Origin: Companilactobacillus farciminis KCTC 3681 = DSM 20184
GTDB lineage: Bacteria; Bacillota; Bacilli; Lactobacillales; Lactobacillaceae
Assembly: GCF_002706745.1 (NCBI RefSeq)
Contig: NZ_CP017702.1
Coordinates: 310,001 to 374,000, forward strand
Direction of reading: 5' to 3'
DNA: 64,000 bases
Shown here: piece after piece, positions 1 to 64,000 of the stretch
How positions within the stretch are numbered: position 1 is the first letter of the stretch
How the letters are laid out: each line of letters starts with the position of its first letter
Program-made: the position numbers and the translations under genes
Notes under the pieces: model-generated
What the model was told of the DNA's origin: nothing
The model's input: the letters and a program-made list of their open reading frames with translations, nothing else
Databases searched by the model: none

Positions 1-1374
1 TGAGAATTGGTCGATGAAATCGGCTCTTTCCTGAACTAATTTATCTTTTTGACTAGGGAAGTCCTGGTATTTAGACAGTTCTTCGTTCTTAGCTTGAATT
101 GAATCGTTAATGGTAGTTAATTCTTGAGATTTTGTTTGGACAGTCTTAGTAATTTGCTCTAAGCGCGGTTGTAATTGGGATAGTGACTTTTTAATGGCTT
201 CAATTTCTTGAACTTTGGCAATTAGAACAGTCAGTTTTTGAGCTTGCTGGTTCTTTTCGTCAAAATTTGCCTGTTGACTAGTTAATTCCGTAGTTTTAGC
301 TTGGGCAGCGGCCAAATTCTTATGGGCGAGTTGTAGCTTTTGTTCGAGATCTTTTTTGCTGTTTAAAGTATCAGTTTGATCTTTCTCCAGGCGCTCTAAA
401 TCACGAACTGTTTCCTGAAGAGGTTGTGCCCATTGCAATTCAGAAATGTGAATTTGCTTTTGACTGATATTGTCGGCTTGATTGGTAATGTGACTTTGAT
501 ATTGTGTTTGATATTCATTCAACTGGTCAAATTTTTTGCTGATATCTAAAGCTACTTGATAGGTAGCTTCGGTCTTTTTCTTGGCAGCAAATTTGGCTTG
601 TTCAGTCTTTTTTGCTTCATTTAAAGTAGCCTGACGGTTGGCAACAAATTTTCCCAAAGTGTCGTTCAATTGATCATTGTCGATCTCTTTTAATTGAGTT
701 TTTTCTTCGTCGTTCCAAATGGGAGAGGATAGTTGATTTTGAATTTTGGTTTCAAAATCTTGAGCCTTAGAAGTGGCCTGGTCATAGTGATCTTTTAGCT
801 TAACTGTGAAGTCAGTGAATAATTGAGTTCCGAAAATCTTTTTGAGGATTTTTTCTTTATCAGCAGTATTTGATTTCAAAAACTCTGAAAAATCATTTTG
901 TGGTAAAAGAATGATTTTCTTAAATTGATCGGCGGTTAAATTAAGAATCTCGGAGATAGCATTACCGACGTCAACTGGTTTAGTCGCGATACTTTCTACC
1001 TCAACACCATTAACTTCGTCAACGATTGACAGATTTGCAGTAGGTGCTTTTTTAGTAAAACCGGTACCTCTTTTTCTAGCTAGGAATTGTTCAGGTGTTC
1101 GTTCGACTTTAAAAATTTTGCCATTTTGTTCGAAGTAGAAAACTACTTTGGTCGTATCGGTGCCTTCAGCGAATTGACTACGCATTTCTTTAGCTTCACG
1201 TTCACTAGTTGTACTACCAAAGAGGGCAAAGGTCATGGCATCAAAGATAGTAGACTTACCAGCTCCGGTATCACCACCAATTAGAAAGATAGGTGATTCA
1301 TCGAGTTTTCTAAAATCAATAATTGAATGTTCATGTGGTCCAAAGAAGTTGATATCTAAATATATTGGTTTCAT
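1..1374 (-). CDS. sbcC: SbcC, exonuclease/ATPase subunit (partial, N-terminal 458 codons)
   Basis: This is the large SMC-like ATPase subunit of the SbcCD (Mre11-Rad50 type) nuclease, which opens DNA hairpins and trims double-strand ends. Translating the reverse strand from ATG at 1374 gives an N-terminal ATPase lobe with Walker A GGDTGAGKST at residues 33-42 and a Q-loop-like ILLPQNDFSEFL. A long Gln/Lys/Glu-rich stretch follows, as expected for the coiled-coil arm. The frame stays open to base 1, so the second half (hook and Walker B lobe) lies outside the window. The ATG overlaps the sbcD stop by four bases (ATGA), so the two genes are translationally coupled. Confidence 0.93.
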   Translation of the reverse strand, partial: MKPIYLDINFFGPHEHSIIDFRKLDESPIFLIGGDTGAGKSTIFDAMTFALFGSTTSEREAKEMRSQFAEGTDTTKVVFYFEQNGKIFKVERTPEQFLARKRGTGFTKKAPTANLSIVDEVNGVEVESIATKPVDVGNAISEILNLTADQFKKIILLPQNDFSEFLKSNTADKEKILKKIFGTQLFTDFTVKLKDHYDQATSKAQDFETKIQNQLSSPIWNDEEKTQLKEIDNDQLNDTLGKFVANRQATLNEAKKTEQAKFAAKKKTEATYQVALDISKKFDQLNEYQTQYQSHITNQADNISQKQIHISELQWAQPLQETVRDLERLEKDQTDTLNSKKDLEQKLQLAHKNLAAAQAKTTELTSQQANFDEKNQQAQKLTVLIAKVQEIEAIKKSLSQLQPRLEQITKTVQTKSQELTTINDSIQAKNEELSKYQDFPSQKDKLVQERADFIDQFS

Positions 1375-2561
1375 TTGCGCGCTCTTTCTACTTCGTTGAA
1401 GATGTTTTCAACAAGTGTTTTTTGTTGGTTGGATAAGTCTTTACCAGTGATAGTTTTGAAAAATTGATCGACGGTTTCTTCAGGACTGAGGTCGTTGATG
1501 TTGGTGTTGATAGTTTGGATTTGGTTGTCGCTTGCTTTTACTTGATAGTCCAGTTCGACGATAGTCTTATAGTGCTTTTGTAATTTGGCCCGGATATTGG
1601 TATGAACGTGTTCACTTGGGTCGAAGTTCTTAATTGTGATAGCGAACCAAGCTGAATCAAGTGGCTGTTGGCTGTAAAATTTCTCGTCACAAAGGGTATC
1701 CCAATCTTCTTCCAAGACAATTAAGTCAGTTTTAGGTGTTAAAGGTTTGAATTCACGATTAATACCATTGTCGTCAATCGTTACAATGTCGACACCTTTG
1801 CCTTTGTTTTTGATACGAGCTTCTTTGACGTTGAATTTGACCGGACTGCCGGAATAACGAATATTGTCAGTCGGAGAAGCGAAGCGGGTATGAATGTGTC
1901 CCAGCATGACGTAATCAAAATCACTGAATTCGTCGCTAGTTAAAGTTGCTAAGCCACCGACTTTTGAATTGGTTTCACTAGTTAGTTCCAGTTCGGTATC
2001 TTGATTAGGGGTTACGGCAAAATGGGTTACTAGTAAGTGCTTTTTATTAGGATCGAAGTTCTTTTTCATATCGGCAACGACTAAATTCATTGCTTGAGAA
2101 ATAGTTTTTATTTCTTGGACTTGTTCGTTAGGCATATCGTGATGACCGTAGTAAGTTCTAGCATCCATTGGATCAAAGAATGGCAATAAAAATATTTGTG
2201 CTTGGGGTGTCTCGATTGGGGTGAAAGCTTCTTCTATGAACGTATTGAGATAGAAATCGGATTGTTTCATCCAAGCTCGACCATAATTAAGACGTTTGGC
2301 GCTATCGTGATTACCAGAGATAGCATAAATAGGTAAGTGATTTTCTAAATTGATTTTGCGGAACATTTCATCCAAAGTTGTAACAGCTTCAGGATTGGGA
2401 ATAGCTCGATCGTAAATATCTCCAGCGATAACGATTCCGTCAACTTGTTCTTGCTTGGCAATATCTAAGATTTGTTTGAAGGTTTCCCTTTGTTCATCTA
2501 ATAAGGGGTAACCGTTCAAAGTTCGTCCAATGTGCCAGTCAGCAGTGTGTAATAGTTTCAT
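1371..2561 (-). CDS. sbcD: SbcD, exonuclease subunit (metallophosphatase)
   Basis: This is the Mre11-like nuclease partner of SbcC. The calcineurin-type phosphoesterase motifs appear in order: HTADWHIG at the N-terminus, GDIYDR, GNHD, VTHF and GHIH, which together ligate the two metal ions. At about 396 aa it has the usual length. The ATG at 2561 is preferred because GGAGGG lies six bases upstream; an in-frame TTG two codons earlier has no well-spaced ribosome site. It is the first gene of the sbcDC pair and overlaps sbcC by four bases. A LexA-type box about 75 bases upstream suggests induction by DNA damage. Confidence 0.95.
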   Translation of the reverse strand: MKLLHTADWHIGRTLNGYPLLDEQRETFKQILDIAKQEQVDGIVIAGDIYDRAIPNPEAVTTLDEMFRKINLENHLPIYAISGNHDSAKRLNYGRAWMKQSDFYLNTFIEEAFTPIETPQAQIFLLPFFDPMDARTYYGHHDMPNEQVQEIKTISQAMNLVVADMKKNFDPNKKHLLVTHFAVTPNQDTELELTSETNSKVGGLATLTSDEFSDFDYVMLGHIHTRFASPTDNIRYSGSPVKFNVKEARIKNKGKGVDIVTIDDNGINREFKPLTPKTDLIVLEEDWDTLCDEKFYSQQPLDSAWFAITIKNFDPSEHVHTNIRAKLQKHYKTIVELDYQVKASDNQIQTINTNINDLSPEETVDQFFKTITGKDLSNQQKTLVENIFNEVERARK

Positions 2562-2637
2562 ATTCAACCCTCCATTTGAGTTTATTGTATCGTAATTTTT
2601 GAGAATCAGGATTTAAATAAAGTATATCATTAGTTTA

Positions 2638-2649
2638 GAACATATGTTC
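2638..2649 (-). promoter_or_regulatory. LexA/SOS box upstream of sbcDC
   Basis: GAACATATGTTC is a perfect 12-bp palindrome. Read on the minus strand with its neighbours it is CGAACATATGTTCT, close to the Gram-positive LexA (DinR) consensus CGAAC-N4-GTTCG. A TATACT hexamer (2622-2627, minus strand) lies downstream as a plausible -10, so a bound repressor would cover the -35 region of the sbcDC promoter. Confidence 0.75.
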
Positions 2650-2660
2650 GTTAAAACTGC

Positions 2661-2693
2661 AAAAAAAAGCCGATAAAATAATTATCGACTTTT
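2661..2693 (-). terminator. Rho-independent terminator of the dipeptidase gene
   Basis: On the minus strand a GTCGATAA/TTATCGGC stem is followed by a run of eight T. It ends the transcript of the upstream minus-strand dipeptidase just before the sbcDC promoter. Confidence 0.8.
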
Positions 2694-2698
2694 GGTAA

Positions 2699-4108
2699 TT
2701 AATCATTCAAATTGTAACGAAGTTTCATGTTGTTAGAACCCGTTGTTACCATGTCTCCGAGCAATTTATTTTGTTTTTCAAAGGCTACGTCAGCTAATTT
2801 CTTGTTGGCATTTTCGAGGTATTTTTCAATATCTTTTTGTCCGGAAATATCGGCATCGGTATCGTTTTGGATTTTACGATAAGCACTCATGGCATCTAGT
2901 TCATAATCATTTCTCATATCAACGTAGAAGTCATAATCTGTATCACCAAGTAAAGCAGTTGTACAACTCAACCAGTACATGTTGTTCAAATCGAATTTGC
3001 CAGTAGCATTCTTGTATTGAACTGGTGTGTCATTAACGTTGGCATAGAATGGAACAACTGTGTTGAAAGTATTGGCACCGTAAGCTAACCAGTGGATACC
3101 AGCAATTTCTGTTGGAACGTTGTTTCTAATTTGAAGAATGTGAACGTTGTGGTTTCTGTTAATACCAATAGGTCTAAAGAGTGTCTTGTCACTTTGAGAA
3201 CCACTGCCGTAAACATCGTACTTAGTATTTTCAAAGTGAGAACTCAAGACAAATTTCACATCTTCGACAGAAATCTTGCGGTTAGCGTGGCAGATGAATG
3301 GTAAATCTTGTTCCATTGGATCGTCAGCCGTATCGTCAGGACTGAAGAATTTTTGACCGTACCAAGTACGAGGGTTGTTGTAAACAGTATCTTTAATAGA
3401 AGCACTACCAAAGATATGTCTTAAATTGTAGTTTTCAAAATCTGGATTGAGGTTGTTGTTGTCAATCAAATCTTTCAAATCGCTTGAGCAAAGTGTGTCA
3501 TCTGAATCGAAATCAAATTGATCAATGTTCATACGGTTTGGAGCTACAACGTAAGCATCGTCAGGAATACGAACGGCTGCCCAGTGGTGTCCACCGATAG
3601 TTTCTAACCACCAAACTTCTTCGTTATCGGCAAATGAAATACCGTTTGGTTCATAAGTTCCGTATTCTTCTAATAGAGAACCTAGACGTTTAACACCTTC
3701 ACGGGCACTCTTGACGTAAGGAAGAACGACTGTAACTAAATCTTCTTCACCCAAACCATTTTCAACGAAAGGATCAAGTCCTTGAACACGTGAATTAGTA
3801 GTAATGGTTTCAGTGGCTGACATGGCAACGTTTGAACTATTGATACCAGCAGCGGGCCAAATTCCGTTTGTCAAAATTGAGTTAGGAATTGAAGTGTAGC
3901 GTTGTGGATCATCAGGTAATTTAACGTTTACCTTACTGATAACTGAAGTGTAATCTCTAGGTTGATCCTCTGGGTTTACGACTACGAAACGTTGTGGATC
4001 TAAGGCTTCATGACCGTCATCATTTCTTGAAATAAGTGTTGAACCGTCAATTGAGGCTTTTTTACCAACTAAAATCGAAGTACAAGAACCTTTAATGCGT
4101 TTTTCCAT
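2699..4108 (-). CDS. pepD: C69-family dipeptidase (PepD paralog 1)
   Basis: This is a cytoplasmic dipeptidase of the Ntn-hydrolase family C69, which cleaves a broad range of dipeptides. The N-terminus carries the family signature [25 protein letters not shown] with Cys9 as the probable nucleophile, exposed after removal of a short propeptide. At 469 aa it has the normal length for lactobacillar PepD. GGAG lies ten bases before the ATG. Two close relatives of each other (56040-57476 and 59182-60600) belong to the same family but form a separate, more similar pair. The gene appears monocistronic with its own terminator. Substrate preference cannot be read from the sequence. Confidence 0.93.
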
Positions 4109-4189
4109 TATTAATTAGCTCCTTTTTATAATCTCTAATAGATTAATTATAACTTTTATAATGTAGGAAACCAAACAACCGATTTATAG

Positions 4190-4663
4190 TTATTTATCTC
4201 CAAAATATGTTTTTCTTAAATCGTTTTTTATGTTTCTTATATCTGTAAGAGTCTGATATTCTTCAGAAGATTCCAATTCCTTTTTATCTTCGAAAATATC
4301 TTCCTCTTCGCGTAGTACTTGTGACCAATATTTTTGTAAGTTATTTAGATGTTTCCATGCGTCGACTCTGAAATTAGAAAATAATAGTTCTTCTTCTTTG
4401 GATAAATTAAAATCCTCGACGATACTATCGGTAAATACTGTTATATCAGTTGGCCAATTTTTGTTTAAAGTATTTCTCCAAACGAATTCTCCTTCGTCAT
4501 CAGAATAATGTAGGTATAAGTTGCTATAGTCACTATCTACTAGCTCAAATTGATTTTCCAATGTAACAAAGAATGGTCTCTCATTTTTCTTATAGTTTGG
4601 TTCATAGATGCCTAACTGCTCTTTATTTTGTAACATTATTTTCGAAATTTCTTTATCATTCAT
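4190..4663 (-). CDS. hypothetical acidic protein, about 157 aa
   Basis: I do not recognise this protein. It is soluble, rich in Glu and Asp, and predicted mostly helical in its C-terminal half (KKELESSEEYQTLTDIRNIKNDLRKTYF). It has no signal peptide, membrane segment or recognisable catalytic motif. The start is taken as MNDKEISK at 4663, because AAAGGA lies ten bases upstream; the in-frame ATG three codons earlier abuts the ribosome site. The N-terminal half, with an aromatic FFVTLENQFELVDSDYSNLYLHY stretch, could bind another protein. It stands alone between the dipeptidase and an MscS channel. Confidence 0.6.
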   Translation of the reverse strand: MNDKEISKIMLQNKEQLGIYEPNYKKNERPFFVTLENQFELVDSDYSNLYLHYSDDEGEFVWRNTLNKNWPTDITVFTDSIVEDFNLSKEEELLFSNFRVDAWKHLNNLQKYWSQVLREEEDIFEDKKELESSEEYQTLTDIRNIKNDLRKTYFGDK

Positions 4664-4744
4664 AAGAATCATCCTTTCGTATTATTATTTTTATTATAAA
4701 AAATAAATATCCAAAAAGCAAACAAGTGTTCGTACTAAGCGCAT

Positions 4745-4794
4745 AAAAAAACTACCAAAAATATGATTTTTGTCATTTTTTTGATAGTTTTTTT
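4745..4794 (-). terminator. terminator of the MscS gene
   Basis: On the minus strand AAAAAACTATCAAAAAAATG pairs with a CATATTTTTGGTAGTTTTTTT arm. The hairpin begins at the mscS stop codon and ends in a T run. Confidence 0.75.
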
Positions 4795-5635
4795 ACTTAG
4801 GTAAATTAATCCCAGCATCTTTTAATGCGTTCAAATATTTCTTTAATAATACATTTCTGGCATTGTATTGAGCACCAGGGGTGGTATAACAGGCAACTTG
4901 AATTGATAAAGTGCCATCATTTAAATTTGAAAAACCAAAGATATAAGGCTTTTGGGTGATTTGAAGTTCTTTTAAATTCAAATTGTTATTAACTTCATCG
5001 ATAGTTTGCGTAATTTTTTCAAAAGGAGAGTCGCTGGCAACGGGAATTTCCATTAGAGCCCGCATATTATTACGCGATAAATTGCTGACGATGGTGATAT
5101 TGCGATTAGGGATGTAGTTCAAAGTTCCATCGAAACTTTTGACTTGAGTTGTTCTAATACCAACGTAAGTAACTTCTCCTTCGATGTTATTGACTTGAAT
5201 CAAATCGCCGACACTGATTTGTTGTTCCAATAAGATGAAGAAACCATTGACCATATCGGAAACGAATCCTTGTGCACCAAGACCAATTGCCAAACTGAAG
5301 ATTCCGGCCCCAGCAATCAATGTACCAACAGGAATACCAATGGCTGAAAGAATGGCGTAGATCCAAAAGAACATCAGAATATATTTGAAGATATTGAGGA
5401 CTAAGGTATAAATAGTATCGAGTTTTTTAGGTGAAATCGACCGTTTAGTACCTCTAAGTCCGGTTTTAAAAATATGACGAATGATTTTTTTACCGATCCA
5501 ATTGATCAGCAGTAAAACAATAGATAGTAGTACCAACTGAAAAACAACTGAAACGACGTGTTGTAAAACTGATTCCCAATCGACTTTGAGAAAGAGTTTT
5601 TTGATTAGGGTGTTGAGGTTAAGTGAAGAGTCCAA
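4793..5635 (-). CDS. mscS: small-conductance mechanosensitive channel (MscS family)
   Basis: This is a membrane channel that releases solutes when turgor rises. At 280 aa it is close to E. coli MscS in size. Hydrophobic spans lie at about residues 25-45, 73-95 and 100-125. The last is the Gly/Ala-rich pore helix (AGAGIFSLAIGLGAQGFVSDMVNG) typical of the family, followed by the beta domain (FFILLEQQISVGDLIQVNNIEGEVTYVGIRTTQV). The start is TTG at 5635, with AAAGGA nine to ten bases upstream. The gene is monocistronic, with terminators on both sides. Confidence 0.92.
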   Translation of the reverse strand: MDSSLNLNTLIKKLFLKVDWESVLQHVVSVVFQLVLLSIVLLLINWIGKKIIRHIFKTGLRGTKRSISPKKLDTIYTLVLNIFKYILMFFWIYAILSAIGIPVGTLIAGAGIFSLAIGLGAQGFVSDMVNGFFILLEQQISVGDLIQVNNIEGEVTYVGIRTTQVKSFDGTLNYIPNRNITIVSNLSRNNMRALMEIPVASDSPFEKITQTIDEVNNNLNLKELQITQKPYIFGFSNLNDGTLSIQVACYTTPGAQYNARNVLLKKYLNALKDAGINLPK

Positions 5636-5680
5636 ATTAGTTAGTCCTTTCTGAATAATTACTCAAATAATACTATCACA

Positions 5681-5714
5681 AAAGAAAAAGCCAGAGAAAC
5701 GGTCTTCTCTGACT
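5681..5714 (-). terminator. terminator of the 97-aa gene
   Basis: On the minus strand AGTCAGAGAA-GACCG-TTTCTCTGGCT is followed by TTTTCTTTT, directly after the stop codon of the small upstream gene. Confidence 0.75.
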
Positions 5715-5718
5715 CTAA

Positions 5719-6012
5719 TTATTGTAAGTAGCTTTTGGGAACGAAGTCTTCTGTTGCTACATATAATTTATCGGATAGTTTTTTGTATAGTTCATGTTCG
5801 CCAGTCATTAAAGTGAAGTTCAAGTTGTCGCACGATTCAATCAATTTAATAGCAGCGGCGATTTTTAAGTCATCGTGTGAATAGTCAATTTCACTATTTC
5901 CAGTCACGGTAATGTCTAAAGTAGGCTCGTTTTGTCCTAAAGTGTAATCTTGAATGTTTTCTGTAACCAAATTTAAAATCTCCTCAAATGGAATGGGTAT
6001 ATAACATAGCAT
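5719..6012 (-). CDS. hypothetical small protein, 97 aa
   Basis: I do not recognise this acidic, soluble protein. It has alternating hydrophobic segments and no membrane span. No convincing ribosome site precedes the ATG at 6012, and the frame stays open further upstream, so the start is uncertain. Support for its being a real gene comes from a well-formed terminator right after the stop and from a composition like its neighbours. It is divergent from the XRE regulator at 6150. Confidence 0.5.
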   Translation of the reverse strand: MLCYIPIPFEEILNLVTENIQDYTLGQNEPTLDITVTGNSEIDYSHDDLKIAAAIKLIESCDNLNFTLMTGEHELYKKLSDKLYVATEDFVPKSYLQ

Positions 6013-6149
6013 ATAAAGAACGTGATTTACAGTGTTATGTACTGAATGGAAAATTGGCTTGAAAATCCTATTAAATCAAGGATGCTTGTAACTCTAGCTT
6101 TAGTTTTTACAAGAGTTCACGTATAACTAAGGTTAAAGGAGCTGAATTC

Positions 6150-6596
6150 ATGGATTTTGGAGCACAGATGAAGAAGTTACGAACTAGTCGAGGATTGACT
6201 CAGGGACAAGTCGCACAGAAATTGAATGTTTCCCGACAAACGATTTCGAGTTGGGAAAATAATCGTAATTTACCCGATTTAGAAATGGTAGTTTTGATTG
6301 CCAGGATTTTTAATATCTCGTTGGATAATTTGATACTCGGTGATCCTACCATGACGAATAAATTAGTGAAGGATGGTAGTGAGATGAAGAGAGCTAAGTG
6401 GAATTTGTATTTCAGTTTATCAATGATATTCGCAGGTATTATTAGTTTCCTATTGTTTAGGTTGATTGGTAGTACTGTCGATAGTAATGGTTATTTGCAA
6501 GAGCCATTTTTCTTAGTACCGATTGGCTATTTATTCTTATTGGTTGGTTTGATTGATGGAGTAATTTATCTAGTTCAACGTTTCAAACGAAATTAA
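6150..6596 (+). CDS. XRE-family regulator with C-terminal membrane segments
   Basis: The N-terminal 65 residues form a Cro/CI-type helix-turn-helix (LTQGQVAQKLNVSRQTISSWENNRNLPDLEMVVLIARIFNISLDNLI). A short linker and two hydrophobic spans follow (about residues 88-107 and 120-142). The protein is therefore a DNA-binding domain tethered to the membrane, an architecture common in lactobacilli. AAAGGAG precedes the ATG. A similar but distinct protein is encoded at 32536-33048. No clear partner gene is adjacent, so the target is unknown; autoregulation is plausible. Confidence 0.85.
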   Translation: MDFGAQMKKLRTSRGLTQGQVAQKLNVSRQTISSWENNRNLPDLEMVVLIARIFNISLDNLILGDPTMTNKLVKDGSEMKRAKWNLYFSLSMIFAGIISFLLFRLIGSTVDSNGYLQEPFFLVPIGYLFLLVGLIDGVIYLVQRFKRN

Positions 6597-6726
6597 TAAT
6601 GTAAAATTTTATCTATTTCCTCGTTATAAACTAGTACATTGACTAAAAAAGAGAATCTTCTTTGATTTGGCTTATTGGTTAATTGTGGTAAAGTAAATTT
6701 ACTTATATATAGAAGGGAACTTTAAA

Positions 6727-7311
6727 ATGTCATATCCACAATTAGATTTAGCCAACGCTTCTGGCAGTGTCGCAACTATCAATACTAACCATGGAGCTAT
6801 CAAAATCCAACTTTTCGATGAATTGGTCCCTAAGACTGTGAAGAACTTTATCGAACTAGCTAAGAAGGGTTACTACAATGGTGTTATCTTCCATCGTGTT
6901 ATTCCTGATTTCATGATTCAAGGAGGAGATCCAACTGGAACTGGTATGGGTGGTGAAAGCATCTATGGCGACAGTTTTGAGGATGAATTTACTGACCAAC
7001 TTTTCAATTTAGACGGTGCTTTATCAATGGCAAATGCTGGTCCTAACACTAATGGTAGTCAATTCTTCATCGTTTCTAACCAAAATATGCCAAAACGCAT
7101 GATCAAGGAAATGGCTTCAGCTGGTTATCCAGAAGAGATCATTGCTGCTTACAAGAATGGTGGAACTCCTTGGTTGGATCACCGTCACACTGTATTTGGT
7201 CAAGTTATTGACGGTATGGATGTCGTTCGTGATATTGCCCGTGCTAAACGTAATAGCAATGACAAGCCTAACGATGATATCGTAATGGAAAGTATTGAAA
7301 TCTCAGACTAA
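6727..7311 (+). CDS. ppiB: peptidyl-prolyl cis-trans isomerase, cyclophilin type
   Basis: This is a cytoplasmic foldase that isomerises X-Pro bonds. It shows the cyclophilin core: [24 protein letters not shown] with the catalytic Arg and Phe, then [17 protein letters not shown] and [14 protein letters not shown]. There is no signal peptide. At 194 aa it is typical of lactobacillar enzymes, which carry an insertion after the FFIV strand (here about residues 119-150). GAAGGGA lies seven bases before the ATG. The stop codon overlaps the stop of the convergent LysR gene by two bases. Confidence 0.95.
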
Positions 7312-8153
7312 ACTGATTCAACTATTTCTTGATAGATATTTTTGAAATAAGAATTTTTGAGAAAAACTAGATTGATGGGATGTTCCACGTGGAATCCTGT
7401 TAGATCTAGTTTTTTTAATTGTTCGGTTTTTAATTCGTTCACGACTAAAGATTCATACATAAAACTGATACCGTCGTTTTGCTTAAGGTATTCAATGATG
7501 GCAGAAGGACTGGCTATTTCAATAGTATTTTTAAAATCATTAATATTGTAGTTTTGGGTTGCTAACCAATTTTCAAAAATTTCACGACTACCAGAGCCCT
7601 TTTCTCGCAGTAATAGTGGTTGATTAAATAAGTTCTCGATTGAGTCACACCGATATTTATTATGACCAACGCCAATGAAATGTTCTTTTTGCAATAGGAA
7701 GGCATCAAATTCTTTCTTATTGAAATTACCTTCGATTAATCCAAAGTCAACTTTTCCATCACGAATGTTTTGTAAGATGTGTTGGGTATTGTTAATTTTT
7801 GTCGTGACAATATTAGTTCTAGTAGACAGTTGCTGAACAAATTTGGGTAGGATAGTGGAACTGAGTGATAGGGTACAACCCATTTTTAGATGTTCCACAT
7901 TGTTGCGTAGACTATCGATTACTTTAGTTCCTTCGAATTCAATTTGAGTAGCAAACTGTGCCAATTTCTCGCCAGCAGGAGTTAGATGAATTTTGCCATG
8001 ATCTCTGATGACTAGAGCAAAGTCTAGTTCTTCTTCCAATGATGCGATTTGTTGGGATACTGCCGGTTGAGTTATATAGAGTTTTTGGGCAGTTTTGGTG
8101 AATGAGTGATATTTTGCTAAAGCAATGAGTGTTTGATAACGTCGATCTAACAT
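7308..8153 (-). CDS. LysR-family transcriptional regulator
   Basis: The N-terminal winged HTH ([36 protein letters not shown]) is followed by a periplasmic-binding-like effector domain of about 200 residues. At 281 aa it is slightly short for the family (about 290-300), although the C-terminus looks complete. AAGGAG precedes the ATG. It is transcribed away from the YeiH-type transporter gene at 8254. In other bacteria a LysR regulator next to yeiH controls that transporter, so it probably regulates 8254-9273 and itself through the dyad at 8167-8181. The inducer is unknown. Confidence 0.9.
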
Positions 8154-8166
8154 AGTTGTTCTCCTT

Positions 8167-8181
8167 ATAAGCAGTACTTAT
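8167..8181. promoter_or_regulatory. probable LysR-type operator
   Basis: ATAAG-CAGTA-CTTAT is a perfect interrupted dyad that contains the T-N11-A core of LysR sites. It lies 14 bases before the regulator start, a position suited to autorepression. A second, near-perfect AT-rich dyad (8213-8232) lies between it and the transporter gene. Confidence 0.55.
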
Positions 8182-8253
8182 GGATATCAAATAAATACTA
8201 ATTTCTACTTATGATGATTATATATTATCATCTTAGTCACGGAGGAATTAAGT

Positions 8254-9273
8254 ATGTATGCAAAATTTTTTGAGAGAAGTTTCCTATATGCATTTGGGAT
8301 AACGCTTCTCTGCTCAATTGTGGGAACTCTATTAGGAGGATTACCATATTTAACGATTATTGGTGCTTTGGTTATTTCGCTGATTTTAGGAATGATGTTT
8401 CAGATCAATCAACCATTGGTACAAAAGTCTAAAGTGGGTATTGGTTTTATTTCCAATAAATTTTTACGTTTAGGAATTATTTTATTAGGATTCAAATTGA
8501 ATTTGATTGACTTAGCTCATGCTGGGGTTAAAACCATTCTGTTTGCGATGTTCATTGTCAGCGGAGTGATCTTCTTGACTTATAACATTGCCCGAAAGTT
8601 CGGTGTCAGTAAAAGATTGGCGATTTTGACTGCTAGTGGAACAGGAATTTGTGGGGCAGCCGCAGTTATGGGTATCTCGCCACAAATCAAAGTTTCAAAA
8701 GATGAAGAAGAGGCTAAGCACAATGATGAGGTATTAGCTGTCGCAATCGTCGCAATCTTAGGAACGGTCTTTACTTTGATTGAAATTGCTATTAAGCCAC
8801 TATTACATATGTCACCAACTCAATTTGGAGTAATGGCTGGTGGTTCACTTCACGAAATTGCCCATGCTATTGCTACGGGTGGTGCTGGCGGATCAGTCAG
8901 TTTAAGTGCCGCTATTATTACTAAACTATCACGAGTTTTATTATTAGCTCCGGCTGCTTTAGTAATAGGTATTTGGTATCAAAAGCAAGAACAAGTTACG
9001 GATGGAGCTAAAGGTAAACTGCCTATCCCTTGGTTTATGGCTGGCTTCTTATTAGCTAGTGTGATTGGAACATTTATTCCCATGCCAGCTAGTGTTTTAA
9101 ATGCTCTAGTTAAGTTGGCTTATATTGTATTAGGGATGGCCATGGCTGCTTTAGGAATGAGCGTTAATTTTAAAGCCTTTATCAGTAGTGGTAAGAATGC
9201 TGTATTAGCCGCACTATCGTCATCAGTAATTTTATTGATCTTCGCTATTGTCGTAAGTAAGAGCTTCTTTTAA
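8254..9273 (+). CDS. yeiH: YeiH-family (UPF0324) putative sulfate exporter
   Basis: This is an integral membrane protein of 339 aa with eight to ten hydrophobic spans. It carries the conserved family segments KFLRLGIILLGFKLN, GTGICGAAAVMGISP and GGSLHEIAHAIATGGAGG. Family members are annotated as putative sulfate exporters; E. coli YeiH responds to the LysR protein YeiE. GGAGGAA lies about eight bases before the ATG. The adjacent divergent LysR gene supports a regulated pair. The substrate is an inference from the family name and not from this sequence. Confidence 0.85.
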   Translation: MYAKFFERSFLYAFGITLLCSIVGTLLGGLPYLTIIGALVISLILGMMFQINQPLVQKSKVGIGFISNKFLRLGIILLGFKLNLIDLAHAGVKTILFAMFIVSGVIFLTYNIARKFGVSKRLAILTASGTGICGAAAVMGISPQIKVSKDEEEAKHNDEVLAVAIVAILGTVFTLIEIAIKPLLHMSPTQFGVMAGGSLHEIAHAIATGGAGGSVSLSAAIITKLSRVLLLAPAALVIGIWYQKQEQVTDGAKGKLPIPWFMAGFLLASVIGTFIPMPASVLNALVKLAYIVLGMAMAALGMSVNFKAFISSGKNAVLAALSSSVILLIFAIVVSKSFF

Positions 9274-9276
9274 TTG

Positions 9277-9318
9277 AAAGACGGTCGTTAGTTTATAAAC
9301 TAGCGGCTGTCTTTTTTT
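9277..9318 (+). terminator. terminator after yeiH
   Basis: AGACGGTCGTTAGTTT-ATA-AACTAGCGGCTGTCT is followed by seven T, directly after the yeiH stop. Confidence 0.85.
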
Positions 9319-9477
9319 ATAAAAGGGGTTTCATTTGTCTGAAATCGTGATATAGTATTAGTCAATAAAGTCATGTTGTAGATTTTTAAAATAATTTGTT
9401 ATTTGGTAACTAATTAGGAAGAAACTATTCAATTAGTCAATTTTGCAAAAGAAATTGAAAAAAATAATAAAAAGTAC

Positions 9478-9734
9478 TTGCAACGACTTATTATTAACGG
9501 TAAGATATTACCTGTTGTCACGACAGAGGCAATGACGTCAACGGATTCAAGCCTTACAGCTTATCCAAGACGTCAAAAATTATTTTAAAAAAGTGCTTGA
9601 CTTGCTCTTGTATCTTCGATAAGATAATTAAGTTGTCTGTTAGACATCACCTAACAAATTGTCATTTACTTGATGATTTGTTAGAAAAATTATTTTAAAA
9701 AGTTCTTGACATTAAATTGTCAGCTTGATAAAAT
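9478..9734 (+). promoter_or_regulatory. three tandem rRNA promoters (P1-P3)
   Basis: There are three sigma-A promoters, each with an exact 17-bp spacer: P1 TTGCAA (9478-9483)/TAAGAT (9501-9506), P2 TTGACT (9597-9602)/TAAGAT (9620-9625) and P3 TTGACA (9706-9711)/TAAAAT (9729-9734). P2 and P3 share an A/T-rich AAATTATTTTAAAAA block just upstream, which resembles a UP element. A boxA-like TTTGAAAACTGAAC at 9780-9793 follows. Together they explain the gene-free stretch between yeiH and 16S. Confidence 0.85.
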
Positions 9735-9888
9735 AATTAAGTCGCTGATGAGCGTAAGCGCTTAATCAGCTGGTAGACCTTTGAAAACTGAACAAAGTTT
9801 TAACACTAAATTGTGTAGGCCAACATTTATTTGTTGGATTTACAACGAAGTCAATTCGCTAGTATAATTTTTTATGAGTCACAAACTT

Positions 9889-11467
<1,579 letters not shown>

Positions 11468-11540
11468 GTGCTTTAGCACCAACGGAAATACACAACGTTA
11501 AAACTTTGTTTAGTTTTGAGAGGCCTACCGGGCGCATTTC

Positions 11541-11615
<75 letters not shown>

Positions 11616-11640
11616 TTCTCAGAAATTTTAATAGTACCAT

Positions 11641-11713
11641 GGGGGTTTAGCTCAGCTGGGAGAGCACCTGCTTTGCAAGCAGGAGGTCATCGGTTCGATC
11701 CCGTTAACCTCCA
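11641..11713 (+). tRNA. tRNA-Ala (anticodon TGC)
   Basis: The acceptor stem GGGGGTT pairs with AACCTCC. The anticodon loop CTTTGCAAG carries TGC, and the T-arm is CGGTTCGATCCCG. It is the second tRNA of the 16S-23S spacer. Confidence 0.98.
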
Positions 11714-11824
11714 TTGACAGAGATGTCATACTCGTACCTTGAAAACTGGATATTAAGAATTAATGATTTAAAGAAACACCGAAAACTGCGCGATAAAAGT
11801 GGATGTATTTCCATATTTTGTCAA

Positions 11825-14740
<2,916 letters not shown>

Positions 14741-14819
14741 GAGTAAGAGTTTACAGCAGTTTGAAGTGTTTTAAATCATTGATATTAATATCTAGTTTTG
14801 AAGGTACGAGGCAAAATAG

Positions 14820-14936
14820 TGTGGTGGCGATAGTGAGAAGGATACACCTGTTCCCATGCCGAACACAGAAGTTAAGCTTCTCCGCGCCGAAAGTAGTTGG
14901 TGGGAAACTACCCGCGAGGATAGGGAGCTGCCACAC
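14820..14936 (+). rRNA. 5S ribosomal RNA
   Basis: The sequence of about 117 nt begins TGTGGTGGC and ends GCTGCCACACA, which pair as helix I. It contains the conserved CCCATGCCGAACACAGAAG block. No tRNA cluster follows it. Confidence 0.97.
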
Positions 14937-14941
14937 AACGT

Positions 14942-14972
14942 AAGGAATCAACATTAGTTGATTCCTTTTTTG
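14942..14972 (+). terminator. terminator of the rRNA operon
   Basis: AAGGAATCAAC-ATTA-GTTGATTCCTT is followed by a T run, six bases after the 5S gene. Confidence 0.9.
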
Positions 14973-15047
14973 TTGTCCTCAAGTAAATTAATAATAAAAA
15001 GTCTATAATATAGAATTATTAGAAATTTGAAACGAGAAGGTACAAAA

Positions 15048-15590
15048 ATGACAAGATTTAGACAAGCTACTATTGATGATGCTAAAGAATTAGTAGCGAT
15101 TTATGCACCATATATTACTAATACCACAATTACTTTTGAAACCGAAATTCCAACCATCGAGGACTTTCAACAACGGATCAAAGACATTACGACAAATTTT
15201 CCCTATTTAGTAGCCGTAGATGATGATGATAAGATTCTAGGTTACGCTTATGCTCATTTGTACGGAACGCGCGCAGCATATGCTTGGACGGTTGAAGCTA
15301 GTATTTATGTTGATCACAATTACAAAGGTCACGGTTTAGGAAGAGAGCTGTATCAACGATTAGAAGCGATTCTAAAGCGACAAGGCGTTGTTAATCTATT
15401 AGCAGCTGTTACTGAAGAAAACAGCGGTAGTGTGAAATTTCATGGGAAACTCGGTTATCGAGAAGTTGGCACCTTTCAAAAAGCAGGCTTTAAATTTGGT
15501 CGTTGGTTAGATGTTATTTGGCTACAAAAGGAACTCAATCCTAAATTACCAGAAATGAAGCCAATCGTTCCCTTTAATGAGTTGAGTTAA
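15048..15590 (+). CDS. GNAT-family N-acetyltransferase (phosphinothricin acetyltransferase-like)
   Basis: This is an acetyl-CoA-dependent N-acyltransferase of about 180 aa. The order of motifs matches the PAT/MddA subgroup: RQATIDDAKELVAIYAPYI and TFETEIPT at the N-terminus, SIYVDHNYKGHGLGRELY for the acetyl-CoA pyrophosphate loop, and ENSGSVKFHGKLGYREVGTF. Such enzymes acetylate methionine-sulfone-type analogues or other amines. The start is ATG at 15048, with GAGAAGG about eight bases upstream; an in-frame ATG seven codons earlier lacks a ribosome site. It follows the rRNA terminator and probably has its own weak promoter. The substrate is unknown. Confidence 0.88.
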   Translation: MTRFRQATIDDAKELVAIYAPYITNTTITFETEIPTIEDFQQRIKDITTNFPYLVAVDDDDKILGYAYAHLYGTRAAYAWTVEASIYVDHNYKGHGLGRELYQRLEAILKRQGVVNLLAAVTEENSGSVKFHGKLGYREVGTFQKAGFKFGRWLDVIWLQKELNPKLPEMKPIVPFNELS

Positions 15591-15595
15591 AATGT

Positions 15596-15626
15596 TTGAC
15601 CTAAAGTTAACTCGAGGTAATATACT
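15596..15626 (+). promoter_or_regulatory. MerR-type promoter of the aldo/keto reductase gene
   Basis: TTGACC (15596-15601) and TATACT (15621-15626) are separated by 19 bases. The spacer region contains the dyad CCTaaAGTTAACTcgAGG. Over-long 19-bp spacers with a central dyad are the hallmark of promoters activated by MerR-family regulators (NmlR/AdhR type). Confidence 0.65.
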
Positions 15627-15653
15627 TAACTTGTAAAATGGAAGGAGCATTCT

Positions 15654-16499
15654 ATGACTAAATTAACAGATACTTTTGATATTTATAATGGTGTAAAAAT
15701 TCCTAAGGTAGCTTTTGGTACTTGGCAAATTCCTGCAAATCAAGCTAGACAAGCAGTTTCAGATGCTATCAAGACAGGATACAGACACATTGATACAGCC
15801 TTGGCTTACCAAAATGAAAAAGAGGTCGGACAAGCTGTTCGAGAATCTGGTGTTAAACGTGAAGATATATTCGTGACTTCGAAGTTGCCAGGCGAAACCA
15901 AGACTTATGACGGTGCTTTGGCTGACTTTGAAACTACAATGAAGAATTTGGATTTAGATTATTTGGATCTTTATTTGGTTCACGCTCCATGGCCATGGGG
16001 TAAGATTGGTGCTAATTATGATAAGGAAAATACTGAAGTATGGCGTGCTATGGAAGAAATTTATAATTCTGGACGTGTCAAAGCAATCGGTGTTTCCAAC
16101 TTCAATGTACATGATTTGGAGAATGTGTTGAAGACAGCAACAATTAAACCAATGGTTGACCAGATTCAATATTATATTGGTTTCACAGAACCTAAGATTA
16201 CTGAATTTGCCCAAAATAATGATATTTTAGTTGAGGCATATTCACCTTTGGCAACTGGAGGCTTGATCAATAATCCAGATGTTAAGAAAATTGCTGATAA
16301 ATACGGTGTCAGTGTTCCTCAATTGGCAATCGAATTTGTTATTCAAAATGGTGTCTTGCCACTTCCTAAGGCCGTTCATGAGGAACATATCGTTGCTAAC
16401 GCTAAGTTAGACTTTACTATCAGTGATGAGGATATGAAGACCTTAAACGGATTTCCAGATACTGCACCATCTCATTTCCACAATCCAACACAAGGATAA
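15654..16499 (+). CDS. aldo/keto reductase
   Basis: This NAD(P)H-dependent oxidoreductase of 281 aa reduces aldehydes and ketones. It has the (beta/alpha)8 fold motifs GYRHIDTALAYQNE (catalytic Asp and Tyr), VTSKLP (catalytic Lys), LDLYLVHAPWPWG (catalytic His) and KAIGVSNF. The cofactor-binding C-terminal region is VLPLPKAVHEEHIVANAKL, slightly unlike the usual IPKS motif. GGAAGGAG precedes the ATG. It is monocistronic and driven by the MerR-type promoter above, which suggests a role in detoxifying reactive carbonyls. Diketogulonate-reductase-like annotation is common for such sequences but is not specific. Confidence 0.92.
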   Translation: MTKLTDTFDIYNGVKIPKVAFGTWQIPANQARQAVSDAIKTGYRHIDTALAYQNEKEVGQAVRESGVKREDIFVTSKLPGETKTYDGALADFETTMKNLDLDYLDLYLVHAPWPWGKIGANYDKENTEVWRAMEEIYNSGRVKAIGVSNFNVHDLENVLKTATIKPMVDQIQYYIGFTEPKITEFAQNNDILVEAYSPLATGGLINNPDVKKIADKYGVSVPQLAIEFVIQNGVLPLPKAVHEEHIVANAKLDFTISDEDMKTLNGFPDTAPSHFHNPTQG

Positions 16500-16500
16500 T

Positions 16501-16541
16501 AAAAAGGTATTTGACTATAACGAGTCAGATACCTTTTTTTG
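16501..16541 (+). terminator. terminator after the aldo/keto reductase
   Basis: AAAAAGGTATTTGACT-ATAACG-AGTCAGATACC is followed by seven T. Confidence 0.88.
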
Positions 16542-16683
16542 CGTAGTTTTTACTTGAGACATTCAAATAATCACAGAAAAATTATATTTAATTATTAATA
16601 AAATGATAGACAAAGAATCAGGTAACATGCTAATATCATAATATACTAATGATAACGATAAGATTTATATGTGAGGTGAAACT

Positions 16684-17739
16684 ATGAGATTATCAGACAA
16701 TTTGTTAAAGCTATTAGCATCCGATATTGAACCTAAAATCAGCATTATTATGCCGATCTATCCTCAAACACCGCAGGTAGAAGTTAATTTGATTACCTAT
16801 AAGAACCTCTTAAAAGAAGTCAAAAAAGATTTAGAAAAATATCCACGTCGGGAGTGGAATAAAGCTGTTGAACAATTAGAATCGTTAGTCCTTGATCGAA
16901 AATTATGGAATGAGACTAAGTCGGCCCTTTTGATCTTTGCAAACAACGAAATGATAGAAATTTGCGAAATGGAACATCTGGTGGCGGCGAAGTCTCACGT
17001 TGGTAATACTTTCTTGATTCAAGATTTGTTACTACCTGAGGAGAGGGTTCATCAAGCAGATTATTTGATTGATCTCAGTCGTGATCGCATTCAGGTTTAC
17101 AATGTTAGGACTTTGAAAAAAGCTAATTTAGCGGGGTTGCATACGCATTTTGATGATTATTATGATGACTTTGATGTTAGTGCTAATTTGAATTCACGTT
17201 CAGTTGGCGAAGTTATTTTTTATCATGGACATCGTGCTAAGTCAGAGCAGCAACAAAAAAATCAAGTGATTTATTATCGATATTTGGATAAAGAATTGCG
17301 TAATCTTCATTTGGAGTACGGTTATGAATTCTTGATTGCTGGTTTGCCAGAAGTAGTTGATGCTTTTCTAAAGTTGTATGCGAAGAGAAAATATTTAAAC
17401 GGTGTGATTCATCAATCGGTTATTAATTTATCCCAAGCTGAATTAAAGCAAAGAGTATCAGAATATTATGCTTTTGAGAGAATTGCTGATATTGAAGAAA
17501 TGAAGCAAAGCATATTATCAGCTCATAAGAGAAATCAGGTTCTGAATGATTTAAAGATTATAGAATTTGCGATTAATAATCGTGATGTCAAATCGGTTGT
17601 CTCTTTTAGTGATGGAAAGTCGTATTCAATTGCTCATAATAAGTTGTTAATTAAATCCTTGCTGAACAAAATTCATTGTCGGGTAATTTATACGCCACAC
17701 GTTAATCGTTATCATGGTATGAATGCTATTTTGTATTAG
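16684..17739 (+). CDS. BaeRF-like protein (bacterial archaeo-eukaryotic release-factor family)
   Basis: This is a 351-aa soluble protein. The N-terminal ISIIMPIYPQTPQVEVNLITYKNLLKEV pattern (ISxxMP, spaced charged residues, LKNLL-like), the mid-protein FANNEMIEI strand and the ALLIF/LIAGLPEVVDAFL segments resemble the BaeRF families, relatives of eRF1/Pelota thought to act on ribosomes. The expected nucleophilic or GGQ-like catalytic site is not obvious, so this is a fold-level guess. It has a signal-free N-terminus and no membrane span. GAGGTGA precedes the ATG. It is a single gene with its own terminator. An alternative reading is simply a conserved protein of unknown function. Confidence 0.55.
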   Translation: MRLSDNLLKLLASDIEPKISIIMPIYPQTPQVEVNLITYKNLLKEVKKDLEKYPRREWNKAVEQLESLVLDRKLWNETKSALLIFANNEMIEICEMEHLVAAKSHVGNTFLIQDLLLPEERVHQADYLIDLSRDRIQVYNVRTLKKANLAGLHTHFDDYYDDFDVSANLNSRSVGEVIFYHGHRAKSEQQQKNQVIYYRYLDKELRNLHLEYGYEFLIAGLPEVVDAFLKLYAKRKYLNGVIHQSVINLSQAELKQRVSEYYAFERIADIEEMKQSILSAHKRNQVLNDLKIIEFAINNRDVKSVVSFSDGKSYSIAHNKLLIKSLLNKIHCRVIYTPHVNRYHGMNAILY

Positions 17740-17741
17740 TA

Positions 17742-17783
17742 CTAAAAAAACTCATTTTCCTATTAATGGAAGATGAGTTTTTT
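17742..17783 (+). terminator. terminator after the BaeRF-like gene
   Basis: AAAAAAACTCATTTTCC-TATTAAT-GGAAGATGAGTTTTTTT forms a strong hairpin with a T tail directly after the stop. Confidence 0.88.
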
Positions 17784-17825
17784 TGTGGACGAAGCGTCAA
17801 CTATTAATTCTTAACAAATCGTTTA

Positions 17826-17860
17826 ATAAAAATTACAGTGAACTTGTACCAAAGTAATTT
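17826..17860 (-). terminator. probable terminator of the O-acetyltransferase gene
   Basis: On the minus strand AAATTAC and GTAATTT form an AT-rich stem right at the stop codon and are followed by TTTATT. The stem is weaker than its neighbours. Confidence 0.5.
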
Positions 17861-18428
17861 ATTTTTGTGGTTCGTTTTTTCTTAAAATTCTTGCGGGATT
17901 GCCGACAACGATAACATTGTCAGGAAATGAATGAGTAACAACTGATCCTGCACCGACGATGACGTTATTTCCTAAGGTAACGCCTGGTAAGATACTAGCG
18001 CCACCACCGACCCAAACGTCATTTCCAATCGTAATTGGGGCGACTCTTTCAGCTTCAGTTCTTCTAACTGCTGGGTCCATGGGGTGTTTAGGCGTATAGA
18101 GACCAACTTTAGGGCCAAACTTGACATCGTTACCGATAGTGATTTTTCCTTCGTCACAGAGCGTTACATCGTGGTTAGCGTAGAAATGGTTACCAATAGT
18201 GATGTTGACTCCGTAACTAAAGTAAAACGTAGGTTCAGCGAAAAATCTATCGCCAACTGATTTCATTAGGATCTTGAGTTTTTCGTTACGTTCTTCACTG
18301 TCAGCAATTAAATTGTATTGCATTAATTTGGTACGTACATCGTTGCGTAGATCGGATAAAGGTTTTGATTCTAAATAAAGTTCTCCATTTATCATCTGCT
18401 GATACGCAGGATCTTGTTCAATATCCAT
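17859..18428 (-). CDS. sugar O-acetyltransferase (maltose/galactoside type)
   Basis: This is a cytoplasmic acetyl-CoA:sugar O-acetyltransferase of about 189 aa with a left-handed beta-helix. The N-terminal Mac domain is LYLESKPLSDLRNDVRTKLMQYN. Hexapeptide repeats follow (ITIGNHFYANHDVTLCDEGKITIGNDVKFGPKVGLYTPKHP), including the catalytic HP histidine, then ITIGNDVWVGGGASILPGVTLGNNVIVGAGSVV. The start at 18428 (MDIEQDP) is chosen because AGGAG lies eleven bases upstream, while the earlier in-frame ATG touches the ribosome site. It is divergent from the NmrA-like gene. The physiological sugar is unknown; it may detoxify non-metabolised sugars. Confidence 0.92.
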   Translation of the reverse strand: MDIEQDPAYQQMINGELYLESKPLSDLRNDVRTKLMQYNLIADSEERNEKLKILMKSVGDRFFAEPTFYFSYGVNITIGNHFYANHDVTLCDEGKITIGNDVKFGPKVGLYTPKHPMDPAVRRTEAERVAPITIGNDVWVGGGASILPGVTLGNNVIVGAGSVVTHSFPDNVIVVGNPARILRKNEPQK

Positions 18429-18543
18429 TCTTTTTAGCATCTCCTAAATATTTTATATATTAAGGATAGCATACTTGTGAAAAATTAAGAAAAATCTTTG
18501 AAAATGATTAATTTGGCTGAAAATATGAAAATTTATTGTTTAC

Positions 18544-18574
18544 TTGAGTTGGATTTTGCTCAAAGCGGTACGAT
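18544..18574 (+). promoter_or_regulatory. MerR-type promoter of the NmrA-like gene
   Basis: TTGAGT (18544-18549) and TACGAT (18569-18574) are 19 bases apart, with CTTGAG and CTCAAAG arms forming a dyad around the spacer. The layout is close to NmlR/AdhR operators, including the AAGCGGTA just before the -10. Confidence 0.68.
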
Positions 18575-18606
18575 AGAAGTGTAAATAAATTTCGGAGGTA
18601 GATTAA

Positions 18607-19215
18607 ATGACAAATGTTCTAATAATCGGTGCGACTGGCTTAGTTGGTCAAAAGGTCACCAAGTATTTTCTAGATAAGACTGATGATTATTTAACTTTGA
18701 TGGCTCGTAATACTAGTATTTTGTCTATTGATGAAAAGCGTGAACGTGTAGTTGAAGGGGACGTCATTGACGATGAACCTTTGATGGAAGCTTTGAAGGG
18801 TAACGACGTTGTTTTCGTAGCTTTGGATAGCAATTTGGAGCAATCAACGCAACGGATTCTTGATGGGATGGAGAAACTCGGTATCAAGCGAATTCTCTTT
18901 GCCAGTTCAATGGGATTATACAACGATGTACCAGTCAGCGATGGTGCTTCAGGTAATTTGACTGAAGATGCCATTTTGAAGCATTATCAAGCCGCAGCAC
19001 AAATGGTAGCTGATTCTGGATTGAATTATACGATAATTCGTCCGGGCAATTTTGATAACGGTCAAGATTTGAATTATGAAGTTACCGCTGACGGCGAAGA
19101 AAATAAGAGTCAAGATGTATCGATTGTCAGTGTGGCCGACTTTGTAGTGAAGCTGGCTCAAGATGAGAAGTTAGGTGCCAAAGAAAGTTTAGGTATCAGT
19201 CGTAAAGAAGCATAA
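18607..19215 (+). CDS. NAD(P)-binding NmrA-like/atypical SDR protein
   Basis: This Rossmann-fold protein of 202 aa has the N-terminal dinucleotide-binding motif IIGATGLVGQKVT (GxxGxxG) and the atypical-SDR segments VVFVALDSN, KRILFASSMGLYN and YTIIRPGNFDNG. It lacks the classical YxxxK active site, as do NmrA/YwnB-type proteins that sense or use NAD(P)H. CGGAGG lies seven bases before the ATG. It lies 63 bases upstream of the flavodoxin gene, which has its own MerR-type promoter. A role in redox stress is inferred from the shared promoter type. The enzymatic activity is unknown. Confidence 0.87.
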   Translation: MTNVLIIGATGLVGQKVTKYFLDKTDDYLTLMARNTSILSIDEKRERVVEGDVIDDEPLMEALKGNDVVFVALDSNLEQSTQRILDGMEKLGIKRILFASSMGLYNDVPVSDGASGNLTEDAILKHYQAAAQMVADSGLNYTIIRPGNFDNGQDLNYEVTADGEENKSQDVSIVSVADFVVKLAQDEKLGAKESLGISRKEA

Positions 19216-19220
19216 TTCTC

Positions 19221-19251
19221 TTGAGCTAAAGTCGACTTTAGGTATTAGAAT
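19221..19251 (+). promoter_or_regulatory. MerR-type promoter of the flavodoxin gene
   Basis: TTGAGC (19221-19226) and TAGAAT (19246-19251) are separated by 19 bases. CTAAAGTCGACTTTAG is a perfect 16-bp palindrome in the spacer region. It is the third promoter of this type within 4 kb. Confidence 0.68.
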
Positions 19252-19278
19252 GAAAGAAAATGATAAAGAGGTAGCGTA

Positions 19279-19731
19279 ATGGCAAAATTAATTATCTATT
19301 TTTCACTTTCTAACAATACTAAAGAAGCGGCTCAAAAGGTTCAAGAAATCACTGGAGCTGATATTTACCGTCTAGAAGCTAAGAATCCTTATCCAGAAGG
19401 ATATTCCAAGTATTCTAAAATTGGGATGAAGGAATTTGAAGATGATATTCATCCGGAAATCAAAGAAGATATTCCTGATTTTGATAAGTATGACACGATT
19501 TATTTGGGATATCCGACATGGGGTGGAAAGATTCCGATGATCTTCCATACTTTATTTGAACAATACGACTTTTCAAATAAAAAAATCGTTCCTTTTACAA
19601 CAACCGGTGGTTCAAGTGCTAGTGAATCTTTGCCTTCCGTAAAAGAGATAGCCAAAAATGCAATTGTGACAGATAATTTTAGATATCAATTTGACGATAA
19701 AAAACTAAAAACATTTTTAAATGAAATATAA
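19279..19731 (+). CDS. flavodoxin-like protein
   Basis: This FMN-binding electron carrier or NAD(P)H-quinone-oxidoreductase-like protein has 150 aa. Motifs are LIIYFSLSNNTKEAAQKV (the phosphate loop, with SLSNNT in place of TGT), DTIYLGYPTWGGKIPMIFHTLFEQYDFSNKKIVPFTTTGGSSASESL (the FMN isoalloxazine loops), and an N-terminal beta strand. It matches the flavodoxin_4 group. AGAGGTAGC precedes the ATG. It is likely cotranscribed from the upstream NmrA-like gene in addition to its own promoter, and is ended by a strong terminator. Confidence 0.9.
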   Translation: MAKLIIYFSLSNNTKEAAQKVQEITGADIYRLEAKNPYPEGYSKYSKIGMKEFEDDIHPEIKEDIPDFDKYDTIYLGYPTWGGKIPMIFHTLFEQYDFSNKKIVPFTTTGGSSASESLPSVKEIAKNAIVTDNFRYQFDDKKLKTFLNEI

Positions 19732-19781
19732 AAAGCTGAAGCCACTTGGATCGGGAATTATCCAAGCAGCTTCAGCTTTTT
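19731..19781 (+). terminator. long-stem terminator after flavodoxin
   Basis: AAAAAGCTGAAGC and GCTTCAGCTTTTT form the base, and an inner stem CTTGGAT/ATCCAAG caps it. Confidence 0.9.
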
Positions 19782-19783
19782 GA

Positions 19784-20103
19784 GGTTTATATAACCAATT
19801 AATCATTTTTGTGTGTAATATGGGAGAACGATTAATTGATATTGAATAATGGATTCCATTGGCTACCCCCAGCGGAGATAACCAATGGTATCAACAGTGG
19901 TTGTAATTGATTATAATTAATATTTTTCTAATTTACAAGGGTAAACATTAAAAAATAACTAAGTAGATTAGTTTATAAATAATAAAGTCCGTTATATCAA
20001 CAATATTTATAATAAAATATTCGAATATTGGATATTTAAATTTAAATGTTCAAATCAATTGCAACTAGTTGCTATTTGATGACATACTATCAAGGCGAAA
20101 GGA
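19784..20103. other. AT-rich intergenic stretch with a structured core
   Basis: These 320 bases contain no credible ORF. The inverted repeat CCATTGG (19856-19862)/CCAATGG (19882-19888) encloses a C/G-rich loop (CTACCCCCAGCGGAGATAA), flanked by AT-rich ATTAATTGAT and AATTGATTATAATTAAT arms. It could be a small structured RNA or a regulatory site for the membrane protein downstream; nothing more can be supported. Confidence 0.35.
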
Positions 20104-20115
20104 ATGGGTGATAAA

Positions 20116-20604
20116 ATGCGTCATCGCAAAAGTAATAAAAAACCATTGATCATCACACTAGTCTCAATATTAGTCGTGCTAGTTTTGTGCGTTGTTTTCT
20201 TTTTCCCATTAAATAATGCAATCAGAAATATTACTGGTAATGATACGGCAAGCGATAAAGTCGTTAAATCTGAATTAGTTAAAAAAGTTAAATCGAAGAA
20301 AAACGGTAATCCTCAAAGGGATGAAAAAATCGACCGTGCAGCTTCAATTTTGGGTAAGAAAAAGATGTCAGCAATTATGTCCGCTGCTAATGATCAGAAA
20401 AAAACAGCTAGTCTGATCGAGGATTCATCTTCTTTATCTAAAGAGCAATCTCAAAAAGCTGCGGCGGAAATTTTTTCCAATGAAGATTACACTCCGTTGA
20501 GAAAAGCAGTCAGCGATGGCAATTGGTATCAAGCTTACCAACAATATCAAAAATTGTCTGATAATGGCGATTTAAGTCAATTGCAACAAAATATTAGTCA
20601 ATAA
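20116..20604 (+). CDS. membrane-anchored hypothetical protein, about 162 aa
   Basis: A short basic N-terminus (MRHRKSNKKP) is followed by one strong transmembrane helix (IITLVSILVVLVLCVVFFFPL, about residues 11-31). The remaining 130 residues are hydrophilic, Lys/Ser/Gln-rich and probably helical, facing outside. No catalytic motif is visible. The start at 20116 is preferred over an in-frame ATG four codons upstream, which abuts AAAGGA. It has its own terminator. Its preference for Lys and Ser is typical of secreted lactobacillar proteins. Function unknown. Confidence 0.65.
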   Translation: MRHRKSNKKPLIITLVSILVVLVLCVVFFFPLNNAIRNITGNDTASDKVVKSELVKKVKSKKNGNPQRDEKIDRAASILGKKKMSAIMSAANDQKKTASLIEDSSSLSKEQSQKAAAEIFSNEDYTPLRKAVSDGNWYQAYQQYQKLSDNGDLSQLQQNISQ

Positions 20605-20610
20605 GAACAA

Positions 20611-20646
20611 AAATAACGCAGGTTTTCACCTACGTTATTTTTTTAT
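20611..20646 (+). terminator. terminator after the membrane-anchored protein
   Basis: AAATAACGCAGG-TTTTCA-CCTACGTTATTT is followed by T-rich sequence. The stem is nearly symmetrical and could also work for the opposite strand. Confidence 0.85.
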
Positions 20647-20673
20647 TCTTAAGAAAAAGCATTTTTAAGGTTT

Positions 20674-20898
20674 CTATAAGAATTTTTTGATATCCTTTTC
20701 ATCGGAACTGTCATAGAAAAAAGCTTCAATGGGGATGTCATATTTCTCATGAATGAGTAAAATCTCTTTTTGTGTAAAACCTAGATTATCATTCTTACGT
20801 CGAATGGTAGAGGTAGATTTTTCCAAGAGTGTGGCAATGTCGCTCTGCTTAATATTTTTGAGAGTGAAAAATGCCTTTAGATATTGATTATTGTACAT
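20674..20898 (-). CDS. small HTH protein, about 74 aa
   Basis: This is a compact helix-turn-helix protein (FTLKNIKQSDIATLLEKSTSTIRRKNDNLGFTQKEILLIHEKYDIPIEAFF) resembling phage-type repressors in size. The start at 20898 (MYNNQYLK) is preferred because GGAG lies about twelve bases upstream. It is divergent from a second small XRE protein at 21051, and the two share a 150-bp control region with a dyad. Whether this is a cI/cro-like switch is speculative, since no other phage genes are nearby. Confidence 0.7.
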   Translation of the reverse strand: MYNNQYLKAFFTLKNIKQSDIATLLEKSTSTIRRKNDNLGFTQKEILLIHEKYDIPIEAFFYDSSDEKDIKKFL

Positions 20899-20971
20899 AG
20901 TAATGTGTATCTCCAACTCAAGCCTTTTTCCTTAATTTAGGAACAGTCTTATGTTAAACTAAAAATACAAA

Positions 20972-20996
20972 TTTTTCAATAAATATTTTTGAAAAA
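20972..20996. promoter_or_regulatory. dyad between the divergent small HTH genes
   Basis: TTTTTCAA and TTGAAAAA arms are separated by nine bases in the shared intergenic region. This is a plausible operator for one or both neighbouring HTH proteins. Confidence 0.4.
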
Positions 20997-21050
20997 GTCA
21001 TATTTTAGGTTAAAATATCATATATGAAAGGTATAGGTTGTATTTGACAT

Positions 21051-21305
21051 ATGATGACAATTGGAAGATATTTACGTACTAAAAGATTCTTTAAGGAATT
21101 AACTTTGCAACAGGTAGTTGATACTGTACGAGAGAACTATAATTTTTCAACATCGACTTCAGTTTTGAGCGCGATTGAGACTGATAAGAATAAAATTCTT
21201 GATGGTGAATTGTTATTTGTCTTAGCAGATTTATACGGCGCTGACTTAGAAGAGTTAAGCGATTTGATCTTAAAGAACCTTAAAGCAAATAATAGAAGAA
21301 ATTAA
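21051..21305 (+). CDS. small XRE-family regulator, 84 aa
   Basis: This single-domain HTH protein (GRYLRTKRFFKELTLQQVVDTVRENYNFSTSTSVLSAIETDKNKILDGELLFVLADLYGADLEELSDLIL) has no other domain. Its ribosome site is weak (AAAGG/TAGG further upstream), so start ATG 21051 or the next ATG are equally possible. It is divergent from the 74-aa HTH gene. The target is unknown; it could act on its own promoter or on the phosphorylase gene downstream. Confidence 0.72.
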   Translation: MMTIGRYLRTKRFFKELTLQQVVDTVRENYNFSTSTSVLSAIETDKNKILDGELLFVLADLYGADLEELSDLILKNLKANNRRN

Positions 21306-21340
21306 AAAATTAGACTTAAATTCGTATGGGATAGTCTAAA

Positions 21341-21435
21341 ACTTGATATAAAAAAATAAATATCAAGTTATTAACAGAAGATATAATATGAGGTGAGAAC
21401 AGCTCAGCATCGAAACCGGTGTAGGGCTGTTTTTT
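21341..21435 (+). promoter_or_regulatory. hairpin, TATAAT and early terminator before the GH65 gene
   Basis: ACTTGATAT (21341-21349)/ATATCAAGT (21360-21368) is an exact inverted repeat. A TATAAT hexamer sits at 21383-21388, and ten bases later AACAGCTC/GGGCTGTT forms a stem followed by six T (21398-21435). A transcript starting from this promoter would end almost at once unless the terminator is bypassed. This arrangement suggests attenuation or a very short RNA. Confidence 0.45.
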
Positions 21436-21565
21436 GTATTTAGTTAGGAGGAATACTTTCACATTGACTCTAGAATCGACTACAATACAAATGAGGGAAG
21501 TTTAAACAAGTTATCGACATTACTAGTATTGAGGCAAAATATCTTGAATGATTGGACGATGAGAA

Positions 21566-23899
21566 ATGAAATTTTGCGTAGATACAGATAAAAATAATAG
21601 TTGGTATATCGGAACTAAAGATTATAATTCTAAAATGATTAATAAGATTGAAACAATCATGTTTCAAGGCAATGGTTACGTTGGTATGAGAGGCGTAACG
21701 GAAGAGCCCCAATTGAATGAAAAGCGTGATATGTTCGTGTCGGGAACGTTTGATGCTTTTCCTAGCGAAGTAACAGAATTACCTAATTTACCGGACTTAT
21801 TAAATATGGTTTTTCAAGTTGACGGGGAAACTTTGAATTTAAAAGATGGTCAAGTAAAGGGCTATCACAAATACCTCAATATGAAAAATGGTGAATTGAC
21901 GCGTGAATTTACGTGGATAATCAATCATAAACAGATCAATTTTAAATTTACTCGTTTCGTTTCAATGGACAATTATCATTTATTAGCTTCAAAAGTAACC
22001 ATTAGTGCCGATAAAGATATCAATTTGAAAATCAAATCAGGAATTGATGGTCAGCAATCGAATAGTGGCACCCAACATTTGATGGAAGGCAGCAAACGAT
22101 TTTATGAAGGCAAGTTTATTCAATTAACTGAAAAGTCGCAACAATCTAAGATTGAATTTGTCTTCAATTCGATGCACAAATTATTTGTTAACGAGGTCTT
22201 GTTAAATGACAAGCCTTATATCAAGATGGGACGTCGCCAAATTTTTGAAAATTACGATGTCGATTTAGCTGCAGGTCAAATTTTTCAAATTGTGAAATAC
22301 AGCAATATTTTCACTAGCATTGATACGGATGTTAAAGATGATGATTTGGCTGAAGCATCAGTTAATTGTCTAAAGAAATCTAGTTGGGCCAATTATCATG
22401 AATTATTGCAAAAATCAACACGTGCTTGGGAGAAAAATATTTGGAAGAAGAATCTCGTTGAAATCCAGTCTGACGATATTACACCGCAAGTGGCGATTAA
22501 TTTTGCACGTTATCAATTAGCTGCCAATACGCCACACTCTCCAAATATGAATATTGGTGCCAAAGGTTTAACCGGTGAAGGCTATAAAGGTCACACATTT
22601 TGGGATACAGAAATTTTTATGTTGCCATACTTTATTTTTACGATGCCCAAAATTGCTAGAAATCTTTTGGAATATCGCTATCTAGGACTGGAAGGTGCTC
22701 ACAAAAAAGCAATCAGAAATGGTTATCGTGGCGCTGAATTTCCTTGGGAAGCTGCCAATCCAAGCGACGGTGAAACAGCTCCATTGTGGGGTTCTGCTGA
22801 CATTGTAACTGGTGAACCAATGAAGGTCTGGTCTGGCTTTATTGAACAACACATTACTGGCGACGTCGTGTATGCGGTGATGGAATACTTGAATGCTACA
22901 AATGATCGTGACTTCGCTAAGAAAATGGGCTATGAGATTATTTTGGATGCAGCAAGATTCTGGGTCAGCCGTTTGGAATACGACCAAGATCACGAACGCT
23001 ATGAGATAACTAATGTCATTGGACCCGACGAATATAAGGAACATGCAGATAACAACGCCTATACGAATTATTTGGCTCATTGGTGCATTCAAAAGGCTAT
23101 TCAAGTCGTTAATATTTTGGAAGAAGACCATCCAGATTTATATGTAACTTTGGATAAAAAGTTAGATTTGGCGGAATCTTACAATGATTGGATTTCACAC
23201 GTAAATAAGATTTACTTGCCACAGCCAAATGAAAAAGGGGTAATTCCTCAAGATGACAAATATCTTGCTAAGAGAAAGATTGATGTGACTAAGTATCAAA
23301 TAAATGACCAAATTAGTGAGATTTTTAAAGACTATAATTTGGATCAAGTTAATGATTTGCAAGTTACTAAACAAGCTGATGTGATGTTGTTGATCAATTT
23401 GTTTGATGATTATTTTGACAAAGATGTGAAGTTAGCCAATTGGAATTATTATGAACCAAAGACGACTCATGAATCATCGTTATCAATGCCACCACACTCA
23501 ATGATTGCTAACGAATTGGGATTAGATGATCAAGCTTACAAATTTTACAGATGGACTTGTGAAACTGATATGGGTGTCCATGTTGGTAAATCTGTTCAAG
23601 GGATGCATCTGGCATCTTGCGGTGGAATTTGGAGTATGACCGTTCAAGGTTTCGGTGGCGTGAGAATTTCTAATGGTAAATTACGGATTGATCCACACCT
23701 TCCTAAGGCATGGTCTAGTTTAAAGTATCAAATCTGTTGGCATGGCAGTATTGTCAAAGTTTCGATTACCCATGATGAGATGGAAGTAGAAGTTGTGGGT
23801 GATGGGATTGAATTCATCAACAATGGTCAAGAGTATCAAGTTCCAGATAATTCTAAAATCGAAGTCGATGATTTTGTGCCTGAAAAGGTCAAGGGATAG
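21566..23899 (+). CDS. glycoside hydrolase family 65 disaccharide phosphorylase
   Basis: This is a cytoplasmic phosphorylase of the maltose/trehalose/kojibiose phosphorylase family, which uses phosphate to split an alpha-linked disaccharide into beta-glucose 1-phosphate and glucose. The 777 aa match the family. N-terminal FQGNGYVGMRG, central GEGYKGHTFWDTEIFMLPYF, GAEFPWEAANPSDGETAP, and NVIGPDEYKEHADNNAYTN with the general acid Glu489 are all present, followed by the C-terminal KSVQGMHLASCGGIW and LRIDPHLPKAW. The ribosome site before ATG 21566 is weak. No beta-phosphoglucomutase or sugar PTS is adjacent. Substrate (maltose, trehalose, kojibiose or nigerose) cannot be assigned by eye. Confidence 0.92.
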   Translation: MKFCVDTDKNNSWYIGTKDYNSKMINKIETIMFQGNGYVGMRGVTEEPQLNEKRDMFVSGTFDAFPSEVTELPNLPDLLNMVFQVDGETLNLKDGQVKGYHKYLNMKNGELTREFTWIINHKQINFKFTRFVSMDNYHLLASKVTISADKDINLKIKSGIDGQQSNSGTQHLMEGSKRFYEGKFIQLTEKSQQSKIEFVFNSMHKLFVNEVLLNDKPYIKMGRRQIFENYDVDLAAGQIFQIVKYSNIFTSIDTDVKDDDLAEASVNCLKKSSWANYHELLQKSTRAWEKNIWKKNLVEIQSDDITPQVAINFARYQLAANTPHSPNMNIGAKGLTGEGYKGHTFWDTEIFMLPYFIFTMPKIARNLLEYRYLGLEGAHKKAIRNGYRGAEFPWEAANPSDGETAPLWGSADIVTGEPMKVWSGFIEQHITGDVVYAVMEYLNATNDRDFAKKMGYEIILDAARFWVSRLEYDQDHERYEITNVIGPDEYKEHADNNAYTNYLAHWCIQKAIQVVNILEEDHPDLYVTLDKKLDLAESYNDWISHVNKIYLPQPNEKGVIPQDDKYLAKRKIDVTKYQINDQISEIFKDYNLDQVNDLQVTKQADVMLLINLFDDYFDKDVKLANWNYYEPKTTHESSLSMPPHSMIANELGLDDQAYKFYRWTCETDMGVHVGKSVQGMHLASCGGIWSMTVQGFGGVRISNGKLRIDPHLPKAWSSLKYQICWHGSIVKVSITHDEMEVEVVGDGIEFINNGQEYQVPDNSKIEVDDFVPEKVKG

Positions 23900-23933
23900 A
23901 TAGTGGAATCATTAACTGATGTTGACTTTAAAA

Positions 23934-24106
23934 TGTCGTCGTCCGTTCGGCACTGGAAAACGCTGGAACGCTGTGGCCACAACTTGGAGCCTTTGCTAAG
24001 ACCAAAACCGGGCAAAGTCTTCAAGATTGGGCTTTTTGTAAGCAATAAATTGCTAACAAAAATTTCACGGCTGAGCATTTTCCAGTACCTCGCTCCCGAC
24101 TAGATT
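23934..24106 (-). repeat. structured intergenic repeat, copy A
   Basis: This is a full-length copy of the about 175-bp family in reverse orientation, running from GTCGTCGTCC to CTCCCGACTAGATT. It shares AACTTGGAGCCTTTGCTAAG, the AAACCGGGCAAAGTCTTC block and the TAAGCAATAAATTGCTAA stem with copy C. It ends 35 bases after the GH65 gene and forms half of a paired block with copy B. Confidence 0.8.
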
Positions 24107-24147
24107 GTGACTTCTATTTTTATATAAATTACTTCAAAAAGTTAATA

Positions 24148-24205
24148 GAAGATATTATTAGAATTGCAGTATATTGCTGTGGTTTTAGTAATATCTTCTT
24201 TTTTA
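24148..24205 (+). terminator. hairpin in the spacer of the first paired repeat block
   Basis: GAAGATATTATT and AGTAATATCTTC form a stem over an inner GCAGTATATTGCTG and are followed by six T. It probably terminates GH65 transcription that reads through copy A. The same hairpin recurs between copies C and D. Confidence 0.65.
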
Positions 24206-24272
24206 TGATGCTACAAAAAATAGAACTATTATTTAAGAAGTATATGTTTAACTCTATCTAAATGTAAATTGA

Positions 24273-24444
24273 AATCTAGTCGGGAGCGAAAGCCCTGTGA
24301 TGGCTCAGCCGCCAAATTTCTCTTGGCAATTTATTGCCTAGTGAAAGACCGAGTTTTGAGATTTTGCGTCTTTGGGGCCATGCAAAAGCTCAAAATCGTG
24401 TCGGCAGCGTTCCAGCCAATCACAGGGCTTTCGCGGACGACGGC
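24273..24444 (+). repeat. structured intergenic repeat, copy B
   Basis: AATCTAGTCGGGAG to GGACGACGGC, with the outer arms GCGAAAGCCCTGTGAT and ATCACAGGGCTTTCGC. Inside are the stems TTGGCAATTTATTGCC and GAGTTTTGAGATTTTGC/GCAAAAGCTCAAAATC. It is in the opposite orientation to copy A. With A and its spacer hairpin it makes an about 510-bp block found again at 60612-61120. Confidence 0.8.
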
Positions 24445-24526
24445 ATATTTCCCCTCCCATAATAATTAATGTTTTTGTTCAAAATATATTAAAATATAAC
24501 TAACTGAAATAATGGAGGATATTTGT

Positions 24527-25339
24527 ATGACTAAAGTGGTGGTAATTACCGGAATCTCATCAGGAATGGGATGAGCAGCAGCTATTTATTTTAAGAATCA
24601 AGGATTTGAAGTCTACGGTGGTGCTCGACGTGTTGAACGTTTGGCTGATTTGTCAGAAATGGGAATTCATACTCAAAAACTCGACGTAACTGACAAACTA
24701 TCGGTTCGAGGATTGGTTGATCACGTTGTTAAGCAACAAGGTAGAATTGATGTTTTGATCAACAATGCTGGGTACGGAGAATTTGGACCTATTGAAGAAG
24801 TTCCCGTAGAAAATGCTAAGCGTCAGTTTGATGTCAATTTGTTTGGAGCAGATCGTATCACTCAATTAGTATTGCCAGTCATGCGTCGTCAAAATTCTGG
24901 TCGAATCGTTAATATTTCATCAGTTGGAGCTAATATTTATAGTGCTTTGGGTGGTTGGTATTATACGACTAAAGCTAGTTTAAATATGTGGAGTGATGTT
25001 TTAGACCAAGAAGTAAAGCCATTTGGGATTCGTTCAGTAATTGTTCAACCTGGTTTGACCAAGTCCGAGTGGAGCAAGATTGCTTTTGAAAATGCCCGGA
25101 AGAATTTGCTAGAAGATTCTCCATATGAAAACTTATTAGATAAAACTGAGGGTCTGTTCGATAAAATCAAGGGTACTCAAGCTACAGCAGAAGATTTGGC
25201 GAAAGTATTTTATCAGGCAGCGACCGATATTCATCCAAAACGTCGCTATTACCATTCAATCATTGATCATGGGATGGTTTTGACAGCTACAACTATGCCA
25301 AGAGTTTACCGTTTTGCTTTGAATAAGTTGATGGGCTAG
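24527..25339 (+). pseudogene. SDR-family oxidoreductase interrupted by an in-frame TGA
   Basis: Reading from ATG 24527, GGAGGA lies about nine bases upstream and the protein begins MTKVVVITGISSGMG. It then hits TGA (24572-24574) at codon 16, exactly where the Rossmann motif TGxxxGxG is followed by Arg/Lys in intact enzymes. After the stop the same frame continues without a break to 25339, with the SDR hallmarks NNAGYGEFG, NISSVGANIYSALGGWYYTTKASL (catalytic Ser and Tyr-x3-Lys) and VQPGLT. A protein restarting at ATG 24641 would lack the cofactor-binding half. A CGA-to-TGA change would explain it; a sequencing error or read-through is possible. Confidence 0.8.
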
Positions 25340-25342
25340 ATA

Positions 25343-25402
25343 TGAAAAATAACATCTGTTCAGATTTTTCCCAGTTTAGGAGATTGAATAGATGTTATTT
25401 AT
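25343..25402 (+). terminator. terminator after the SDR pseudogene
   Basis: AAATAACATCT and AGATGTTATTT flank an about 34-base loop and are followed by a T run. Confidence 0.7.
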
Positions 25403-25478
25403 TTTTTTAAATAAAGCTGTTGTCCAGCAAGAAATATTTCACAAAAAAGCAGAAAATCGATAATTTTTTTATTTTTTC

Positions 25479-25600
25479 AGAATATTTTTCAAAAGCTTAT
25501 CAAATAGGCATTGTGAAGCTCCAACTTTCTTAGAAAAGATTAAATAGTCTAATTTTTCTCTAATTTTATGGTTGAAAAAGAATTTATAAGGTGCTACTAT
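25479..25600 (+). promoter_or_regulatory. argGH promoter with a possible ARG box
   Basis: TTGAAA (25572-25577) and TACTAT (25595-25600) are separated by exactly 17 bases. AGAATATTTTTCA (25479-25491) resembles the ArgR/AhrC half-box (TGAATATTATTCA type) and lies about 80 bases upstream of the -35. The rest of the 305-base gap is AT-rich with nothing else visible. Arginine repression through ArgR is the usual control of this operon and is inferred here. Confidence 0.5.
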
Positions 25601-25644
25601 CTTTTTCATAAATTAATTTTTTTCTAATAAAGGGAGACAGTATT

Positions 25645-26886
25645 ATGACAGAGACAAAAAAAGTAGTTTTAGCATATTCAGGCGGATTGGACACATCAGT
25701 AGCCATTCCGTGGTTAAAAAATAAAGGATACGACGTTATTGCATGTTGTATCAATGTTGGTGAAGGAAAAGATCTTGAGTTTATCAAGAACAAAGCGATT
25801 GACGCTGGTGCAGTTGATGCAATCGCCATTGATGCTTTAGATGAATTCGCTGACGATTACGCATTAGTAGCATTACAAGGACATACCCTCTACGAAGGTA
25901 TTTATCCTCTTCTCTCTGCCTTATCCCGACCTCTTATTAGTAAAAAATTAGTAGAAATTGCCAAAGAAAATGATGCAGTTGCCATTGCCCATGGCTGTAC
26001 CGGAAAAGGTAACGATCAAGTTCGTTTTGAAGTTGCCATCCACGCTTTGGCTCCAGAAATGACCGTGTTAGGACCTGTTCGTGATTGGCACTGGTCACGT
26101 GAGGAAGAAATCGAATTTGCCAAGGAACACAACATTCCAATTCCGATTGATTTGGACTCACCATATTCTATCGATGCCAATATTTGGGGTCGTGCTAATG
26201 AATGTGGCGTTTTGGAAGATCCTTGGAACGAAGCACCAGAAGATGCTTTTGACATCACTAATCCAATTGAAAAAACACCTGATGAACCAACTAGTATCGA
26301 AATCGCCTTTGAACAAGGTGTTCCTGTTTCACTAGATGGCGAAAAGATGAAGTTCTCAGACATGATTCAAGAACTAAACGTGATTGCCGGTGAAAATGGT
26401 ATCGGAAGAATCGACCATATCGAAAATCGTTTGGTTGGTATCAAGTCACGTGAAGTCTACGAAACACCTGCAGCAGCAGTCTTGTTGAAGGCTCACAAAG
26501 AACTTGAAGATTTGACACTAGAACGTGATTTGGCTCACTTCAAGCCATATATCGAAAAAGAATTGAGCGACACAATTTATAACGGACTATGGTTCTCACC
26601 ATTGATGGACTCATTGTTGGCCTTCTTGCATGAAAGTCAAAAGACCGTTAATGGAGTAGTTAAGTTGAAGTTGTTCAAGGGTAACGTTTTGGTTCAAGGA
26701 CGTAAATCACCAAACTCTCTATATGACAAAGATTTGGCAACTTACACTTCAGCCGATTCATTCGACCAAGAAGCTGCTCAAGGATTCATCAAACTATGGG
26801 GACTTCCAACACAAGTTTCTGCTCAAGTTAGTGCCAAAGCTGCTCAACAGAAGAACGAAGCTGACCATACTGAGGTGAACCAATGA
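25645..26886 (+). CDS. argG: argininosuccinate synthase
   Basis: This cytoplasmic enzyme joins citrulline and aspartate using ATP in arginine biosynthesis. It has the N-type ATP pyrophosphatase motif [16 protein letters not shown] (residues 9-24), [14 protein letters not shown] and the [23 protein letters not shown] region. At 413 aa it is complete. GGGAGA lies about eight bases before the ATG. Its TGA overlaps the argH ATG by four bases, so the two enzymes are translationally coupled. No other arg biosynthesis genes are adjacent; with argGH alone the cell would depend on imported citrulline or ornithine unless other genes lie elsewhere. Confidence 0.97.
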
Positions 26887-28265
26887 GTACCGAAAAGCTC
26901 TGGGGTGGAAGATTTTCACAACAAGCCGACAGTTGGGTAGATGAATTCGGTGCTTCAATCAGCTTTGATCAACAAATGGCTGACGAAGATATTACTGGAT
27001 CTTTAGCTCACGTCAAAATGTTAGAAAAAACTGGAATTTTGAATCATGACGACGTTTCAAAAATAGTTGCTGGACTCGTTGGTATTCAAGAGGACTTGCA
27101 TCAAGGCAAGATTCATTTCACGGTTGAAAACGAAGATATCCATATGAATATTGAAAGTATTTTAACTGATCGAATCGGGTCCGTGGCAGGTAAATTGCAT
27201 ACTGGACGTTCAAGAAATGATCAAGTCGCAACTGATTTTCATTTGTACGTCAAGAATCGTTTGCCTAAGATTATTGAAGAAATCAAAACTATCCAAACGA
27301 CTTTGGTTAAATTAGCCAGTGAAAATGTCGAGACTATCATGCCTGGATATACTCATTTGCAACACGCGCAACCAATTTCTTATGGTCACTATTTGATGGC
27401 TTATTATTCAATGTTAAAGCGTGACGCGGAGAGATTTGAGTTTAATCAAAAACACACTGATATTTCACCATTAGGTGCTGCAGCTTTAGCCGGAACGACT
27501 TTCCCAATCGATCGTCAATTTACAGCTGACGAATTAGGATTTAGCGAAGTTTATGGCAATTCACTTGATGCGGTATCTGATCGTGACTTTGCTTTAGAAT
27601 TTTTGAGTAATGCTTCAATTTTGATGCTGCATTTATCACGTTTTTGTGAAGAATTGAGTATGTGGGTCAGTTACGAATTTAATTATTTGGAACTAAGCGA
27701 CAAGTACACGACGGGAAGTTCTATCATGCCTCAAAAAAAGAATCCTGATATGGCAGAACTTATCCGTGGCAAGAGTGGTCGAGTGTTTGGACATTTGTTC
27801 GGACTACTTTCGACGATGAAGTCTTTACCTTTGGCTTATAACAAGGATCTTCAAGAAGATAAAGAAGGCGTTTTTGATACTGTCAAAACTATTCTGCCAG
27901 CTTTGAGAGTGTTCAACGGGATGCTTTCAACTGTTAAAGTTAAAAAAGATAACATGTACAAAGCTACTACGCACGACTTTTCAAATGCGACTGAATTGGC
28001 CGATTACTTGGCTACGAAGGGGATTCCTTTTAGACAAGCACATGGAATCGTTGGAGAATTAGTTTTGAAAGGTATCCAAAGTGGTCAAAACTTACAGGAT
28101 ATTTCGATGGCTGATTTTAAGAAAATTTCACCTTTGATTGAAGAAGACGTTTATGACGTGTTGAAACCAGAAGTTGCTGTAGAAAGAAGAAATTCTTATG
28201 GCGGTACAGGTTTTAAACAAGTTCATGAACAGATAAAAAAAGCTCAAGAAGAATTAGGTTTATAA
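26883..28265 (+). CDS. argH: argininosuccinate lyase
   Basis: This enzyme splits argininosuccinate into arginine and fumarate, completing arginine synthesis. It belongs to the fumarase/aspartase superfamily. Signatures are [29 protein letters not shown] (catalytic His) and the flexible signature loop [15 protein letters not shown]. At 460 aa it has the normal length. GAGGTGA inside the end of argG provides the ribosome site. A terminator follows five bases after the stop. Confidence 0.97.
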
Positions 28266-28267
28266 AA

Positions 28268-28320
28268 ATCAAAAGAATCCTACTGTGAGTGTCGATTAAG
28301 ACATTCTAGTAGGATTCTTT
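28268..28320 (+). terminator. terminator of argGH
   Basis: AAAGAATCCTACT and AGTAGGATTCTTT form a 13-bp stem over a long loop and are followed by T. Confidence 0.85.
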
Positions 28321-28400
28321 TTAGTATTAGTTATAATTATTGTCGCTTTGATTATTGATTCGATTTACTATTCGTACCAAAATAAATAAAATTTAGAAAT

Positions 28401-28440
28401 TAGGATTACTTTGAGTGGTTAAAGTGGTCCTATTTTTTTT
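28401..28440 (+). terminator. second terminator-like hairpin after argGH
   Basis: TAGGATTACTTT and AAAGTGGTCCTA pair around an eight-base loop and are followed by eight T. It may be a back-up terminator for argGH. Confidence 0.6.
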
Positions 28441-28471
28441 GCGCTTTTTTGTTTTAAGTAACTAAAGTTCT

Positions 28472-28598
28472 GAAACGGGCTACACAAGCCAATCTCTTCC
28501 GCTTTTCTACGTTTCGTATTTTGCCCACAAGCCCAAGTACCGTGGTCAAAATGCGAAACTAGGAAAATGCTCAGAGATTCCCAGGCTTGTTTCGCCCT
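28472..28598. repeat. large imperfect hairpin of a different type
   Basis: Outer arms GGGCTACACAAGCCAATCTCT and AGAGATTCCCAGGCTTGTTTCGCCC pair imperfectly. Inner arms CGTTTCGTATTTTGCCCAC and GTGGTCAAAATGCGAAAC extend the stem. Its termini differ from the AATCTAGTC family, so I treat it as a separate, single-copy structured sequence. It fills the space between argH and the conserved motif ahead of the acyltransferase gene. Confidence 0.6.
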
Positions 28599-28601
28599 CT
28601 A

Positions 28602-28632
28602 TCTAAGATTTTCTTATTTTACCCTTACCAAA
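28602..28632 (+). promoter_or_regulatory. 31-bp motif upstream of the acyltransferase-ligase-SBP operon
   Basis: The 31 bases start TCTAAGA, then TTCTTATT, then end ACCCTTACCAAA. The same motif lies at 40344-40374 on the minus strand upstream of the ligase-permease-ATPase operon. The two copies match at 27 of 31 positions; the four differences are two TT-to-AA changes. The distance to the start codon is similar (81 and 71 bases). It is most simply a shared operator or promoter. Confidence 0.7.
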
Positions 28633-28713
28633 TCATCAAGACCGTGCCACTACTGGGATGCTATAACTTATATATGCTTTAGAAACGGTAAGAAATGTAA
28701 CAGAGGTGACTTT

Positions 28714-29931
28714 TTGGCTGAAGTAAAAACTAGAAAAAAGAAATATCTCCATGAAGTGGACCTGATGCGCGTGCTTTTCATTGGTGGGGTGTTGTTGAAT
28801 CATACGACGACCGCCTTTAAAAATAATGTTGGCAATGGATCAGGTAGTGAATTGTTCTTAGAAGCTACTCACTTGGCACTTCACTTTACCAGAATGGGTT
28901 TCATGTTTATGACAGGGCTGGTTTTGGTACTAAATTATTACAATAAAGAACATCATTGGTTGAAGTTTTGGAAGAAGCGCTATATCAGCGTTGGGATTCC
29001 TTATATTGGTTGGAACGCCATTATGATGTGGTTTACGACTATCACTGCTGGCGTGGCCTTGAGTTGGCCGAACTATTTTCAAAATCTATATGACGCAATT
29101 ATTCACGGTAACAAGTTTTACATGTACTACATCTTAGTAACGTTCCAGTTGTACTTGATTTTCCCATTGCTGGTCTACATGTTTAAGAAATTTAAAAATC
29201 ATCATGTGGCAATTTTAGTAGCGAGTGCAATTATCCAATTACTATTAGTTATCGGAATTAAATACTGGTTGCCAGGCGTTGATCGTAGCAGTTGGTGGTA
29301 CTTGTTTAGAGCTTACGGAATGAATGTTTTGGTCTATCAATTCTACTTTGTAGCCGGAGCTTTCGTCGCTATTCACTATGATCAAGTTGATAAGTTTATC
29401 GAAAAAAATCACCGTGTGATCGGTTGGTCAACATTGGCTTTAGCAATTGGTACGGTTGCCTTATTCTTTGGAAATATCAATATTTTACATTTGAGTATGA
29501 GCGCAACATTGTCGATCCACCAACCATTCATTTTCATTTATGACACGTTCATGATTGTCTTTGTCTTCTGGATTGGACGCCAGTATGCCCATGCCAGAAA
29601 TCACGGTTTTCCAAATTGGTTAGAAAAAATTATTAAAAATATGTCAAAAGTTTCCTTTGGGATTTATTTAGTCCAAACAATTCCAGTAACAATGCTCTAT
29701 GGAATTTTAAGCGTAATCCATTTGCCTTCCATCGTAACGTTATTGTTGTTACCAGTCGGATATGCCTTTGTTTTAGGAGGATCATTCTTAATTTCTTGGT
29801 TCTGCTACAAGGTACCACCATTTGGAGTTTTAATTGGACGCCCACAACGTATATTTAGTGCAAAAAAAGCTAAAGGAGTAGTTGAAAATGTCAGAAATAA
29901 CGAATCAATTAAACAAACAGTTAAGGAATAA
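28714..29931 (+). CDS. membrane acyltransferase (acyltransferase_3 family)
   Basis: This integral membrane protein of about 405 aa has around ten hydrophobic spans. It begins with the family hallmark EVDLMRVLFIGGVLLNHT, with the catalytic His in the first span, and has the later FYMYYILVTFQLYLIFPLLVYM and SKVSFGIYLVQTIPVTM segments. Members (OafA/YrhL type) O-acylate surface sugars or glycopolymers. The TTG start at 28714 is chosen because AGAGGTGA lies six to eight bases upstream; the open frame upstream of it overlaps the hairpin repeat and has no ribosome site. It overlaps the downstream ligase by 44 bases and heads a three-gene operon. Confidence 0.88.
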   Translation: MAEVKTRKKKYLHEVDLMRVLFIGGVLLNHTTTAFKNNVGNGSGSELFLEATHLALHFTRMGFMFMTGLVLVLNYYNKEHHWLKFWKKRYISVGIPYIGWNAIMMWFTTITAGVALSWPNYFQNLYDAIIHGNKFYMYYILVTFQLYLIFPLLVYMFKKFKNHHVAILVASAIIQLLLVIGIKYWLPGVDRSSWWYLFRAYGMNVLVYQFYFVAGAFVAIHYDQVDKFIEKNHRVIGWSTLALAIGTVALFFGNINILHLSMSATLSIHQPFIFIYDTFMIVFVFWIGRQYAHARNHGFPNWLEKIIKNMSKVSFGIYLVQTIPVTMLYGILSVIHLPSIVTLLLLPVGYAFVLGGSFLISWFCYKVPPFGVLIGRPQRIFSAKKAKGVVENVRNNESIKQTVKE

Positions 29932-31405
29932 TATGAATCAAGAAATGATCAAGGATGAAAAGAGAAATCGTTGGTATCAAGGATTTGAACTTGCTGATGA
30001 TATTCGTATGTTACGCGAAGAATTCTTAGATCTACATATCGGATTTGGTGACGTAGTTTTGGTTTGTTTACCTAACACGGCGGCCTATCCTTTGATAACA
30101 CAGGCACTTTGGGAAGTTGGTGCCGTCATGCATCCAGTTGCTGCCACGACTCCAGAAAAAGAATTGCAGCAAGAACTAAAAGAACACGATTATGTAGCTT
30201 CTATCGTTGGTCAGACACTAGTTGATGCAGCTTTAGATGACCGTGTGGCAATTGTTTCAGCACTACACTTACAAACTTATTCTTTGTTACACATCATTCG
30301 TGATCGCAGTTTAATGGGCCACGATGCTAAAATTCCTGATGAAGATGATTTAGCGTTGATTATGAATACTTCTGGAACTACTGGAAAGCCCAAACGTGTT
30401 GGTTTGACTCACAGAATCTTGTTGAATGGTGTCAAACATGATATTGAAAGCCATAAGATGACATCCGAGGATACTAGTTTGCTAGTTATGCCGATGTTTC
30501 ACATTAACGCTCAAGCAGTTGTGATTTTAGCGACTAGATTGTCTGGTGGTAAGTTGGTGATTGCCGAAAAATTCAGTGCTTCGAAGTTTTGGAATCAAGT
30601 TAGAGAAAATAATGTTACTTGGGTATCAGTCGTGCCAACTATCGTCAATATCTTGTTGATCAATCAAAAAGCTAATGAAAATTATAGTGATGATATTCGA
30701 TTGCGCTTTGTCAGATGTTCATCCTTTGCTTTGCCACTCGATAAACTGACGACTTTTCAAACTCGATTCCACACGAGAATCTTGGAAGGCTACGGGATGA
30801 CTGAAACTGCTAGTCAATGTACGATTAATCCTTTCGATGCACCAAAAGTTGGTTCAGCTGGGAAACCTTTTGAAACTGATTTGGGAATTATGATTGATGA
30901 CCAAATTACTAAGCGACCTCAACAAATTGGTGAAATCGTTGTTCGCGGTGACCATGTTATTAGTGATTATCTAGATCCACATCCAGAATCTTTCAAAAAT
31001 GGATGGTTTTTAACTGGCGATTTAGGATATTTGGACGAAGATGGCTACTTGTTTGTTAAAGGACGCAAAAAAGACATCATCAACCACGGTGGCGAAAAAG
31101 TAGCTCCCGCACAAGTTGAAAATGTCTTGAGCCAATTGAATTTTGTCAAAGAGGTTTCCGTCATTGGTACGCCAGATACGCTTTATGGAGAAGCAGTAAC
31201 GGCAGTCGTTATCAGTGATGGTGAACAAGATGAAGAATTAGAACGTCAAAAAATCATGGCTCATGCCAAAGCGACTTTAGCTAATTATGAGCAACCAACG
31301 AGAATTTTTTTCGTCAATGACTATCCTCGTAATGCCACGGGTAAAGTCATTCGCTTGAAATTACGTCAACAAGTTATGTCAACTTTAGTTAGGAGTGCTG
31401 GATGA
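29888..31405 (+). CDS. AMP-forming acyl-CoA ligase (paralog 1)
   Basis: This 505-aa adenylate-forming enzyme activates a carboxylic acid with ATP and probably transfers it to CoA. Motifs are the P-loop NTSGTTGKPKRVGLTH, GYGMTETASQ (A5), GWFLTGDLGYLDEDGYLFVKGRKKDIINHGGEKVAPAQVE (A7-A8) and NATGKVIRLKL (A10 Lys). The ATG at 29888 has AAAGGAG nine bases upstream and lies inside the end of the acyltransferase gene. The gene overlaps the substrate-binding protein gene by four bases. It is a clear paralog of the ligase at 38770-40272 (same N-terminal MSE-T/I-LxxQL and identical P-loop core). The acid substrate is unknown; coumarate-, oxalate- or fatty-acid-type ligases are all possible. Confidence 0.88.
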   Translation: MSEITNQLNKQLRNNMNQEMIKDEKRNRWYQGFELADDIRMLREEFLDLHIGFGDVVLVCLPNTAAYPLITQALWEVGAVMHPVAATTPEKELQQELKEHDYVASIVGQTLVDAALDDRVAIVSALHLQTYSLLHIIRDRSLMGHDAKIPDEDDLALIMNTSGTTGKPKRVGLTHRILLNGVKHDIESHKMTSEDTSLLVMPMFHINAQAVVILATRLSGGKLVIAEKFSASKFWNQVRENNVTWVSVVPTIVNILLINQKANENYSDDIRLRFVRCSSFALPLDKLTTFQTRFHTRILEGYGMTETASQCTINPFDAPKVGSAGKPFETDLGIMIDDQITKRPQQIGEIVVRGDHVISDYLDPHPESFKNGWFLTGDLGYLDEDGYLFVKGRKKDIINHGGEKVAPAQVENVLSQLNFVKEVSVIGTPDTLYGEAVTAVVISDGEQDEELERQKIMAHAKATLANYEQPTRIFFVNDYPRNATGKVIRLKLRQQVMSTLVRSAG

Positions 31406-32379
31406 GTAAGAAAAAGAGAAATTTAAAAAAATTATTGATCAGTGTCGTCTTAGTCTTTTGGGCAGCGATTGCGATTTATGGCTTCAAACAGACTGATGCT
31501 GGAGCCGCTACTTCCGGATTAGAAACAGTGACGATCGGTTATCAAAAAGGTGATCCGTTCGATATTGCCAAGCAACGTGGTGAATTCTCTAAGAAAATGG
31601 AGAAGAAGGGCTATAAAGTAATCTTCAAAGAGTTCTCTGATGGAAATTCACTAATGCAAGCTTTGAAAGCTGGTAGTGTCGACTACGCTAGAACTGGAGA
31701 TACACCACCGGTTTCAGCACTTTCGACTGGAACTAAATTGACTTACATCGCCGCCAGTTCATCGAAGGCTAAAGGTTCTGGAATTTTAGTTAAGAATTCT
31801 TCGAGTGTTTCTTCGATTGAAGATTTGAAGGGTAAGAAAGTTGCCTATACTAAGGGAACTAGTTCTCAATACATGTTACTAGCAGCCTTGAAGAAAGCTG
31901 GTATGAGTGCTGATGACATTACTTGGGTCAACATGGATCAATCTAGTGCCAGCGTGGCCTTTTCAAAAGGTAAGGTCGATGCTTGGTCAACTTGGGACCC
32001 ATACACTTCACAAGCACAACTGACACAAAATGCTAAATTAGTGACAAATGGTGTTGGAATTACTAATAATCGTGATTATATTTTGACAACGCAAAGTTAT
32101 GCCAAGAAGAATACCGAAATTTCGAAGTATTTGATCAAGTATCTACAAGAAGATATGGAATGGGCTAACAACAATCATAGCGAGTTAATTACGATGATGA
32201 GTAAATCGTTGAAAGTTTCTAAGTCAGTCGTTAAGAAGATGGTAGAACGTCGGACTTATGGAATCAGTACGATGAATAGCACGTATGTTAAAGAAGAACA
32301 AAAGATTGCTGATTTGTTTTATGAAGAAGGTTTGATTGAAAACAAAGTTACAGTTAGCGATTCTGGAGATTATAAGTAG
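31402..32379 (+). CDS. SsuA-like ABC transporter substrate-binding protein
   Basis: This is an extracellular solute-binding protein (325 aa) of the nitrate/sulfonate/taurine class (NMT1/SsuA fold). It has VTIGYQKGDPFDIAKQRGEF, the ligand-site segment DYARTGDTPPVSAL and DLKGKKVAYTKGTSSQYMLLAALKKAG. The N-terminus has a basic start and a hydrophobic helix (about residues 11-28) but no lipobox Cys, so it is anchored or released at AxA-like DAGAA and not lipid-linked. It overlaps the ligase stop by four bases. Its cognate ATPase and permease are not here; the only matching ones are at 37224-38767 on the other strand. It is the third gene of the operon. Confidence 0.88.
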   Translation: MSKKKRNLKKLLISVVLVFWAAIAIYGFKQTDAGAATSGLETVTIGYQKGDPFDIAKQRGEFSKKMEKKGYKVIFKEFSDGNSLMQALKAGSVDYARTGDTPPVSALSTGTKLTYIAASSSKAKGSGILVKNSSSVSSIEDLKGKKVAYTKGTSSQYMLLAALKKAGMSADDITWVNMDQSSASVAFSKGKVDAWSTWDPYTSQAQLTQNAKLVTNGVGITNNRDYILTTQSYAKKNTEISKYLIKYLQEDMEWANNNHSELITMMSKSLKVSKSVVKKMVERRTYGISTMNSTYVKEEQKIADLFYEEGLIENKVTVSDSGDYK

Positions 32380-32384
32380 TAAAT

Positions 32385-32412
32385 GAGGCGGCCGTTGGGT
32401 CGTCTTTTTTTG
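32385..32412 (+). terminator. terminator after the substrate-binding protein gene
   Basis: GAGGCGGCC-GTTG-GGTCGTC forms a short G/C stem followed by seven T. Confidence 0.7.
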
Positions 32413-32535
32413 CCGTTAGATGTAACGATAACATAACGGTAAAATCTTGCCTTCCTAGTCAAAAGCAACCGTCAACTTCTAGTTAAATCATTCTGTGTTA
32501 GCTAAAATATTAAGTAATCAAAGGGGGATTTTTCG

Positions 32536-33048
32536 ATGAAAATTGGCTTGCAACTACAACAACAGCGAATACGTCACAATATGTCGCAGAATGATTTAGC
32601 CGAAAAACTAAATATTTCTCGACAATCGATTTCTAAATGGGAGAATGGTGGCAGTTTGCCTAGTTTTAATAATGTAGTGGCAATCAGTGATCTGTTTGAT
32701 ATTTCCTTAGATGAGTTGATTCGAGGGGATGAGGAATTGATGGACAAGTTTAAAGATGACGGAAAGATAAGATTAAATCATGTTGAAACTATTATTTTTG
32801 GTGGAATTGGATTAGGAATAGTTTTGTTGATTTTACTCGGATTATTTAAAATGCCCAGTGATATTGTTAAAGCCTGGATCCTCGTTATTGCCTTCGCGGG
32901 TAAATTAGGAGTACTTATGAATCTTGAGTGGAGGTACGTTAATCGCAGTTTAACAAAGAAGGCCGTTTTTGGGGGAGTTATAGTGATGGCTATGACCGTG
33001 ACTGACTCGTTACTTAGTATGTGGATAGGATTTACTGCAGGTCTATAG
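32536..33048 (+). CDS. XRE-family regulator with membrane segments
   Basis: The N-terminal HTH (QQQRIRHNMSQNDLAEKLNISRQSISKWENGGSLPSFNNVVAISDLFDISLDELIRGD) is followed by about 90 residues with three hydrophobic spans (about 83-103, 111-128, 143-165). It belongs to the same architecture as the protein at 6150-6596. GGGGGA lies about seven bases before the ATG. It is a stand-alone gene ended by a two-way terminator. It could be the local regulator of the flanking ligase/ABC operons, but nothing in the sequence proves that. Confidence 0.85.
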   Translation: MKIGLQLQQQRIRHNMSQNDLAEKLNISRQSISKWENGGSLPSFNNVVAISDLFDISLDELIRGDEELMDKFKDDGKIRLNHVETIIFGGIGLGIVLLILLGLFKMPSDIVKAWILVIAFAGKLGVLMNLEWRYVNRSLTKKAVFGGVIVMAMTVTDSLLSMWIGFTAGL

Positions 33049-33052
33049 CAAT

Positions 33053-33105
33053 CAAAAAAAACAGCATCTATTCAGAAAAAGGAATCCGAATAGATGCTGC
33101 TTGAT
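33053..33105. terminator. bidirectional terminator
   Basis: AAAAAACAGCATCTATTC and GAATAGATGCTGC form a stem with A/T tails on both sides, between the convergent XRE and SecB-like genes. Confidence 0.85.
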
Positions 33106-33108
33106 TTT

Positions 33109-33525
33109 TTAGTTGTTATCACTATCAGAAAAATCCAATACTGGTAAAGTCATAGCTGGAAAACCACTAGCAGAAGTCATCATCGAGACCATTGGTCTTA
33201 AATATGACAATAAGAGTGAAGCTCCTTCTGTCTGTAATAACTGCAAGGCGTCACTATGGGGAAGAAGTTCAGAGACTTGAAAAAGCGTCATGATTCTAGC
33301 AGTGATTGTGTAAGGAACGTTGTCATTTTCTTGATTGATAAAGATAGTTAAATAAACCGGAATATCATCAGTCCAATCAATCTCTTCTTCACTAGGCATT
33401 TCCACCAAAGTGCCAATATCAGCAGCATCGAAGTCATTTTCAAAATCAAAATCATCATTAACTTGGAAATCAAATTTTAGAACGGTAGGGTTCTCAAACT
33501 GTAAATACTTACTAGTCATGTTCAT
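33109..33525 (-). CDS. SecB-like (DUF1149-type) protein, 138 aa
   Basis: This soluble acidic protein ends with GFPAMTLPVLDFSDSD, similar to the C-terminal FPxLxLxPVDF of SecB export chaperones. The beta-rich body (VYLTIFINQENDNVPYTITARIMTLFQV) also fits the SecB-like fold, including the DUF1149 proteins of lactic acid bacteria. GGAGAAA lies six bases before the ATG. Its function in a Gram-positive host is not established. It is located just upstream, on the opposite strand, of a large secreted surface protein, which may be a coincidence. Confidence 0.6.
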   Translation of the reverse strand: MNMTSKYLQFENPTVLKFDFQVNDDFDFENDFDAADIGTLVEMPSEEEIDWTDDIPVYLTIFINQENDNVPYTITARIMTLFQVSELLPHSDALQLLQTEGASLLLSYLRPMVSMMTSASGFPAMTLPVLDFSDSDNN

Positions 33526-33653
33526 AAGCTTTTTCTCCAGTCATTTCTTACCATACTAGCATGGTTCCTAATTATTAACATTAATTTAGGTACAATATTT
33601 TAGTCATATTAGTAATGTCATAAGTTGTTATTATAATTTTTCTATTATGGATT

Positions 33654-33667
33654 AGAAAGCGCTTGCT
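33654..33667. promoter_or_regulatory. weak cre-like site before the WxL protein gene
   Basis: AGAAAGCGCTTGCT has the palindromic AAGCGCTT core of CcpA sites but deviates at both ends (consensus TGWAANCGNTNWCA). It lies about 70 bases before the GTG start, so it is only a candidate for catabolite control. Confidence 0.3.
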
Positions 33668-33737
33668 AAAGGTATATTATACTATTAAGTTAATAAGTTT
33701 AAACATGTTCTTTTATGAAATACAGGGGGCCTTAGCG

Positions 33738-36700
33738 GTGAGAAAGAAAAAAATAAAGATATGTTTTATATATGTCATGGCGTTGATTCTAGCGATTGTT
33801 GGTTTTACTACAAAAACAACGGTCATTTTTGCGGTGCCTTCGACCAGTGATGTGCTACAAAATGCTCCGGCCGGCATGAAAGTTAAAAATTATATGGATA
33901 AAGTCGATACATATTCTGGTGGAGGTACTAACCAAGCTAAAATCACATACGCTGGCGATGGTAACAATTATCCATCTGATACAGTTCAAATGTTGTCAGC
34001 TAAAGGCGGCTCAATGCAGTTGGGGTCTATTTGGGGTTCAACTACAGGGTCAGGAGCTACTTTAAATGGTAATTACTTTGATCTTTATAAACCGCAAAAA
34101 GTTTCTGTTTGGGTGTATATGGGTGACAGTGTCAGTCCAACGATTGATGGTTTAGCCTTTGTCATTCAAAATGATCCTAACGGCTATGATGCCATTTCAA
34201 GATATAATGGTGTACCAAAAGGTGGAGAGACGTTGGGAGTTTGGGGTGCTACCGCTGCACCTAAAGTGTTAAACACGGCTATTGATCTTGAAAAAAATGC
34301 GATTCAAAATAGCGTAGCCATTGAACTTGATCCAACCATTAATAGAGAAAATGATTGGTCTGATGATAATTCTTTTGATTCTAAGAATGGTGGAAATGAT
34401 TTAGATCCTAATCATATTGCGTGGGGTTATCCCGGACAAACTGGAACTTATATAAAAAATGAGAAGGTTGCTGATCTGATAGGGCTTGTCAAAAAGTATT
34501 ATTACGAAATGAATCATAGTATATTTAATGATTCCAATAATATGCCTATGACAGGTTATGATTATGAAGTTGTTGCTCCAGCTAATGGATGGCGTCATCT
34601 TGTGATTACTTATAGTCCAATTAAAAATTCTGACGATACTATTACGAGTGGAAAAATTAATTATTTGTTTAATGATCAATATCCAGATGGAACCAAGAAA
34701 TCATTTGGTCAATGGAACAGTGGTTCAGGAACGATTGATTTATCTGCTTTAAATGCTAAGGCTACTAGTGGTAAAGCTATGTGGGGCTTCACGGCAGCGA
34801 CGGGATCGTCAGGCTCGGCACAAAAGGATATCGAGATGGTCTTTGAAAATATGCCGATGGTCGCTAACGTAACATCCTCTGTAACTATGACTGATGTTTC
34901 ATCCGACCGTGTTATTGAAGATTACGACAAAAATAATAATAAAGCTAAGTCGACCGTCTACAATGGAACCAAACTTAATTTCGATTATCAACTTCATTAC
35001 GATTCAGGAATGGCCGACACTGGAGAAATCATGACTTCAATCAATTTGCCACAAAATGTCGATTTCAAGCCTAACTCTGGAACTAAAGTCGGTACGCTTA
35101 CTTATACCGCTAAAGATGGAACGAAAAAAACTGAAGAATTAAATTTTGATCAAATCACAGAAGGCAGCAATCTTAATGGCGATAAAATAAATGTCATTAA
35201 TTTAACTTTAGGTGCGCTCAGTTCAGCTAATCCAGATATTGAAATATCAATTGATGGAAAGGCTGTCGCACCGGATAGTCCTTCACTTACTTCCACGACA
35301 GTTAATGGGGAGCACACCTCATATCGTAGCGATGAGTATTCTGATGATGTCATGACGCCGATGTTTTTAATCAGCAATGAAAGTTTAAAAATAACTAATA
35401 GTAATGATTTGAAACAAACTGTTTTGAGTAACGAGAAAATCAATCTTGCTGGAACGGTTAAATATGAAAAAGGTTCAACTTTTAATGGTCAGTCACTTAA
35501 TGCCAAGGCGATAATTGATGGTGGTAAGGCAATTGACACTTGGACTGAAGAAACTACAGATGGTGCTAGTTCAGCAAGTTTTAATCGTAATATTAATGCA
35601 AGCAATTTGGAATTAGGAGACCATACGATTGAAATTCAGTTGATTGATAGCAATAACGTTATTTCTAATGTTTTGACGTATAACATACATATTGATGACT
35701 ATACGAATTTAGTTTTGACACCAGAAAGTGATACTGAATTTAGTGGTTATAAAGAAAGTAGTTTTAAGACCGCAGTGGGTGTGGTTTATGATAGTGAAAG
35801 TGAATTCTATGATACAACGCTTACTATGCATTGGATTTTAGATGGGGTAGAAACGACTGAAAGAGTAACAGGAAATGCTCATTTGGTAAATAGTTATGCT
35901 TTTCGGAATACATATGAAGGTTCTGATTTGGATGTGGGGAAACATGAGTTAGTCACTTATGTTTCTGACAGCAGGCGAGAATCTAACCGTATTACTTTCG
36001 AAATAAATGTTGGTGAAAGAAAATTAACGGCTAAAGCTAACCCAGATGTCGAAAATATCACAGTGACGAGTGATGAACAGAGACCACCATTTGATTTAGA
36101 TGGAACGTATGAGTTTTCTGACGGTTCAACTGAAGATAAGAAATTAACTGGAACTTATACTATCAAGAACGAAGGACAAGAGGCACAAGATCCAGTCGAT
36201 TTTTCAACTGTTGCCGATGGAAAGTTTAATTTTACTTTAAAGACGGTATATCAAAATGGAAATACTATCTCAGTACCGACAATCGATAAACGTATGGCTG
36301 ACCCTAAGTCGCCTGGTATTAGAGAAGGGCGTAATGAAATAACAGTCGAACTTCATAATTCAGATTATCAATCTAATACAGTAAAATTTGTGATTGATGT
36401 TCCTAAACTCACGCCAGTTATTTCGACTCCTGATGAGTATAAGGTCAGATCACGTAGTTATATTCAGGTGCCAATCACTTTTGAATATTCTAATGATCAT
36501 GACTATGTTGCTAAAGTTTCTAGTCTAACTGACTTTTATAAAGCTCATGATGCAGAAGATACTGCTTACGCGCATTATAGAACACCGACTGTTGAGCAAG
36601 GTTATAGTGGGACACCAGTTGAATATACTAGTTTTTTCCCAGGAACGAATGCTGGGATAACTGGTGATGGTTACCATACGGTCGATAGCGTTGCTTATGA

Positions 36701-37172
36701 TTCTTATGGAAGAAAGAGTAGTACAGAATTAGTAATAAATGTTAAGAGTAAGGAAATGTCTCTGAATGTCACTGATTATGGTTTTCAATCGCTTCGTTAT
36801 GGAGAAGTAACCACGATGGAAAGTGGACTTTTGAATAGAGCTGGTAAATGGGACATTACTGTTGATAGTTATAAAACGGCGTGGAAATTATATGCTAAAC
36901 AAAACGACTTTTTCTATAAGACCAATGCTGACGGCTCAAAATCGAAGATGGAAGCTTATTTAATTTATGAAAAAAATAAGAATGAAGTTCCGCTTTATCA
37001 CGATAACGTTTTGATAGCCTCTGAGACGGATAGTGGATTAGTGGAAAGATCAAGAGATGTCACCGAAGATTGGAATGATGACGATGGAATCTTCTTAAGT
37101 GTGGTCAATTATGGACAAGCAGGTACTTATGTAGGAACGATTGACTGGACTTTAACTGACAGTGTGCTATAA
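33738..37172 (+). CDS. large L-type lectin and WxL-domain surface protein
   Basis: This secreted cell-surface protein of about 1144 aa starts at GTG 33738, with AGGGGGC seven bases upstream. The signal peptide VRKKKIKICFIYVMALILAIVG ends near IFA-VPS. A legume-type lectin domain covers about residues 35-380 (WVYMGDSVSPTIDGLAFVIQNDP). Several Ig-like beta repeats follow (about 400-1050). The end carries two WxL motifs (AWKLYAKQNDFF and TIDWTLTDSVL), the C-terminal signature for non-covalent peptidoglycan binding; there is no LPxTG anchor. No other WxL or DUF916 (csc) genes are adjacent, so it is an orphan. It probably mediates adhesion to glycans. Confidence 0.85.
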   Translation: MRKKKIKICFIYVMALILAIVGFTTKTTVIFAVPSTSDVLQNAPAGMKVKNYMDKVDTYSGGGTNQAKITYAGDGNNYPSDTVQMLSAKGGSMQLGSIWGSTTGSGATLNGNYFDLYKPQKVSVWVYMGDSVSPTIDGLAFVIQNDPNGYDAISRYNGVPKGGETLGVWGATAAPKVLNTAIDLEKNAIQNSVAIELDPTINRENDWSDDNSFDSKNGGNDLDPNHIAWGYPGQTGTYIKNEKVADLIGLVKKYYYEMNHSIFNDSNNMPMTGYDYEVVAPANGWRHLVITYSPIKNSDDTITSGKINYLFNDQYPDGTKKSFGQWNSGSGTIDLSALNAKATSGKAMWGFTAATGSSGSAQKDIEMVFENMPMVANVTSSVTMTDVSSDRVIEDYDKNNNKAKSTVYNGTKLNFDYQLHYDSGMADTGEIMTSINLPQNVDFKPNSGTKVGTLTYTAKDGTKKTEELNFDQITEGSNLNGDKINVINLTLGALSSANPDIEISIDGKAVAPDSPSLTSTTVNGEHTSYRSDEYSDDVMTPMFLISNESLKITNSNDLKQTVLSNEKINLAGTVKYEKGSTFNGQSLNAKAIIDGGKAIDTWTEETTDGASSASFNRNINASNLELGDHTIEIQLIDSNNVISNVLTYNIHIDDYTNLVLTPESDTEFSGYKESSFKTAVGVVYDSESEFYDTTLTMHWILDGVETTERVTGNAHLVNSYAFRNTYEGSDLDVGKHELVTYVSDSRRESNRITFEINVGERKLTAKANPDVENITVTSDEQRPPFDLDGTYEFSDGSTEDKKLTGTYTIKNEGQEAQDPVDFSTVADGKFNFTLKTVYQNGNTISVPTIDKRMADPKSPGIREGRNEITVELHNSDYQSNTVKFVIDVPKLTPVISTPDEYKVRSRSYIQVPITFEYSNDHDYVAKVSSLTDFYKAHDAEDTAYAHYRTPTVEQGYSGTPVEYTSFFPGTNAGITGDGYHTVDSVAYDSYGRKSSTELVINVKSKEMSLNVTDYGFQSLRYGEVTTMESGLLNRAGKWDITVDSYKTAWKLYAKQNDFFYKTNADGSKSKMEAYLIYEKNKNEVPLYHDNVLIASETDSGLVERSRDVTEDWNDDDGIFLSVVNYGQAGTYVGTIDWTLTDSVL

Positions 37173-37218
37173 AAAAATCCTGAAATATCTATTAATTGAT
37201 AGATAATTTCAGGATTTT
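37171..37218. terminator. bidirectional terminator
   Basis: AAAAAAATCCTGAAATTATC-type arms: AAATCCTGAAATATCTA pairs with TAGATAATTTCAGGATTT, with A/T tails on both sides, between the WxL gene and the convergent ATPase gene. Confidence 0.85.
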
Positions 37219-37223
37219 TTTGA

Positions 37224-37958
37224 TTAAGCAGTTTGTTGTTGTACTTCGGGTTCTTCCAGAATTTCACCGAGAACTCGATCAGCGACGATGCCAATTTGAC
37301 CGGCATTGCGATTCTTAGGGCAGGTTTCTTCATAAGAGTTAGTTGAATCTTTCATGACAACGATGCGATCGGCCATGCGAGCAGCTTCTTCAACATCGTG
37401 GGTAACTAAGATAGTCGTTAAATTTTGTTTTTGGCAAATGTCTAAGATCAAATCTTGCATCTTGCGTCTTGTTAAAGCGTCCAAAGCTCCTAAAGGTTCA
37501 TCTAACAATAAAATTTTAGGATGTCTCATCAAAGCTCTAGCTAAGGCGACCCGTTGTTTTTGACCACCAGATAATTGGTTAGGGAAGTGATCGGCATAGT
37601 CGCCTAATTCAACTAAATCGAGTAGTTCTTTGGCATGCGCTTTAGTATTTTTATCTTTTGAACCAAAGGATAAATTGTCTAAAACGGACATCCAGGGAAG
37701 TAATCTGTCTTCTTGGAACATTACGCGAATCAAAGATTTTGTATCGTTAGAATTGATTTGAACTGAACCATTAGTTGGTTGTTCTAAGCCGGCGATGAGT
37801 CGTAACAAGGTACTTTTACCACCACCACTCATACCAACTAGGGCGATGAATTCACCTTGTTTGATGTCCAGACTGACATCGTGTAAAGCAGTTAAATTAT
37901 TATAAGTTTTATTTACATTTTTAATTGTGATCATTGAATTATTAATTAAATTATCCAT
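37224..37958 (-). CDS. SsuB-like ABC transporter ATP-binding protein
   Basis: This cytoplasmic ATPase (244 aa) has Walker A GMSGGGKST (residues 42-50), Q-loop VMFQEDRLLPW, signature LSGGQKQRVALARA, Walker B ILLLDEPLGALD and H-loop VTHDVEEA. The MFQEDRLLPW and AALDxLTR-type segments are typical of the nitrate/sulfonate/taurine importers (SsuB/TauB). The C-terminal extension of about 40 residues after the H-loop is longer than usual. The ATG overlaps the permease stop by one base. It is the last gene of the minus-strand operon ligase-permease-ATPase. Its partner binding protein is at 31402-32379. Confidence 0.93.
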   Translation of the reverse strand: MDNLINNSMITIKNVNKTYNNLTALHDVSLDIKQGEFIALVGMSGGGKSTLLRLIAGLEQPTNGSVQINSNDTKSLIRVMFQEDRLLPWMSVLDNLSFGSKDKNTKAHAKELLDLVELGDYADHFPNQLSGGQKQRVALARALMRHPKILLLDEPLGALDALTRRKMQDLILDICQKQNLTTILVTHDVEEAARMADRIVVMKDSTNSYEETCPKNRNAGQIGIVADRVLGEILEEPEVQQQTA

Positions 37959-38767
37959 TAAGCATTACTCCTTCCAGTATTTTGCCAATCTAATAAGAGA
38001 CTTTCAAAACTTTTAGCAACTAAATCAGAAATTTTACCAAGTACCGCGTAGACAACGATACATAAAATAACAGTTTCCATATCGACGAAGTCTTCAGCGT
38101 TGTTTGCCATATAGCCAATACCTGAACTAGCTGAAATAGTTTCGGCAACGATCAGAGTAGTCCACATTACACCTAAGGCGTAGCGAATACCGACTAATAT
38201 TTGTGGCAAAGCGGCCGGGAAAATGATTTTGAAAAACATTTGGCGTTTTGATAGTTCATATGAGTTACCCATTTCAATCAAATTTGGATCGACTGAACGA
38301 ATTCCATGGAAAGTATTGATATAGACGGGAAACATTGTTCCGATAGCAACTAGTGAAATCTTAGCTGATTCGTTGATACCTAACCAAAGGATAATTAGTG
38401 GAATCAAAGCCAAATGGGGGATGTTACGAAACATTTGAATCGATGAATCAAATAGTAAGCGGCAAGTGTTGGACATTCCGTTGATAAATCCAAGGATAAA
38501 ACCAACGCCACCACCGATTATGAGTCCGACTGTAGCTCGATAAAGACTGATACTGAGATTTTTGGGAAGTTCTCCAGATTGCGTTAATTCAATACCATCT
38601 TGTAAAACAGCTAAGGGAGAAGGCAAAACTGAGCTTGATAACCAACCTAGAGTGCTACTAACTTGCCAAAATAAAATCACGATAATGGGGATTAAGAAAG
38701 GCAAGATTTTGTCGACTGGCAGATTGATTTTTTTACGTGTCGTCGTTAAAGTCATCGGCTTTTGCAT
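37958..38767 (-). CDS. SsuC-like ABC transporter permease
   Basis: This membrane permease of 269 aa has six predicted spans and the EAA-loop segment (GNSYELSKRQMFFKIIFPAALPQILVGIRYALGVMW) of binding-protein-dependent importers of the SsuC/TauC class. AAGGAGG, which lies inside the end of the ligase gene, precedes the ATG by seven bases, and only two bases separate the ligase stop from the ATG. It is the middle gene of the operon. Confidence 0.92.
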   Translation of the reverse strand: MQKPMTLTTTRKKINLPVDKILPFLIPIIVILFWQVSSTLGWLSSSVLPSPLAVLQDGIELTQSGELPKNLSISLYRATVGLIIGGGVGFILGFINGMSNTCRLLFDSSIQMFRNIPHLALIPLIILWLGINESAKISLVAIGTMFPVYINTFHGIRSVDPNLIEMGNSYELSKRQMFFKIIFPAALPQILVGIRYALGVMWTTLIVAETISASSGIGYMANNAEDFVDMETVILCIVVYAVLGKISDLVAKSFESLLLDWQNTGRSNA

Positions 38768-38769
38768 GA

Positions 38770-40272
38770 TTAAGCCTCCTTTTTTTGTTGAACCACTTCT
38801 TGAGCTAGAAGTGTACGTTGAATTTTTCCAGTTGCATTCTTAGGTAATTCAGTACTAAAAATGTATTTTGTGGGGCGTTCAACAGGTAATAATTGCTCAT
38901 TTGCTAATTCGTTCAACAAGGCCAATTGGTGGCGATGATCATGACTGAGTTTCTTAGGGACGATAACGGCGGTGACAGTTTCACCATAAATTAAATCAGG
39001 AGTACCAACGACGGCTACTTCGCGGATAAATTTTAAATTGTGCAAGCAATCTTCGACAGCGAGTGGATTAACATTTTCACCACCACGAATAATCATTTCT
39101 TTGCTACGACCAGCGATCTGTAGGTAGTCATTGTCATCCAGTGAACCGAGGTCTCCAGTCAATAACCAACCATCGTGGAAGGCTTCAGGCTGAGGATCCA
39201 AATAATGAGTAATGACACTGTCGCCTTTGAGAGCAATTTGTCCGATTTTGTTCTTTCCAACTTCGTGATAGTTATTATCAAAAATTTTAATTTGTGTTCC
39301 AACAACTTTACCAACAGTTTTTTGAATAGGTTGGTTGAGTGGATTTTGGGCAATTTGACTAGCAGCTTCGGTCATGCCGTAACTTTCAATTAGCGGAATG
39401 TCGAAACGTTCTTTAAATTGTGCGTGGATGCTTGGGAGGAGAGGGGCTGAAGCAGTCCGGAGAAATCGCAAGTTAGTGTGAGTTGGTTGTTCATCACGTT
39501 GTAATAAGATGGCGATGATAGCTGGTGTCAATGAAACCCAGGTTACCTGTTCACTACTAACTTCCTTCCAGAAAAGATGAGCGCTGAATTTAGGACGAAA
39601 TAGCAGTTGTCCATGAGATAAGCGGGTTGCCAAATTTGAAATAACCATCGCGTTAATATGAAACATTGGCATTAAGATAAAGGTGCTATCTTGGTCAGTC
39701 AATTCTTCACTGTCGATGACGTTAAAAGCTCCAGCTAAAAGTTGTTTGTGAGTTAGACCAACTCGTTTAGGTTTGCCAGTAGTTCCAGAAGTATGCATGA
39801 TCAAAGCAATTTGGTCATCTTCCGGCGTTTCTGCTAAATGGGCGATGTGCTTGTTGCGAACGAAGATTTGTACTTCTGATTCGTGCAAGGTCGTCAAACG
39901 AGGTTGATTAGTAAAAATATCGTTTAAAAATTTTAATTCTTGAATATCAGAGTCAAAAATAATAGCTGAATAATGATATTGGTCTTCAAGTTCACTGATT
40001 TGAATTTCAGTGGCAGCAGGATTCAAGGTTTGAACGATACTACCAATTTCCCAAAGACTTTGAATGACCAAAGAGTAAGTAACTGAATTTGTTAAGCTAA
40101 CTAAAACGATATCGTTGTGACCGATACCTTTATTTTTCCAATAATTTTTCCATACGTTTTTTTCTAAGTTAAGTTCACTGCCGGTGTACCAATGCTGATT
40201 TGCATCTTGCATTAAAGGACGAGTAGCGCCAGCAATCAATTGTTGTTGTAATCTTTCAGTAAGTTCTGACAT
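38770..40272 (-). CDS. AMP-forming acyl-CoA ligase (paralog 2)
   Basis: This adenylate-forming ligase of about 500 aa resembles paralog 1. Motifs are HTSGTTGKPKRVGLTH, ESYGMTEAASQ, GWLLTGDLGSLDDNDYLQIAGRSKEMIIRGGENVNPLAVE and PKNATGKIQRTLL. The start is taken as ATG 40272 (MSELTERLQQQL), matching the N-terminus of paralog 1; GGTGA lies seven bases upstream, and a longer frame starts at 40308. It heads the operon with the permease and ATPase. The two paralogs look like old duplicates, since their sequences differ over most of their length. A pair of related acids may be handled, or the same acid under different conditions. Confidence 0.87.
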   Translation of the reverse strand: MSELTERLQQQLIAGATRPLMQDANQHWYTGSELNLEKNVWKNYWKNKGIGHNDIVLVSLTNSVTYSLVIQSLWEIGSIVQTLNPAATEIQISELEDQYHYSAIIFDSDIQELKFLNDIFTNQPRLTTLHESEVQIFVRNKHIAHLAETPEDDQIALIMHTSGTTGKPKRVGLTHKQLLAGAFNVIDSEELTDQDSTFILMPMFHINAMVISNLATRLSHGQLLFRPKFSAHLFWKEVSSEQVTWVSLTPAIIAILLQRDEQPTHTNLRFLRTASAPLLPSIHAQFKERFDIPLIESYGMTEAASQIAQNPLNQPIQKTVGKVVGTQIKIFDNNYHEVGKNKIGQIALKGDSVITHYLDPQPEAFHDGWLLTGDLGSLDDNDYLQIAGRSKEMIIRGGENVNPLAVEDCLHNLKFIREVAVVGTPDLIYGETVTAVIVPKKLSHDHRHQLALLNELANEQLLPVERPTKYIFSTELPKNATGKIQRTLLAQEVVQQKKEA

Positions 40273-40343
40273 AAGTAGTTCACCATGTCCTTTCGATTGA
40301 ATAAACATAGTTTACAATCATTGGGTTGAGGTAACTACTTAGG

Positions 40344-40374
40344 TTTGGTAAGGGTTTAATAAGAATTTCTTAGA
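40344..40374 (-). promoter_or_regulatory. 31-bp motif upstream of the ligase-permease-ATPase operon
   Basis: This is the second copy of the motif seen at 28602-28632. Read on the minus strand it has TCTAAGA, TTCTTATT and ACCCTTACCAAA in the same order and spacing (27 of 31 identical). It lies 71 bases upstream of the ligase start. Confidence 0.7.
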
Positions 40375-40380
40375 AAGTTT

Positions 40381-40414
40381 GCCGTCCTCCATAGCAAAGC
40401 AAATTTGGCTGGAA
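40381..40414 (-). repeat. structured repeat, copy J (first half, split by the IS element)
   Basis: GCCGTCCTCCATAGCAAAG and AAATTTGGCTGGAA match the end of copy F (45257-45430) in reverse. The copy is interrupted by the IS3-family element at 40415 and resumes at 42111. Confidence 0.75.
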
Positions 40415-40469
40415 TGCACTCTGCCTTGTCAAGTTGACATTTCAATAGAGTTAAAATTATAAAACATAT

Positions 40470-41363
40470 TTAAATGGCTTTATTCCGGTATTCCGCTGGA
40501 GTAAAGCCATTTATTTTGTCTGATCTATCTTGATTGTTAAAGTAATCTATTCCTTCTTTAACTAGATTCTTCAACTCTTCCAGCGTAGCTGGTGTAGGAT
40601 GAAGATCCATCCAACGTAATTTAAAATCGTTCCACCAGCGTTCCATTGGTGAATTATCATAAGGAGTCCCTGGTCTGGACATACTTCTAGAAACTTTATG
40701 TTGTGCTAGTAATTTATTAAAACTGTTAGCTACATAAGCTGACCCTCGGTCCGTATGGACCATAGGGTGCACGTCTCCTTCATTTTTAAATACTTCTTCA
40801 AACATGGTCATTTCAGCTTCTGCCGTCTCAGTGGGTGTTATTATGTATCCCAATAGAAAACGTCCATAAAGATCCAATATTCCACTTAGTCGTACTTTGT
40901 ATCTTTTATTTGGTCCATATTCTATTTGTGTTGAATCTGTTAGCCAAACTTCATTTGGCTTAGTAACTTTAAAATTTTGATCTAAGATATTATCTTGAAT
41001 ATATTTTTCTTCTTTTTCTTTTCTATTTATCTTTTTCTTCCGTACTTTACAAACAAGATTCAATTCATTCATTACTCTTCTTACTCGTTTTAATGATAAT
41101 TTAAATCCTAGTTTATTTTCGTGTATAAGATGAGTAAGTATTTTACCTGCTCCAACACTTCCATTGTGTTCTTCATATATTCTCTTAACATGTTTTTTTA
41201 GAGTTCTGTCTTGTTTTTCCCAGACAGTTTCTTTACGATTAATGCTTTTGTGATAGGCTTGTCGACTGACACCTATGTACTCTAATAGGATAGTTTCCCA
41301 TCCATGATGGCTTTGACATACTTCCTTTATCGCTTGGTAAGCATGCCTATGCTGTTTGTTCAC
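40470..41363 (-). CDS. IS3-family transposase OrfB (DDE catalytic subunit)
   Basis: This 297-aa integrase-core protein has the catalytic residues in VWLTDSTQIEY (first Asp), HTDRGSAYV (second Asp) and NSPMERWWNDFK (Glu). An HTH_21 segment (GAGKILTHLI) precedes the core. The GTG start (41363) lies inside the end of orfA. Only a weak GGGGA precedes it, so it is probably made as an OrfAB fusion by -1 frameshifting on the A8 run (about 41389-41396) inside orfA. Confidence 0.93.
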   Translation of the reverse strand: MNKQHRHAYQAIKEVCQSHHGWETILLEYIGVSRQAYHKSINRKETVWEKQDRTLKKHVKRIYEEHNGSVGAGKILTHLIHENKLGFKLSLKRVRRVMNELNLVCKVRKKKINRKEKEEKYIQDNILDQNFKVTKPNEVWLTDSTQIEYGPNKRYKVRLSGILDLYGRFLLGYIITPTETAEAEMTMFEEVFKNEGDVHPMVHTDRGSAYVANSFNKLLAQHKVSRSMSRPGTPYDNSPMERWWNDFKLRWMDLHPTPATLEELKNLVKEGIDYFNNQDRSDKINGFTPAEYRNKAI

Positions 41364-42040
41364 TCCCCACGCTGGATTTCTTCGAATTTTTTTTCAAAAG
41401 CCTCTATAGCGTTACGTTTATTTAATTCAGCCTTTAATTGTCTATTTTCTAGTTTTAATTTATCAACTTCTGTTAAACTCTTTTCTTTGACGTAACCTCT
41501 GCGTCCTCGCTTATCAGCGAGGGCAGAGTATCCTTGTTTCTTCACGATTAATACCCAATTGCGTACTTGTTGATAGGAAACTTGAAAATGTTCCGAAGCT
41601 TCAGAGTATGAATGTTTTTGAAGAGTTACGTATTCAACTACTTCAATTCTTTCTTCAAGAGTGGTTTTCTTCGACATTGTAACGACCTTCTTTCTAACAG
41701 GCGTAGCCTTGATTAGATTCTTGTCATTATTATACTGTATTATCCAATATCTCAATTGTTTAGAAGAACGTAGTTTAAACTTTATAGATACTTCTTTAAG
41801 AGTCCCTTCGCCATTAAGATAAGCACTGACAGCTTGAATCTTAGTCTCATAACTATATTTCTTGGGAACTTGAGGGATTAATCCCTTTTCACCGTATGCT
41901 TGAAATAAGGTAAGCCAACCTCTAGCAGTAATAGGATTAACTCCGATTGATCTGCAATATTCTGTAAATATTATTTCTGACTTTACTTTCAAATAGTCTT
42001 TAATTATTTTTATCTTGAACTCTGATTCGTACTTCTTCAT
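41360..42040 (-). CDS. IS3-family transposase OrfA
   Basis: This DNA-binding subunit of about 226 aa contains two helix-turn-helix segments (TEYCRSIGVNPITARGWLTLF near the N-terminus and SYSEASEHFQVSYQQVRNWVLIVKKQG) and a C-terminal leucine-zipper-like coiled coil (VDKLKLENRQLKAELNKRNAIEAFEKK). The start is taken as ATG 42040 because GAAGGGA lies seven bases upstream. A run of eight A near its 3' end is a likely slippery site for producing OrfAB. Confidence 0.9.
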   Translation of the reverse strand: MKKYESEFKIKIIKDYLKVKSEIIFTEYCRSIGVNPITARGWLTLFQAYGEKGLIPQVPKKYSYETKIQAVSAYLNGEGTLKEVSIKFKLRSSKQLRYWIIQYNNDKNLIKATPVRKKVVTMSKKTTLEERIEVVEYVTLQKHSYSEASEHFQVSYQQVRNWVLIVKKQGYSALADKRGRRGYVKEKSLTEVDKLKLENRQLKAELNKRNAIEAFEKKFEEIQRGE

Positions 42041-42110
42041 AAAAAAATCCCTTCTGATTTTCATCTGAAATTATTCCATTTCATATGTCAACCACAAAGG
42101 GAGTATAGCA

Positions 42111-42156
42111 GAACAATGTGGGCACGACTTGGAGCCTTTGCTATTCCGGACTAGAT
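42111..42156 (-). repeat. structured repeat, copy J (second half)
   Basis: GAACAATGTGGGCACGACTT and GGAGCCTTTGC continue the sequence cut at 40414. A deletion then joins directly to TATTCCGGACTAGAT, so the middle of the element (about 90 bases) is missing. Confidence 0.75.
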
Positions 42157-42185
42157 AGTGGCCTTATTTTTAACTTTAGATAAAT

Positions 42186-42224
42186 AAAAAGCATCCATCC
42201 AGATTTGGATAAATGCCATTTTTG
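42186..42224. terminator. terminator-like hairpin
   Basis: GCATCCATCCA and TTGGATAAATGC form an imperfect stem over a short loop, with A-rich and T-rich flanks, between the split repeat and copy I. Confidence 0.5.
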
Positions 42225-42306
42225 AATCTAGTCGTCCGAAAAATCCCTGGAATTTTTCTTATTGATAGTACTCAACTAATTGAGAAAAAAGGGATTTAAG
42301 GACGAC
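42225..42306. repeat. internally deleted repeat variant I
   Basis: This 82-bp hairpin begins GAATCTAGTCGTCC and ends GGACGAC. Arms AAATCCC/GGGATTT are visible around a long AT-rich loop. It keeps the family ends (CTAGTC, GGACGAC) but has lost the conserved core. Confidence 0.65.
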
Positions 42307-42530
42307 GCTACAGTTATTTAGCTACAGTTATTTAGCTACAGTTATTTAGCTACAGTTATTTAGCTACAGTTATTTAGCTACAGTTATTTAGCTACAGTTA
42401 TTTAGCTACAGTTATTTAGCTACAGTTATTTAGCTACAGTTATTTAGCTACAGTTATTTAGCTACAGTTATTTAGCTACAGTTATTTAGCTACAGTCATT
42501 TAGCTACAGTCATTTAGCTACAGTCATTTA
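42307..42530. repeat. 14-bp tandem repeat, 16 units
   Basis: GCTACAGTTATTTA is repeated head to tail exactly 16 times (224 bp). The first 13 units have GTTA and the last three have GTCA. The array has no spacers and lies 15 bases past the stop of the histidine-kinase gene. The unit length is not a multiple of three, so no long ORF runs through it. Confidence 0.95.
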
Positions 42531-42545
42531 GTTAAATTTATATAT

Positions 42546-43934
42546 CTACTTGTCGGTATCAAACTCGATTTTAAAAATAGAACCGTGTGGTTGATTATCC
42601 AAAACCTTAATCAGACCGTTGTTCAATTTAACTAATTGCGAAACAATCGATAATCCTAAACCGCTACCTTTGATTTCGGTTGAGTGTGAAGTATCTACTC
42701 GATAAAATCTTTGGAAAATGAGTTGCTTTTGGTCGTCGGGAATACCGATACCTTGATCGGCTACGGATAAATCAATTTTTGAACCATTTTGTTTAAGCGA
42801 TAATTTAATGGAAGTATTATTTGGTGAATATTTATTGGCATTATCCAACAGAGCTACGATAACTTGTTTCAAGGCGTCAACGTTGCCCAAAATGTGAAGG
42901 TCAGGTTGGATATCTAAGTTCAGTTCTTTGGCAATTGTCTTCTTATATTGTTGACCTATACTGTTGGTGATTTCTGATAAGTCAATTTTTTCTAAAACTA
43001 ATTCAGCTCGGTCGGCTCGGGATAGGTGAAGTAGGTTTTCAATCAAATGTTGCATCCGCAAAGATTCTTCATCGATGTAACCTAAGGATTCAGGAATCAC
43101 TTCGGGATGTTTGTCGCCGTGGCGCTTGATTAAATTCAAATTGCCACGTACAGCCGCAATAGGAGTTCTCAATTCGTGCGATGCATTTGAAACGAAATCT
43201 CGCTCTCGTTGTAGGCGTTTGTTTTGAGTATCGAGCAATTCATTGAAAGCATCACCCAATTCTTTAATTTCTTGAGGACTAGTAGGGACTGTCAGTTTAG
43301 GTTGATCAAAGTCGGGGTCTTTAGTTGTGCTACGTGTTTCGTTGACCAAATCGATCGTTGGTGCACTGAGTTTTTCGGCCAAACGTTGAGCCCACCAAGT
43401 TCCAAAGCCTAAGGTAACAAAAACAATGATACTAATTAAGATTAACAACAAGATCAGACTATTCATCAGGCGAGATAGACTAGTCCACAGTTGATAGGTC
43501 GTGTCGTTATCTTTTTTCTGATAAAACAGGAAAAATCCAAATTTTTGAACATAGACGATGTGTTGTCCAGGGAAAATACTGAATTTGTGCTGGTTGATGA
43601 ATTTTTTGGAAGCTGAAGTCGTCATGATTTGTTGTCCAGCTCGATCAGAAGCGGCAGTGATTGACGATTTTTTTGTTTTGACTCGAATTACCGTATTTTG
43701 TTTTGTGTGGCGGTTATTTTGGTTACTCCACTGAATAAATCCCGGTACGTCATCGATGTTGGAAAAATACAAACTCATCATTTGGCCGCGTGCTTCGTGA
43801 ACGGTCTGCGAATATTGTTGGACGCCGACAACTATTAAAATTAGCGCGCTGATCGCCAAGGTAATGATAATCACTAACTTGCGAATTGCATTATTGATCA
43901 GTTCTTGATAAGTCAGGGATTTTTTACTTGTCAT
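42546..43934 (-). CDS. sensor histidine kinase
   Basis: This membrane sensor kinase (462 aa) partners with the response regulator upstream. Transmembrane helix 1 lies at about residues 18-38, an extracellular domain at about 40-155, helix 2 at about 157-179, then HAMP. The HisKA site is SNASHELRTP with His253. The ATPase has the N-box LLDNANKYSP, G1 DQGIGIPDD and G2 GSGLGLSI. The extracellular domain of about 115 residues contains no recognised ligand fold. Its start ATG overlaps the regulator stop by four bases. The signal is unknown; the arrangement resembles ArlRS/CesSR-type systems. Confidence 0.93.
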   Translation of the reverse strand: MTSKKSLTYQELINNAIRKLVIIITLAISALILIVVGVQQYSQTVHEARGQMMSLYFSNIDDVPGFIQWSNQNNRHTKQNTVIRVKTKKSSITAASDRAGQQIMTTSASKKFINQHKFSIFPGQHIVYVQKFGFFLFYQKKDNDTTYQLWTSLSRLMNSLILLLILISIIVFVTLGFGTWWAQRLAEKLSAPTIDLVNETRSTTKDPDFDQPKLTVPTSPQEIKELGDAFNELLDTQNKRLQRERDFVSNASHELRTPIAAVRGNLNLIKRHGDKHPEVIPESLGYIDEESLRMQHLIENLLHLSRADRAELVLEKIDLSEITNSIGQQYKKTIAKELNLDIQPDLHILGNVDALKQVIVALLDNANKYSPNNTSIKLSLKQNGSKIDLSVADQGIGIPDDQKQLIFQRFYRVDTSHSTEIKGSGLGLSIVSQLVKLNNGLIKVLDNQPHGSIFKIEFDTDK

Positions 43935-44623
43935 TTGGCAACATTCTCAAGTGAGTATCCGACGCCACGGATCGTTTGAATCAAGGGTTTGGTATTTTTG
44001 CCATCGACTTTGCTACGTAGATATCCGACATAGACATCGACCACATTTTGTTGACCGAGAAAGTCTTCGCCCCAAACGTTATCGAGTAATTCATCACGGG
44101 TAAAGACCTTGCCGATATGTTGTAGAAAGAACAGCAATAAATCATATTCGCGGCGAGTTAATTGAACATTTTCGTTATTACGAGTAACTTGGTGTGATTT
44201 GGTATTTAAAGTTAAATCAGCAATTTGATAAGTTTGATCGGGTTCAGACATATTTTGGGCACGACGTTTAATGACACGCACTCTAGCTAATAATTCTTCA
44301 ATTTCAAAAGGTTTAGTAATGTAGTCATCGGCACCATTGTCCAATCCGGCAACCTTATCGCCAACGTAATCTCTAGCTGTCATGACGATTACGGGAACTT
44401 GATCATGTTTTCTGATTCGACGCAAAACTTCCATGCCGTCTAATTTTGGCAGCATCCAGTCTAATAGAATCAGTAGTAAATCATTTTGATGTTTTTCATA
44501 GAGGTCCAAAGCTTCAATTCCATCATTGGCAACAATGACATCGAAATCCTCAAATTGGAGCTCTTTACTAACATAACTGGAAAGACTGCGCTCGTCTTCG
44601 ACAATTAAAATTGTATTTTTCAT
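43931..44623 (-). CDS. OmpR-family response regulator
   Basis: This 230-aa regulator has an N-terminal receiver (phosphorylated Asp55 in LLDWMLPKLDGMEVL, Lys in TKPFEIEELLARV) and a C-terminal winged-helix DNA-binding domain (LTRREYDLLLFFLQHIGKVFTRDELLDNVWG...VDVYVGYLRSKV). It is the first gene of the two-component operon. It faces the Zur-like gene across a 134-base shared promoter region. Its targets are not apparent in the window. Confidence 0.95.
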   Translation of the reverse strand: MKNTILIVEDERSLSSYVSKELQFEDFDVIVANDGIEALDLYEKHQNDLLLILLDWMLPKLDGMEVLRRIRKHDQVPVIVMTARDYVGDKVAGLDNGADDYITKPFEIEELLARVRVIKRRAQNMSEPDQTYQIADLTLNTKSHQVTRNNENVQLTRREYDLLLFFLQHIGKVFTRDELLDNVWGEDFLGQQNVVDVYVGYLRSKVDGKNTKPLIQTIRGVGYSLENVAK

Positions 44624-44699
44624 TAATAAAATCTCCCAAAGAATATTTTCTATAATTATAGTAGCAATTTTACCTTAATACTAACTAAAACTTTCTAAT

Positions 44700-44714
44700 G
44701 CGTAATAATTACTA
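44700..44714. promoter_or_regulatory. Zur box upstream of the Fur-family regulator
   Basis: GCGTAATAATTACTA is a 13-of-15 match to the Bacillus Zur box TCGTAATNATTACGA, with a central A/T dyad. It lies 43 bases before the GTG start of the Zur-like gene, suggesting autoregulation. Confidence 0.65.
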
Positions 44715-44757
44715 ATTATGTTACACTACAATGGATTAGTTAGAAAAGGTGAGATAA

Positions 44758-45183
44758 GTGGAAAAAGCAATTGAGGTTTTGAAAAAGAACCATTATAAAG
44801 TAACCAAACAACGCAAAGATTTATTGGAATTTCTCAGTAAATTTACCGTTCAATACGTATCAATCAACGATATTGCCGACTATATGCGATCTTTGTATCC
44901 GGGAGTAAGTAATAATACAATCTATCGCAATCTAAAAGAATTTGAAGAAATTGGTTTGGTAGAGTCTCAAGAAAAAGATAAGACTTTAGTGAAGTATCAA
45001 TGTGATTTTAATCATCGTCATCACCATCATTTTGTCTGCAAGAATTGTGGCAAAGTTACTGAATTAAAAGCTTGCCCAATCAAGTTTTTTACCGATCAAT
45101 TGCCAGGCTATACAGTCGAAGGACACGCTTTGGAAGTATATGGACTTTGCGCTGATTGTACTAAAAAATTGAAGGCTGAATAA
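44758..45183 (+). CDS. zur: Fur-family regulator (Zur-like)
   Basis: This is a metal-dependent repressor (141 aa) of the Fur family. It has the winged HTH (VTKQRKDLLEFLSK... PGVSNNTIYRNLKEFEEIGLV), the metal-binding HRHHHHFVCKNCG segment and the structural zinc pair CKNCG/CADC. GTG is the start, with AAGGTGAG about four bases upstream. The Zur box above and the znu-type importer downstream suggest zinc sensing. The importer is separated from it by a structured repeat (copy F), so the two are not one transcript. It could respond to manganese instead. Confidence 0.85.
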   Translation: MEKAIEVLKKNHYKVTKQRKDLLEFLSKFTVQYVSINDIADYMRSLYPGVSNNTIYRNLKEFEEIGLVESQEKDKTLVKYQCDFNHRHHHHFVCKNCGKVTELKACPIKFFTDQLPGYTVEGHALEVYGLCADCTKKLKAE

Positions 45184-45230
45184 AAAAACATCTATTGGAT
45201 ACAACTGATTGTTATCTAATAGATGTTTTT
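45183..45230 (+). terminator. terminator of the Zur-like gene
   Basis: AAAACATCTATTGGATA and TATCTAATAGATGTTTT form a stem with a T tail. Confidence 0.85.
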
Positions 45231-45256
45231 GAATTTTATCTAAAAAAAGAAAACAG

Positions 45257-45430
45257 AATCTAGTCCGGAATAGCGAAGAAAATTGGCTCAAATGTGAAAT
45301 TTCTCTTGGCAATTTATTGCCTAGTGAAAGGTCGAGCTTGAAGACTTTGCCCGGTCTTGGTCTTAGCAAAGGCTCCAAGTCGTGCCCACATTGTTCCAGC
45401 CAAATTTTCTTTGCTATGGAGGACGGAATA
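45257..45430 (+). repeat. structured intergenic repeat, copy F
   Basis: AATCTAGTCCGGAATAGCG to GGACGGAAT. It shares the stem TTGGCAATTTATTGCC with copy B and the GGTCTTAGCAAAGGCTCCAA block with copies A and C, in reverse. It separates the Zur-like gene from the zinc importer operon and shows the sequence of the uninterrupted IS target. Confidence 0.8.
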
Positions 45431-45454
45431 TAACATTAATTAATATGGAAAAAT

Positions 45455-45514
45455 GTTAAATAGTAAAATTTATCATTTACTTTTTAAGGACATTAGTTTA
45501 GGGTTAAATAGTAA
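45455..45514 (+). promoter_or_regulatory. direct repeats upstream of znuA
   Basis: GTTAAATAGTAA occurs twice, at 45455-45466 and 45503-45514. The second copy continues into a C, giving the GTTA-N5-TAAC dyad of many metal-repressor sites. They lie 27-86 bases before the znuA start and are candidate operators; they do not match the Zur box at 44700 well. Confidence 0.45.
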
Positions 45515-45540
45515 CTTTTATTGTTTAAGGAGAATTTCTT

Positions 45541-46443
45541 ATGTTTTCTAAAGGGAAAAAATTTATTGGAATTATTTTAAGCCTGATTTTTGTCGTGGTT
45601 TTAGCAGGTTGTACTAATAAAAAAACTAGTACTTCCTCGGATAAATTAAATATCGTCACAACGACTGATTTTTACGGCGAAGTTGCTAAGCAGGTTGTTG
45701 GCAACAAGGGTAGCGTTACTTCAATCATTAGTAATCCTGCCGTGGATCCCCATGATTTTGAGCCAACGACTAAAACTGCTCAAATCGTTAGTAAGGCCGA
45801 CGTTACAGTTGCCAATGGTCTTGGGTACGATTCGTGGATGAATAAGTTGGATAAACAAGACGGGACTTATGTCAAAATTGGTGAAGATGTCATGGATAAA
45901 AAAACTGGTGATAATCCTCATATTTGGTACAACCCTCAAACGATGCCTAAGTATGCACAATATTTGGCTGATGAACTATCTAAGCAACAACCTAAGAATA
46001 AGAAGTATTTTCAAGAAAATGCTAAGAAATACATCGCTTCACTAAAACCTGTGAAAGCTGAATTATCAAAACTCAAGACGGCTTCACAAAAGGTAACTGA
46101 TAAGGAAGTTTATGTCAGTGAACCAGTTTTCGACTATTCGATTAAAGCTACTGGTTTCAAGGTAGGCAATAAAGAATTTGAAAAGGCAGTCGAAAATGGA
46201 ACTGATCCAACTCCGCAAACGATTAAAACAATGCAGGATAATATCAAAGCCAAAAAGATTGCTTTCTTCGTTTTAAATACTCAAACAGACAGCAAACTCG
46301 TGAATAATTTGGTTGATTTAGCGAAGAAAAATAATATTCCGGTTCTTAAAGTTACAGAAACATTGCCAAAAGATAAGACTTACACTGAATGGATGTTGTC
46401 TCAATACAAAGCAATGAATAAAATTTTACAAGGTGAAAAATAA
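45541..46443 (+). CDS. znuA: metal ABC transporter substrate-binding lipoprotein
   Basis: This 300-aa cluster A-I lipoprotein captures Zn2+ or Mn2+. The lipobox LAGC places the lipidated Cys at residue 24. Metal ligands are likely in DPHDFEP (His), NPHIWY (His) and VSEPVFDY (Glu), and a possible Asp in NTQTDSKL. There is no His-rich loop. TAAGGAG lies eight bases before the ATG. It is the first gene of a three-gene importer operon. The neighbouring Zur-like regulator argues for zinc, but the family also includes manganese carriers. Confidence 0.9.
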   Translation: MFSKGKKFIGIILSLIFVVVLAGCTNKKTSTSSDKLNIVTTTDFYGEVAKQVVGNKGSVTSIISNPAVDPHDFEPTTKTAQIVSKADVTVANGLGYDSWMNKLDKQDGTYVKIGEDVMDKKTGDNPHIWYNPQTMPKYAQYLADELSKQQPKNKKYFQENAKKYIASLKPVKAELSKLKTASQKVTDKEVYVSEPVFDYSIKATGFKVGNKEFEKAVENGTDPTPQTIKTMQDNIKAKKIAFFVLNTQTDSKLVNNLVDLAKKNNIPVLKVTETLPKDKTYTEWMLSQYKAMNKILQGEK

Positions 46444-46445
46444 TT

Positions 46446-47114
46446 TTGATTGCAGCAAAGAATTTAACTAAACGTTTTGGAAATCAATTAGTTTTTCAAG
46501 ATGTGAATTTTAAAATAAATCAAGGCGACTTTTTAAGTTTAATTGGACCAAATGGTTCTGGAAAAACTACTCTAGTTAAGATACTAATGGGGCTAGAGCC
46601 CAAAACTAGTGGAGAATTGAACTTCGATCACAAGCAGACAATCGGCTATGTTCCGCAGTTTCGAAACATCGATAACGATTATCCACTAAGCATTGAAGCG
46701 TTTATTCGACTCAATTTGAAATTTACGCTCAGTCCAACGAAACGTCATGAAAATGATCAATTGATTCAAGAAATTTTGGAGAAGACGGGATTAACTGATT
46801 TAAAGGACCGCCCTCTAGGATTAGCATCTGGTGGTGAAAAGCAAAAAGCTTACTTAGCACAAGCACTGTTAAATGACCCTAAAATTCTCATTCTCGATGA
46901 ATCAACTGCTAGTTTAGACGTTGAAGTCAAAATGCAATTGATGGACTTAGTTGCTGAATTGAATAAAAAATATCAACTGACAGTTATTTTCATAACGCAC
47001 GACTATGAATTGACGAAAAAATATACGACTAAGGCACTTTTCTTCCAAAATAAAACTTTGAGAGAAGTTCCTATCAGTCGTATTTCAGAAAAAATGTTTG
47101 AGATGGAGGGATGA
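46446..47114 (+). CDS. znuC: metal ABC transporter ATP-binding protein
   Basis: This 222-aa ATPase has Walker A GPNGSGKTT, signature ASGGEKQKAYLAQA and Walker B ILILDESTASLD, with VIFITHDYEL as the H-loop. The start is TTG at 46446, three bases after the binding-protein stop; AAGGTG lies about eleven bases upstream inside the previous gene. Note the signature ASGGE and EST where most family members have LSGGE and EP. It ends one base before the permease gene. Confidence 0.9.
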   Translation: MIAAKNLTKRFGNQLVFQDVNFKINQGDFLSLIGPNGSGKTTLVKILMGLEPKTSGELNFDHKQTIGYVPQFRNIDNDYPLSIEAFIRLNLKFTLSPTKRHENDQLIQEILEKTGLTDLKDRPLGLASGGEKQKAYLAQALLNDPKILILDESTASLDVEVKMQLMDLVAELNKKYQLTVIFITHDYELTKKYTTKALFFQNKTLREVPISRISEKMFEMEG

Positions 47115-47115
47115 G

Positions 47116-47913
47116 ATGTTTGAATATGAATTTATGCGCCAAGCCTTTATCGCTAGTACCTTCATCGCTATTACAGCTGGTATCGTTGGTGTTTTCGTAG
47201 TTTCTAGAAATATGTCCTTTCTCTCGCATACTTTGTCAGAGATTGGTTTTGCTGGAGCATCATTTGGAATTCTGATTGGAATATCTCCTTTGGCGGGGAT
47301 GATTCTTTTCACGATTATTAGTTCGATTGCGGTTGGAAGCTTGAGTTCAGAGAGTTCACGAAGAGAAGCTTCTATCAGTGCTATTTCTTCGCTGTTTATT
47401 GGTTTAGGAATTCTGTTTCTATCACTATCTTCAGAATCTAGTAGCTATGCGACGAATATTTTATTTGGTAGTATCGTTGGGATTAGCACCAAAGAAGTTC
47501 AGCAATTAGTGATTTTGGCAGTGGTAGTAATTGCTATTTTCATAATTTTTTATAAGCCATTGTCATTTGATTCCTTCGATCATATCGGTGCTCGAGCAGC
47601 CGGTTTGAAGACTCGTTTATTATCGATTGCTTTCTTAGTAACTTTAGCCTTGAGTGTTAGTATCGGTGCTCAAATCGTCGGATCATTGTTGGTCTTCGTA
47701 TTGTTGACATTGCCCGGTGCTACGGCTAAATATTTGGTTCATACGATTCCTAAGTTGTTGATGGTTTCGGTAGGATTGTCGTTAGCTGGTGTTTGGTTAG
47801 GCTTGTATCTCGCGTTTATTACCAATTGGCCAGTTACTTTCTTTATCTCCAGTTTTGAAGTTTTAGCTTACTTCTGTGGTTTGACTTATAAAAATTGGAA
47901 ATTGAATCATTAA
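47116..47913 (+). CDS. znuB: metal ABC transporter permease
   Basis: This membrane permease (265 aa) has about eight spans and the ABC-3 family segments SHTLSEIGFAGASFGIL and FDHIGARAAGLKTRLLSI. ATG 47116 is preferred, as GGAGGG lies five bases upstream within the end of the ATPase gene; the longer frame has no ribosome site. It completes the importer operon and is followed by a bidirectional terminator shared with arsC. Confidence 0.92.
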   Translation: MFEYEFMRQAFIASTFIAITAGIVGVFVVSRNMSFLSHTLSEIGFAGASFGILIGISPLAGMILFTIISSIAVGSLSSESSRREASISAISSLFIGLGILFLSLSSESSSYATNILFGSIVGISTKEVQQLVILAVVVIAIFIIFYKPLSFDSFDHIGARAAGLKTRLLSIAFLVTLALSVSIGAQIVGSLLVFVLLTLPGATAKYLVHTIPKLLMVSVGLSLAGVWLGLYLAFITNWPVTFFISSFEVLAYFCGLTYKNWKLNH

Positions 47914-47924
47914 TATCTGCACAA

Positions 47925-47962
47925 TAAAAAAGCCTTGCTAGATTGTCTAGCAGGGCTTTTGC
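47925..47962. terminator. bidirectional terminator
   Basis: AAAAAGCCTTGCTAGA-TTG-TCTAGCAGGGCTTTT lies between the znu operon and the convergent arsC gene. Confidence 0.9.
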
Positions 47963-47964
47963 TG

Positions 47965-48387
47965 TTATTTAGATTGATTTTTTACGTATTGAGCTAATTG
48001 AATAATGCGTTGTTTGATATCATCTCGTGAAGATCTAAAAGCAGTCGCAATTTCTTCATCGCTACCAGTTGCTAGGGCAGGGTCGTTGATAGGCCAGTGC
48101 AACCAACGAGTACTTTGAGGAATGATACATTTATCACGGGCTTCACCACAAAGGGTTATGACAACGGTGGCTTGGTCGAGGAAGTCTTGATCGATCAATT
48201 TAGAATATTGTTGAGAAATATCAATTCCATCTTCAGCCATAGTTTTGACAGCCCAGGGATTCAATCCGTCGACTCTCACGCCAGCACTTTGAACATTCCA
48301 ATCAGGTAAATATTGTTTAGCGTATCCTTCAGCAATTTGACTGCGACAGGCATTGCCACTACACAAAAAATAAATACTCTTAGTCAT
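47965..48387 (-). CDS. arsC: thioredoxin-coupled arsenate reductase
   Basis: This 140-aa protein of the low-molecular-weight tyrosine phosphatase fold reduces arsenate to arsenite. The P-loop CSGNACRS (Cys9...Arg15) and the redox cysteines Cys80 and Cys87 in VITLCGEARDKCIIP match the thioredoxin-linked pI258 type. Its first codons overlap the Fur-family gene's end by eight bases, so the two are one operon. No arsB-type pump is adjacent. The two-gene context suggests the enzyme is part of a metal/oxidative response as much as arsenic resistance. Confidence 0.92.
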   Translation of the reverse strand: MTKSIYFLCSGNACRSQIAEGYAKQYLPDWNVQSAGVRVDGLNPWAVKTMAEDGIDISQQYSKLIDQDFLDQATVVITLCGEARDKCIIPQSTRWLHWPINDPALATGSDEEIATAFRSSRDDIKQRIIQLAQYVKNQSK

Positions 48388-48844
48388 TTTTCTTAATTCC
48401 TAACTTGATTTGACATTCAGGGCATAAGCCATAAACTTCCATGTGATTACCAGAAATCATATAACCAGAAATCTCAGCAGTTTTTTCTTCAAGGCTCTTT
48501 TCAGTATTGCTAAATCCAGGATACGTAACGTCTACAATCCGTCCACAGTTCGTACAAATAGCGTGATAGTGGGGTGTGCCGAAGTAATCATAGTGCGTAC
48601 TTCCATCTCCATTTTGTAGTTCGACGACTAAATGGTGGTCAACAAAAGTGTTTAGCGTATTATAAATCGTAGATGCCCCAATATTGGGTAATTCTTTACT
48701 GAGACCATCACGAATTGTTTCAACGGTAGGGTGATTATGATGACTAACCAAGTATGCCAAAATAATGTGCCGTTGTGGAGTAACCCTGAGCTTATGATCT
48801 TTTAGGACTTGTAGTGTTTCTTCCATTACAGCATTACTAGCCAT
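48380..48844 (-). CDS. Fur-family regulator (Fur/PerR-like)
   Basis: This 154-aa metal-sensing repressor has the winged HTH (VTPQRHIILAYLVSHHNHPTVETIRDGLSKELPNIGASTIYNTLNTFVDHHLVVEL), a His-rich DYFGTPHYHAICTNCG metal site and the CTNCG/CPEC structural zinc pairs. The start is ATG 48844, with AAAGGAAG seven bases upstream. PerR and Fur cannot be told apart by eye, as they differ at a single ligand. It is cotranscribed with arsC and faces the VIT1 gene; both share a 19-bp motif. Iron or manganese control of VIT transport is the likely role. Confidence 0.88.
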   Translation of the reverse strand: MASNAVMEETLQVLKDHKLRVTPQRHIILAYLVSHHNHPTVETIRDGLSKELPNIGASTIYNTLNTFVDHHLVVELQNGDGSTHYDYFGTPHYHAICTNCGRIVDVTYPGFSNTEKSLEEKTAEISGYMISGNHMEVYGLCPECQIKLGIKKND

Positions 48845-48866
48845 GAGCAATCTTCCTTTCTACCTT

Positions 48867-48885
48867 AGAATCATTTCAATGTAAT
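48867..48885. promoter_or_regulatory. shared 19-bp motif, Fur-family gene side
   Basis: AGAATCATTTCAATGTAAT lies 23 bases before the regulator start. It matches the motif at 49005-49023 at 17 of 19 positions (two T/C differences). The core CATT-TC-AATG is a short dyad. It is a candidate Fur-family operator for autoregulation. Confidence 0.6.
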
Positions 48886-49004
48886 TATATGACGAAACTA
48901 GAGAGAATACCAAAGAAAACTTTTGAAAATATTGAAAACGTTTTAAAAAGGCATTTCGTTTACTTTTAAAAAAGCTTGCGTTATTATGTAGTCGTTAACA
49001 GATG

Positions 49005-49023
49005 AGAACCATTCCAATGTAAT
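49005..49023. promoter_or_regulatory. shared 19-bp motif, VIT operon side
   Basis: AGAACCATTCCAATGTAAT lies 22 bases before the VIT1 start. It is the second copy of the motif at 48867-48885 in the same orientation and would put the VIT operon under the neighbouring Fur-family regulator. Confidence 0.6.
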
Positions 49024-49045
49024 AAAAAATTAAGGAGTGAGCATC

Positions 49046-49735
49046 ATGCCTAAAGCAAAGAAAAAACAAAGTTTGGCTGAAAAAATCAACGTCATGCGTG
49101 CCAGTGTTATGGGTGCTAATGATGGGATTATTTCAATCGCCGGTATTGTTATCGGTGTTGCTAGTGCTCAAAGTAATAATCACGCTATTTTTCTATCAGG
49201 TATCGCCGGAATGTTGGCCGGAACCGTTTCAATGGCGATGGGTGAATGGGTTTCAGTTAGTACCCAGAGTGATTCTGAAAAAAGAGCGGTAGAAAAAGAA
49301 TCTGCAGCTTTAGATGGACATTACGATGATGAATTTGATTTCATTCGCAATAAATATCAAGCAACAGGTATTTCCAATGAATTGGCTACTCAAGCGACTA
49401 AAGAAATGATGAGCGATGATCCACTAGATGTTGCCGTCCGTGAAAAATATGGCTTTAATCCCAAAGAAAAGACGAGTGCGATTGCAGCAGCGATGGCTTC
49501 AATGATTTCTTTTCCAACCGGTTCGATTTTGCCACTAGTTTCCATTACGATGTTTCCTCAAAGCATTAAAATGGTTGCGACCGTTATTGCCGTGATGATT
49601 GCTCTAGCTATTACCGGCTACACTGCTGCAGCTCTAGGTGGTGCCAACCGTGGTAAAGCCGTTTTGAGAAATATCGTTTCTGGATTATTGACGATGTTAG
49701 TAACTTATTTAATTGGATCTTTATTCGCACATTAA
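49046..49735 (+). CDS. VIT1/CCC1-family metal transporter, paralog 1
   Basis: This membrane protein of about 229 aa belongs to the vacuolar iron transporter family, which moves Fe2+ or Mn2+ out of the cytosol. The N-terminal VMGANDGIISIAGIVIGVASA is the family motif, followed by MAMGEWVSVSTQSDSEKRAVEKE (metal-binding membrane segment), a cytoplasmic Glu-rich domain and three C-terminal spans. The start ATG 49046 is preferred since AAGGAG lies eight bases upstream; a GTG lies three codons earlier. It is 13 bases upstream of a second VIT gene. Confidence 0.9.
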   Translation: MPKAKKKQSLAEKINVMRASVMGANDGIISIAGIVIGVASAQSNNHAIFLSGIAGMLAGTVSMAMGEWVSVSTQSDSEKRAVEKESAALDGHYDDEFDFIRNKYQATGISNELATQATKEMMSDDPLDVAVREKYGFNPKEKTSAIAAAMASMISFPTGSILPLVSITMFPQSIKMVATVIAVMIALAITGYTAAALGGANRGKAVLRNIVSGLLTMLVTYLIGSLFAH

Positions 49736-49748
49736 GGAGTGAGAAACG

Positions 49749-50450
49749 TTGAAATCAATGACAATGTCTAAACCAAAAAAACAAAAGAAAACAATGGCCG
49801 AACGTTCAAATACTCTTCGTGCTGGAGTCTTAGGTTCAAATGATGGTATTTTAACTGTTGTCGGTGTTTTGTTCTCAGTTGCTGTAGCGACAACTAATAC
49901 CTTCACGATTTTTATTGCTGGACTATCAGATTTGCTTGCATGTGCTTTTTCAATGGCTTCTGGAGAATACGCTTCAGTCAGCTCTCAAAAGGATACCGAA
50001 AGAGCTGCGATTGAAAAAGAACGTGAACTGATCAAAACTAATTATCAAGATGAACTGGATGTTGTAGCTAAGTTCTACGTTGACCGTGGCGTCAAGCAAG
50101 TTACTGCTGAAAAAATTGCTAAAGAATTGATGGAACAAGATGCTCTAGGAACAGTTGTCCGTGTTAAGTACGATTTACAACTAGGACATTACATGAATCC
50201 TTGGGATGCCGCCTTTTCTTCACTAGTCTCCGCCGCATCTGGTGGGATTTTCCCATTAGTAGCGATGACACTGTTACCAAATGCCATCAAATGGCCAGGA
50301 ACAATTTTAGCCGTTACGTTGTCAGTTGCTTTGACAGGATTCTTGAGTGCTAAATTAGGTGATGGTCTGGTTAAAACCGCTATTATCAGAAATGTGATTG
50401 TCGGTATCGTAACTATGGCAATTCACTATTCAGTCGGTTTGATGCTTTAA
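49749..50450 (+). CDS. VIT1/CCC1-family metal transporter, paralog 2
   Basis: This is a 233-aa relative of paralog 1, with VLGSNDGILTVVGVLFSVAVAT and MASGEYASVSSQKDTERAAIEKE. The start is TTG at 49749, nine bases after AAGGAG; an in-frame ATG three codons later is also possible. The two VIT genes form an operon, probably by tandem duplication; they may make a hetero-oligomeric transporter or differ in metal. A terminator follows. Confidence 0.9.
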   Translation: MKSMTMSKPKKQKKTMAERSNTLRAGVLGSNDGILTVVGVLFSVAVATTNTFTIFIAGLSDLLACAFSMASGEYASVSSQKDTERAAIEKERELIKTNYQDELDVVAKFYVDRGVKQVTAEKIAKELMEQDALGTVVRVKYDLQLGHYMNPWDAAFSSLVSAASGGIFPLVAMTLLPNAIKWPGTILAVTLSVALTGFLSAKLGDGLVKTAIIRNVIVGIVTMAIHYSVGLML

Positions 50451-50473
50451 TAAATATAAAATAATTTCAATCT

Positions 50474-50522
50474 AAAAAATCTCATTAGAATGTTAGTATC
50501 TGCATTCTAATGAGATTTTTTT
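50474..50522 (+). terminator. terminator of the VIT operon
   Basis: AAAAAATCTCATTAGAATG and CATTCTAATGAGATTTTTT form a long stem with a T tail. Confidence 0.9.
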
Positions 50523-50545
50523 AATATTTATTAAATAGAAATTGA

Positions 50546-50718
50546 AATCTAGTCGGGAGTGAAAATCTGGTGGCGGCTCAATAGCCACATTTCACTTAGC
50601 GATTTATCGCTTATGTGAAAGACCGAGTTTTGAGATTTTGCGTCTTTGGGCCATGCAAAAGCTCAAAATCGCGTCGGCTATGTTCCAGCCAGCCACCAGA
50701 TTTTCACGGACGACGGCA
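50546..50718 (+). repeat. structured intergenic repeat, copy E
   Basis: AATCTAGTCGGGAGTG to GGACGACGGC, with the stems ACTTAGCGATTTATCGCTTA and CTGGTGGC/GCCACCAG. The flank AAATAGAAATTG before it also occurs before copy D. It lies between the VIT operon and the CsoR-like gene. Confidence 0.8.
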
Positions 50719-50729
50719 TGCTTAGAAGA

Positions 50730-50999
50730 TTACTTAGTTTTCAGCATCAAATCCAACGACTTTTGCAATTCTTCAAGTTGTTTTTCATCAGTACAATTAG
50801 AATTTTTGCGAATGTTTTGGGCAATGACTAATTTCATTGCTTTGTCGACACTAGACTTAACAGCAGATAACTGCATCAAGACTTGATCACAAGGTTTGTC
50901 TTCGTCCATCATTCTCATCACGGCATCAAGTTGTCCACGTGAACGTTTTAAGCGACTAGTAATTTTTTTGCTGGCGATTTCTTCGGGTGTTTGAGACAT
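50730..50999 (-). CDS. CsoR/CstR-family DUF156 repressor
   Basis: This all-helical repressor (89 aa) belongs to the CsoR-RcnR-CstR family. Cys37 in KPCDQVL is conserved. The copper-ligand histidine that follows Cys37 by 25 residues in CsoR is replaced by Asn62, and the second cysteine is at position 69. This pattern fits a thiol- or persulfide-type sensor (CstR) more than a copper sensor. It is divergent from the CPPC thioredoxin gene, and two GGGTA-type operators lie between them. Upstream GGAGG on the minus strand gives the ribosome site. Confidence 0.85.
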   Translation of the reverse strand: MSQTPEEIASKKITSRLKRSRGQLDAVMRMMDEDKPCDQVLMQLSAVKSSVDKAMKLVIAQNIRKNSNCTDEKQLEELQKSLDLMLKTK

Positions 51000-51033
51000 A
51001 ATATCCTCCCAAATTGGTTTGTTTAGTCAATTA

Positions 51034-51047
51034 TACCCATATGGGTA
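51034..51047. promoter_or_regulatory. CsoR-type operator 1
   Basis: TACCCATATGGGTA is a perfect 14-bp palindrome 35 bases from the repressor start. CsoR-family operators have TACCC/GGGTA halves; this is a candidate site for autorepression. Confidence 0.65.
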
Positions 51048-51102
51048 ACGGGTCGCAAATAATTGTTATTTTAATCTATAACTTGTTGATAAAACAAAAT
51101 AG

Positions 51103-51131
51103 TTGCGTATTTTTACCCTAGGGGGTATATT
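51103..51131 (+). promoter_or_regulatory. trx promoter with CsoR-type operator 2
   Basis: TTGCGT (51103-51108) and TATATT (51126-51131) are 17 bases apart. Between them lies TACCCTAGGGGGTA (51114-51127), the classical CsoR-type operator (TACCCCCTAGGGTA on the other strand). A repressor on this site would block the thioredoxin promoter directly. Confidence 0.72.
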
Positions 51132-51163
51132 GTGTACATAAGATATGAGAAGGAGATTGAATG

Positions 51164-51487
51164 ATGGCTAATATCACTGAATTATCAGATAATACATTCA
51201 ACGACGAGACAAGTAAGGGACTAGTTATTACAGATTTTAACGCTGACTGGTGTCCTCCATGTAAGATGATGAATCCAATTTTGGAAAAGTTATCTTCTAA
51301 AGATGAATTAGGCGACAAGATCAAGTTTACTTCTATGAACGTTGACCACAACCCTGATACACCTAATAACTTTGGTATCCAAGGTATCCCAACATTTATT
51401 ATCAAGAAAGATGGTAATGTTGTAGGACGTATGGTCGGTTACCAACCAGAAGAGAAATTCCGCATGGCCTTAGAGAAATACATGTAA
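51164..51487 (+). CDS. trxA: thioredoxin with a CPPC active site
   Basis: This is a small cytoplasmic thioredoxin (107 aa) with the active-site segment NADWCPPCKMM (Cys30/Cys33) and the cis-proline loop GIQGIPTFIIKKDG. Classical thioredoxins have CGPC; the Pro at the second position (CPPC) usually raises or lowers the redox potential and is more common in ResA/TlpA-type oxidoreductases. There is no signal peptide. AAGGAG lies eight bases before the ATG at 51164. The operator-promoter arrangement makes it the probable target of the CsoR/CstR-like repressor. Confidence 0.88.
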   Translation: MANITELSDNTFNDETSKGLVITDFNADWCPPCKMMNPILEKLSSKDELGDKIKFTSMNVDHNPDTPNNFGIQGIPTFIIKKDGNVVGRMVGYQPEEKFRMALEKYM

Positions 51488-51490
51488 AAA

Positions 51491-51531
51491 TGACAATATC
51501 CGATACTTTTTTGGTATCGGATATTTTTTTG
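51491..51531 (+). terminator. terminator after thioredoxin
   Basis: AATATCCGATACT-TTTTTGG-type hairpin: ATATCCGATAC pairs with GTATCGGATAT, followed by seven T. Confidence 0.88.
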
Positions 51532-51597
51532 CCTTCAAAAGGTGTTATATTTATCTGTGAAAACGGTCACAAAATTCTTCAGAAGGGATGATTGCAC

Positions 51598-51867
51598 ATG
51601 GCTACTTTACCCAGAACGTTGAAATACATCAGTTGGTTTGAAGGAGAGATCATAACCATCGACTTCGGGCGGTCGGTTGATTTTGATCCAAAAGTTTATC
51701 CCGAATTGGCAAGATTAGGGCGCTGGATTGCATCGGATGATTCTTCAAAATATTATTTAGTATATAAGATGGACGGTAGTTTCCCAGATAAAACCATCAA
51801 TCGAGTGCTGGGTGATTTGAATTTGAACGGATATGAATTAGTTCATAGTGGCGTAACCTACGCGTAA
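51598..51867 (+). CDS. hypothetical protein, 89 aa
   Basis: I do not recognise this protein. It begins MATLPRTLKYISWFEGEIITIDFG and has a mixed alpha/beta pattern, Asp/Tyr-rich, with no membrane span. AGAAGGGA lies about ten bases before the ATG. The name is therefore provisional. It is monocistronic and ended by a terminator shared in position with the convergent hydrolase. Confidence 0.6.
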   Translation: MATLPRTLKYISWFEGEIITIDFGRSVDFDPKVYPELARLGRWIASDDSSKYYLVYKMDGSFPDKTINRVLGDLNLNGYELVHSGVTYA

Positions 51868-51869
51868 TA

Positions 51870-51902
51870 GAAGAGCCGAAGTGATCGGCTTTTTTATTTT
51901 TT
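51870..51902. terminator. terminator between convergent genes
   Basis: AAGAGCCGA-AGTGA-TCGGCTTTTTT ends the small gene; the T run continues to the stop of the hydrolase gene. Confidence 0.8.
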
Positions 51903-52389
51903 ATTGGAAGGTAACGAAACGTTGATTCCAAATATCTTCAAAGAAAGAAATCGTATCTTCAGCAATCATGTAGTCGTTGTCAAAGGTAGTCGTCATGTCG
52001 TGTTCCATAAGAATTTTGTAGCCAAGACCGTGCGCCATGACAATTGTAGCATTGCAACAGTATTCAGTTTGAGCACCACAGAGTTCGATCGTATGAATAT
52101 TGTGATTCATTAAGACCTTATTTAAATTAGTTTGATAGAAGGCATTAGGATGAAATTCTTCAACTACGATGTCTTCTTTTTGTTTGTCTAATTTTCCTGA
52201 TAGTTGCCATAATTCACTGCCTCGAACGATATCTTGATCATTGTGTTGAATAAAAATGATAGGCAAGTTGGCTTGACGGTATAGAGAAATTCGATTGTTA
52301 ATACTGTGAATCAGTCCATCGAAGTTATAACTGTACTGTAGAGCCTTTTGCATATCAATTACGATTAAAGCATCAGCTAATTCTGACAT
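51901..52389 (-). CDS. isochorismatase-like cysteine hydrolase
   Basis: This hydrolase of about 162 aa belongs to the isochorismatase/nicotinamidase superfamily. The catalytic triad is visible: Asp in LIVIDMQKAL, Lys in LDKQKEDIV (approximate) and Cys in CGAQTEYCCNAT. Superfamily members cleave amides or vinyl ethers. The start is ATG 52389, with GGGGGGA seven bases upstream; a longer frame begins at 52431 without a ribosome site. The substrate is unknown. Confidence 0.87.
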   Translation of the reverse strand: MSELADALIVIDMQKALQYSYNFDGLIHSINNRISLYRQANLPIIFIQHNDQDIVRGSELWQLSGKLDKQKEDIVVEEFHPNAFYQTNLNKVLMNHNIHTIELCGAQTEYCCNATIVMAHGLGYKILMEHDMTTTFDNDYMIAEDTISFFEDIWNQRFVTFQ

Positions 52390-52480
52390 TTTAATCCCCC
52401 CTAAAACATTTTTATAGTTTGAGATTATCATTTTGGTTCAATTTATGAAAGCGATATTATTGAAAAATGTTCCTAAAAAT

Positions 52481-52510
52481 TTGATAACAAGTATTATTTG
52501 CTCTTATAAT
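52481..52510 (+). promoter_or_regulatory. promoter of the LCP gene
   Basis: TTGATA (52481-52486) and TATAAT (52505-52510) are 18 bases apart, about 30 bases before the ATG. Confidence 0.6.
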
Positions 52511-52540
52511 AGGAATCATAAAAAAATATAGGATATAAAA

Positions 52541-53563
52541 ATGAAAAAATTAAAAATAGTTTCAATAATTATAGGTGTACTTCTATTAGCAGCATTAGGT
52601 GCAGGGGGAGTGTTCTTATATCACACGCAACAATCTCTTAATTCTTTAAATACTAATAAAAAGAGTGTTTCCAACAAAATAAATAATGGCAAGCCATTTT
52701 CCATCTTACTTTTGGGAGCAGATACGGGGACTGACGGTCGTGTCGATCGTGGTAATTCGGATACCATGATGTTATTGACTTTGAATCCTAAAACTGAAAA
52801 AACTGTCGCTTATTCTATTCCACGAGATGCTTTAGCTGAAATGGTTGGCGACAAAGAAAAAAATGTTCAAAAAATCAACGCTGCCTACAATATCGGTTTA
52901 TCAAAGATGGCTAAGAGTACTGTAGGTAGCATGTTGGGGGTTCCAGTTGACTACCATATAGCAATCAATATGGAGGCCTTGGAAAAGACGGTTGATTTCG
53001 TAGGTGGTGTGACCGTAACGAGTGATTTAAAAGTTTCCTTTGATGGAATTACAATTCCTAAAGGTACGCATCATCTAAATGGTAAACAAGCTTTAACTTA
53101 CGCTCGAATGCGTTATCAAGATCCACGAGGAGACTACGGTCGTCAAATTCGTCAGCAACAAATTTTGAAAGCAGTAGTTCAAAAACTCGAGCAACCTAGA
53201 TATCTAACTAAATTGCCTAATTTAATTAAAGACTTGGGCAGCGATATCAGTACTGATTTGACTACTAGTCAGATAGACCAAATTATTTTGAAGTACCATG
53301 GCAGTGCAAAGACGATGGACTTCAACCAACTTCAAGGTCGTAACGCTTGGATCAATGGTAGTTCCTATCAAATCTTGCCAACAGAAACAATGCAACAGGC
53401 TTCAGATAAACTACGTGATAATTTAGGTTTATCAGCGCAAACATTGAACAATACTGAAACACAATTAAATGCTAAAAATAAGACTTTCTTCGAAAATGAA
53501 GATGATACTGATTACAATACTTTCGGTTTAGATACAACTTTCTATACTAATAATACGTATTAA
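52541..53563 (+). CDS. LytR-CpsA-Psr (LCP) family cell-wall ligase
   Basis: This membrane-anchored enzyme (340 aa) attaches wall teichoic acid or capsular polymers to peptidoglycan. It has one N-terminal transmembrane helix (about residues 7-28) and an external LCP domain. Conserved catalytic features are ILLLGADTGTDGRVDRGNSDTMMLLTL, YSIPRDALAEM and ALTYARMRYQDPRGDYGRQIRQQQIL, with the conserved Arg and Asp residues. It is a single gene next to a convergent GntR gene. The polymer it transfers is unknown. Confidence 0.93.
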   Translation: MKKLKIVSIIIGVLLLAALGAGGVFLYHTQQSLNSLNTNKKSVSNKINNGKPFSILLLGADTGTDGRVDRGNSDTMMLLTLNPKTEKTVAYSIPRDALAEMVGDKEKNVQKINAAYNIGLSKMAKSTVGSMLGVPVDYHIAINMEALEKTVDFVGGVTVTSDLKVSFDGITIPKGTHHLNGKQALTYARMRYQDPRGDYGRQIRQQQILKAVVQKLEQPRYLTKLPNLIKDLGSDISTDLTTSQIDQIILKYHGSAKTMDFNQLQGRNAWINGSSYQILPTETMQQASDKLRDNLGLSAQTLNNTETQLNAKNKTFFENEDDTDYNTFGLDTTFYTNNTY

Positions 53564-53595
53564 AAAAGCGCACTGTAAAAAGTGCGCTTTTTGTG
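53564..53595. terminator. bidirectional terminator
   Basis: AAAAAGCGCACT-GTAAAA-AGTGCGCTTTTT is a perfect hairpin between the convergent LCP and GntR genes. Confidence 0.92.
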
Positions 53596-53598
53596 TAC

Positions 53599-54321
53599 CT
53601 ATAGTGTTATGTCAGCAGTTAATTGACTAGTCTTATAAGGGAATCGGGACTCAGATATTTCAAATGGCTGACCGTCTTCTAAGTAGCTCAGTTGATTGAT
53701 GACCAAAACTGGTTCGCCTAATTCTTCAGCAATACCGGTTTCGACATCAATTTGAGTAGCTTTATCAGCAGAAACGATTCGGTGAGTTCCTTCAATCGTC
53801 ATGCCTTCTTTTTGCATGTGACCATAGATTGACTTTTTGAGGATATCTTCGGTCAAAGTAGTAATAGCGGTAGGCATGATTGTGTTTTCGTAAGCAAAGA
53901 CTACTCCGTTAACGTAACGTACCCGTCGAATTACGTATACTGGTTCGGTCGGTTTGATGAGTAATTTATCGGCTTCATCTTCAGTGGGGATGCGAGCGGA
54001 TAATTCTAGGACTTTACTAGTAACGGATTTGCCGGCGTTGGTTTTGGTAGCACCAAAAGGTTTATCGATAGGAGAAACTTTGCCGAATTTACTGTGATCA
54101 TCAGCAATATAATCTTTTCTAACGAAAGTTCCCGCACCACGTTTTGAATAGATCATTCCTTCAACCATCAATAATTGGAGTGCTTTGTGGACTGTAATAC
54201 GAGTAGTATTAAAATTTTTAGCAATTTGGTTTTGGTCTGGTAAATGTTCCCCAGGTTCATATTTACCTGTTTTGATTGCCTTGCGTAAAGAGTCGGCAAC
54301 TTCTTTATATTTGTAAGCCAT
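53599..54321 (-). CDS. GntR-family regulator (HutC/UTRA type)
   Basis: This 240-aa regulator has an N-terminal winged HTH (KEVADSLRKAIKTGKYEPGEHLPDQNQIAKNFNTTRITVHKALQLLMVEGMIYSKRGAGTFV) and a C-terminal UTRA ligand-binding domain (EEADKLLIKPTEPVYVIRRVR). UTRA regulators sense sugar phosphates. It is divergent from the GH1 6-phospho-beta-glucosidase gene and probably represses it, as BglR-type regulators do. The operator cannot be pointed to with certainty. Confidence 0.92.
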   Translation of the reverse strand: MAYKYKEVADSLRKAIKTGKYEPGEHLPDQNQIAKNFNTTRITVHKALQLLMVEGMIYSKRGAGTFVRKDYIADDHSKFGKVSPIDKPFGATKTNAGKSVTSKVLELSARIPTEDEADKLLIKPTEPVYVIRRVRYVNGVVFAYENTIMPTAITTLTEDILKKSIYGHMQKEGMTIEGTHRIVSADKATQIDVETGIAEELGEPVLVINQLSYLEDGQPFEISESRFPYKTSQLTADITL

Positions 54322-54416
54322 AACATTATCTCCCTAATTGTTCATGGTTAAGTTTATCATGAAAAAGCTTAAATTTCTTTTCTATTTAAAAGTATATACT
54401 TATTACCTGTTTGTTA

Positions 54417-54457
54417 TTTACATTACCACTTTTTGTGATATGATGAAAGCGTATTCA
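54417..54457 (+). promoter_or_regulatory. GH1 promoter with overlapping cre site
   Basis: TTTACA (54417-54422) and TATGAT (54439-54444) are 16 bases apart. TGAAAGCGTATTCA (54444-54457) is a strong CcpA-binding cre sequence that begins at the last base of the -10, so glucose would repress the gene. Confidence 0.72.
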
Positions 54458-54477
54458 ATCAGAGAGGCGGAATGATT

Positions 54478-55887
54478 ATGACAAATAAATTACCAAAGGA
54501 TTTTTTCTGGGGAAATTCTACGTCTAGTATGCAAACAGAAGGTGCATGGAACTTGGATGGTAAAGGCAAGTCGGTTTATGATGTCAGACCAGCTACTAAT
54601 AGTACTTCTGATTGGAAAGATGGTATTGATGAGTATCATCGTTTTGAGGAAGATTTTGATTTGATGGCTAGTCAAGGCATGAATTTCTATCGTTTTCAAA
54701 TTTCTTGGAGTCGGGTTGATCCTGAAGGAAATGGCAATTTTAATGAAAAAGGTATCGAATTTTATAGCAAGATGATTGATGCACTCTTAAAACGTAATAT
54801 TACACCGATGATTTGTTTGTATCATTTCGACATGCCATTGGCTCTAGCTCAAAAATATAACGGCTTTTTATCGCGTCCAGTAGTTCAAGCATTTGTTAGA
54901 TATGGTATTGAAATGGTGAAAAGGTTTGGAAATCGAGTAAAATATTGGATCACATTCAACGAACAGAATCTTTACCATACGAGTGAAGCTTTTGATATTT
55001 CTGGTTATTTAAAGGGTGATAAAACAATTGATGAACTTTACCAAATTAGTCATCATGTGATGCTAGCTCATGCTGGAGTGGCTAATTTTATTCACGAACA
55101 TACTGATTGCCAAATAGGTGGGATGTTAGCTTATAGTGAGGTTTATCCAGCTACGTCTAATCCTCAAGATGTTTTGTACGCACGAAAAATTGACGAATTT
55201 TTGAATCGCAATTTGCTCGATGCCTTTATTTATGGACGTTACTCGCATGAAGTAATGACATACGTCAAAAATCATAAGATTGAAATGGACTATCAATTAA
55301 ACGATGATGAAGCTTTGATTCAAGTAAGCTCAGATTTCATAGCTTTTAGTTATTATCGTAGTGAAACGATTGATTCAACGAAGGTTCCACGCAATACAGT
55401 GCCTAATTTGTATTTAGATTATGGTAGTAAAGAGAATCCTTATTTAGAAACGTCAGAATACGGTTGGCAAATTGATCCAGCTGGTTTTAGAGATATTTTG
55501 GCAAAGGTTTATAACGAATACAGCGTACCAATGTTTCCAATTGAAAATGGTCTAGGTATGAGTGAAGAGTATAAAGGTCAAGAAATTCAAGATGATGGAC
55601 GGATAAATTATATGCGTGACCACATTCAAGCGATGAAAGATGCCATTTTTGAAGACGGCGTTGAAGTGCTTGGCTATTTAGGTTGGGGCTTGATTGATAT
55701 CCCAAGTTCTAGTGGCAATGTGGACAAACGCTACGGAACGGTTTATGTCAATCGGACGAACCATGATTTGAAGGACATGGAACGGATTCCTAAGAAGAGT
55801 TATTGGTGGTTAAAACAAGTTATTGAATCTAATGGTGAGAATTTGGATGACTTAGATTTAGAGACTGAGAAAACACAATATGCTTAA
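54478..55887 (+). CDS. glycoside hydrolase family 1 (6-phospho-beta-glucosidase-like)
   Basis: This cytoplasmic beta-glycosidase of about 469 aa has the acid/base motif TFNEQN (Glu162) and the nucleophile motif FPIENGLG. The Gln after NE is less common than the usual Pro or Ile. Such enzymes hydrolyse beta-glucosides, typically phosphorylated on uptake. The start at 54478 is preferred by the ribosome-site spacing; ATG at 54472 is two codons earlier. No PTS genes are adjacent, so the sugar must enter through another system. The divergent GntR and the cre site suggest substrate-induced, glucose-repressed expression. Confidence 0.9.
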   Translation: MTNKLPKDFFWGNSTSSMQTEGAWNLDGKGKSVYDVRPATNSTSDWKDGIDEYHRFEEDFDLMASQGMNFYRFQISWSRVDPEGNGNFNEKGIEFYSKMIDALLKRNITPMICLYHFDMPLALAQKYNGFLSRPVVQAFVRYGIEMVKRFGNRVKYWITFNEQNLYHTSEAFDISGYLKGDKTIDELYQISHHVMLAHAGVANFIHEHTDCQIGGMLAYSEVYPATSNPQDVLYARKIDEFLNRNLLDAFIYGRYSHEVMTYVKNHKIEMDYQLNDDEALIQVSSDFIAFSYYRSETIDSTKVPRNTVPNLYLDYGSKENPYLETSEYGWQIDPAGFRDILAKVYNEYSVPMFPIENGLGMSEEYKGQEIQDDGRINYMRDHIQAMKDAIFEDGVEVLGYLGWGLIDIPSSSGNVDKRYGTVYVNRTNHDLKDMERIPKKSYWWLKQVIESNGENLDDLDLETEKTQYA

Positions 55888-55904
55888 AGAGTTTTTTCAG
55901 TTCT

Positions 55905-55941
55905 TTCCAGCCAAATTTTCTTTGCTATGGAGGACGGAATT
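55905..55941 (+). repeat. structured repeat remnant H
   Basis: TTCCAGCCAAATTTTCTTTG and CTATGGAGGACGGAAT match the 3' end of copy F. The rest of the element is absent. Confidence 0.65.
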
Positions 55942-56039
55942 TACACCAAATAATAAAATAAATTGAGAGTGTCACTCATTTCCCAGAACGAGTATCATAA
56001 TAATATAAGAACGAAAAATTTATATTGGGGGATTCTAAA

Positions 56040-57476
56040 ATGACAGAGCTAGATCGGATTGAATCATCAGCATGTACATCCATGATGGTGGGTAAGAAGG
56101 CTTCGATGGATGGAGCCACTTATATTTCCAGAAACGAAGACCGTCTTAATGCTATTTATAGAAAACGAATCATCGTTCAACCAGCGGTTTCAGATCGTCA
56201 CGAAACTTATGTTTCACCATATAACAAAATGACAATGCCATATCCAGAAAGTGGCTATCGTTATACTTCAACATTGGATGCTGACCAAAGTACTGGTCCT
56301 AATGAAGAAGATGGCTTTAACGAAAAAAATGTTGGTCTTAGTGCAACTGAAAGTGTTTATGCTAACGAAAAAGTTTTGGCTTTTGACCCATACGTTAAAA
56401 ATGGTTTGGCTGAAGATTCATTAGCAACTTTGGTTTTGCCATATATTGACTCTGCTCATGATGGAGTTAAATATTTAGGTAAATTAGTGGCTGAATACGG
56501 TTCAGCTGAAGGTAACGGACTGCAATTTATTGATAAAGATGAAGTTTGGTACATGGAAGTTGTTACAGGACACCAATGGGTAGCGGTAAGAATTCCTGAT
56601 GACTGCTATGCCGTAGCTGCTAACCAAGTTGCTATTCAAGACATCGACTTCAATGATCCTGACAACTACATGTGGGCTGACGGTATCCAAGAATTTGTCG
56701 AAGAACACGGACTAAACCCAGACTTTGACCGTTGGGATTTCAGACATATCTTTGGTACAGATACTGAACAAGATCATCACTACAACACACCACGTGTTTG
56801 GTTTGCTCAACGTTATTTGAATCCATCAGATGATACTCAAGACCCAGAATCACCAGAACTTCCTTTCATTAGAAAAGCTGAAAAGAAGATTGCGGTTGAA
56901 GATATTCAATATATCTTGAAGTCGCATTACAACGAAACAAAATACGATCCATTAGGAAATGGTACTGAACACGAGAGAAGAACTTATCGTGCAATTTCTT
57001 TGTCACGTACAGCCAATTCCCACATTCTTCAAATGAGAGATTCAGATAAGAATGGTGCGGCCGGTGTTGAATGGACTGGCTTTGGTGTACCTAGTTTCTG
57101 TCCACAAGTTCCATTCTTTACTAACGCCAATGATATTGACGAATCATACAGCTACACACCAGAAAAACTCGATGTGAAGAGTGCTTACTGGATGTATGAA
57201 ACATTAGCTATGGTTGTCGAAAGTCACTACAGCGAATTTACTGAACCTAATCTTGATTATCAAAAGAAATTATCAGAATGGGCTAGAAGAAAAATCGCCC
57301 AAGTCGATAAGAAGGCTGTTACTATGTCAGGTGAAGCTTTGACGGACTACTTGACGGAACAAAATCATGAGATCGTCAAACACTACAATGAAGAGACAAA
57401 AGCTCATATCGCCGATTTGATTACTAAAGGTACAGAATTAAGTAAATTAACATTTAAGATGGATCCAAATCTTTAA
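56040..57476 (+). CDS. pepD: C69-family dipeptidase (PepD paralog 2)
   Basis: This dipeptidase (478 aa) begins MTELDRIESSACTSMMVGKKASMDGATYISRNEDR, with Cys12 as the probable nucleophile. The start ATG 56040 has GGGGGA about eight bases upstream; a longer frame starts at 56025 with a TTG. Its C-terminal 23 residues are identical or near-identical to those of paralog 3 (59182-60600), which makes the pair a recent duplication. It lies just upstream of the serine dehydratase genes but has its own terminator. Confidence 0.93.
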   Translation: MTELDRIESSACTSMMVGKKASMDGATYISRNEDRLNAIYRKRIIVQPAVSDRHETYVSPYNKMTMPYPESGYRYTSTLDADQSTGPNEEDGFNEKNVGLSATESVYANEKVLAFDPYVKNGLAEDSLATLVLPYIDSAHDGVKYLGKLVAEYGSAEGNGLQFIDKDEVWYMEVVTGHQWVAVRIPDDCYAVAANQVAIQDIDFNDPDNYMWADGIQEFVEEHGLNPDFDRWDFRHIFGTDTEQDHHYNTPRVWFAQRYLNPSDDTQDPESPELPFIRKAEKKIAVEDIQYILKSHYNETKYDPLGNGTEHERRTYRAISLSRTANSHILQMRDSDKNGAAGVEWTGFGVPSFCPQVPFFTNANDIDESYSYTPEKLDVKSAYWMYETLAMVVESHYSEFTEPNLDYQKKLSEWARRKIAQVDKKAVTMSGEALTDYLTEQNHEIVKHYNEETKAHIADLITKGTELSKLTFKMDPNL

Positions 57477-57478
57477 AA

Positions 57479-57535
57479 AATACAAAAATAACGGTAAATA
57501 CCTCCAAAAAATAGAGCGTATTTATCGTTATTTTG
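57479..57535 (+). terminator. terminator after PepD paralog 2
   Basis: AAAATAACGGTAAATAC and GTATTTATCGTTATTTT form a long stem over an A-rich loop. Confidence 0.85.
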
Positions 57536-57614
57536 TTTAATAGATAAAAATATTAATGAATTTACCACCTAATAATTGTAAACTTTAGTTAACGAAAAAT
57601 AGGGGTAAATTATC

Positions 57615-58286
57615 ATGAAAGACGTACGTTTTAAAAGTGTTTTCGATATTATCGGACCAGTAATGGTTGGACCAAGTAGTTCTCATACTGCTGGTGCTGC
57701 CCGAATAGGAAAAGTGGTCCATGATATTTTCGGCGAAAAGCCAGATAAAATTACGATCGACCTATATGAATCCTTTGCAAAAACTTATCGTGGTCATGGG
57801 ACTGATGTCGCTATTGTCGGTGGTTTGTTAGGTATGGAACCGGATGATAGACGTTTATCCGATTCTTTGAAAATTGCTTATGAGTCAGGTATTAAAGTAG
57901 CCTTCGTGCCTAAGAGTGACAAAGTAGCTCACCCGAATACGGCTAAAATTACTCTCGTCAAGGGAGACCATGAATTATCAGTCACTGGAGTATCTATCGG
58001 TGGTGGAAATATTCAAATTTCAGAAATCAACGGTTTCAAGATGTCTTTGAGTTTGGGTACACCAACTTATATCACAGTTCATCAAGATGTAGCTGGTATG
58101 ATTGCTAAAGTTACTAATGTCTTTTCTAATTTTGATATCAATATTGGAACGATGACTGTCACTCGAGCTTCTAAGGGCGAAAAAGCCATTATGATCATTG
58201 AAGTAGATGAACGTCGCGACCGAGAAGAGATTTTGGATAAATTAAAGTCACTGCCACATGTCGATAATGCAACGTATTTTGAATAG
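57615..58286 (+). CDS. sdaAB: L-serine dehydratase, beta subunit
   Basis: This is the small subunit (223 aa) of the iron-sulfur L-serine dehydratase, which converts serine to pyruvate and ammonia. It carries GPSSSHTAGAARIGK and a C-terminal ACT domain (HQDVAGMIAKVTNVFSNFDINIGTMTVTR) that may sense serine. AGGGGTAA precedes the ATG. It is 11 bases upstream of sdaAA, with which it forms the active enzyme. Confidence 0.95.
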   Translation: MKDVRFKSVFDIIGPVMVGPSSSHTAGAARIGKVVHDIFGEKPDKITIDLYESFAKTYRGHGTDVAIVGGLLGMEPDDRRLSDSLKIAYESGIKVAFVPKSDKVAHPNTAKITLVKGDHELSVTGVSIGGGNIQISEINGFKMSLSLGTPTYITVHQDVAGMIAKVTNVFSNFDINIGTMTVTRASKGEKAIMIIEVDERRDREEILDKLKSLPHVDNATYFE

Positions 58287-58297
58287 GGGATAAAAAG

Positions 58298-59164
58298 ATG
58301 TTTTATACAATTAAAGAATTAGTTGAAAAGAGTGCCAAATACGATTCCGTTGCTGACTTGATGGTTCAAACCGAGATGGAGAATACTAACCGCAGTAAAG
58401 AATTCATCCGTTCACAAATGGAACGTAACTTGGAAGTCATGGAACAATCGATTCAAGAAGGTGTCGCTGGAGTTAAATCCGTTACTGGTTTGACTGGTGG
58501 GGATGCCAAATTGATGAACGAGTACATTCAAAAGGGCGACTTTTTAAGTGGTGAACCGATTTTAGAAGCAGTTAGAAATGCGGTTGCTGTCAATGAAGTC
58601 AATGCCAAAATGGGGCTAATCTGTGCCACGCCAACAGCCGGAAGTGCCGGAGTCTTAGCTGGTGTTTTGGTTGCAGTTAGAGACAGATTGAAAATGACTA
58701 GAGACCAACAAGTCGACTTCTTATTTACTGCTGGAGCTTTTGGATTGGTGATTGCTAATAATTCATCGATAGCCGGAGCTGAAGGTGGTTGCCAGGCAGA
58801 AGTTGGATCAGCTGCAGCGATGGCCTCAGCAGCTTTGGTTTGTGCTAAAGGTGGCAGTGCTCAACAAGCAGCTGAAGCAATTTCGATTACTTTGCAGAAC
58901 ATGATGGGATTAGTCTGTGACCCCGTGGCTGGACTAGTTGAAGTTCCTTGCGTTAAAAGAAATGCTCTAGGCTCTTCACAAGCAATGATTTCTGCAGATA
59001 TGGCTCTAGCTGGCATCAAGAGTGTTATTCCAGTTGACGAAGTCGTTGAAGCGATGCACAAAGTTGGTCAACAAATGCCATCTATTTTCAAAGAGACAGC
59101 TGAAGGTGGCTTAGCTACTACACCAACTGCTTTAAAATTGAAAAAAGAGATTTTTGGTGATTAA
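58298..59164 (+). CDS. sdaAA: L-serine dehydratase, alpha subunit
   Basis: This is the catalytic subunit (288 aa), with [4Fe-4S] cluster cysteines in LICATPTAGSAG, EGGCQAEVGSAAAMASAALVC and VCDPVAGLVEVPCVKRNALGS. The cluster makes the enzyme oxygen-sensitive. GGGGATA lies about eight bases before the ATG. It is followed after 17 bases by the third dipeptidase gene, with no terminator between, so all three are cotranscribed. Confidence 0.95.
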   Translation: MFYTIKELVEKSAKYDSVADLMVQTEMENTNRSKEFIRSQMERNLEVMEQSIQEGVAGVKSVTGLTGGDAKLMNEYIQKGDFLSGEPILEAVRNAVAVNEVNAKMGLICATPTAGSAGVLAGVLVAVRDRLKMTRDQQVDFLFTAGAFGLVIANNSSIAGAEGGCQAEVGSAAAMASAALVCAKGGSAQQAAEAISITLQNMMGLVCDPVAGLVEVPCVKRNALGSSQAMISADMALAGIKSVIPVDEVVEAMHKVGQQMPSIFKETAEGGLATTPTALKLKKEIFGD

Positions 59165-59181
59165 TCGAAAGGTGGATAAAA

Positions 59182-60600
59182 ATGAAACAACATAAACATG
59201 CAGCCTGTACGTCAATTATGGTCGGTAAAAAGGCAGCTCAAGACGGTTCTAATTTTATAGCGAGAAATGAAGATAATTTTGTTGCCAATTGGCCTAAGAG
59301 ATTTTTCGTTCAACCAGCAGTAAAGAATCGTCATGAGACTTATGTTTCTCCATACAATAAATTGACCGTTGAATTACCTGAAAAAGCTTATCGTTATACG
59401 AGTTCACCTGATGCTAATCAAGATGAAGGTTGGTATGAAGAAGATGGTATCAACGAAAAGAATGTGGGGATGAGTGCAACTGAGAGTGTATTCGCTAATG
59501 AATTGGTTTTAGCTTATGATCCTTTGATTCCTGAAGGGGTGGCTGAAGATTCAATGACGACATTAGTTTTGCCATACATTGATTCCGCTCGTCAAGGAGT
59601 TGAATATTTAGGTAAATTAATTGAAAAATACGGCTCAGCTGAAGGCAACGGCGTGCAATTCTTTGATCAAGATGAAATTTGGTACGTTGAATTAGCAACT
59701 GGTCATCATTGGGTAGCAATTAGGATTCCTGACGACAGTTATGCTGTAGCTGCTAACCAAATTGGAATTGAAGAAATTGACTTTAATGATCCTGATAATT
59801 TCATGTGGTCCAAGGGAATTCAAGAATTCGTTGCCGATAATAATTTGAATCCAGATTTTGAAGGCTTTAACTTCAGACATATTTTTGGAACTGATACTAA
59901 ACAAGACCGTCATTACAACACGCCAAGAGTTTGGTACGGTCAAAAAATGCTCAATCCATCGATTGAACAAGATCCAGAGTCTTCAGATTTACCATTTTTG
60001 AGAAAACCAGAAAAAAAGATTTCAGTAGAAGATATTCAAGCAGTTTTAGCATCGCATTATAATGAAACTGAGTTCGACCCAATGGGTGAAGGCAAAAATA
60101 GTAAGAAGTACCGTGCAATTTCATTGTCCAGAACAGCTAATTCCCACATTTTACAACTGCCAAAATCTTCAAAAACTAATGTTGGTGGTATCGAATGGAA
60201 AGCTCTAGGAATTCCAAGTTTCAGTCCTTACGTGCCATTCTTTACTAATGCTAGTGATATTGACGAAACATATAGCTACGTGCCCGAGAAATTAGATATG
60301 AAGAGCGCATATTGGATGTATGAAACATTAGCCATGATAGTTGAAAGCCATTACACAGAGTTCGTAGAGCCTAATTTGGACTATCAAAAGAAATTAGCAC
60401 AGTGGGCTAGAAGAAAGGTCTTTGATGTTGAAGTTGCGGCCGCTTCTAAATCAGGTGAAGAGTTGACTAGGTTCTTAACTGAACAAAATCATTTGATAGC
60501 TGAGCACTTTAATGAAGCTACTAAGGAACATATCGCTGATTTAATTACTAAAGGAACTGAATTAAGTAAGTTGACCTTTAAGATGGATCCAAATCTTTAA
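59182..60600 (+). CDS. pepD: C69-family dipeptidase (PepD paralog 3)
   Basis: This dipeptidase (472 aa) begins MKQHKHAACTSIMVGKKAAQDGSNFIARNEDN, with Cys9 as the probable nucleophile. It is highly similar to paralog 2, including the identical C-terminus LITKGTELSKLTFKMDPNL. GAAAGGTGG lies about eight bases before the ATG. Cotranscription with sdaAB-sdaAA suggests that it releases serine for dehydration. A paired repeat block (copies C and D) lies immediately downstream. Confidence 0.93.
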   Translation: MKQHKHAACTSIMVGKKAAQDGSNFIARNEDNFVANWPKRFFVQPAVKNRHETYVSPYNKLTVELPEKAYRYTSSPDANQDEGWYEEDGINEKNVGMSATESVFANELVLAYDPLIPEGVAEDSMTTLVLPYIDSARQGVEYLGKLIEKYGSAEGNGVQFFDQDEIWYVELATGHHWVAIRIPDDSYAVAANQIGIEEIDFNDPDNFMWSKGIQEFVADNNLNPDFEGFNFRHIFGTDTKQDRHYNTPRVWYGQKMLNPSIEQDPESSDLPFLRKPEKKISVEDIQAVLASHYNETEFDPMGEGKNSKKYRAISLSRTANSHILQLPKSSKTNVGGIEWKALGIPSFSPYVPFFTNASDIDETYSYVPEKLDMKSAYWMYETLAMIVESHYTEFVEPNLDYQKKLAQWARRKVFDVEVAAASKSGEELTRFLTEQNHLIAEHFNEATKEHIADLITKGTELSKLTFKMDPNL

Positions 60601-60611
60601 TGTGTTAAACT

Positions 60612-60782
60612 GCCGTCGTCCGTTCGGCCCTGGAAAACGCTGGAGAATGTGCCCACAACTTGGAGCCTTTGCTAAGACCAAAACCGGGCAAAGTCTTCAA
60701 GATTGGGCTTTCACTAAGCAATAAATTGCTAAGTGAAACTTCACGGCTGAGCATTTTCCAGGACCTCACTCCCGACTAGATA
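60612..60782 (-). repeat. structured intergenic repeat, copy C
   Basis: GCCGTCGTCC to CTCCCGACTAGAT, in the same orientation as copy A and nearly identical to it over AACTTGGAGCCTTTGCTAAG and AAACCGGGCAAAGTCTTC. It lies 11 bases after PepD paralog 3. Confidence 0.8.
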
Positions 60783-60822
60783 GCGGTTTCTATCTTTATA
60801 TAAATTACTTCAAGAAATTAAT

Positions 60823-60881
60823 AGAAGATATTATTGGAATTGCAGCATATTGCTGTGGTTCTAGTAGTATCTTCTTTTTTT
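60823..60881 (+). terminator. hairpin in the spacer of the second paired repeat block
   Basis: GAAGATATTATTGGAAT and AGTAGTATCTTC form a stem over GCAGCATATTGCTG, followed by seven T. Matches the hairpin at 24148-24205 apart from scattered substitutions; probably terminates the sda operon. Confidence 0.65.
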
Positions 60882-60946
60882 ATGTATGTAGAAATAGGAC
60901 TGTTAATTAAGAAGTATGTGTTTAGCTCTATTTAAATAGAAATTGA

Positions 60947-61120
60947 AATCTAGTCGGGAACAAAAGCCCTGTGATGGCTCAGCCGCCAAATTTTCACTTA
61001 GCGATTTATCGCTTAGTGAAAGGCCTAGTTTTGAGATTTTGCGTCTTTGGGGCCATGCAAAAGCTCAAAATAGTGCCGGCAGCGTTCCAGCCAATCACAG
61101 GGCTTTTGTGGACGACGGCA
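60947..61120 (+). repeat. structured intergenic repeat, copy D
   Basis: AATCTAGTCGGGAACA to GGACGACGGCA, in the same orientation as copy B, with the outer arms AAAGCCCTGTGAT and ATCACAGGGCTTT. It completes the second paired block. Confidence 0.8.
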
Positions 61121-61298
61121 TCCTAAAACCAACTAAAAATTTTGTTTAACTTTTTAATATAACATAAATAAAACGCTTTCTCACTAAAAACTTGCTATAT
61201 CATGAGCTTTTTTTCCCCAAAGTGACAAAATTCAGTCTATAATAGAAATTGGGACTTCCCTGATTGGGAATCAAAAATCAATGAAAGGTAGCGAAGGC

Positions 61299-61832
61299 AT
61301 GCAGGTATATAAAAATTCACAAGAATTGATAGACCAGATTAGAGAGAGTTATCACAAGTTCATTGATGAATACGAGGGTATAAGTGACGATGTAGCTGAT
61401 GAAAGAATCGAGCAAGTGGACAAGACTCCACGTGAAATGCTCTCTTATCAACTTGGCTGGATCAACATGATTTTGTCATGGGAGAAGGCTGAAGCCAGTG
61501 GTGAAAATATTACAACACCAACTCCTGGATACAAATGGGATCAAATGCGTCAGTTGTATCATGATTTTAATATCAAATACGGTTCAAACGGTTTGGAAAA
61601 TGAGGAAGAGGAATTGAGTAGCGTGGTCGATGAATTAGTTTCATGGATCGAAAACATGTCTCATGACGAACTTTTCAAACCAGGAGAGCGCAAATGGGCT
61701 ACAACCAAAGCAATGTGGCCAGTTGCAAAATGGATTAGAATCAACGCCGTTTCACCATTCAACAATTACAGCAGACAAGTGAGAAAATGGAAGAACTTTA
61801 ATTTAAGAAGAAAGAATCCTGTTAACTCATAA
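61299..61832 (+). CDS. ClbS/DfsB-family four-helix-bundle protein
   Basis: This soluble helical protein of about 177 aa resembles the ClbS/DfsB family (DUF1706), whose founding member protects cells from colibactin. Visible features are NSQELIDQIRESYHKFIDEY at the N-terminus, TPREMLSYQLGWINMILSWE and a C-terminal basic tail. The start at 61299 (MQVYKNS) is preferred by spacing to AAAGG; an in-frame ATG six codons earlier is possible. The biochemical role in lactobacilli is unknown. Confidence 0.75.
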   Translation: MQVYKNSQELIDQIRESYHKFIDEYEGISDDVADERIEQVDKTPREMLSYQLGWINMILSWEKAEASGENITTPTPGYKWDQMRQLYHDFNIKYGSNGLENEEEELSSVVDELVSWIENMSHDELFKPGERKWATTKAMWPVAKWIRINAVSPFNNYSRQVRKWKNFNLRRKNPVNS

Positions 61833-61880
61833 AAAAATAACCTTTCGATTGTCGTAAAAAACAATCAAAAGGTTATTTTT
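61830..61880. terminator. bidirectional terminator
   Basis: AAATAACCTTTCGATTGTC and ACAATCAAAAGGTTATTTT lie between the convergent ClbS-like and permease genes. Confidence 0.88.
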
Positions 61881-62997
61881 ATTTAGCTGGTAAACCAAAG
61901 TCGATTAAGAAGAAACCGATCGTACCGATAATTAGCAACATTGCGAAGTTGATAATTGTAAAGTACATGAGGTATTTACCAGGATTCTTCTTAAAGAAAA
62001 ATCTATATTGTTTGAAAGCTAATAAGTTAGCAAGTGAACCAACGACGGTTCCCAAACCACCAATATTCGTACCTAAGAAAATAGCATGAACATATTTGGA
62101 GAATTTAGAAACTAAAATTGTGGTTGGAACATTACTAATAAATTGACTTGTTATGATCGATGTTAAGTATGTACTAGTTCTTGTTTGTAAAAATTGGTGT
62201 AGATTATTAACAATTGCTGGTTCACGGTTGATATTACCAACGGCAATGAAGAAACACATGAATATCAATACAATTGAATAATCAACGGATGCTAGAATAC
62301 GCGGATTGATGAATATTACTAAAAGTAAAGCCGCAATCAATGATCCCCACATTGGGATAACAGAAAAGATTCCCAAGAAGATTACTACTGTTACAGCGAC
62401 AGTCAAAGATAAACTTGGAATGTTTAGTTCGACGGCTGGCAATTCAGTTAGTTCAATCGGATCTTGTGGAAAAAGGCGAGTGACTAGAAAAATTGCAATG
62501 AAAGTAATGATCGTTATTGGAGTCGACATAATGAAGAATTGTTTAATGCCTAAATCAAAATGTGTCAACAGAAATAAGTTGTGAGTATTACCAAATGGTG
62601 TAAACATACTTCCAAGATTAGCAGCCATTGCTATAATAATGACTGGAAAAATTGGGTTAACTTTTATATGCTTAGATAACTGGTAAAATAAAGGAACCAA
62701 AGTTAGAATTGTAACATCGTTTGTTAAGAACATAGCTCCAAAAAAAGATAGAGAAGCTAACATAAATATCATCTGTCGCGTCGTTTTGGCTTTGTGTGTC
62801 ATATACGCCGCGTAATATTTTAGAAAGTCCAAATAATCATAGATTTGGATTATAATCATCATAGATAGTAGTGATGCAAGTGTCTTCCAATTGATGTCCA
62901 TCATCTGTGGTGGACTGATGAAGATAGATGTTAAAATCGCTGCTGCCCCAGCTATCCACAACACTCTATCTGAAAATACACGTTTTAATACGGCCAT
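61879..62997 (-). CDS. ion-transporter superfamily permease (ArsB/NhaD/CitMHS type)
   Basis: This membrane protein of 372 aa has about ten spans. Conserved family segments include LTNDVTILTLVPLFYQL, IIIAMAANLGSMFTPFGNTHNLFL and FISNVPTTILVSKFS with ATNIGG-type LGTNIGGLGTVVGSLAN. These pairs of re-entrant loops are characteristic of the IT superfamily (citrate, arsenite or Na+/H+ transport). The substrate is uncertain. It is a single gene. Confidence 0.85.
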   Translation of the reverse strand: MAVLKRVFSDRVLWIAGAAAILTSIFISPPQMMDINWKTLASLLSMMIIIQIYDYLDFLKYYAAYMTHKAKTTRQMIFMLASLSFFGAMFLTNDVTILTLVPLFYQLSKHIKVNPIFPVIIIAMAANLGSMFTPFGNTHNLFLLTHFDLGIKQFFIMSTPITIITFIAIFLVTRLFPQDPIELTELPAVELNIPSLSLTVAVTVVIFLGIFSVIPMWGSLIAALLLVIFINPRILASVDYSIVLIFMCFFIAVGNINREPAIVNNLHQFLQTRTSTYLTSIITSQFISNVPTTILVSKFSKYVHAIFLGTNIGGLGTVVGSLANLLAFKQYRFFFKKNPGKYLMYFTIINFAMLLIIGTIGFFLIDFGLPAK

Positions 62998-63185
62998 TTA
63001 CGTTTCCCCTACAAAAAAGAAGTACCTTATCTAGTATAAAGATAAAAGTACCGTTAAAAAAGATAATTATATAAAAAATACCAAATTAGTTTCAGATTGT
63101 TAGATTTTTGAAAATATTTTTATATAAAAAGCATTATGTATTATAACCTAACTATATTAAATATTAACATGAGGGAGAGGAATAA

Positions 63186-63338
63186 ATGCAAATAATTTTA
63201 TCGATTTTAATGTTTATCATTGGAATTGCCATAATGACAATATCTTTCAAAGCAAAAAAGGAATCGGTATATTACCTGACTTTGTCGATTGGAGTTGCAA
63301 TTTTCTTTGCTGCAATTTTCGTTATCTTTCCAAAATAA
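63186..63338 (+). CDS. small membrane protein, 50 aa
   Basis: This short ORF begins MQIILSILMFIIGIAIM and has a second hydrophobic helix (SVYYLTLSIGVAIFFAAIFVIF). GAGGGAGAGG lies about five bases before the ATG, a strong ribosome site. The codon usage looks like that of its neighbours. It is too small for family assignment; a two-helix hairpin with a short KAKKE loop is predicted. A second tiny membrane protein follows 60 bases downstream. Confidence 0.65.
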   Translation: MQIILSILMFIIGIAIMTISFKAKKESVYYLTLSIGVAIFFAAIFVIFPK

Positions 63339-63398
63339 TTAATGCCAAATAAAATGGAAATTGTTATAATCGACCTATCAAATAGGGGAGGGATTTCC

Positions 63399-63581
63399 AT
63401 GATTTTGAAACGCACATCTCTTTTGGTCCTCGTTTCAATGCTTGTTAGCGTGATTGAGATGACCGTTGATCCTGGATTCTTCTTTGGAAGGATTTCCTTA
63501 GCATTCTCAGGATTATTGATGCTTTTTTTAGCATTGCTATTTGTAAAGGACTTATGGCGATTTAGTTCTAAGACCAAATAA
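63399..63581 (+). CDS. small membrane protein, 60 aa
   Basis: This small protein begins MILKRTSLLVLVSMLVSVIEM, has a short loop (DPGFFFGR) and a second hydrophobic helix (ISLAFSGLLMLFLALLFVKDLW). The ATG at 63399 has GGGGAGGG six bases upstream; a longer frame from 63342 has none. A TATAAT hexamer at 63365-63370 suggests its own promoter. Function unknown. Confidence 0.65.
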   Translation: MILKRTSLLVLVSMLVSVIEMTVDPGFFFGRISLAFSGLLMLFLALLFVKDLWRFSSKTK

Positions 63582-63589
63582 TAAAACCG

Positions 63590-63636
63590 CAAAAATGGGA
63601 GAGGTTAGTCTATATGACCAACTTCTCCCATTTTTT
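63590..63636. terminator. bidirectional terminator
   Basis: AAAAATGGGAGAGGTT and AACTTCTCCCATTTTTT form a stem between the small gene and the convergent peroxidase gene. Confidence 0.88.
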
Positions 63637-63649
63637 ATCTAATTATTTA

Positions 63650-64000
63650 TTAATATTCACCGTCGGCAATTTTTTCTAGAGTTGTCTTAGAAGGAATGAA
63701 GAATAGATTACCAGTGATTGGAGTACTGAAATCAAGTAATCGATCACTCTTAGTAAACATATTCGTCAACATTCTATTAGTTACAGCAAAATCTTTGGAG
63801 TAACCGATGAAATAAGTCCCAGTGATATCTTTAGCAGGATCAGAGAAAGGCACGTTCATTCTAACAATCTTATGTTCAACGCCACCTTCTTCATCTTTTG
63901 AAGCCACGTTGTGTGCGTTAGGCAATTTTTCGTCATCAGCTAATTCACGATCAGAGAACTTGTGACGTCCGATAGCTTTTTCTTGGTCTTCAGTCTTGAG
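63650..64000 (-). CDS. DyP-type peroxidase (partial, C-terminal third)
   Basis: The reverse strand from 64000 reads LKTEDQEKAIGRHKFSDREL, then PNAHNVASKDEEGG, KIVRMNVPFSD and TYFIGYSKDFAVTNRMLTNMFTKSDRLLDFSTPITGNLFFIPS. The IGR...DD..NAHN pattern with the conserved Arg and the FxxPxxGxLFFxPS ending are those of dye-decolourising heme peroxidases. The N-terminal two-thirds, including the GxxDG motif, are outside the window. The family oxidises dyes and phenols or handles heme with peroxide. Confidence 0.88.
   Translation of the reverse strand, partial: LKTEDQEKAIGRHKFSDRELADDEKLPNAHNVASKDEEGGVEHKIVRMNVPFSDPAKDITGTYFIGYSKDFAVTNRMLTNMFTKSDRLLDFSTPITGNLFFIPSKTTLEKIADGEY

Follow-up and report, generated by a model that had tools for sequence, protein, structure and literature searches.

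A candidate importer, ligase and acyltransferase cassette split between two operons in Companilactobacillus farciminis

Membrane acyltransferases of the AT3 type use acyl-CoA as donor and acylate extracytoplasmic acceptors (PMC9833829, PMC9558356, PMC12423673). An R-X10-H motif is found in these proteins, and an RXXR motif on TMH3, the motif of OafB, has been described as highly conserved (PMC9833829). In SsuA, the binding protein of sulfonate importers, contacts with the sulfonate are made by Q36, G68, G86, S141 and the pocket tryptophan W185 (PMC3839906). The words "ligase" and "ABC transporter" are absent from the main text of a review of AT3 proteins (PMC9558356), and an earlier description of a cassette combining such an acyltransferase with an acyl-CoA ligase and an importer was not found in the open-access literature searched. 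Here, we analyzed a stretch of 64,000 nucleotides from C. farciminis KCTC 3681 = DSM 20184 (the window), for which the original prediction proposed that two acyl-CoA ligase operons on opposite strands share one SsuABC-like importer.

Two opposite-strand operons and their products

The plus-strand operon (28714-32379) encodes the acyltransferase (AT), ligase 1 and the substrate-binding protein (SBP), and the minus-strand operon (37224-40272) encodes ligase 2, the permease and the ATPase, with junctions that overlap or nearly abut (29882/29931, 31402/31405, 37958, 38767/38770). The open reading frames and coordinates of both tight operons were confirmed, and the Pfam and NCBIfam families agree with the predicted gene content (Table 1). 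The open reading frame of AT reaches back to 28567, and a TTG start at 28714 agrees with its relatives; ligase 1 has an alternative in-frame ATG at 29888. Terminator-like hairpins lie before the plus-strand operon (28401-28432) and right behind it, at a count for the region (nine terminator-like sites) that shows no enrichment over shuffled sequences (9.0). No riboswitch or T-box was detected at Rfam gathering thresholds in the window and the three loci searched. In this strain an IS is located directly upstream of ligase 2, and expression of the minus-strand operon may therefore be altered.

Table 1 Features of the two operons, with the evidence for each assignment
Feature	Position	Strand	Evidence
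AT (AT3 membrane acyltransferase, stand-alone)	28714..29931	+	PF01757, R19-X10-H30
Ligase 1 (AMP-forming acyl-CoA ligase, AT-linked clade)	29882..31405	+	PF00501/PF13193, tree, motifs
SBP (SsuA-like, N-terminal membrane anchor, no lipobox)	31402..32379	+	TIGR01728, Foldseek, pocket residues
Terminator-like hairpin 3' of plus-strand operon	32385..32406	+	consensus match only
ATPase (SsuB-like ABC)	37224..37958	-	PF00005; SsuB model best in NCBIfam, below cut-off
Permease (SsuC-like ABC)	37958..38767	-	PF00528; SsuC best in NCBIfam; co-occurrence with SBP
Ligase 2 (AMP-forming, distinct clade)	38770..40272	-	PF00501/PF13193, tree

AT matches Acyl_transf_3 (PF01757) with 111.2 bits against a cut-off of 31 and has no SGNH domain. 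R19-X10-H30 in its first helix is invariant (52 of 52 aligned relatives), and half of the OafB RXXR motif is kept, with R89 in 52/52 and W, F, Y or L at position 86. The structure model (pLDDT 90.5) had no significant match in the PDB, the best weak ones being HGSNAT. Among the 120 of 200 matches listed, each organism-named relative belongs to the Lactobacillaceae and is annotated merely as acyltransferase.

Both ligases consist of AMP-binding and AMP-binding_C domains (PF00501/PF13193). The two are not equivalent, being 39% identical and falling into different clades of the tree. Ligase 1 groups with AT-linked ligases from other genera, while the members of the separate ligase 2 clade all come from Companilactobacillus, apart from one genome outside this genus (G050). 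One genome (G102) lacks ligase 1 and retains both the AT-SBP pair and the ligase 2-permease-ATPase set, indicating that ligase 2 can serve as the sole ligase. The motifs TSGTTGKPK, YGMTE and TGD, together with R395 and K488, all of which we take to be catalytic, are conserved across 126 distinct ligases. The nearest solved relative of ligase 1 is the oxalate-CoA ligase 5ie0 (229.5 bits), a similarity that tells nothing certain about the acid used.

The importer subunits differ in how closely they fit their models. SBP (Pfam NMT1) scores above the cut-off of TIGR01728 SsuA_fam (220.9 versus 163.5 bits), whereas the permease (BPD_transp_1) and the ATPase (ABC_tran) remain below the cut-offs of their nearest NCBIfam models, SsuC (313.6 versus 347) and SsuB (240.9 versus 395). 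That these are the only SsuA, SsuB and SsuC proteins holds within the close family, but the genome also encodes one importer nearest to TauABC (C1:1538424-1540943). This second set is self-contained, and as it is both complete and TauABC-like, a role as supplier of missing parts was rejected; another complete set pairing with the split halves, the counter-case named in the original prediction, was not found. The absence of an SsuD monooxygenase was borne out for the whole genome, which has no PF00296 match (the control matched in 10 of 14). A plasmid search returned 211 records, every one below 60% identity; the 30 listed are all SsuA homologues (34-38%) in Rhizobium, Ensifer and Pantoea.

Co-occurrence and gene order

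Co-occurrence was assessed in 301 Lactobacillaceae genomes. SBP is present in 66 of these and the permease in 67, namely the same 66 and one 76%-complete genome; AT was found in 75 and the ligase in 76, again the same 75 plus that incomplete genome. All genomes with SBP or permease lie within the ligase set, and every one of the 66 importer genomes carries AT and ligase. The pairing of SBP with the permease in 66/66 SBP genomes strongly supports the view that the split halves form one importer, and on the same count independent occurrence of the two operons was rejected. Against this rejection stand Levilactobacillus fujinensis (G301) and the metagenome-assembled L. faecigallinarum (G305), both outside the 301-genome comparison, in which AT-ligase-SBP is present and the permease, without a match at E <= 1e-20, has either been lost or is missing from the assembly. 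In nine of the 301 genomes AT and ligase occur without the importer, which suggests that the pair can work alone; since all importer genomes possess the pair, AT and ligase seem to form a core that the importer feeds.

Gene order points the same way. In 47 of 57 loci examined, all five genes lie on the same strand within 6.5 kb of SBP, in several orders. Fourteen of the 66 importer genomes, among them all 11 of Companilactobacillus, encode the permease on the other strand. Co-occurrence and one-strand clustering elsewhere thus indicate one conserved cassette that was split in this lineage, and they strongly support the predicted coupling of the importer to ligase and acyltransferase. The cassette was also identified in Enterococcus hermanniensis, with AT as two ORFs, and in Streptococcus gallolyticus, and a locus from outside the order (L208) has a related arrangement in which the ligase faces the other way. 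Among the organisms named for SBP relatives are Lacticaseibacillus paracasei, Leuconostoc mesenteroides and Pediococcus siamensis. Three genomes (G101, G121, G145) have no AT or ligase beside SBP and carry homologues elsewhere; in the latter two AT and ligase adjoin each other, away from SBP. Clustering of flanking ORFs revealed no additional neighbor shared across genera, and further candidate neighbors were rejected as clusters recurring only inside a genus or close group. The ATP-synthase genes near two loci (L032, L043) are housekeeping genes judging by their sequence.

Ligand pocket, proposed pathway and alternatives

The fold of SBP was compared using Foldseek. The top five matches were all SsuA (2x26, 3ksx, 3ksj and 3e4r among the top; E 6e-31 to 1e-28), followed by TauA (4e-23, 2e-22), another SsuA-named entry (5e-19) and the remaining NMT1-like proteins at 9e-18 and weaker. 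All five sulfonate-contact residues (Q, G, G, S and Trp) are present in the window SBP. Across 96 distinct SBPs, Q48 is kept in 95 and G81, G99 and W198 in all; the S141 contact position holds Ser in 75 and Thr in five (80/96 together), and Ala was found at the S154 contact in 15. None of the 96 shows a lipobox pattern. Compared by alignment with SsuD-linked SBPs, the cassette pocket has Ser or Thr in place of the hinge Glu and has gained D51 and R97; these two residues and S/T126 discriminate the two groups. R97 and S126 also occur in the SBPs of two loci with neither AT nor SsuD seen adjoining (L209, L210; excluded from both groups in the comparison), and these marks are therefore not exclusive to AT-ligase loci. 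The idea that Arg at 224 signals a further negative charge in the ligand was rejected, because 10 of 15 SsuD-linked SBPs also have it. Given R97 and S126 in L209 and L210, and the negative charge contributed by D51 and D/N80, a dianionic ligand stays a guess. The predicted placing of a carboxylic acid on a surface polymer would be compatible with the enzyme families, but the pocket residues favor a sulfonate-like ligand over just any carboxylic acid.

The protein families, their co-occurrence and order, the retained catalytic residues and the SsuA-type SBP are computational observations, and we consider it somewhat probable that together they describe a cassette for import, activation and attachment. 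In this scheme, the importer, comprising the anchored SBP, the permease and the ATPase, would take up a small anionic acid, most likely recognized by its sulfonate or a group resembling one. The AMP-forming ligase or ligases would then link the carboxyl group of this acid to CoA, and AT would present the acyl-CoA through the membrane and acylate an extracellular acceptor, for which a hydroxyl on a glycan or teichoic acid of the cell envelope is the most likely candidate. We infer the substrate, CoA as its acceptor, the direction of transfer and the extracellular acceptor. In Companilactobacillus and close kin the genes form convergent split operons, and the diverged ligase 2, placed with permease and ATPase, perhaps serves a second acid. 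A more specific version, which we regard as rather unlikely, is that an acid with a carboxylate as well as a sulfonate, such as sulfoacetate, sulfopropionate, sulfolactate or cysteate, becomes sulfoacyl-CoA and is placed on a wall polymer, ligase and acyltransferase having replaced the SsuD step of an ancestral importer and the cell sulfonating and charging its own surface instead of obtaining sulfur.

It appears unlikely that an SsuABC-derived importer takes up an ordinary carboxylic acid, be it aromatic, dicarboxylic (oxalate, for instance) or a short fatty acid, for subsequent CoA ligation and surface acylation. The AMP-forming ligases with their oxalate-CoA relatives, the varied ligands of other NMT1-type SBP groups among the PDB matches and the Ala at the S154 contact would suit such an acid; the nearly invariant Q48, G81, G99 and W198 and the precedence of SsuA and TauA over all other NMT1-like proteins in Foldseek argue against it. 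A plain sulfur-scavenging Ssu importer, with ligase and acyltransferase in some desulfonation of unknown kind or as mere neighbors, would explain why SBP is nearest to SsuA in sequence and fold and why its Bacillales relatives reside in ssuA-ssuD-ssuC-ssuB loci. We nevertheless hold it to be quite improbable in a genome without an SsuD-type protein, with AT and ligase accompanying the importer in 66/66 genomes and persisting without it in nine, and with a pocket consistently unlike that of SsuD-linked SBPs.

By locus titles and ecology, the cassette hosts are for the most part fermentation-associated lactobacilli, as would fit detoxification of a plant or food acid or sulfonate that is imported, ligated to CoA and esterified to an acceptor for export. 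Actively importing a toxin in order to neutralize it would be uneconomical, however, and no additional gene is common to the flanks across genera, making this explanation highly improbable.

Relation to described systems

The AT-ligase pair occurs in a quarter of the sampled Lactobacillaceae (75/301), in 66 of them with the importer, and the annotation labels "aliphatic sulfonate transporter" and "acyltransferase" conceal what may be a coherent pathway. If the cassette reading is true, these bacteria would obtain from food or host the acid with which they decorate their surface, and the retention of an Ssu-type importer in fermentative bacteria that lack a desulfonating monooxygenase would be explained.

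With SsuABC(D) of the E. coli, X. citri and B. subtilis type, the cassette shares an Ssu-type SBP with its sulfonate contacts, permease and ATPase. It differs in having an AMP-forming ligase and an AT3 acyltransferase in the place of SsuD, and in SBPs that are membrane-anchored at the N-terminus, without a lipobox (0/96) and with altered pocket residues. The AT3-only O-acyltransferases of the ExoH, OpgC/MdoC and IcaC type likewise have a stand-alone AT3 domain with R-X10-H; in contrast to these, the cassette AT is accompanied by its own acyl-CoA ligase and importer, has half of the OafB RXXR motif, and forms a family of its own with its close relatives. The oxalate-CoA ligases AAE3/Pcs60 are the nearest solved relatives of ligase 1, a likeness of similarity only. 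D-alanylation by DltABCD is a functional analogy, in which an AMP-forming enzyme likewise activates the group that is then transferred onto an envelope polymer, and the genome has what we take to be a separate DltA/DltB-like pair (C1:2209919-2212661). Unlike DltABCD, the cassette has no carrier protein, uses an AT3 rather than an MBOAT protein, and would act on an imported substrate.

Co-occurrence and layout of the two operons

Within one set of 301 Lactobacillaceae genomes, the SsuA-like substrate-binding protein (SBP; E <= 1e-70, a post hoc cut-off, with the weakest match kept at 9e-74 and the next genome at 9e-23) was found in 66 genomes and the SsuC-like permease (E <= 1e-45) in 67, both being present in 66; the permease-only genome, G261, is 76% complete. 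The AT3 acyltransferase (AT; E <= 1e-45) was detected in 75 genomes and the ligase (E <= 1e-55) in 76, both occurring in 75 with G261 again the exception. All SBP and all permease genomes of this set fall within the ligase set, and 225 genomes carry none of these genes. Fisher values overstate the significance of these associations because the compared genomes are related. On comparative evidence, the two operon halves are best described as one system, and the original prediction of a single importer shared between two opposite-strand ligase operons is supported by the joint occurrence of SBP and permease in 66 of 66 SBP genomes.

A further 20 genomes were picked in which no permease was seen beside the AT-ligase locus, or a ligase alone was seen. 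In twelve of them a close permease is encoded at another site (E <= 1e-99), G320 has a distant one only, and seven gave no permease match at E <= 1e-20; six of these last eight represent loci without a close SBP. The other two of the eight, Levilactobacillus fujinensis and L. faecigallinarum, encode AT-ligase-SBP, with no permease found at E <= 1e-20. The predicted pairing in relatives thus holds throughout the 66 SBP genomes but not in these two species, which either count against strict pairing or reflect draft-assembly gaps.

The source genome is a single contig (C1) of 2.55 Mb, on which the window occupies C1:310001-374000, and its closest named relatives are Companilactobacillus formosensis and C. 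futsaii (98% and 96% for ligase 2). Neighbouring genes overlap or abut in both operons. Terminator-like hairpins lie 3' of SBP and 5' of AT, although such matches are no more frequent than in shuffled sequence.

Features of the locus and importer-like loci elsewhere in the genome
Feature	Position	Strand	Remarks
AT	28714-29931	+	AT3 family; plus operon
Ligase 1	29882-31405	+	AMP-forming ligase; plus operon
SBP	31402-32379	+	NMT1/SsuA family; plus operon
SecB-like protein	33109-33525		Gram-positive host; PF02556 30.4 bits, cut-off 26; in 10/17 close loci (L005-L021)
Large secreted surface protein	33663-37172		between both operons; no Pfam or NCBIfam match; among scanned relatives' loci only in C. 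futsaii (L017), 78%
ATPase	37958-37224	-	SsuB-like; minus operon
Permease	38767-37958	-	SsuC-like; minus operon
Ligase 2	40272-38770	-	AMP-forming ligase; minus operon
Two-ORF insertion element	about 40378-42135		transposase ORFs 40470-42064; between histidine kinase and ligase 2
Tandem array	about 42350-42540		~14-base unit (GCTACAGTTATTTA type); downstream of histidine kinase gene, adjoining insertion element
Response regulator and histidine kinase	42546-44623		upstream of ligase 2
NMT1-like secreted protein	C1:459318-460280 (L188:4319-5281)		distant; adjoining listed ORFs without permease or ATPase
TauABC-like set	C1:1538424-1540943 (L186:8425-10944)		complete, with lipoprotein SBP; neighbour presumably a flavoprotein with rhodanese-like tail

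The insertion element lies upstream of ligase 2 at a distance of ~70-105 bases, according to the start codon chosen, so that expression of the minus operon is uncertain in this strain; the C. formosensis (L005) and C. futsaii (L017) loci showed no relative of the element's transposase. The two-component pair occurs upstream of ligase 2, about 0.1 to 7 kb away, in all 17 close loci (L005-L021) and may therefore regulate the cassette.

Gene order and ligase distribution

For 57 of the 66 SBP genomes, loci were fetched and their gene order examined. In 47, all five genes (AT, ligase, SBP, permease, ATPase) share a strand and lie at most 6.5 kb from SBP; in six, AT-ligase-SBP is present and the permease is encoded at another site. 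The G102 locus reads AT-SBP, that of G101 AT-SBP-permease-ATPase, and those of G121 and G145 SBP-permease-ATPase; homologues absent from the last three loci are present elsewhere in the same genomes. The orders perm-ATP-AT-lig-SBP, AT-lig-SBP-perm-ATP, AT-lig-perm-ATP-SBP and perm-ATP-SBP-lig-AT were all seen, and this variation speaks for a functional link over a chance one. The nine SBP genomes outside this count, the source and eight other Companilactobacillus, all carry the permease on the opposite strand from SBP, 2-6 kb off, a split found in 14 of the 66 genomes (these nine, G003, G102, G050, G234 and G201); G147 and G068 have cassette parts on different contigs. Enterococcus hermanniensis (with AT as two ORFs) and Streptococcus gallolyticus also carry these genes joined together, and in L208, a locus from a Bacilli genome outside the order, AT-SBP-perm-ATP adjoins a ligase on the opposite strand. 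Across the class, 26 of 398 sampled genomes gave an SBP match at E <= 1e-60; 20 loci were fetched from these genomes, and most of those lying outside the order were linked to SsuD.

Catalytic motifs are retained in 126 distinct ligases, 93 of which (thinned at 85% identity) were placed in a tree by a quick method with SH-aLRT support only. Ligase 1 falls into a group of 16 rows (SH-aLRT 99) with the AT-linked ligases from Companilactobacillus, Levilactobacillus and G050, and ligase 2 forms its own clade of Companilactobacillus and G050 (12 rows, SH-aLRT 100); the long branches flagged lie outside both clades. Two-ligase cassettes were also seen in Liquorilactobacillus, Weissella, Paucilactobacillus and S. 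gallolyticus, which makes repeated gain of a second ligase probable. In G102 (L159, L182), AT-SBP is retained, ligase 1 is absent and the sole ligase is ligase 2, with permease and ATPase, suggesting that ligase 2 can serve alone and offering a natural test of whether it can feed the acyltransferase. The source genome's only other ligase 1 matches (E <= 0.001) are a protein nearest MenE, below cut-off, and a DltA-like protein.

Substrate-binding protein

Among solved proteins, SBP is nearest to the SsuA proteins of E. coli (155 bits) and X. citri, and its AlphaFold model (pLDDT 93.6) best matches SsuA (TM-score by target 0.92), followed by TauA and other NMT1-type proteins. Sulfonate contacts of SsuA, as listed in PMC3839906, are conserved in the SBP family. 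Pocket or near-pocket positions were compared between 96 cassette SBPs, which are related and include close species, and 15 control SBPs encoded in ssuA-ssuD-type loci of Bacillales (the adjoining SsuD is over cut-off in 14 and sub-threshold in L211; L212 was left out for want of an SBP ORF). Residue 126 is Ser/Thr in 96/96 cassette SBPs versus Glu in 13/15 controls; the equivalent Glu106 of TauA is required for taurine binding according to PMC6906117. Asp51 (95/96 versus 2/15), Arg97 (95/96 versus 2/15) and Asp/Asn80 (89/96 versus 0/15) likewise differ, and R224 does not discriminate (92/96 and 10/15). Not every one of these marks is confined to AT-ligase loci: the AT-linked SBP of L208 has D51, D80, R97 and S126, and those of L209 and L210, beside which no AT or SsuD was seen, have R97 and S126 without D51 or D80. 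Conserved sulfonate contacts in an altered pocket suggest that SBP binds sulfonates but differs in its specificity for the tail. By a simple pattern, no lipobox was found in 96/96 cassette SBPs, against 10/15 controls with one. Residues 1-32 form an N-terminal helix or membrane anchor with near-invariant A24 and G27, and this conservation suggests contact with a partner in the membrane.

Acyl transfer and comparison with known systems

The R-X10-H motif of AT (ACYLTRANSFERASE) is invariant in 52/52 aligned sequences, among which the RXXR motif is half present. No PDB entry matched the AT model (pLDDT 90.5) significantly, and the best of the weak hits are to human HGSNAT with acetyl-CoA (E 0.2); PMC12423673 unites the HGSNAT family with AT3.

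Based on protein families, an acid would be imported by the Ssu-type importer, adenylated and then ligated to CoA, after which the acyl-CoA would be presented through the AT3 pore and the acyl group transferred to an acceptor outside. Classical sulfur scavenging is an unlikely use of the importer, since no PF00296 (SsuD-type) protein occurs anywhere in the genome, as the original prediction had stated for the SsuD monooxygenase. AT and ligase occur together in every AT genome and the importer is absent from nine (G014, G074, G111, G127, G151, G185, G253, G282, G295), so the core function appears to be acyl transfer, fed by the importer; the source of the acid in these nine genomes would hint at its identity. 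The individual parts are already known; no description of a combination that couples an Ssu-type importer to acyl-CoA ligase and AT3 acyltransferase was found in the open-access papers searched.
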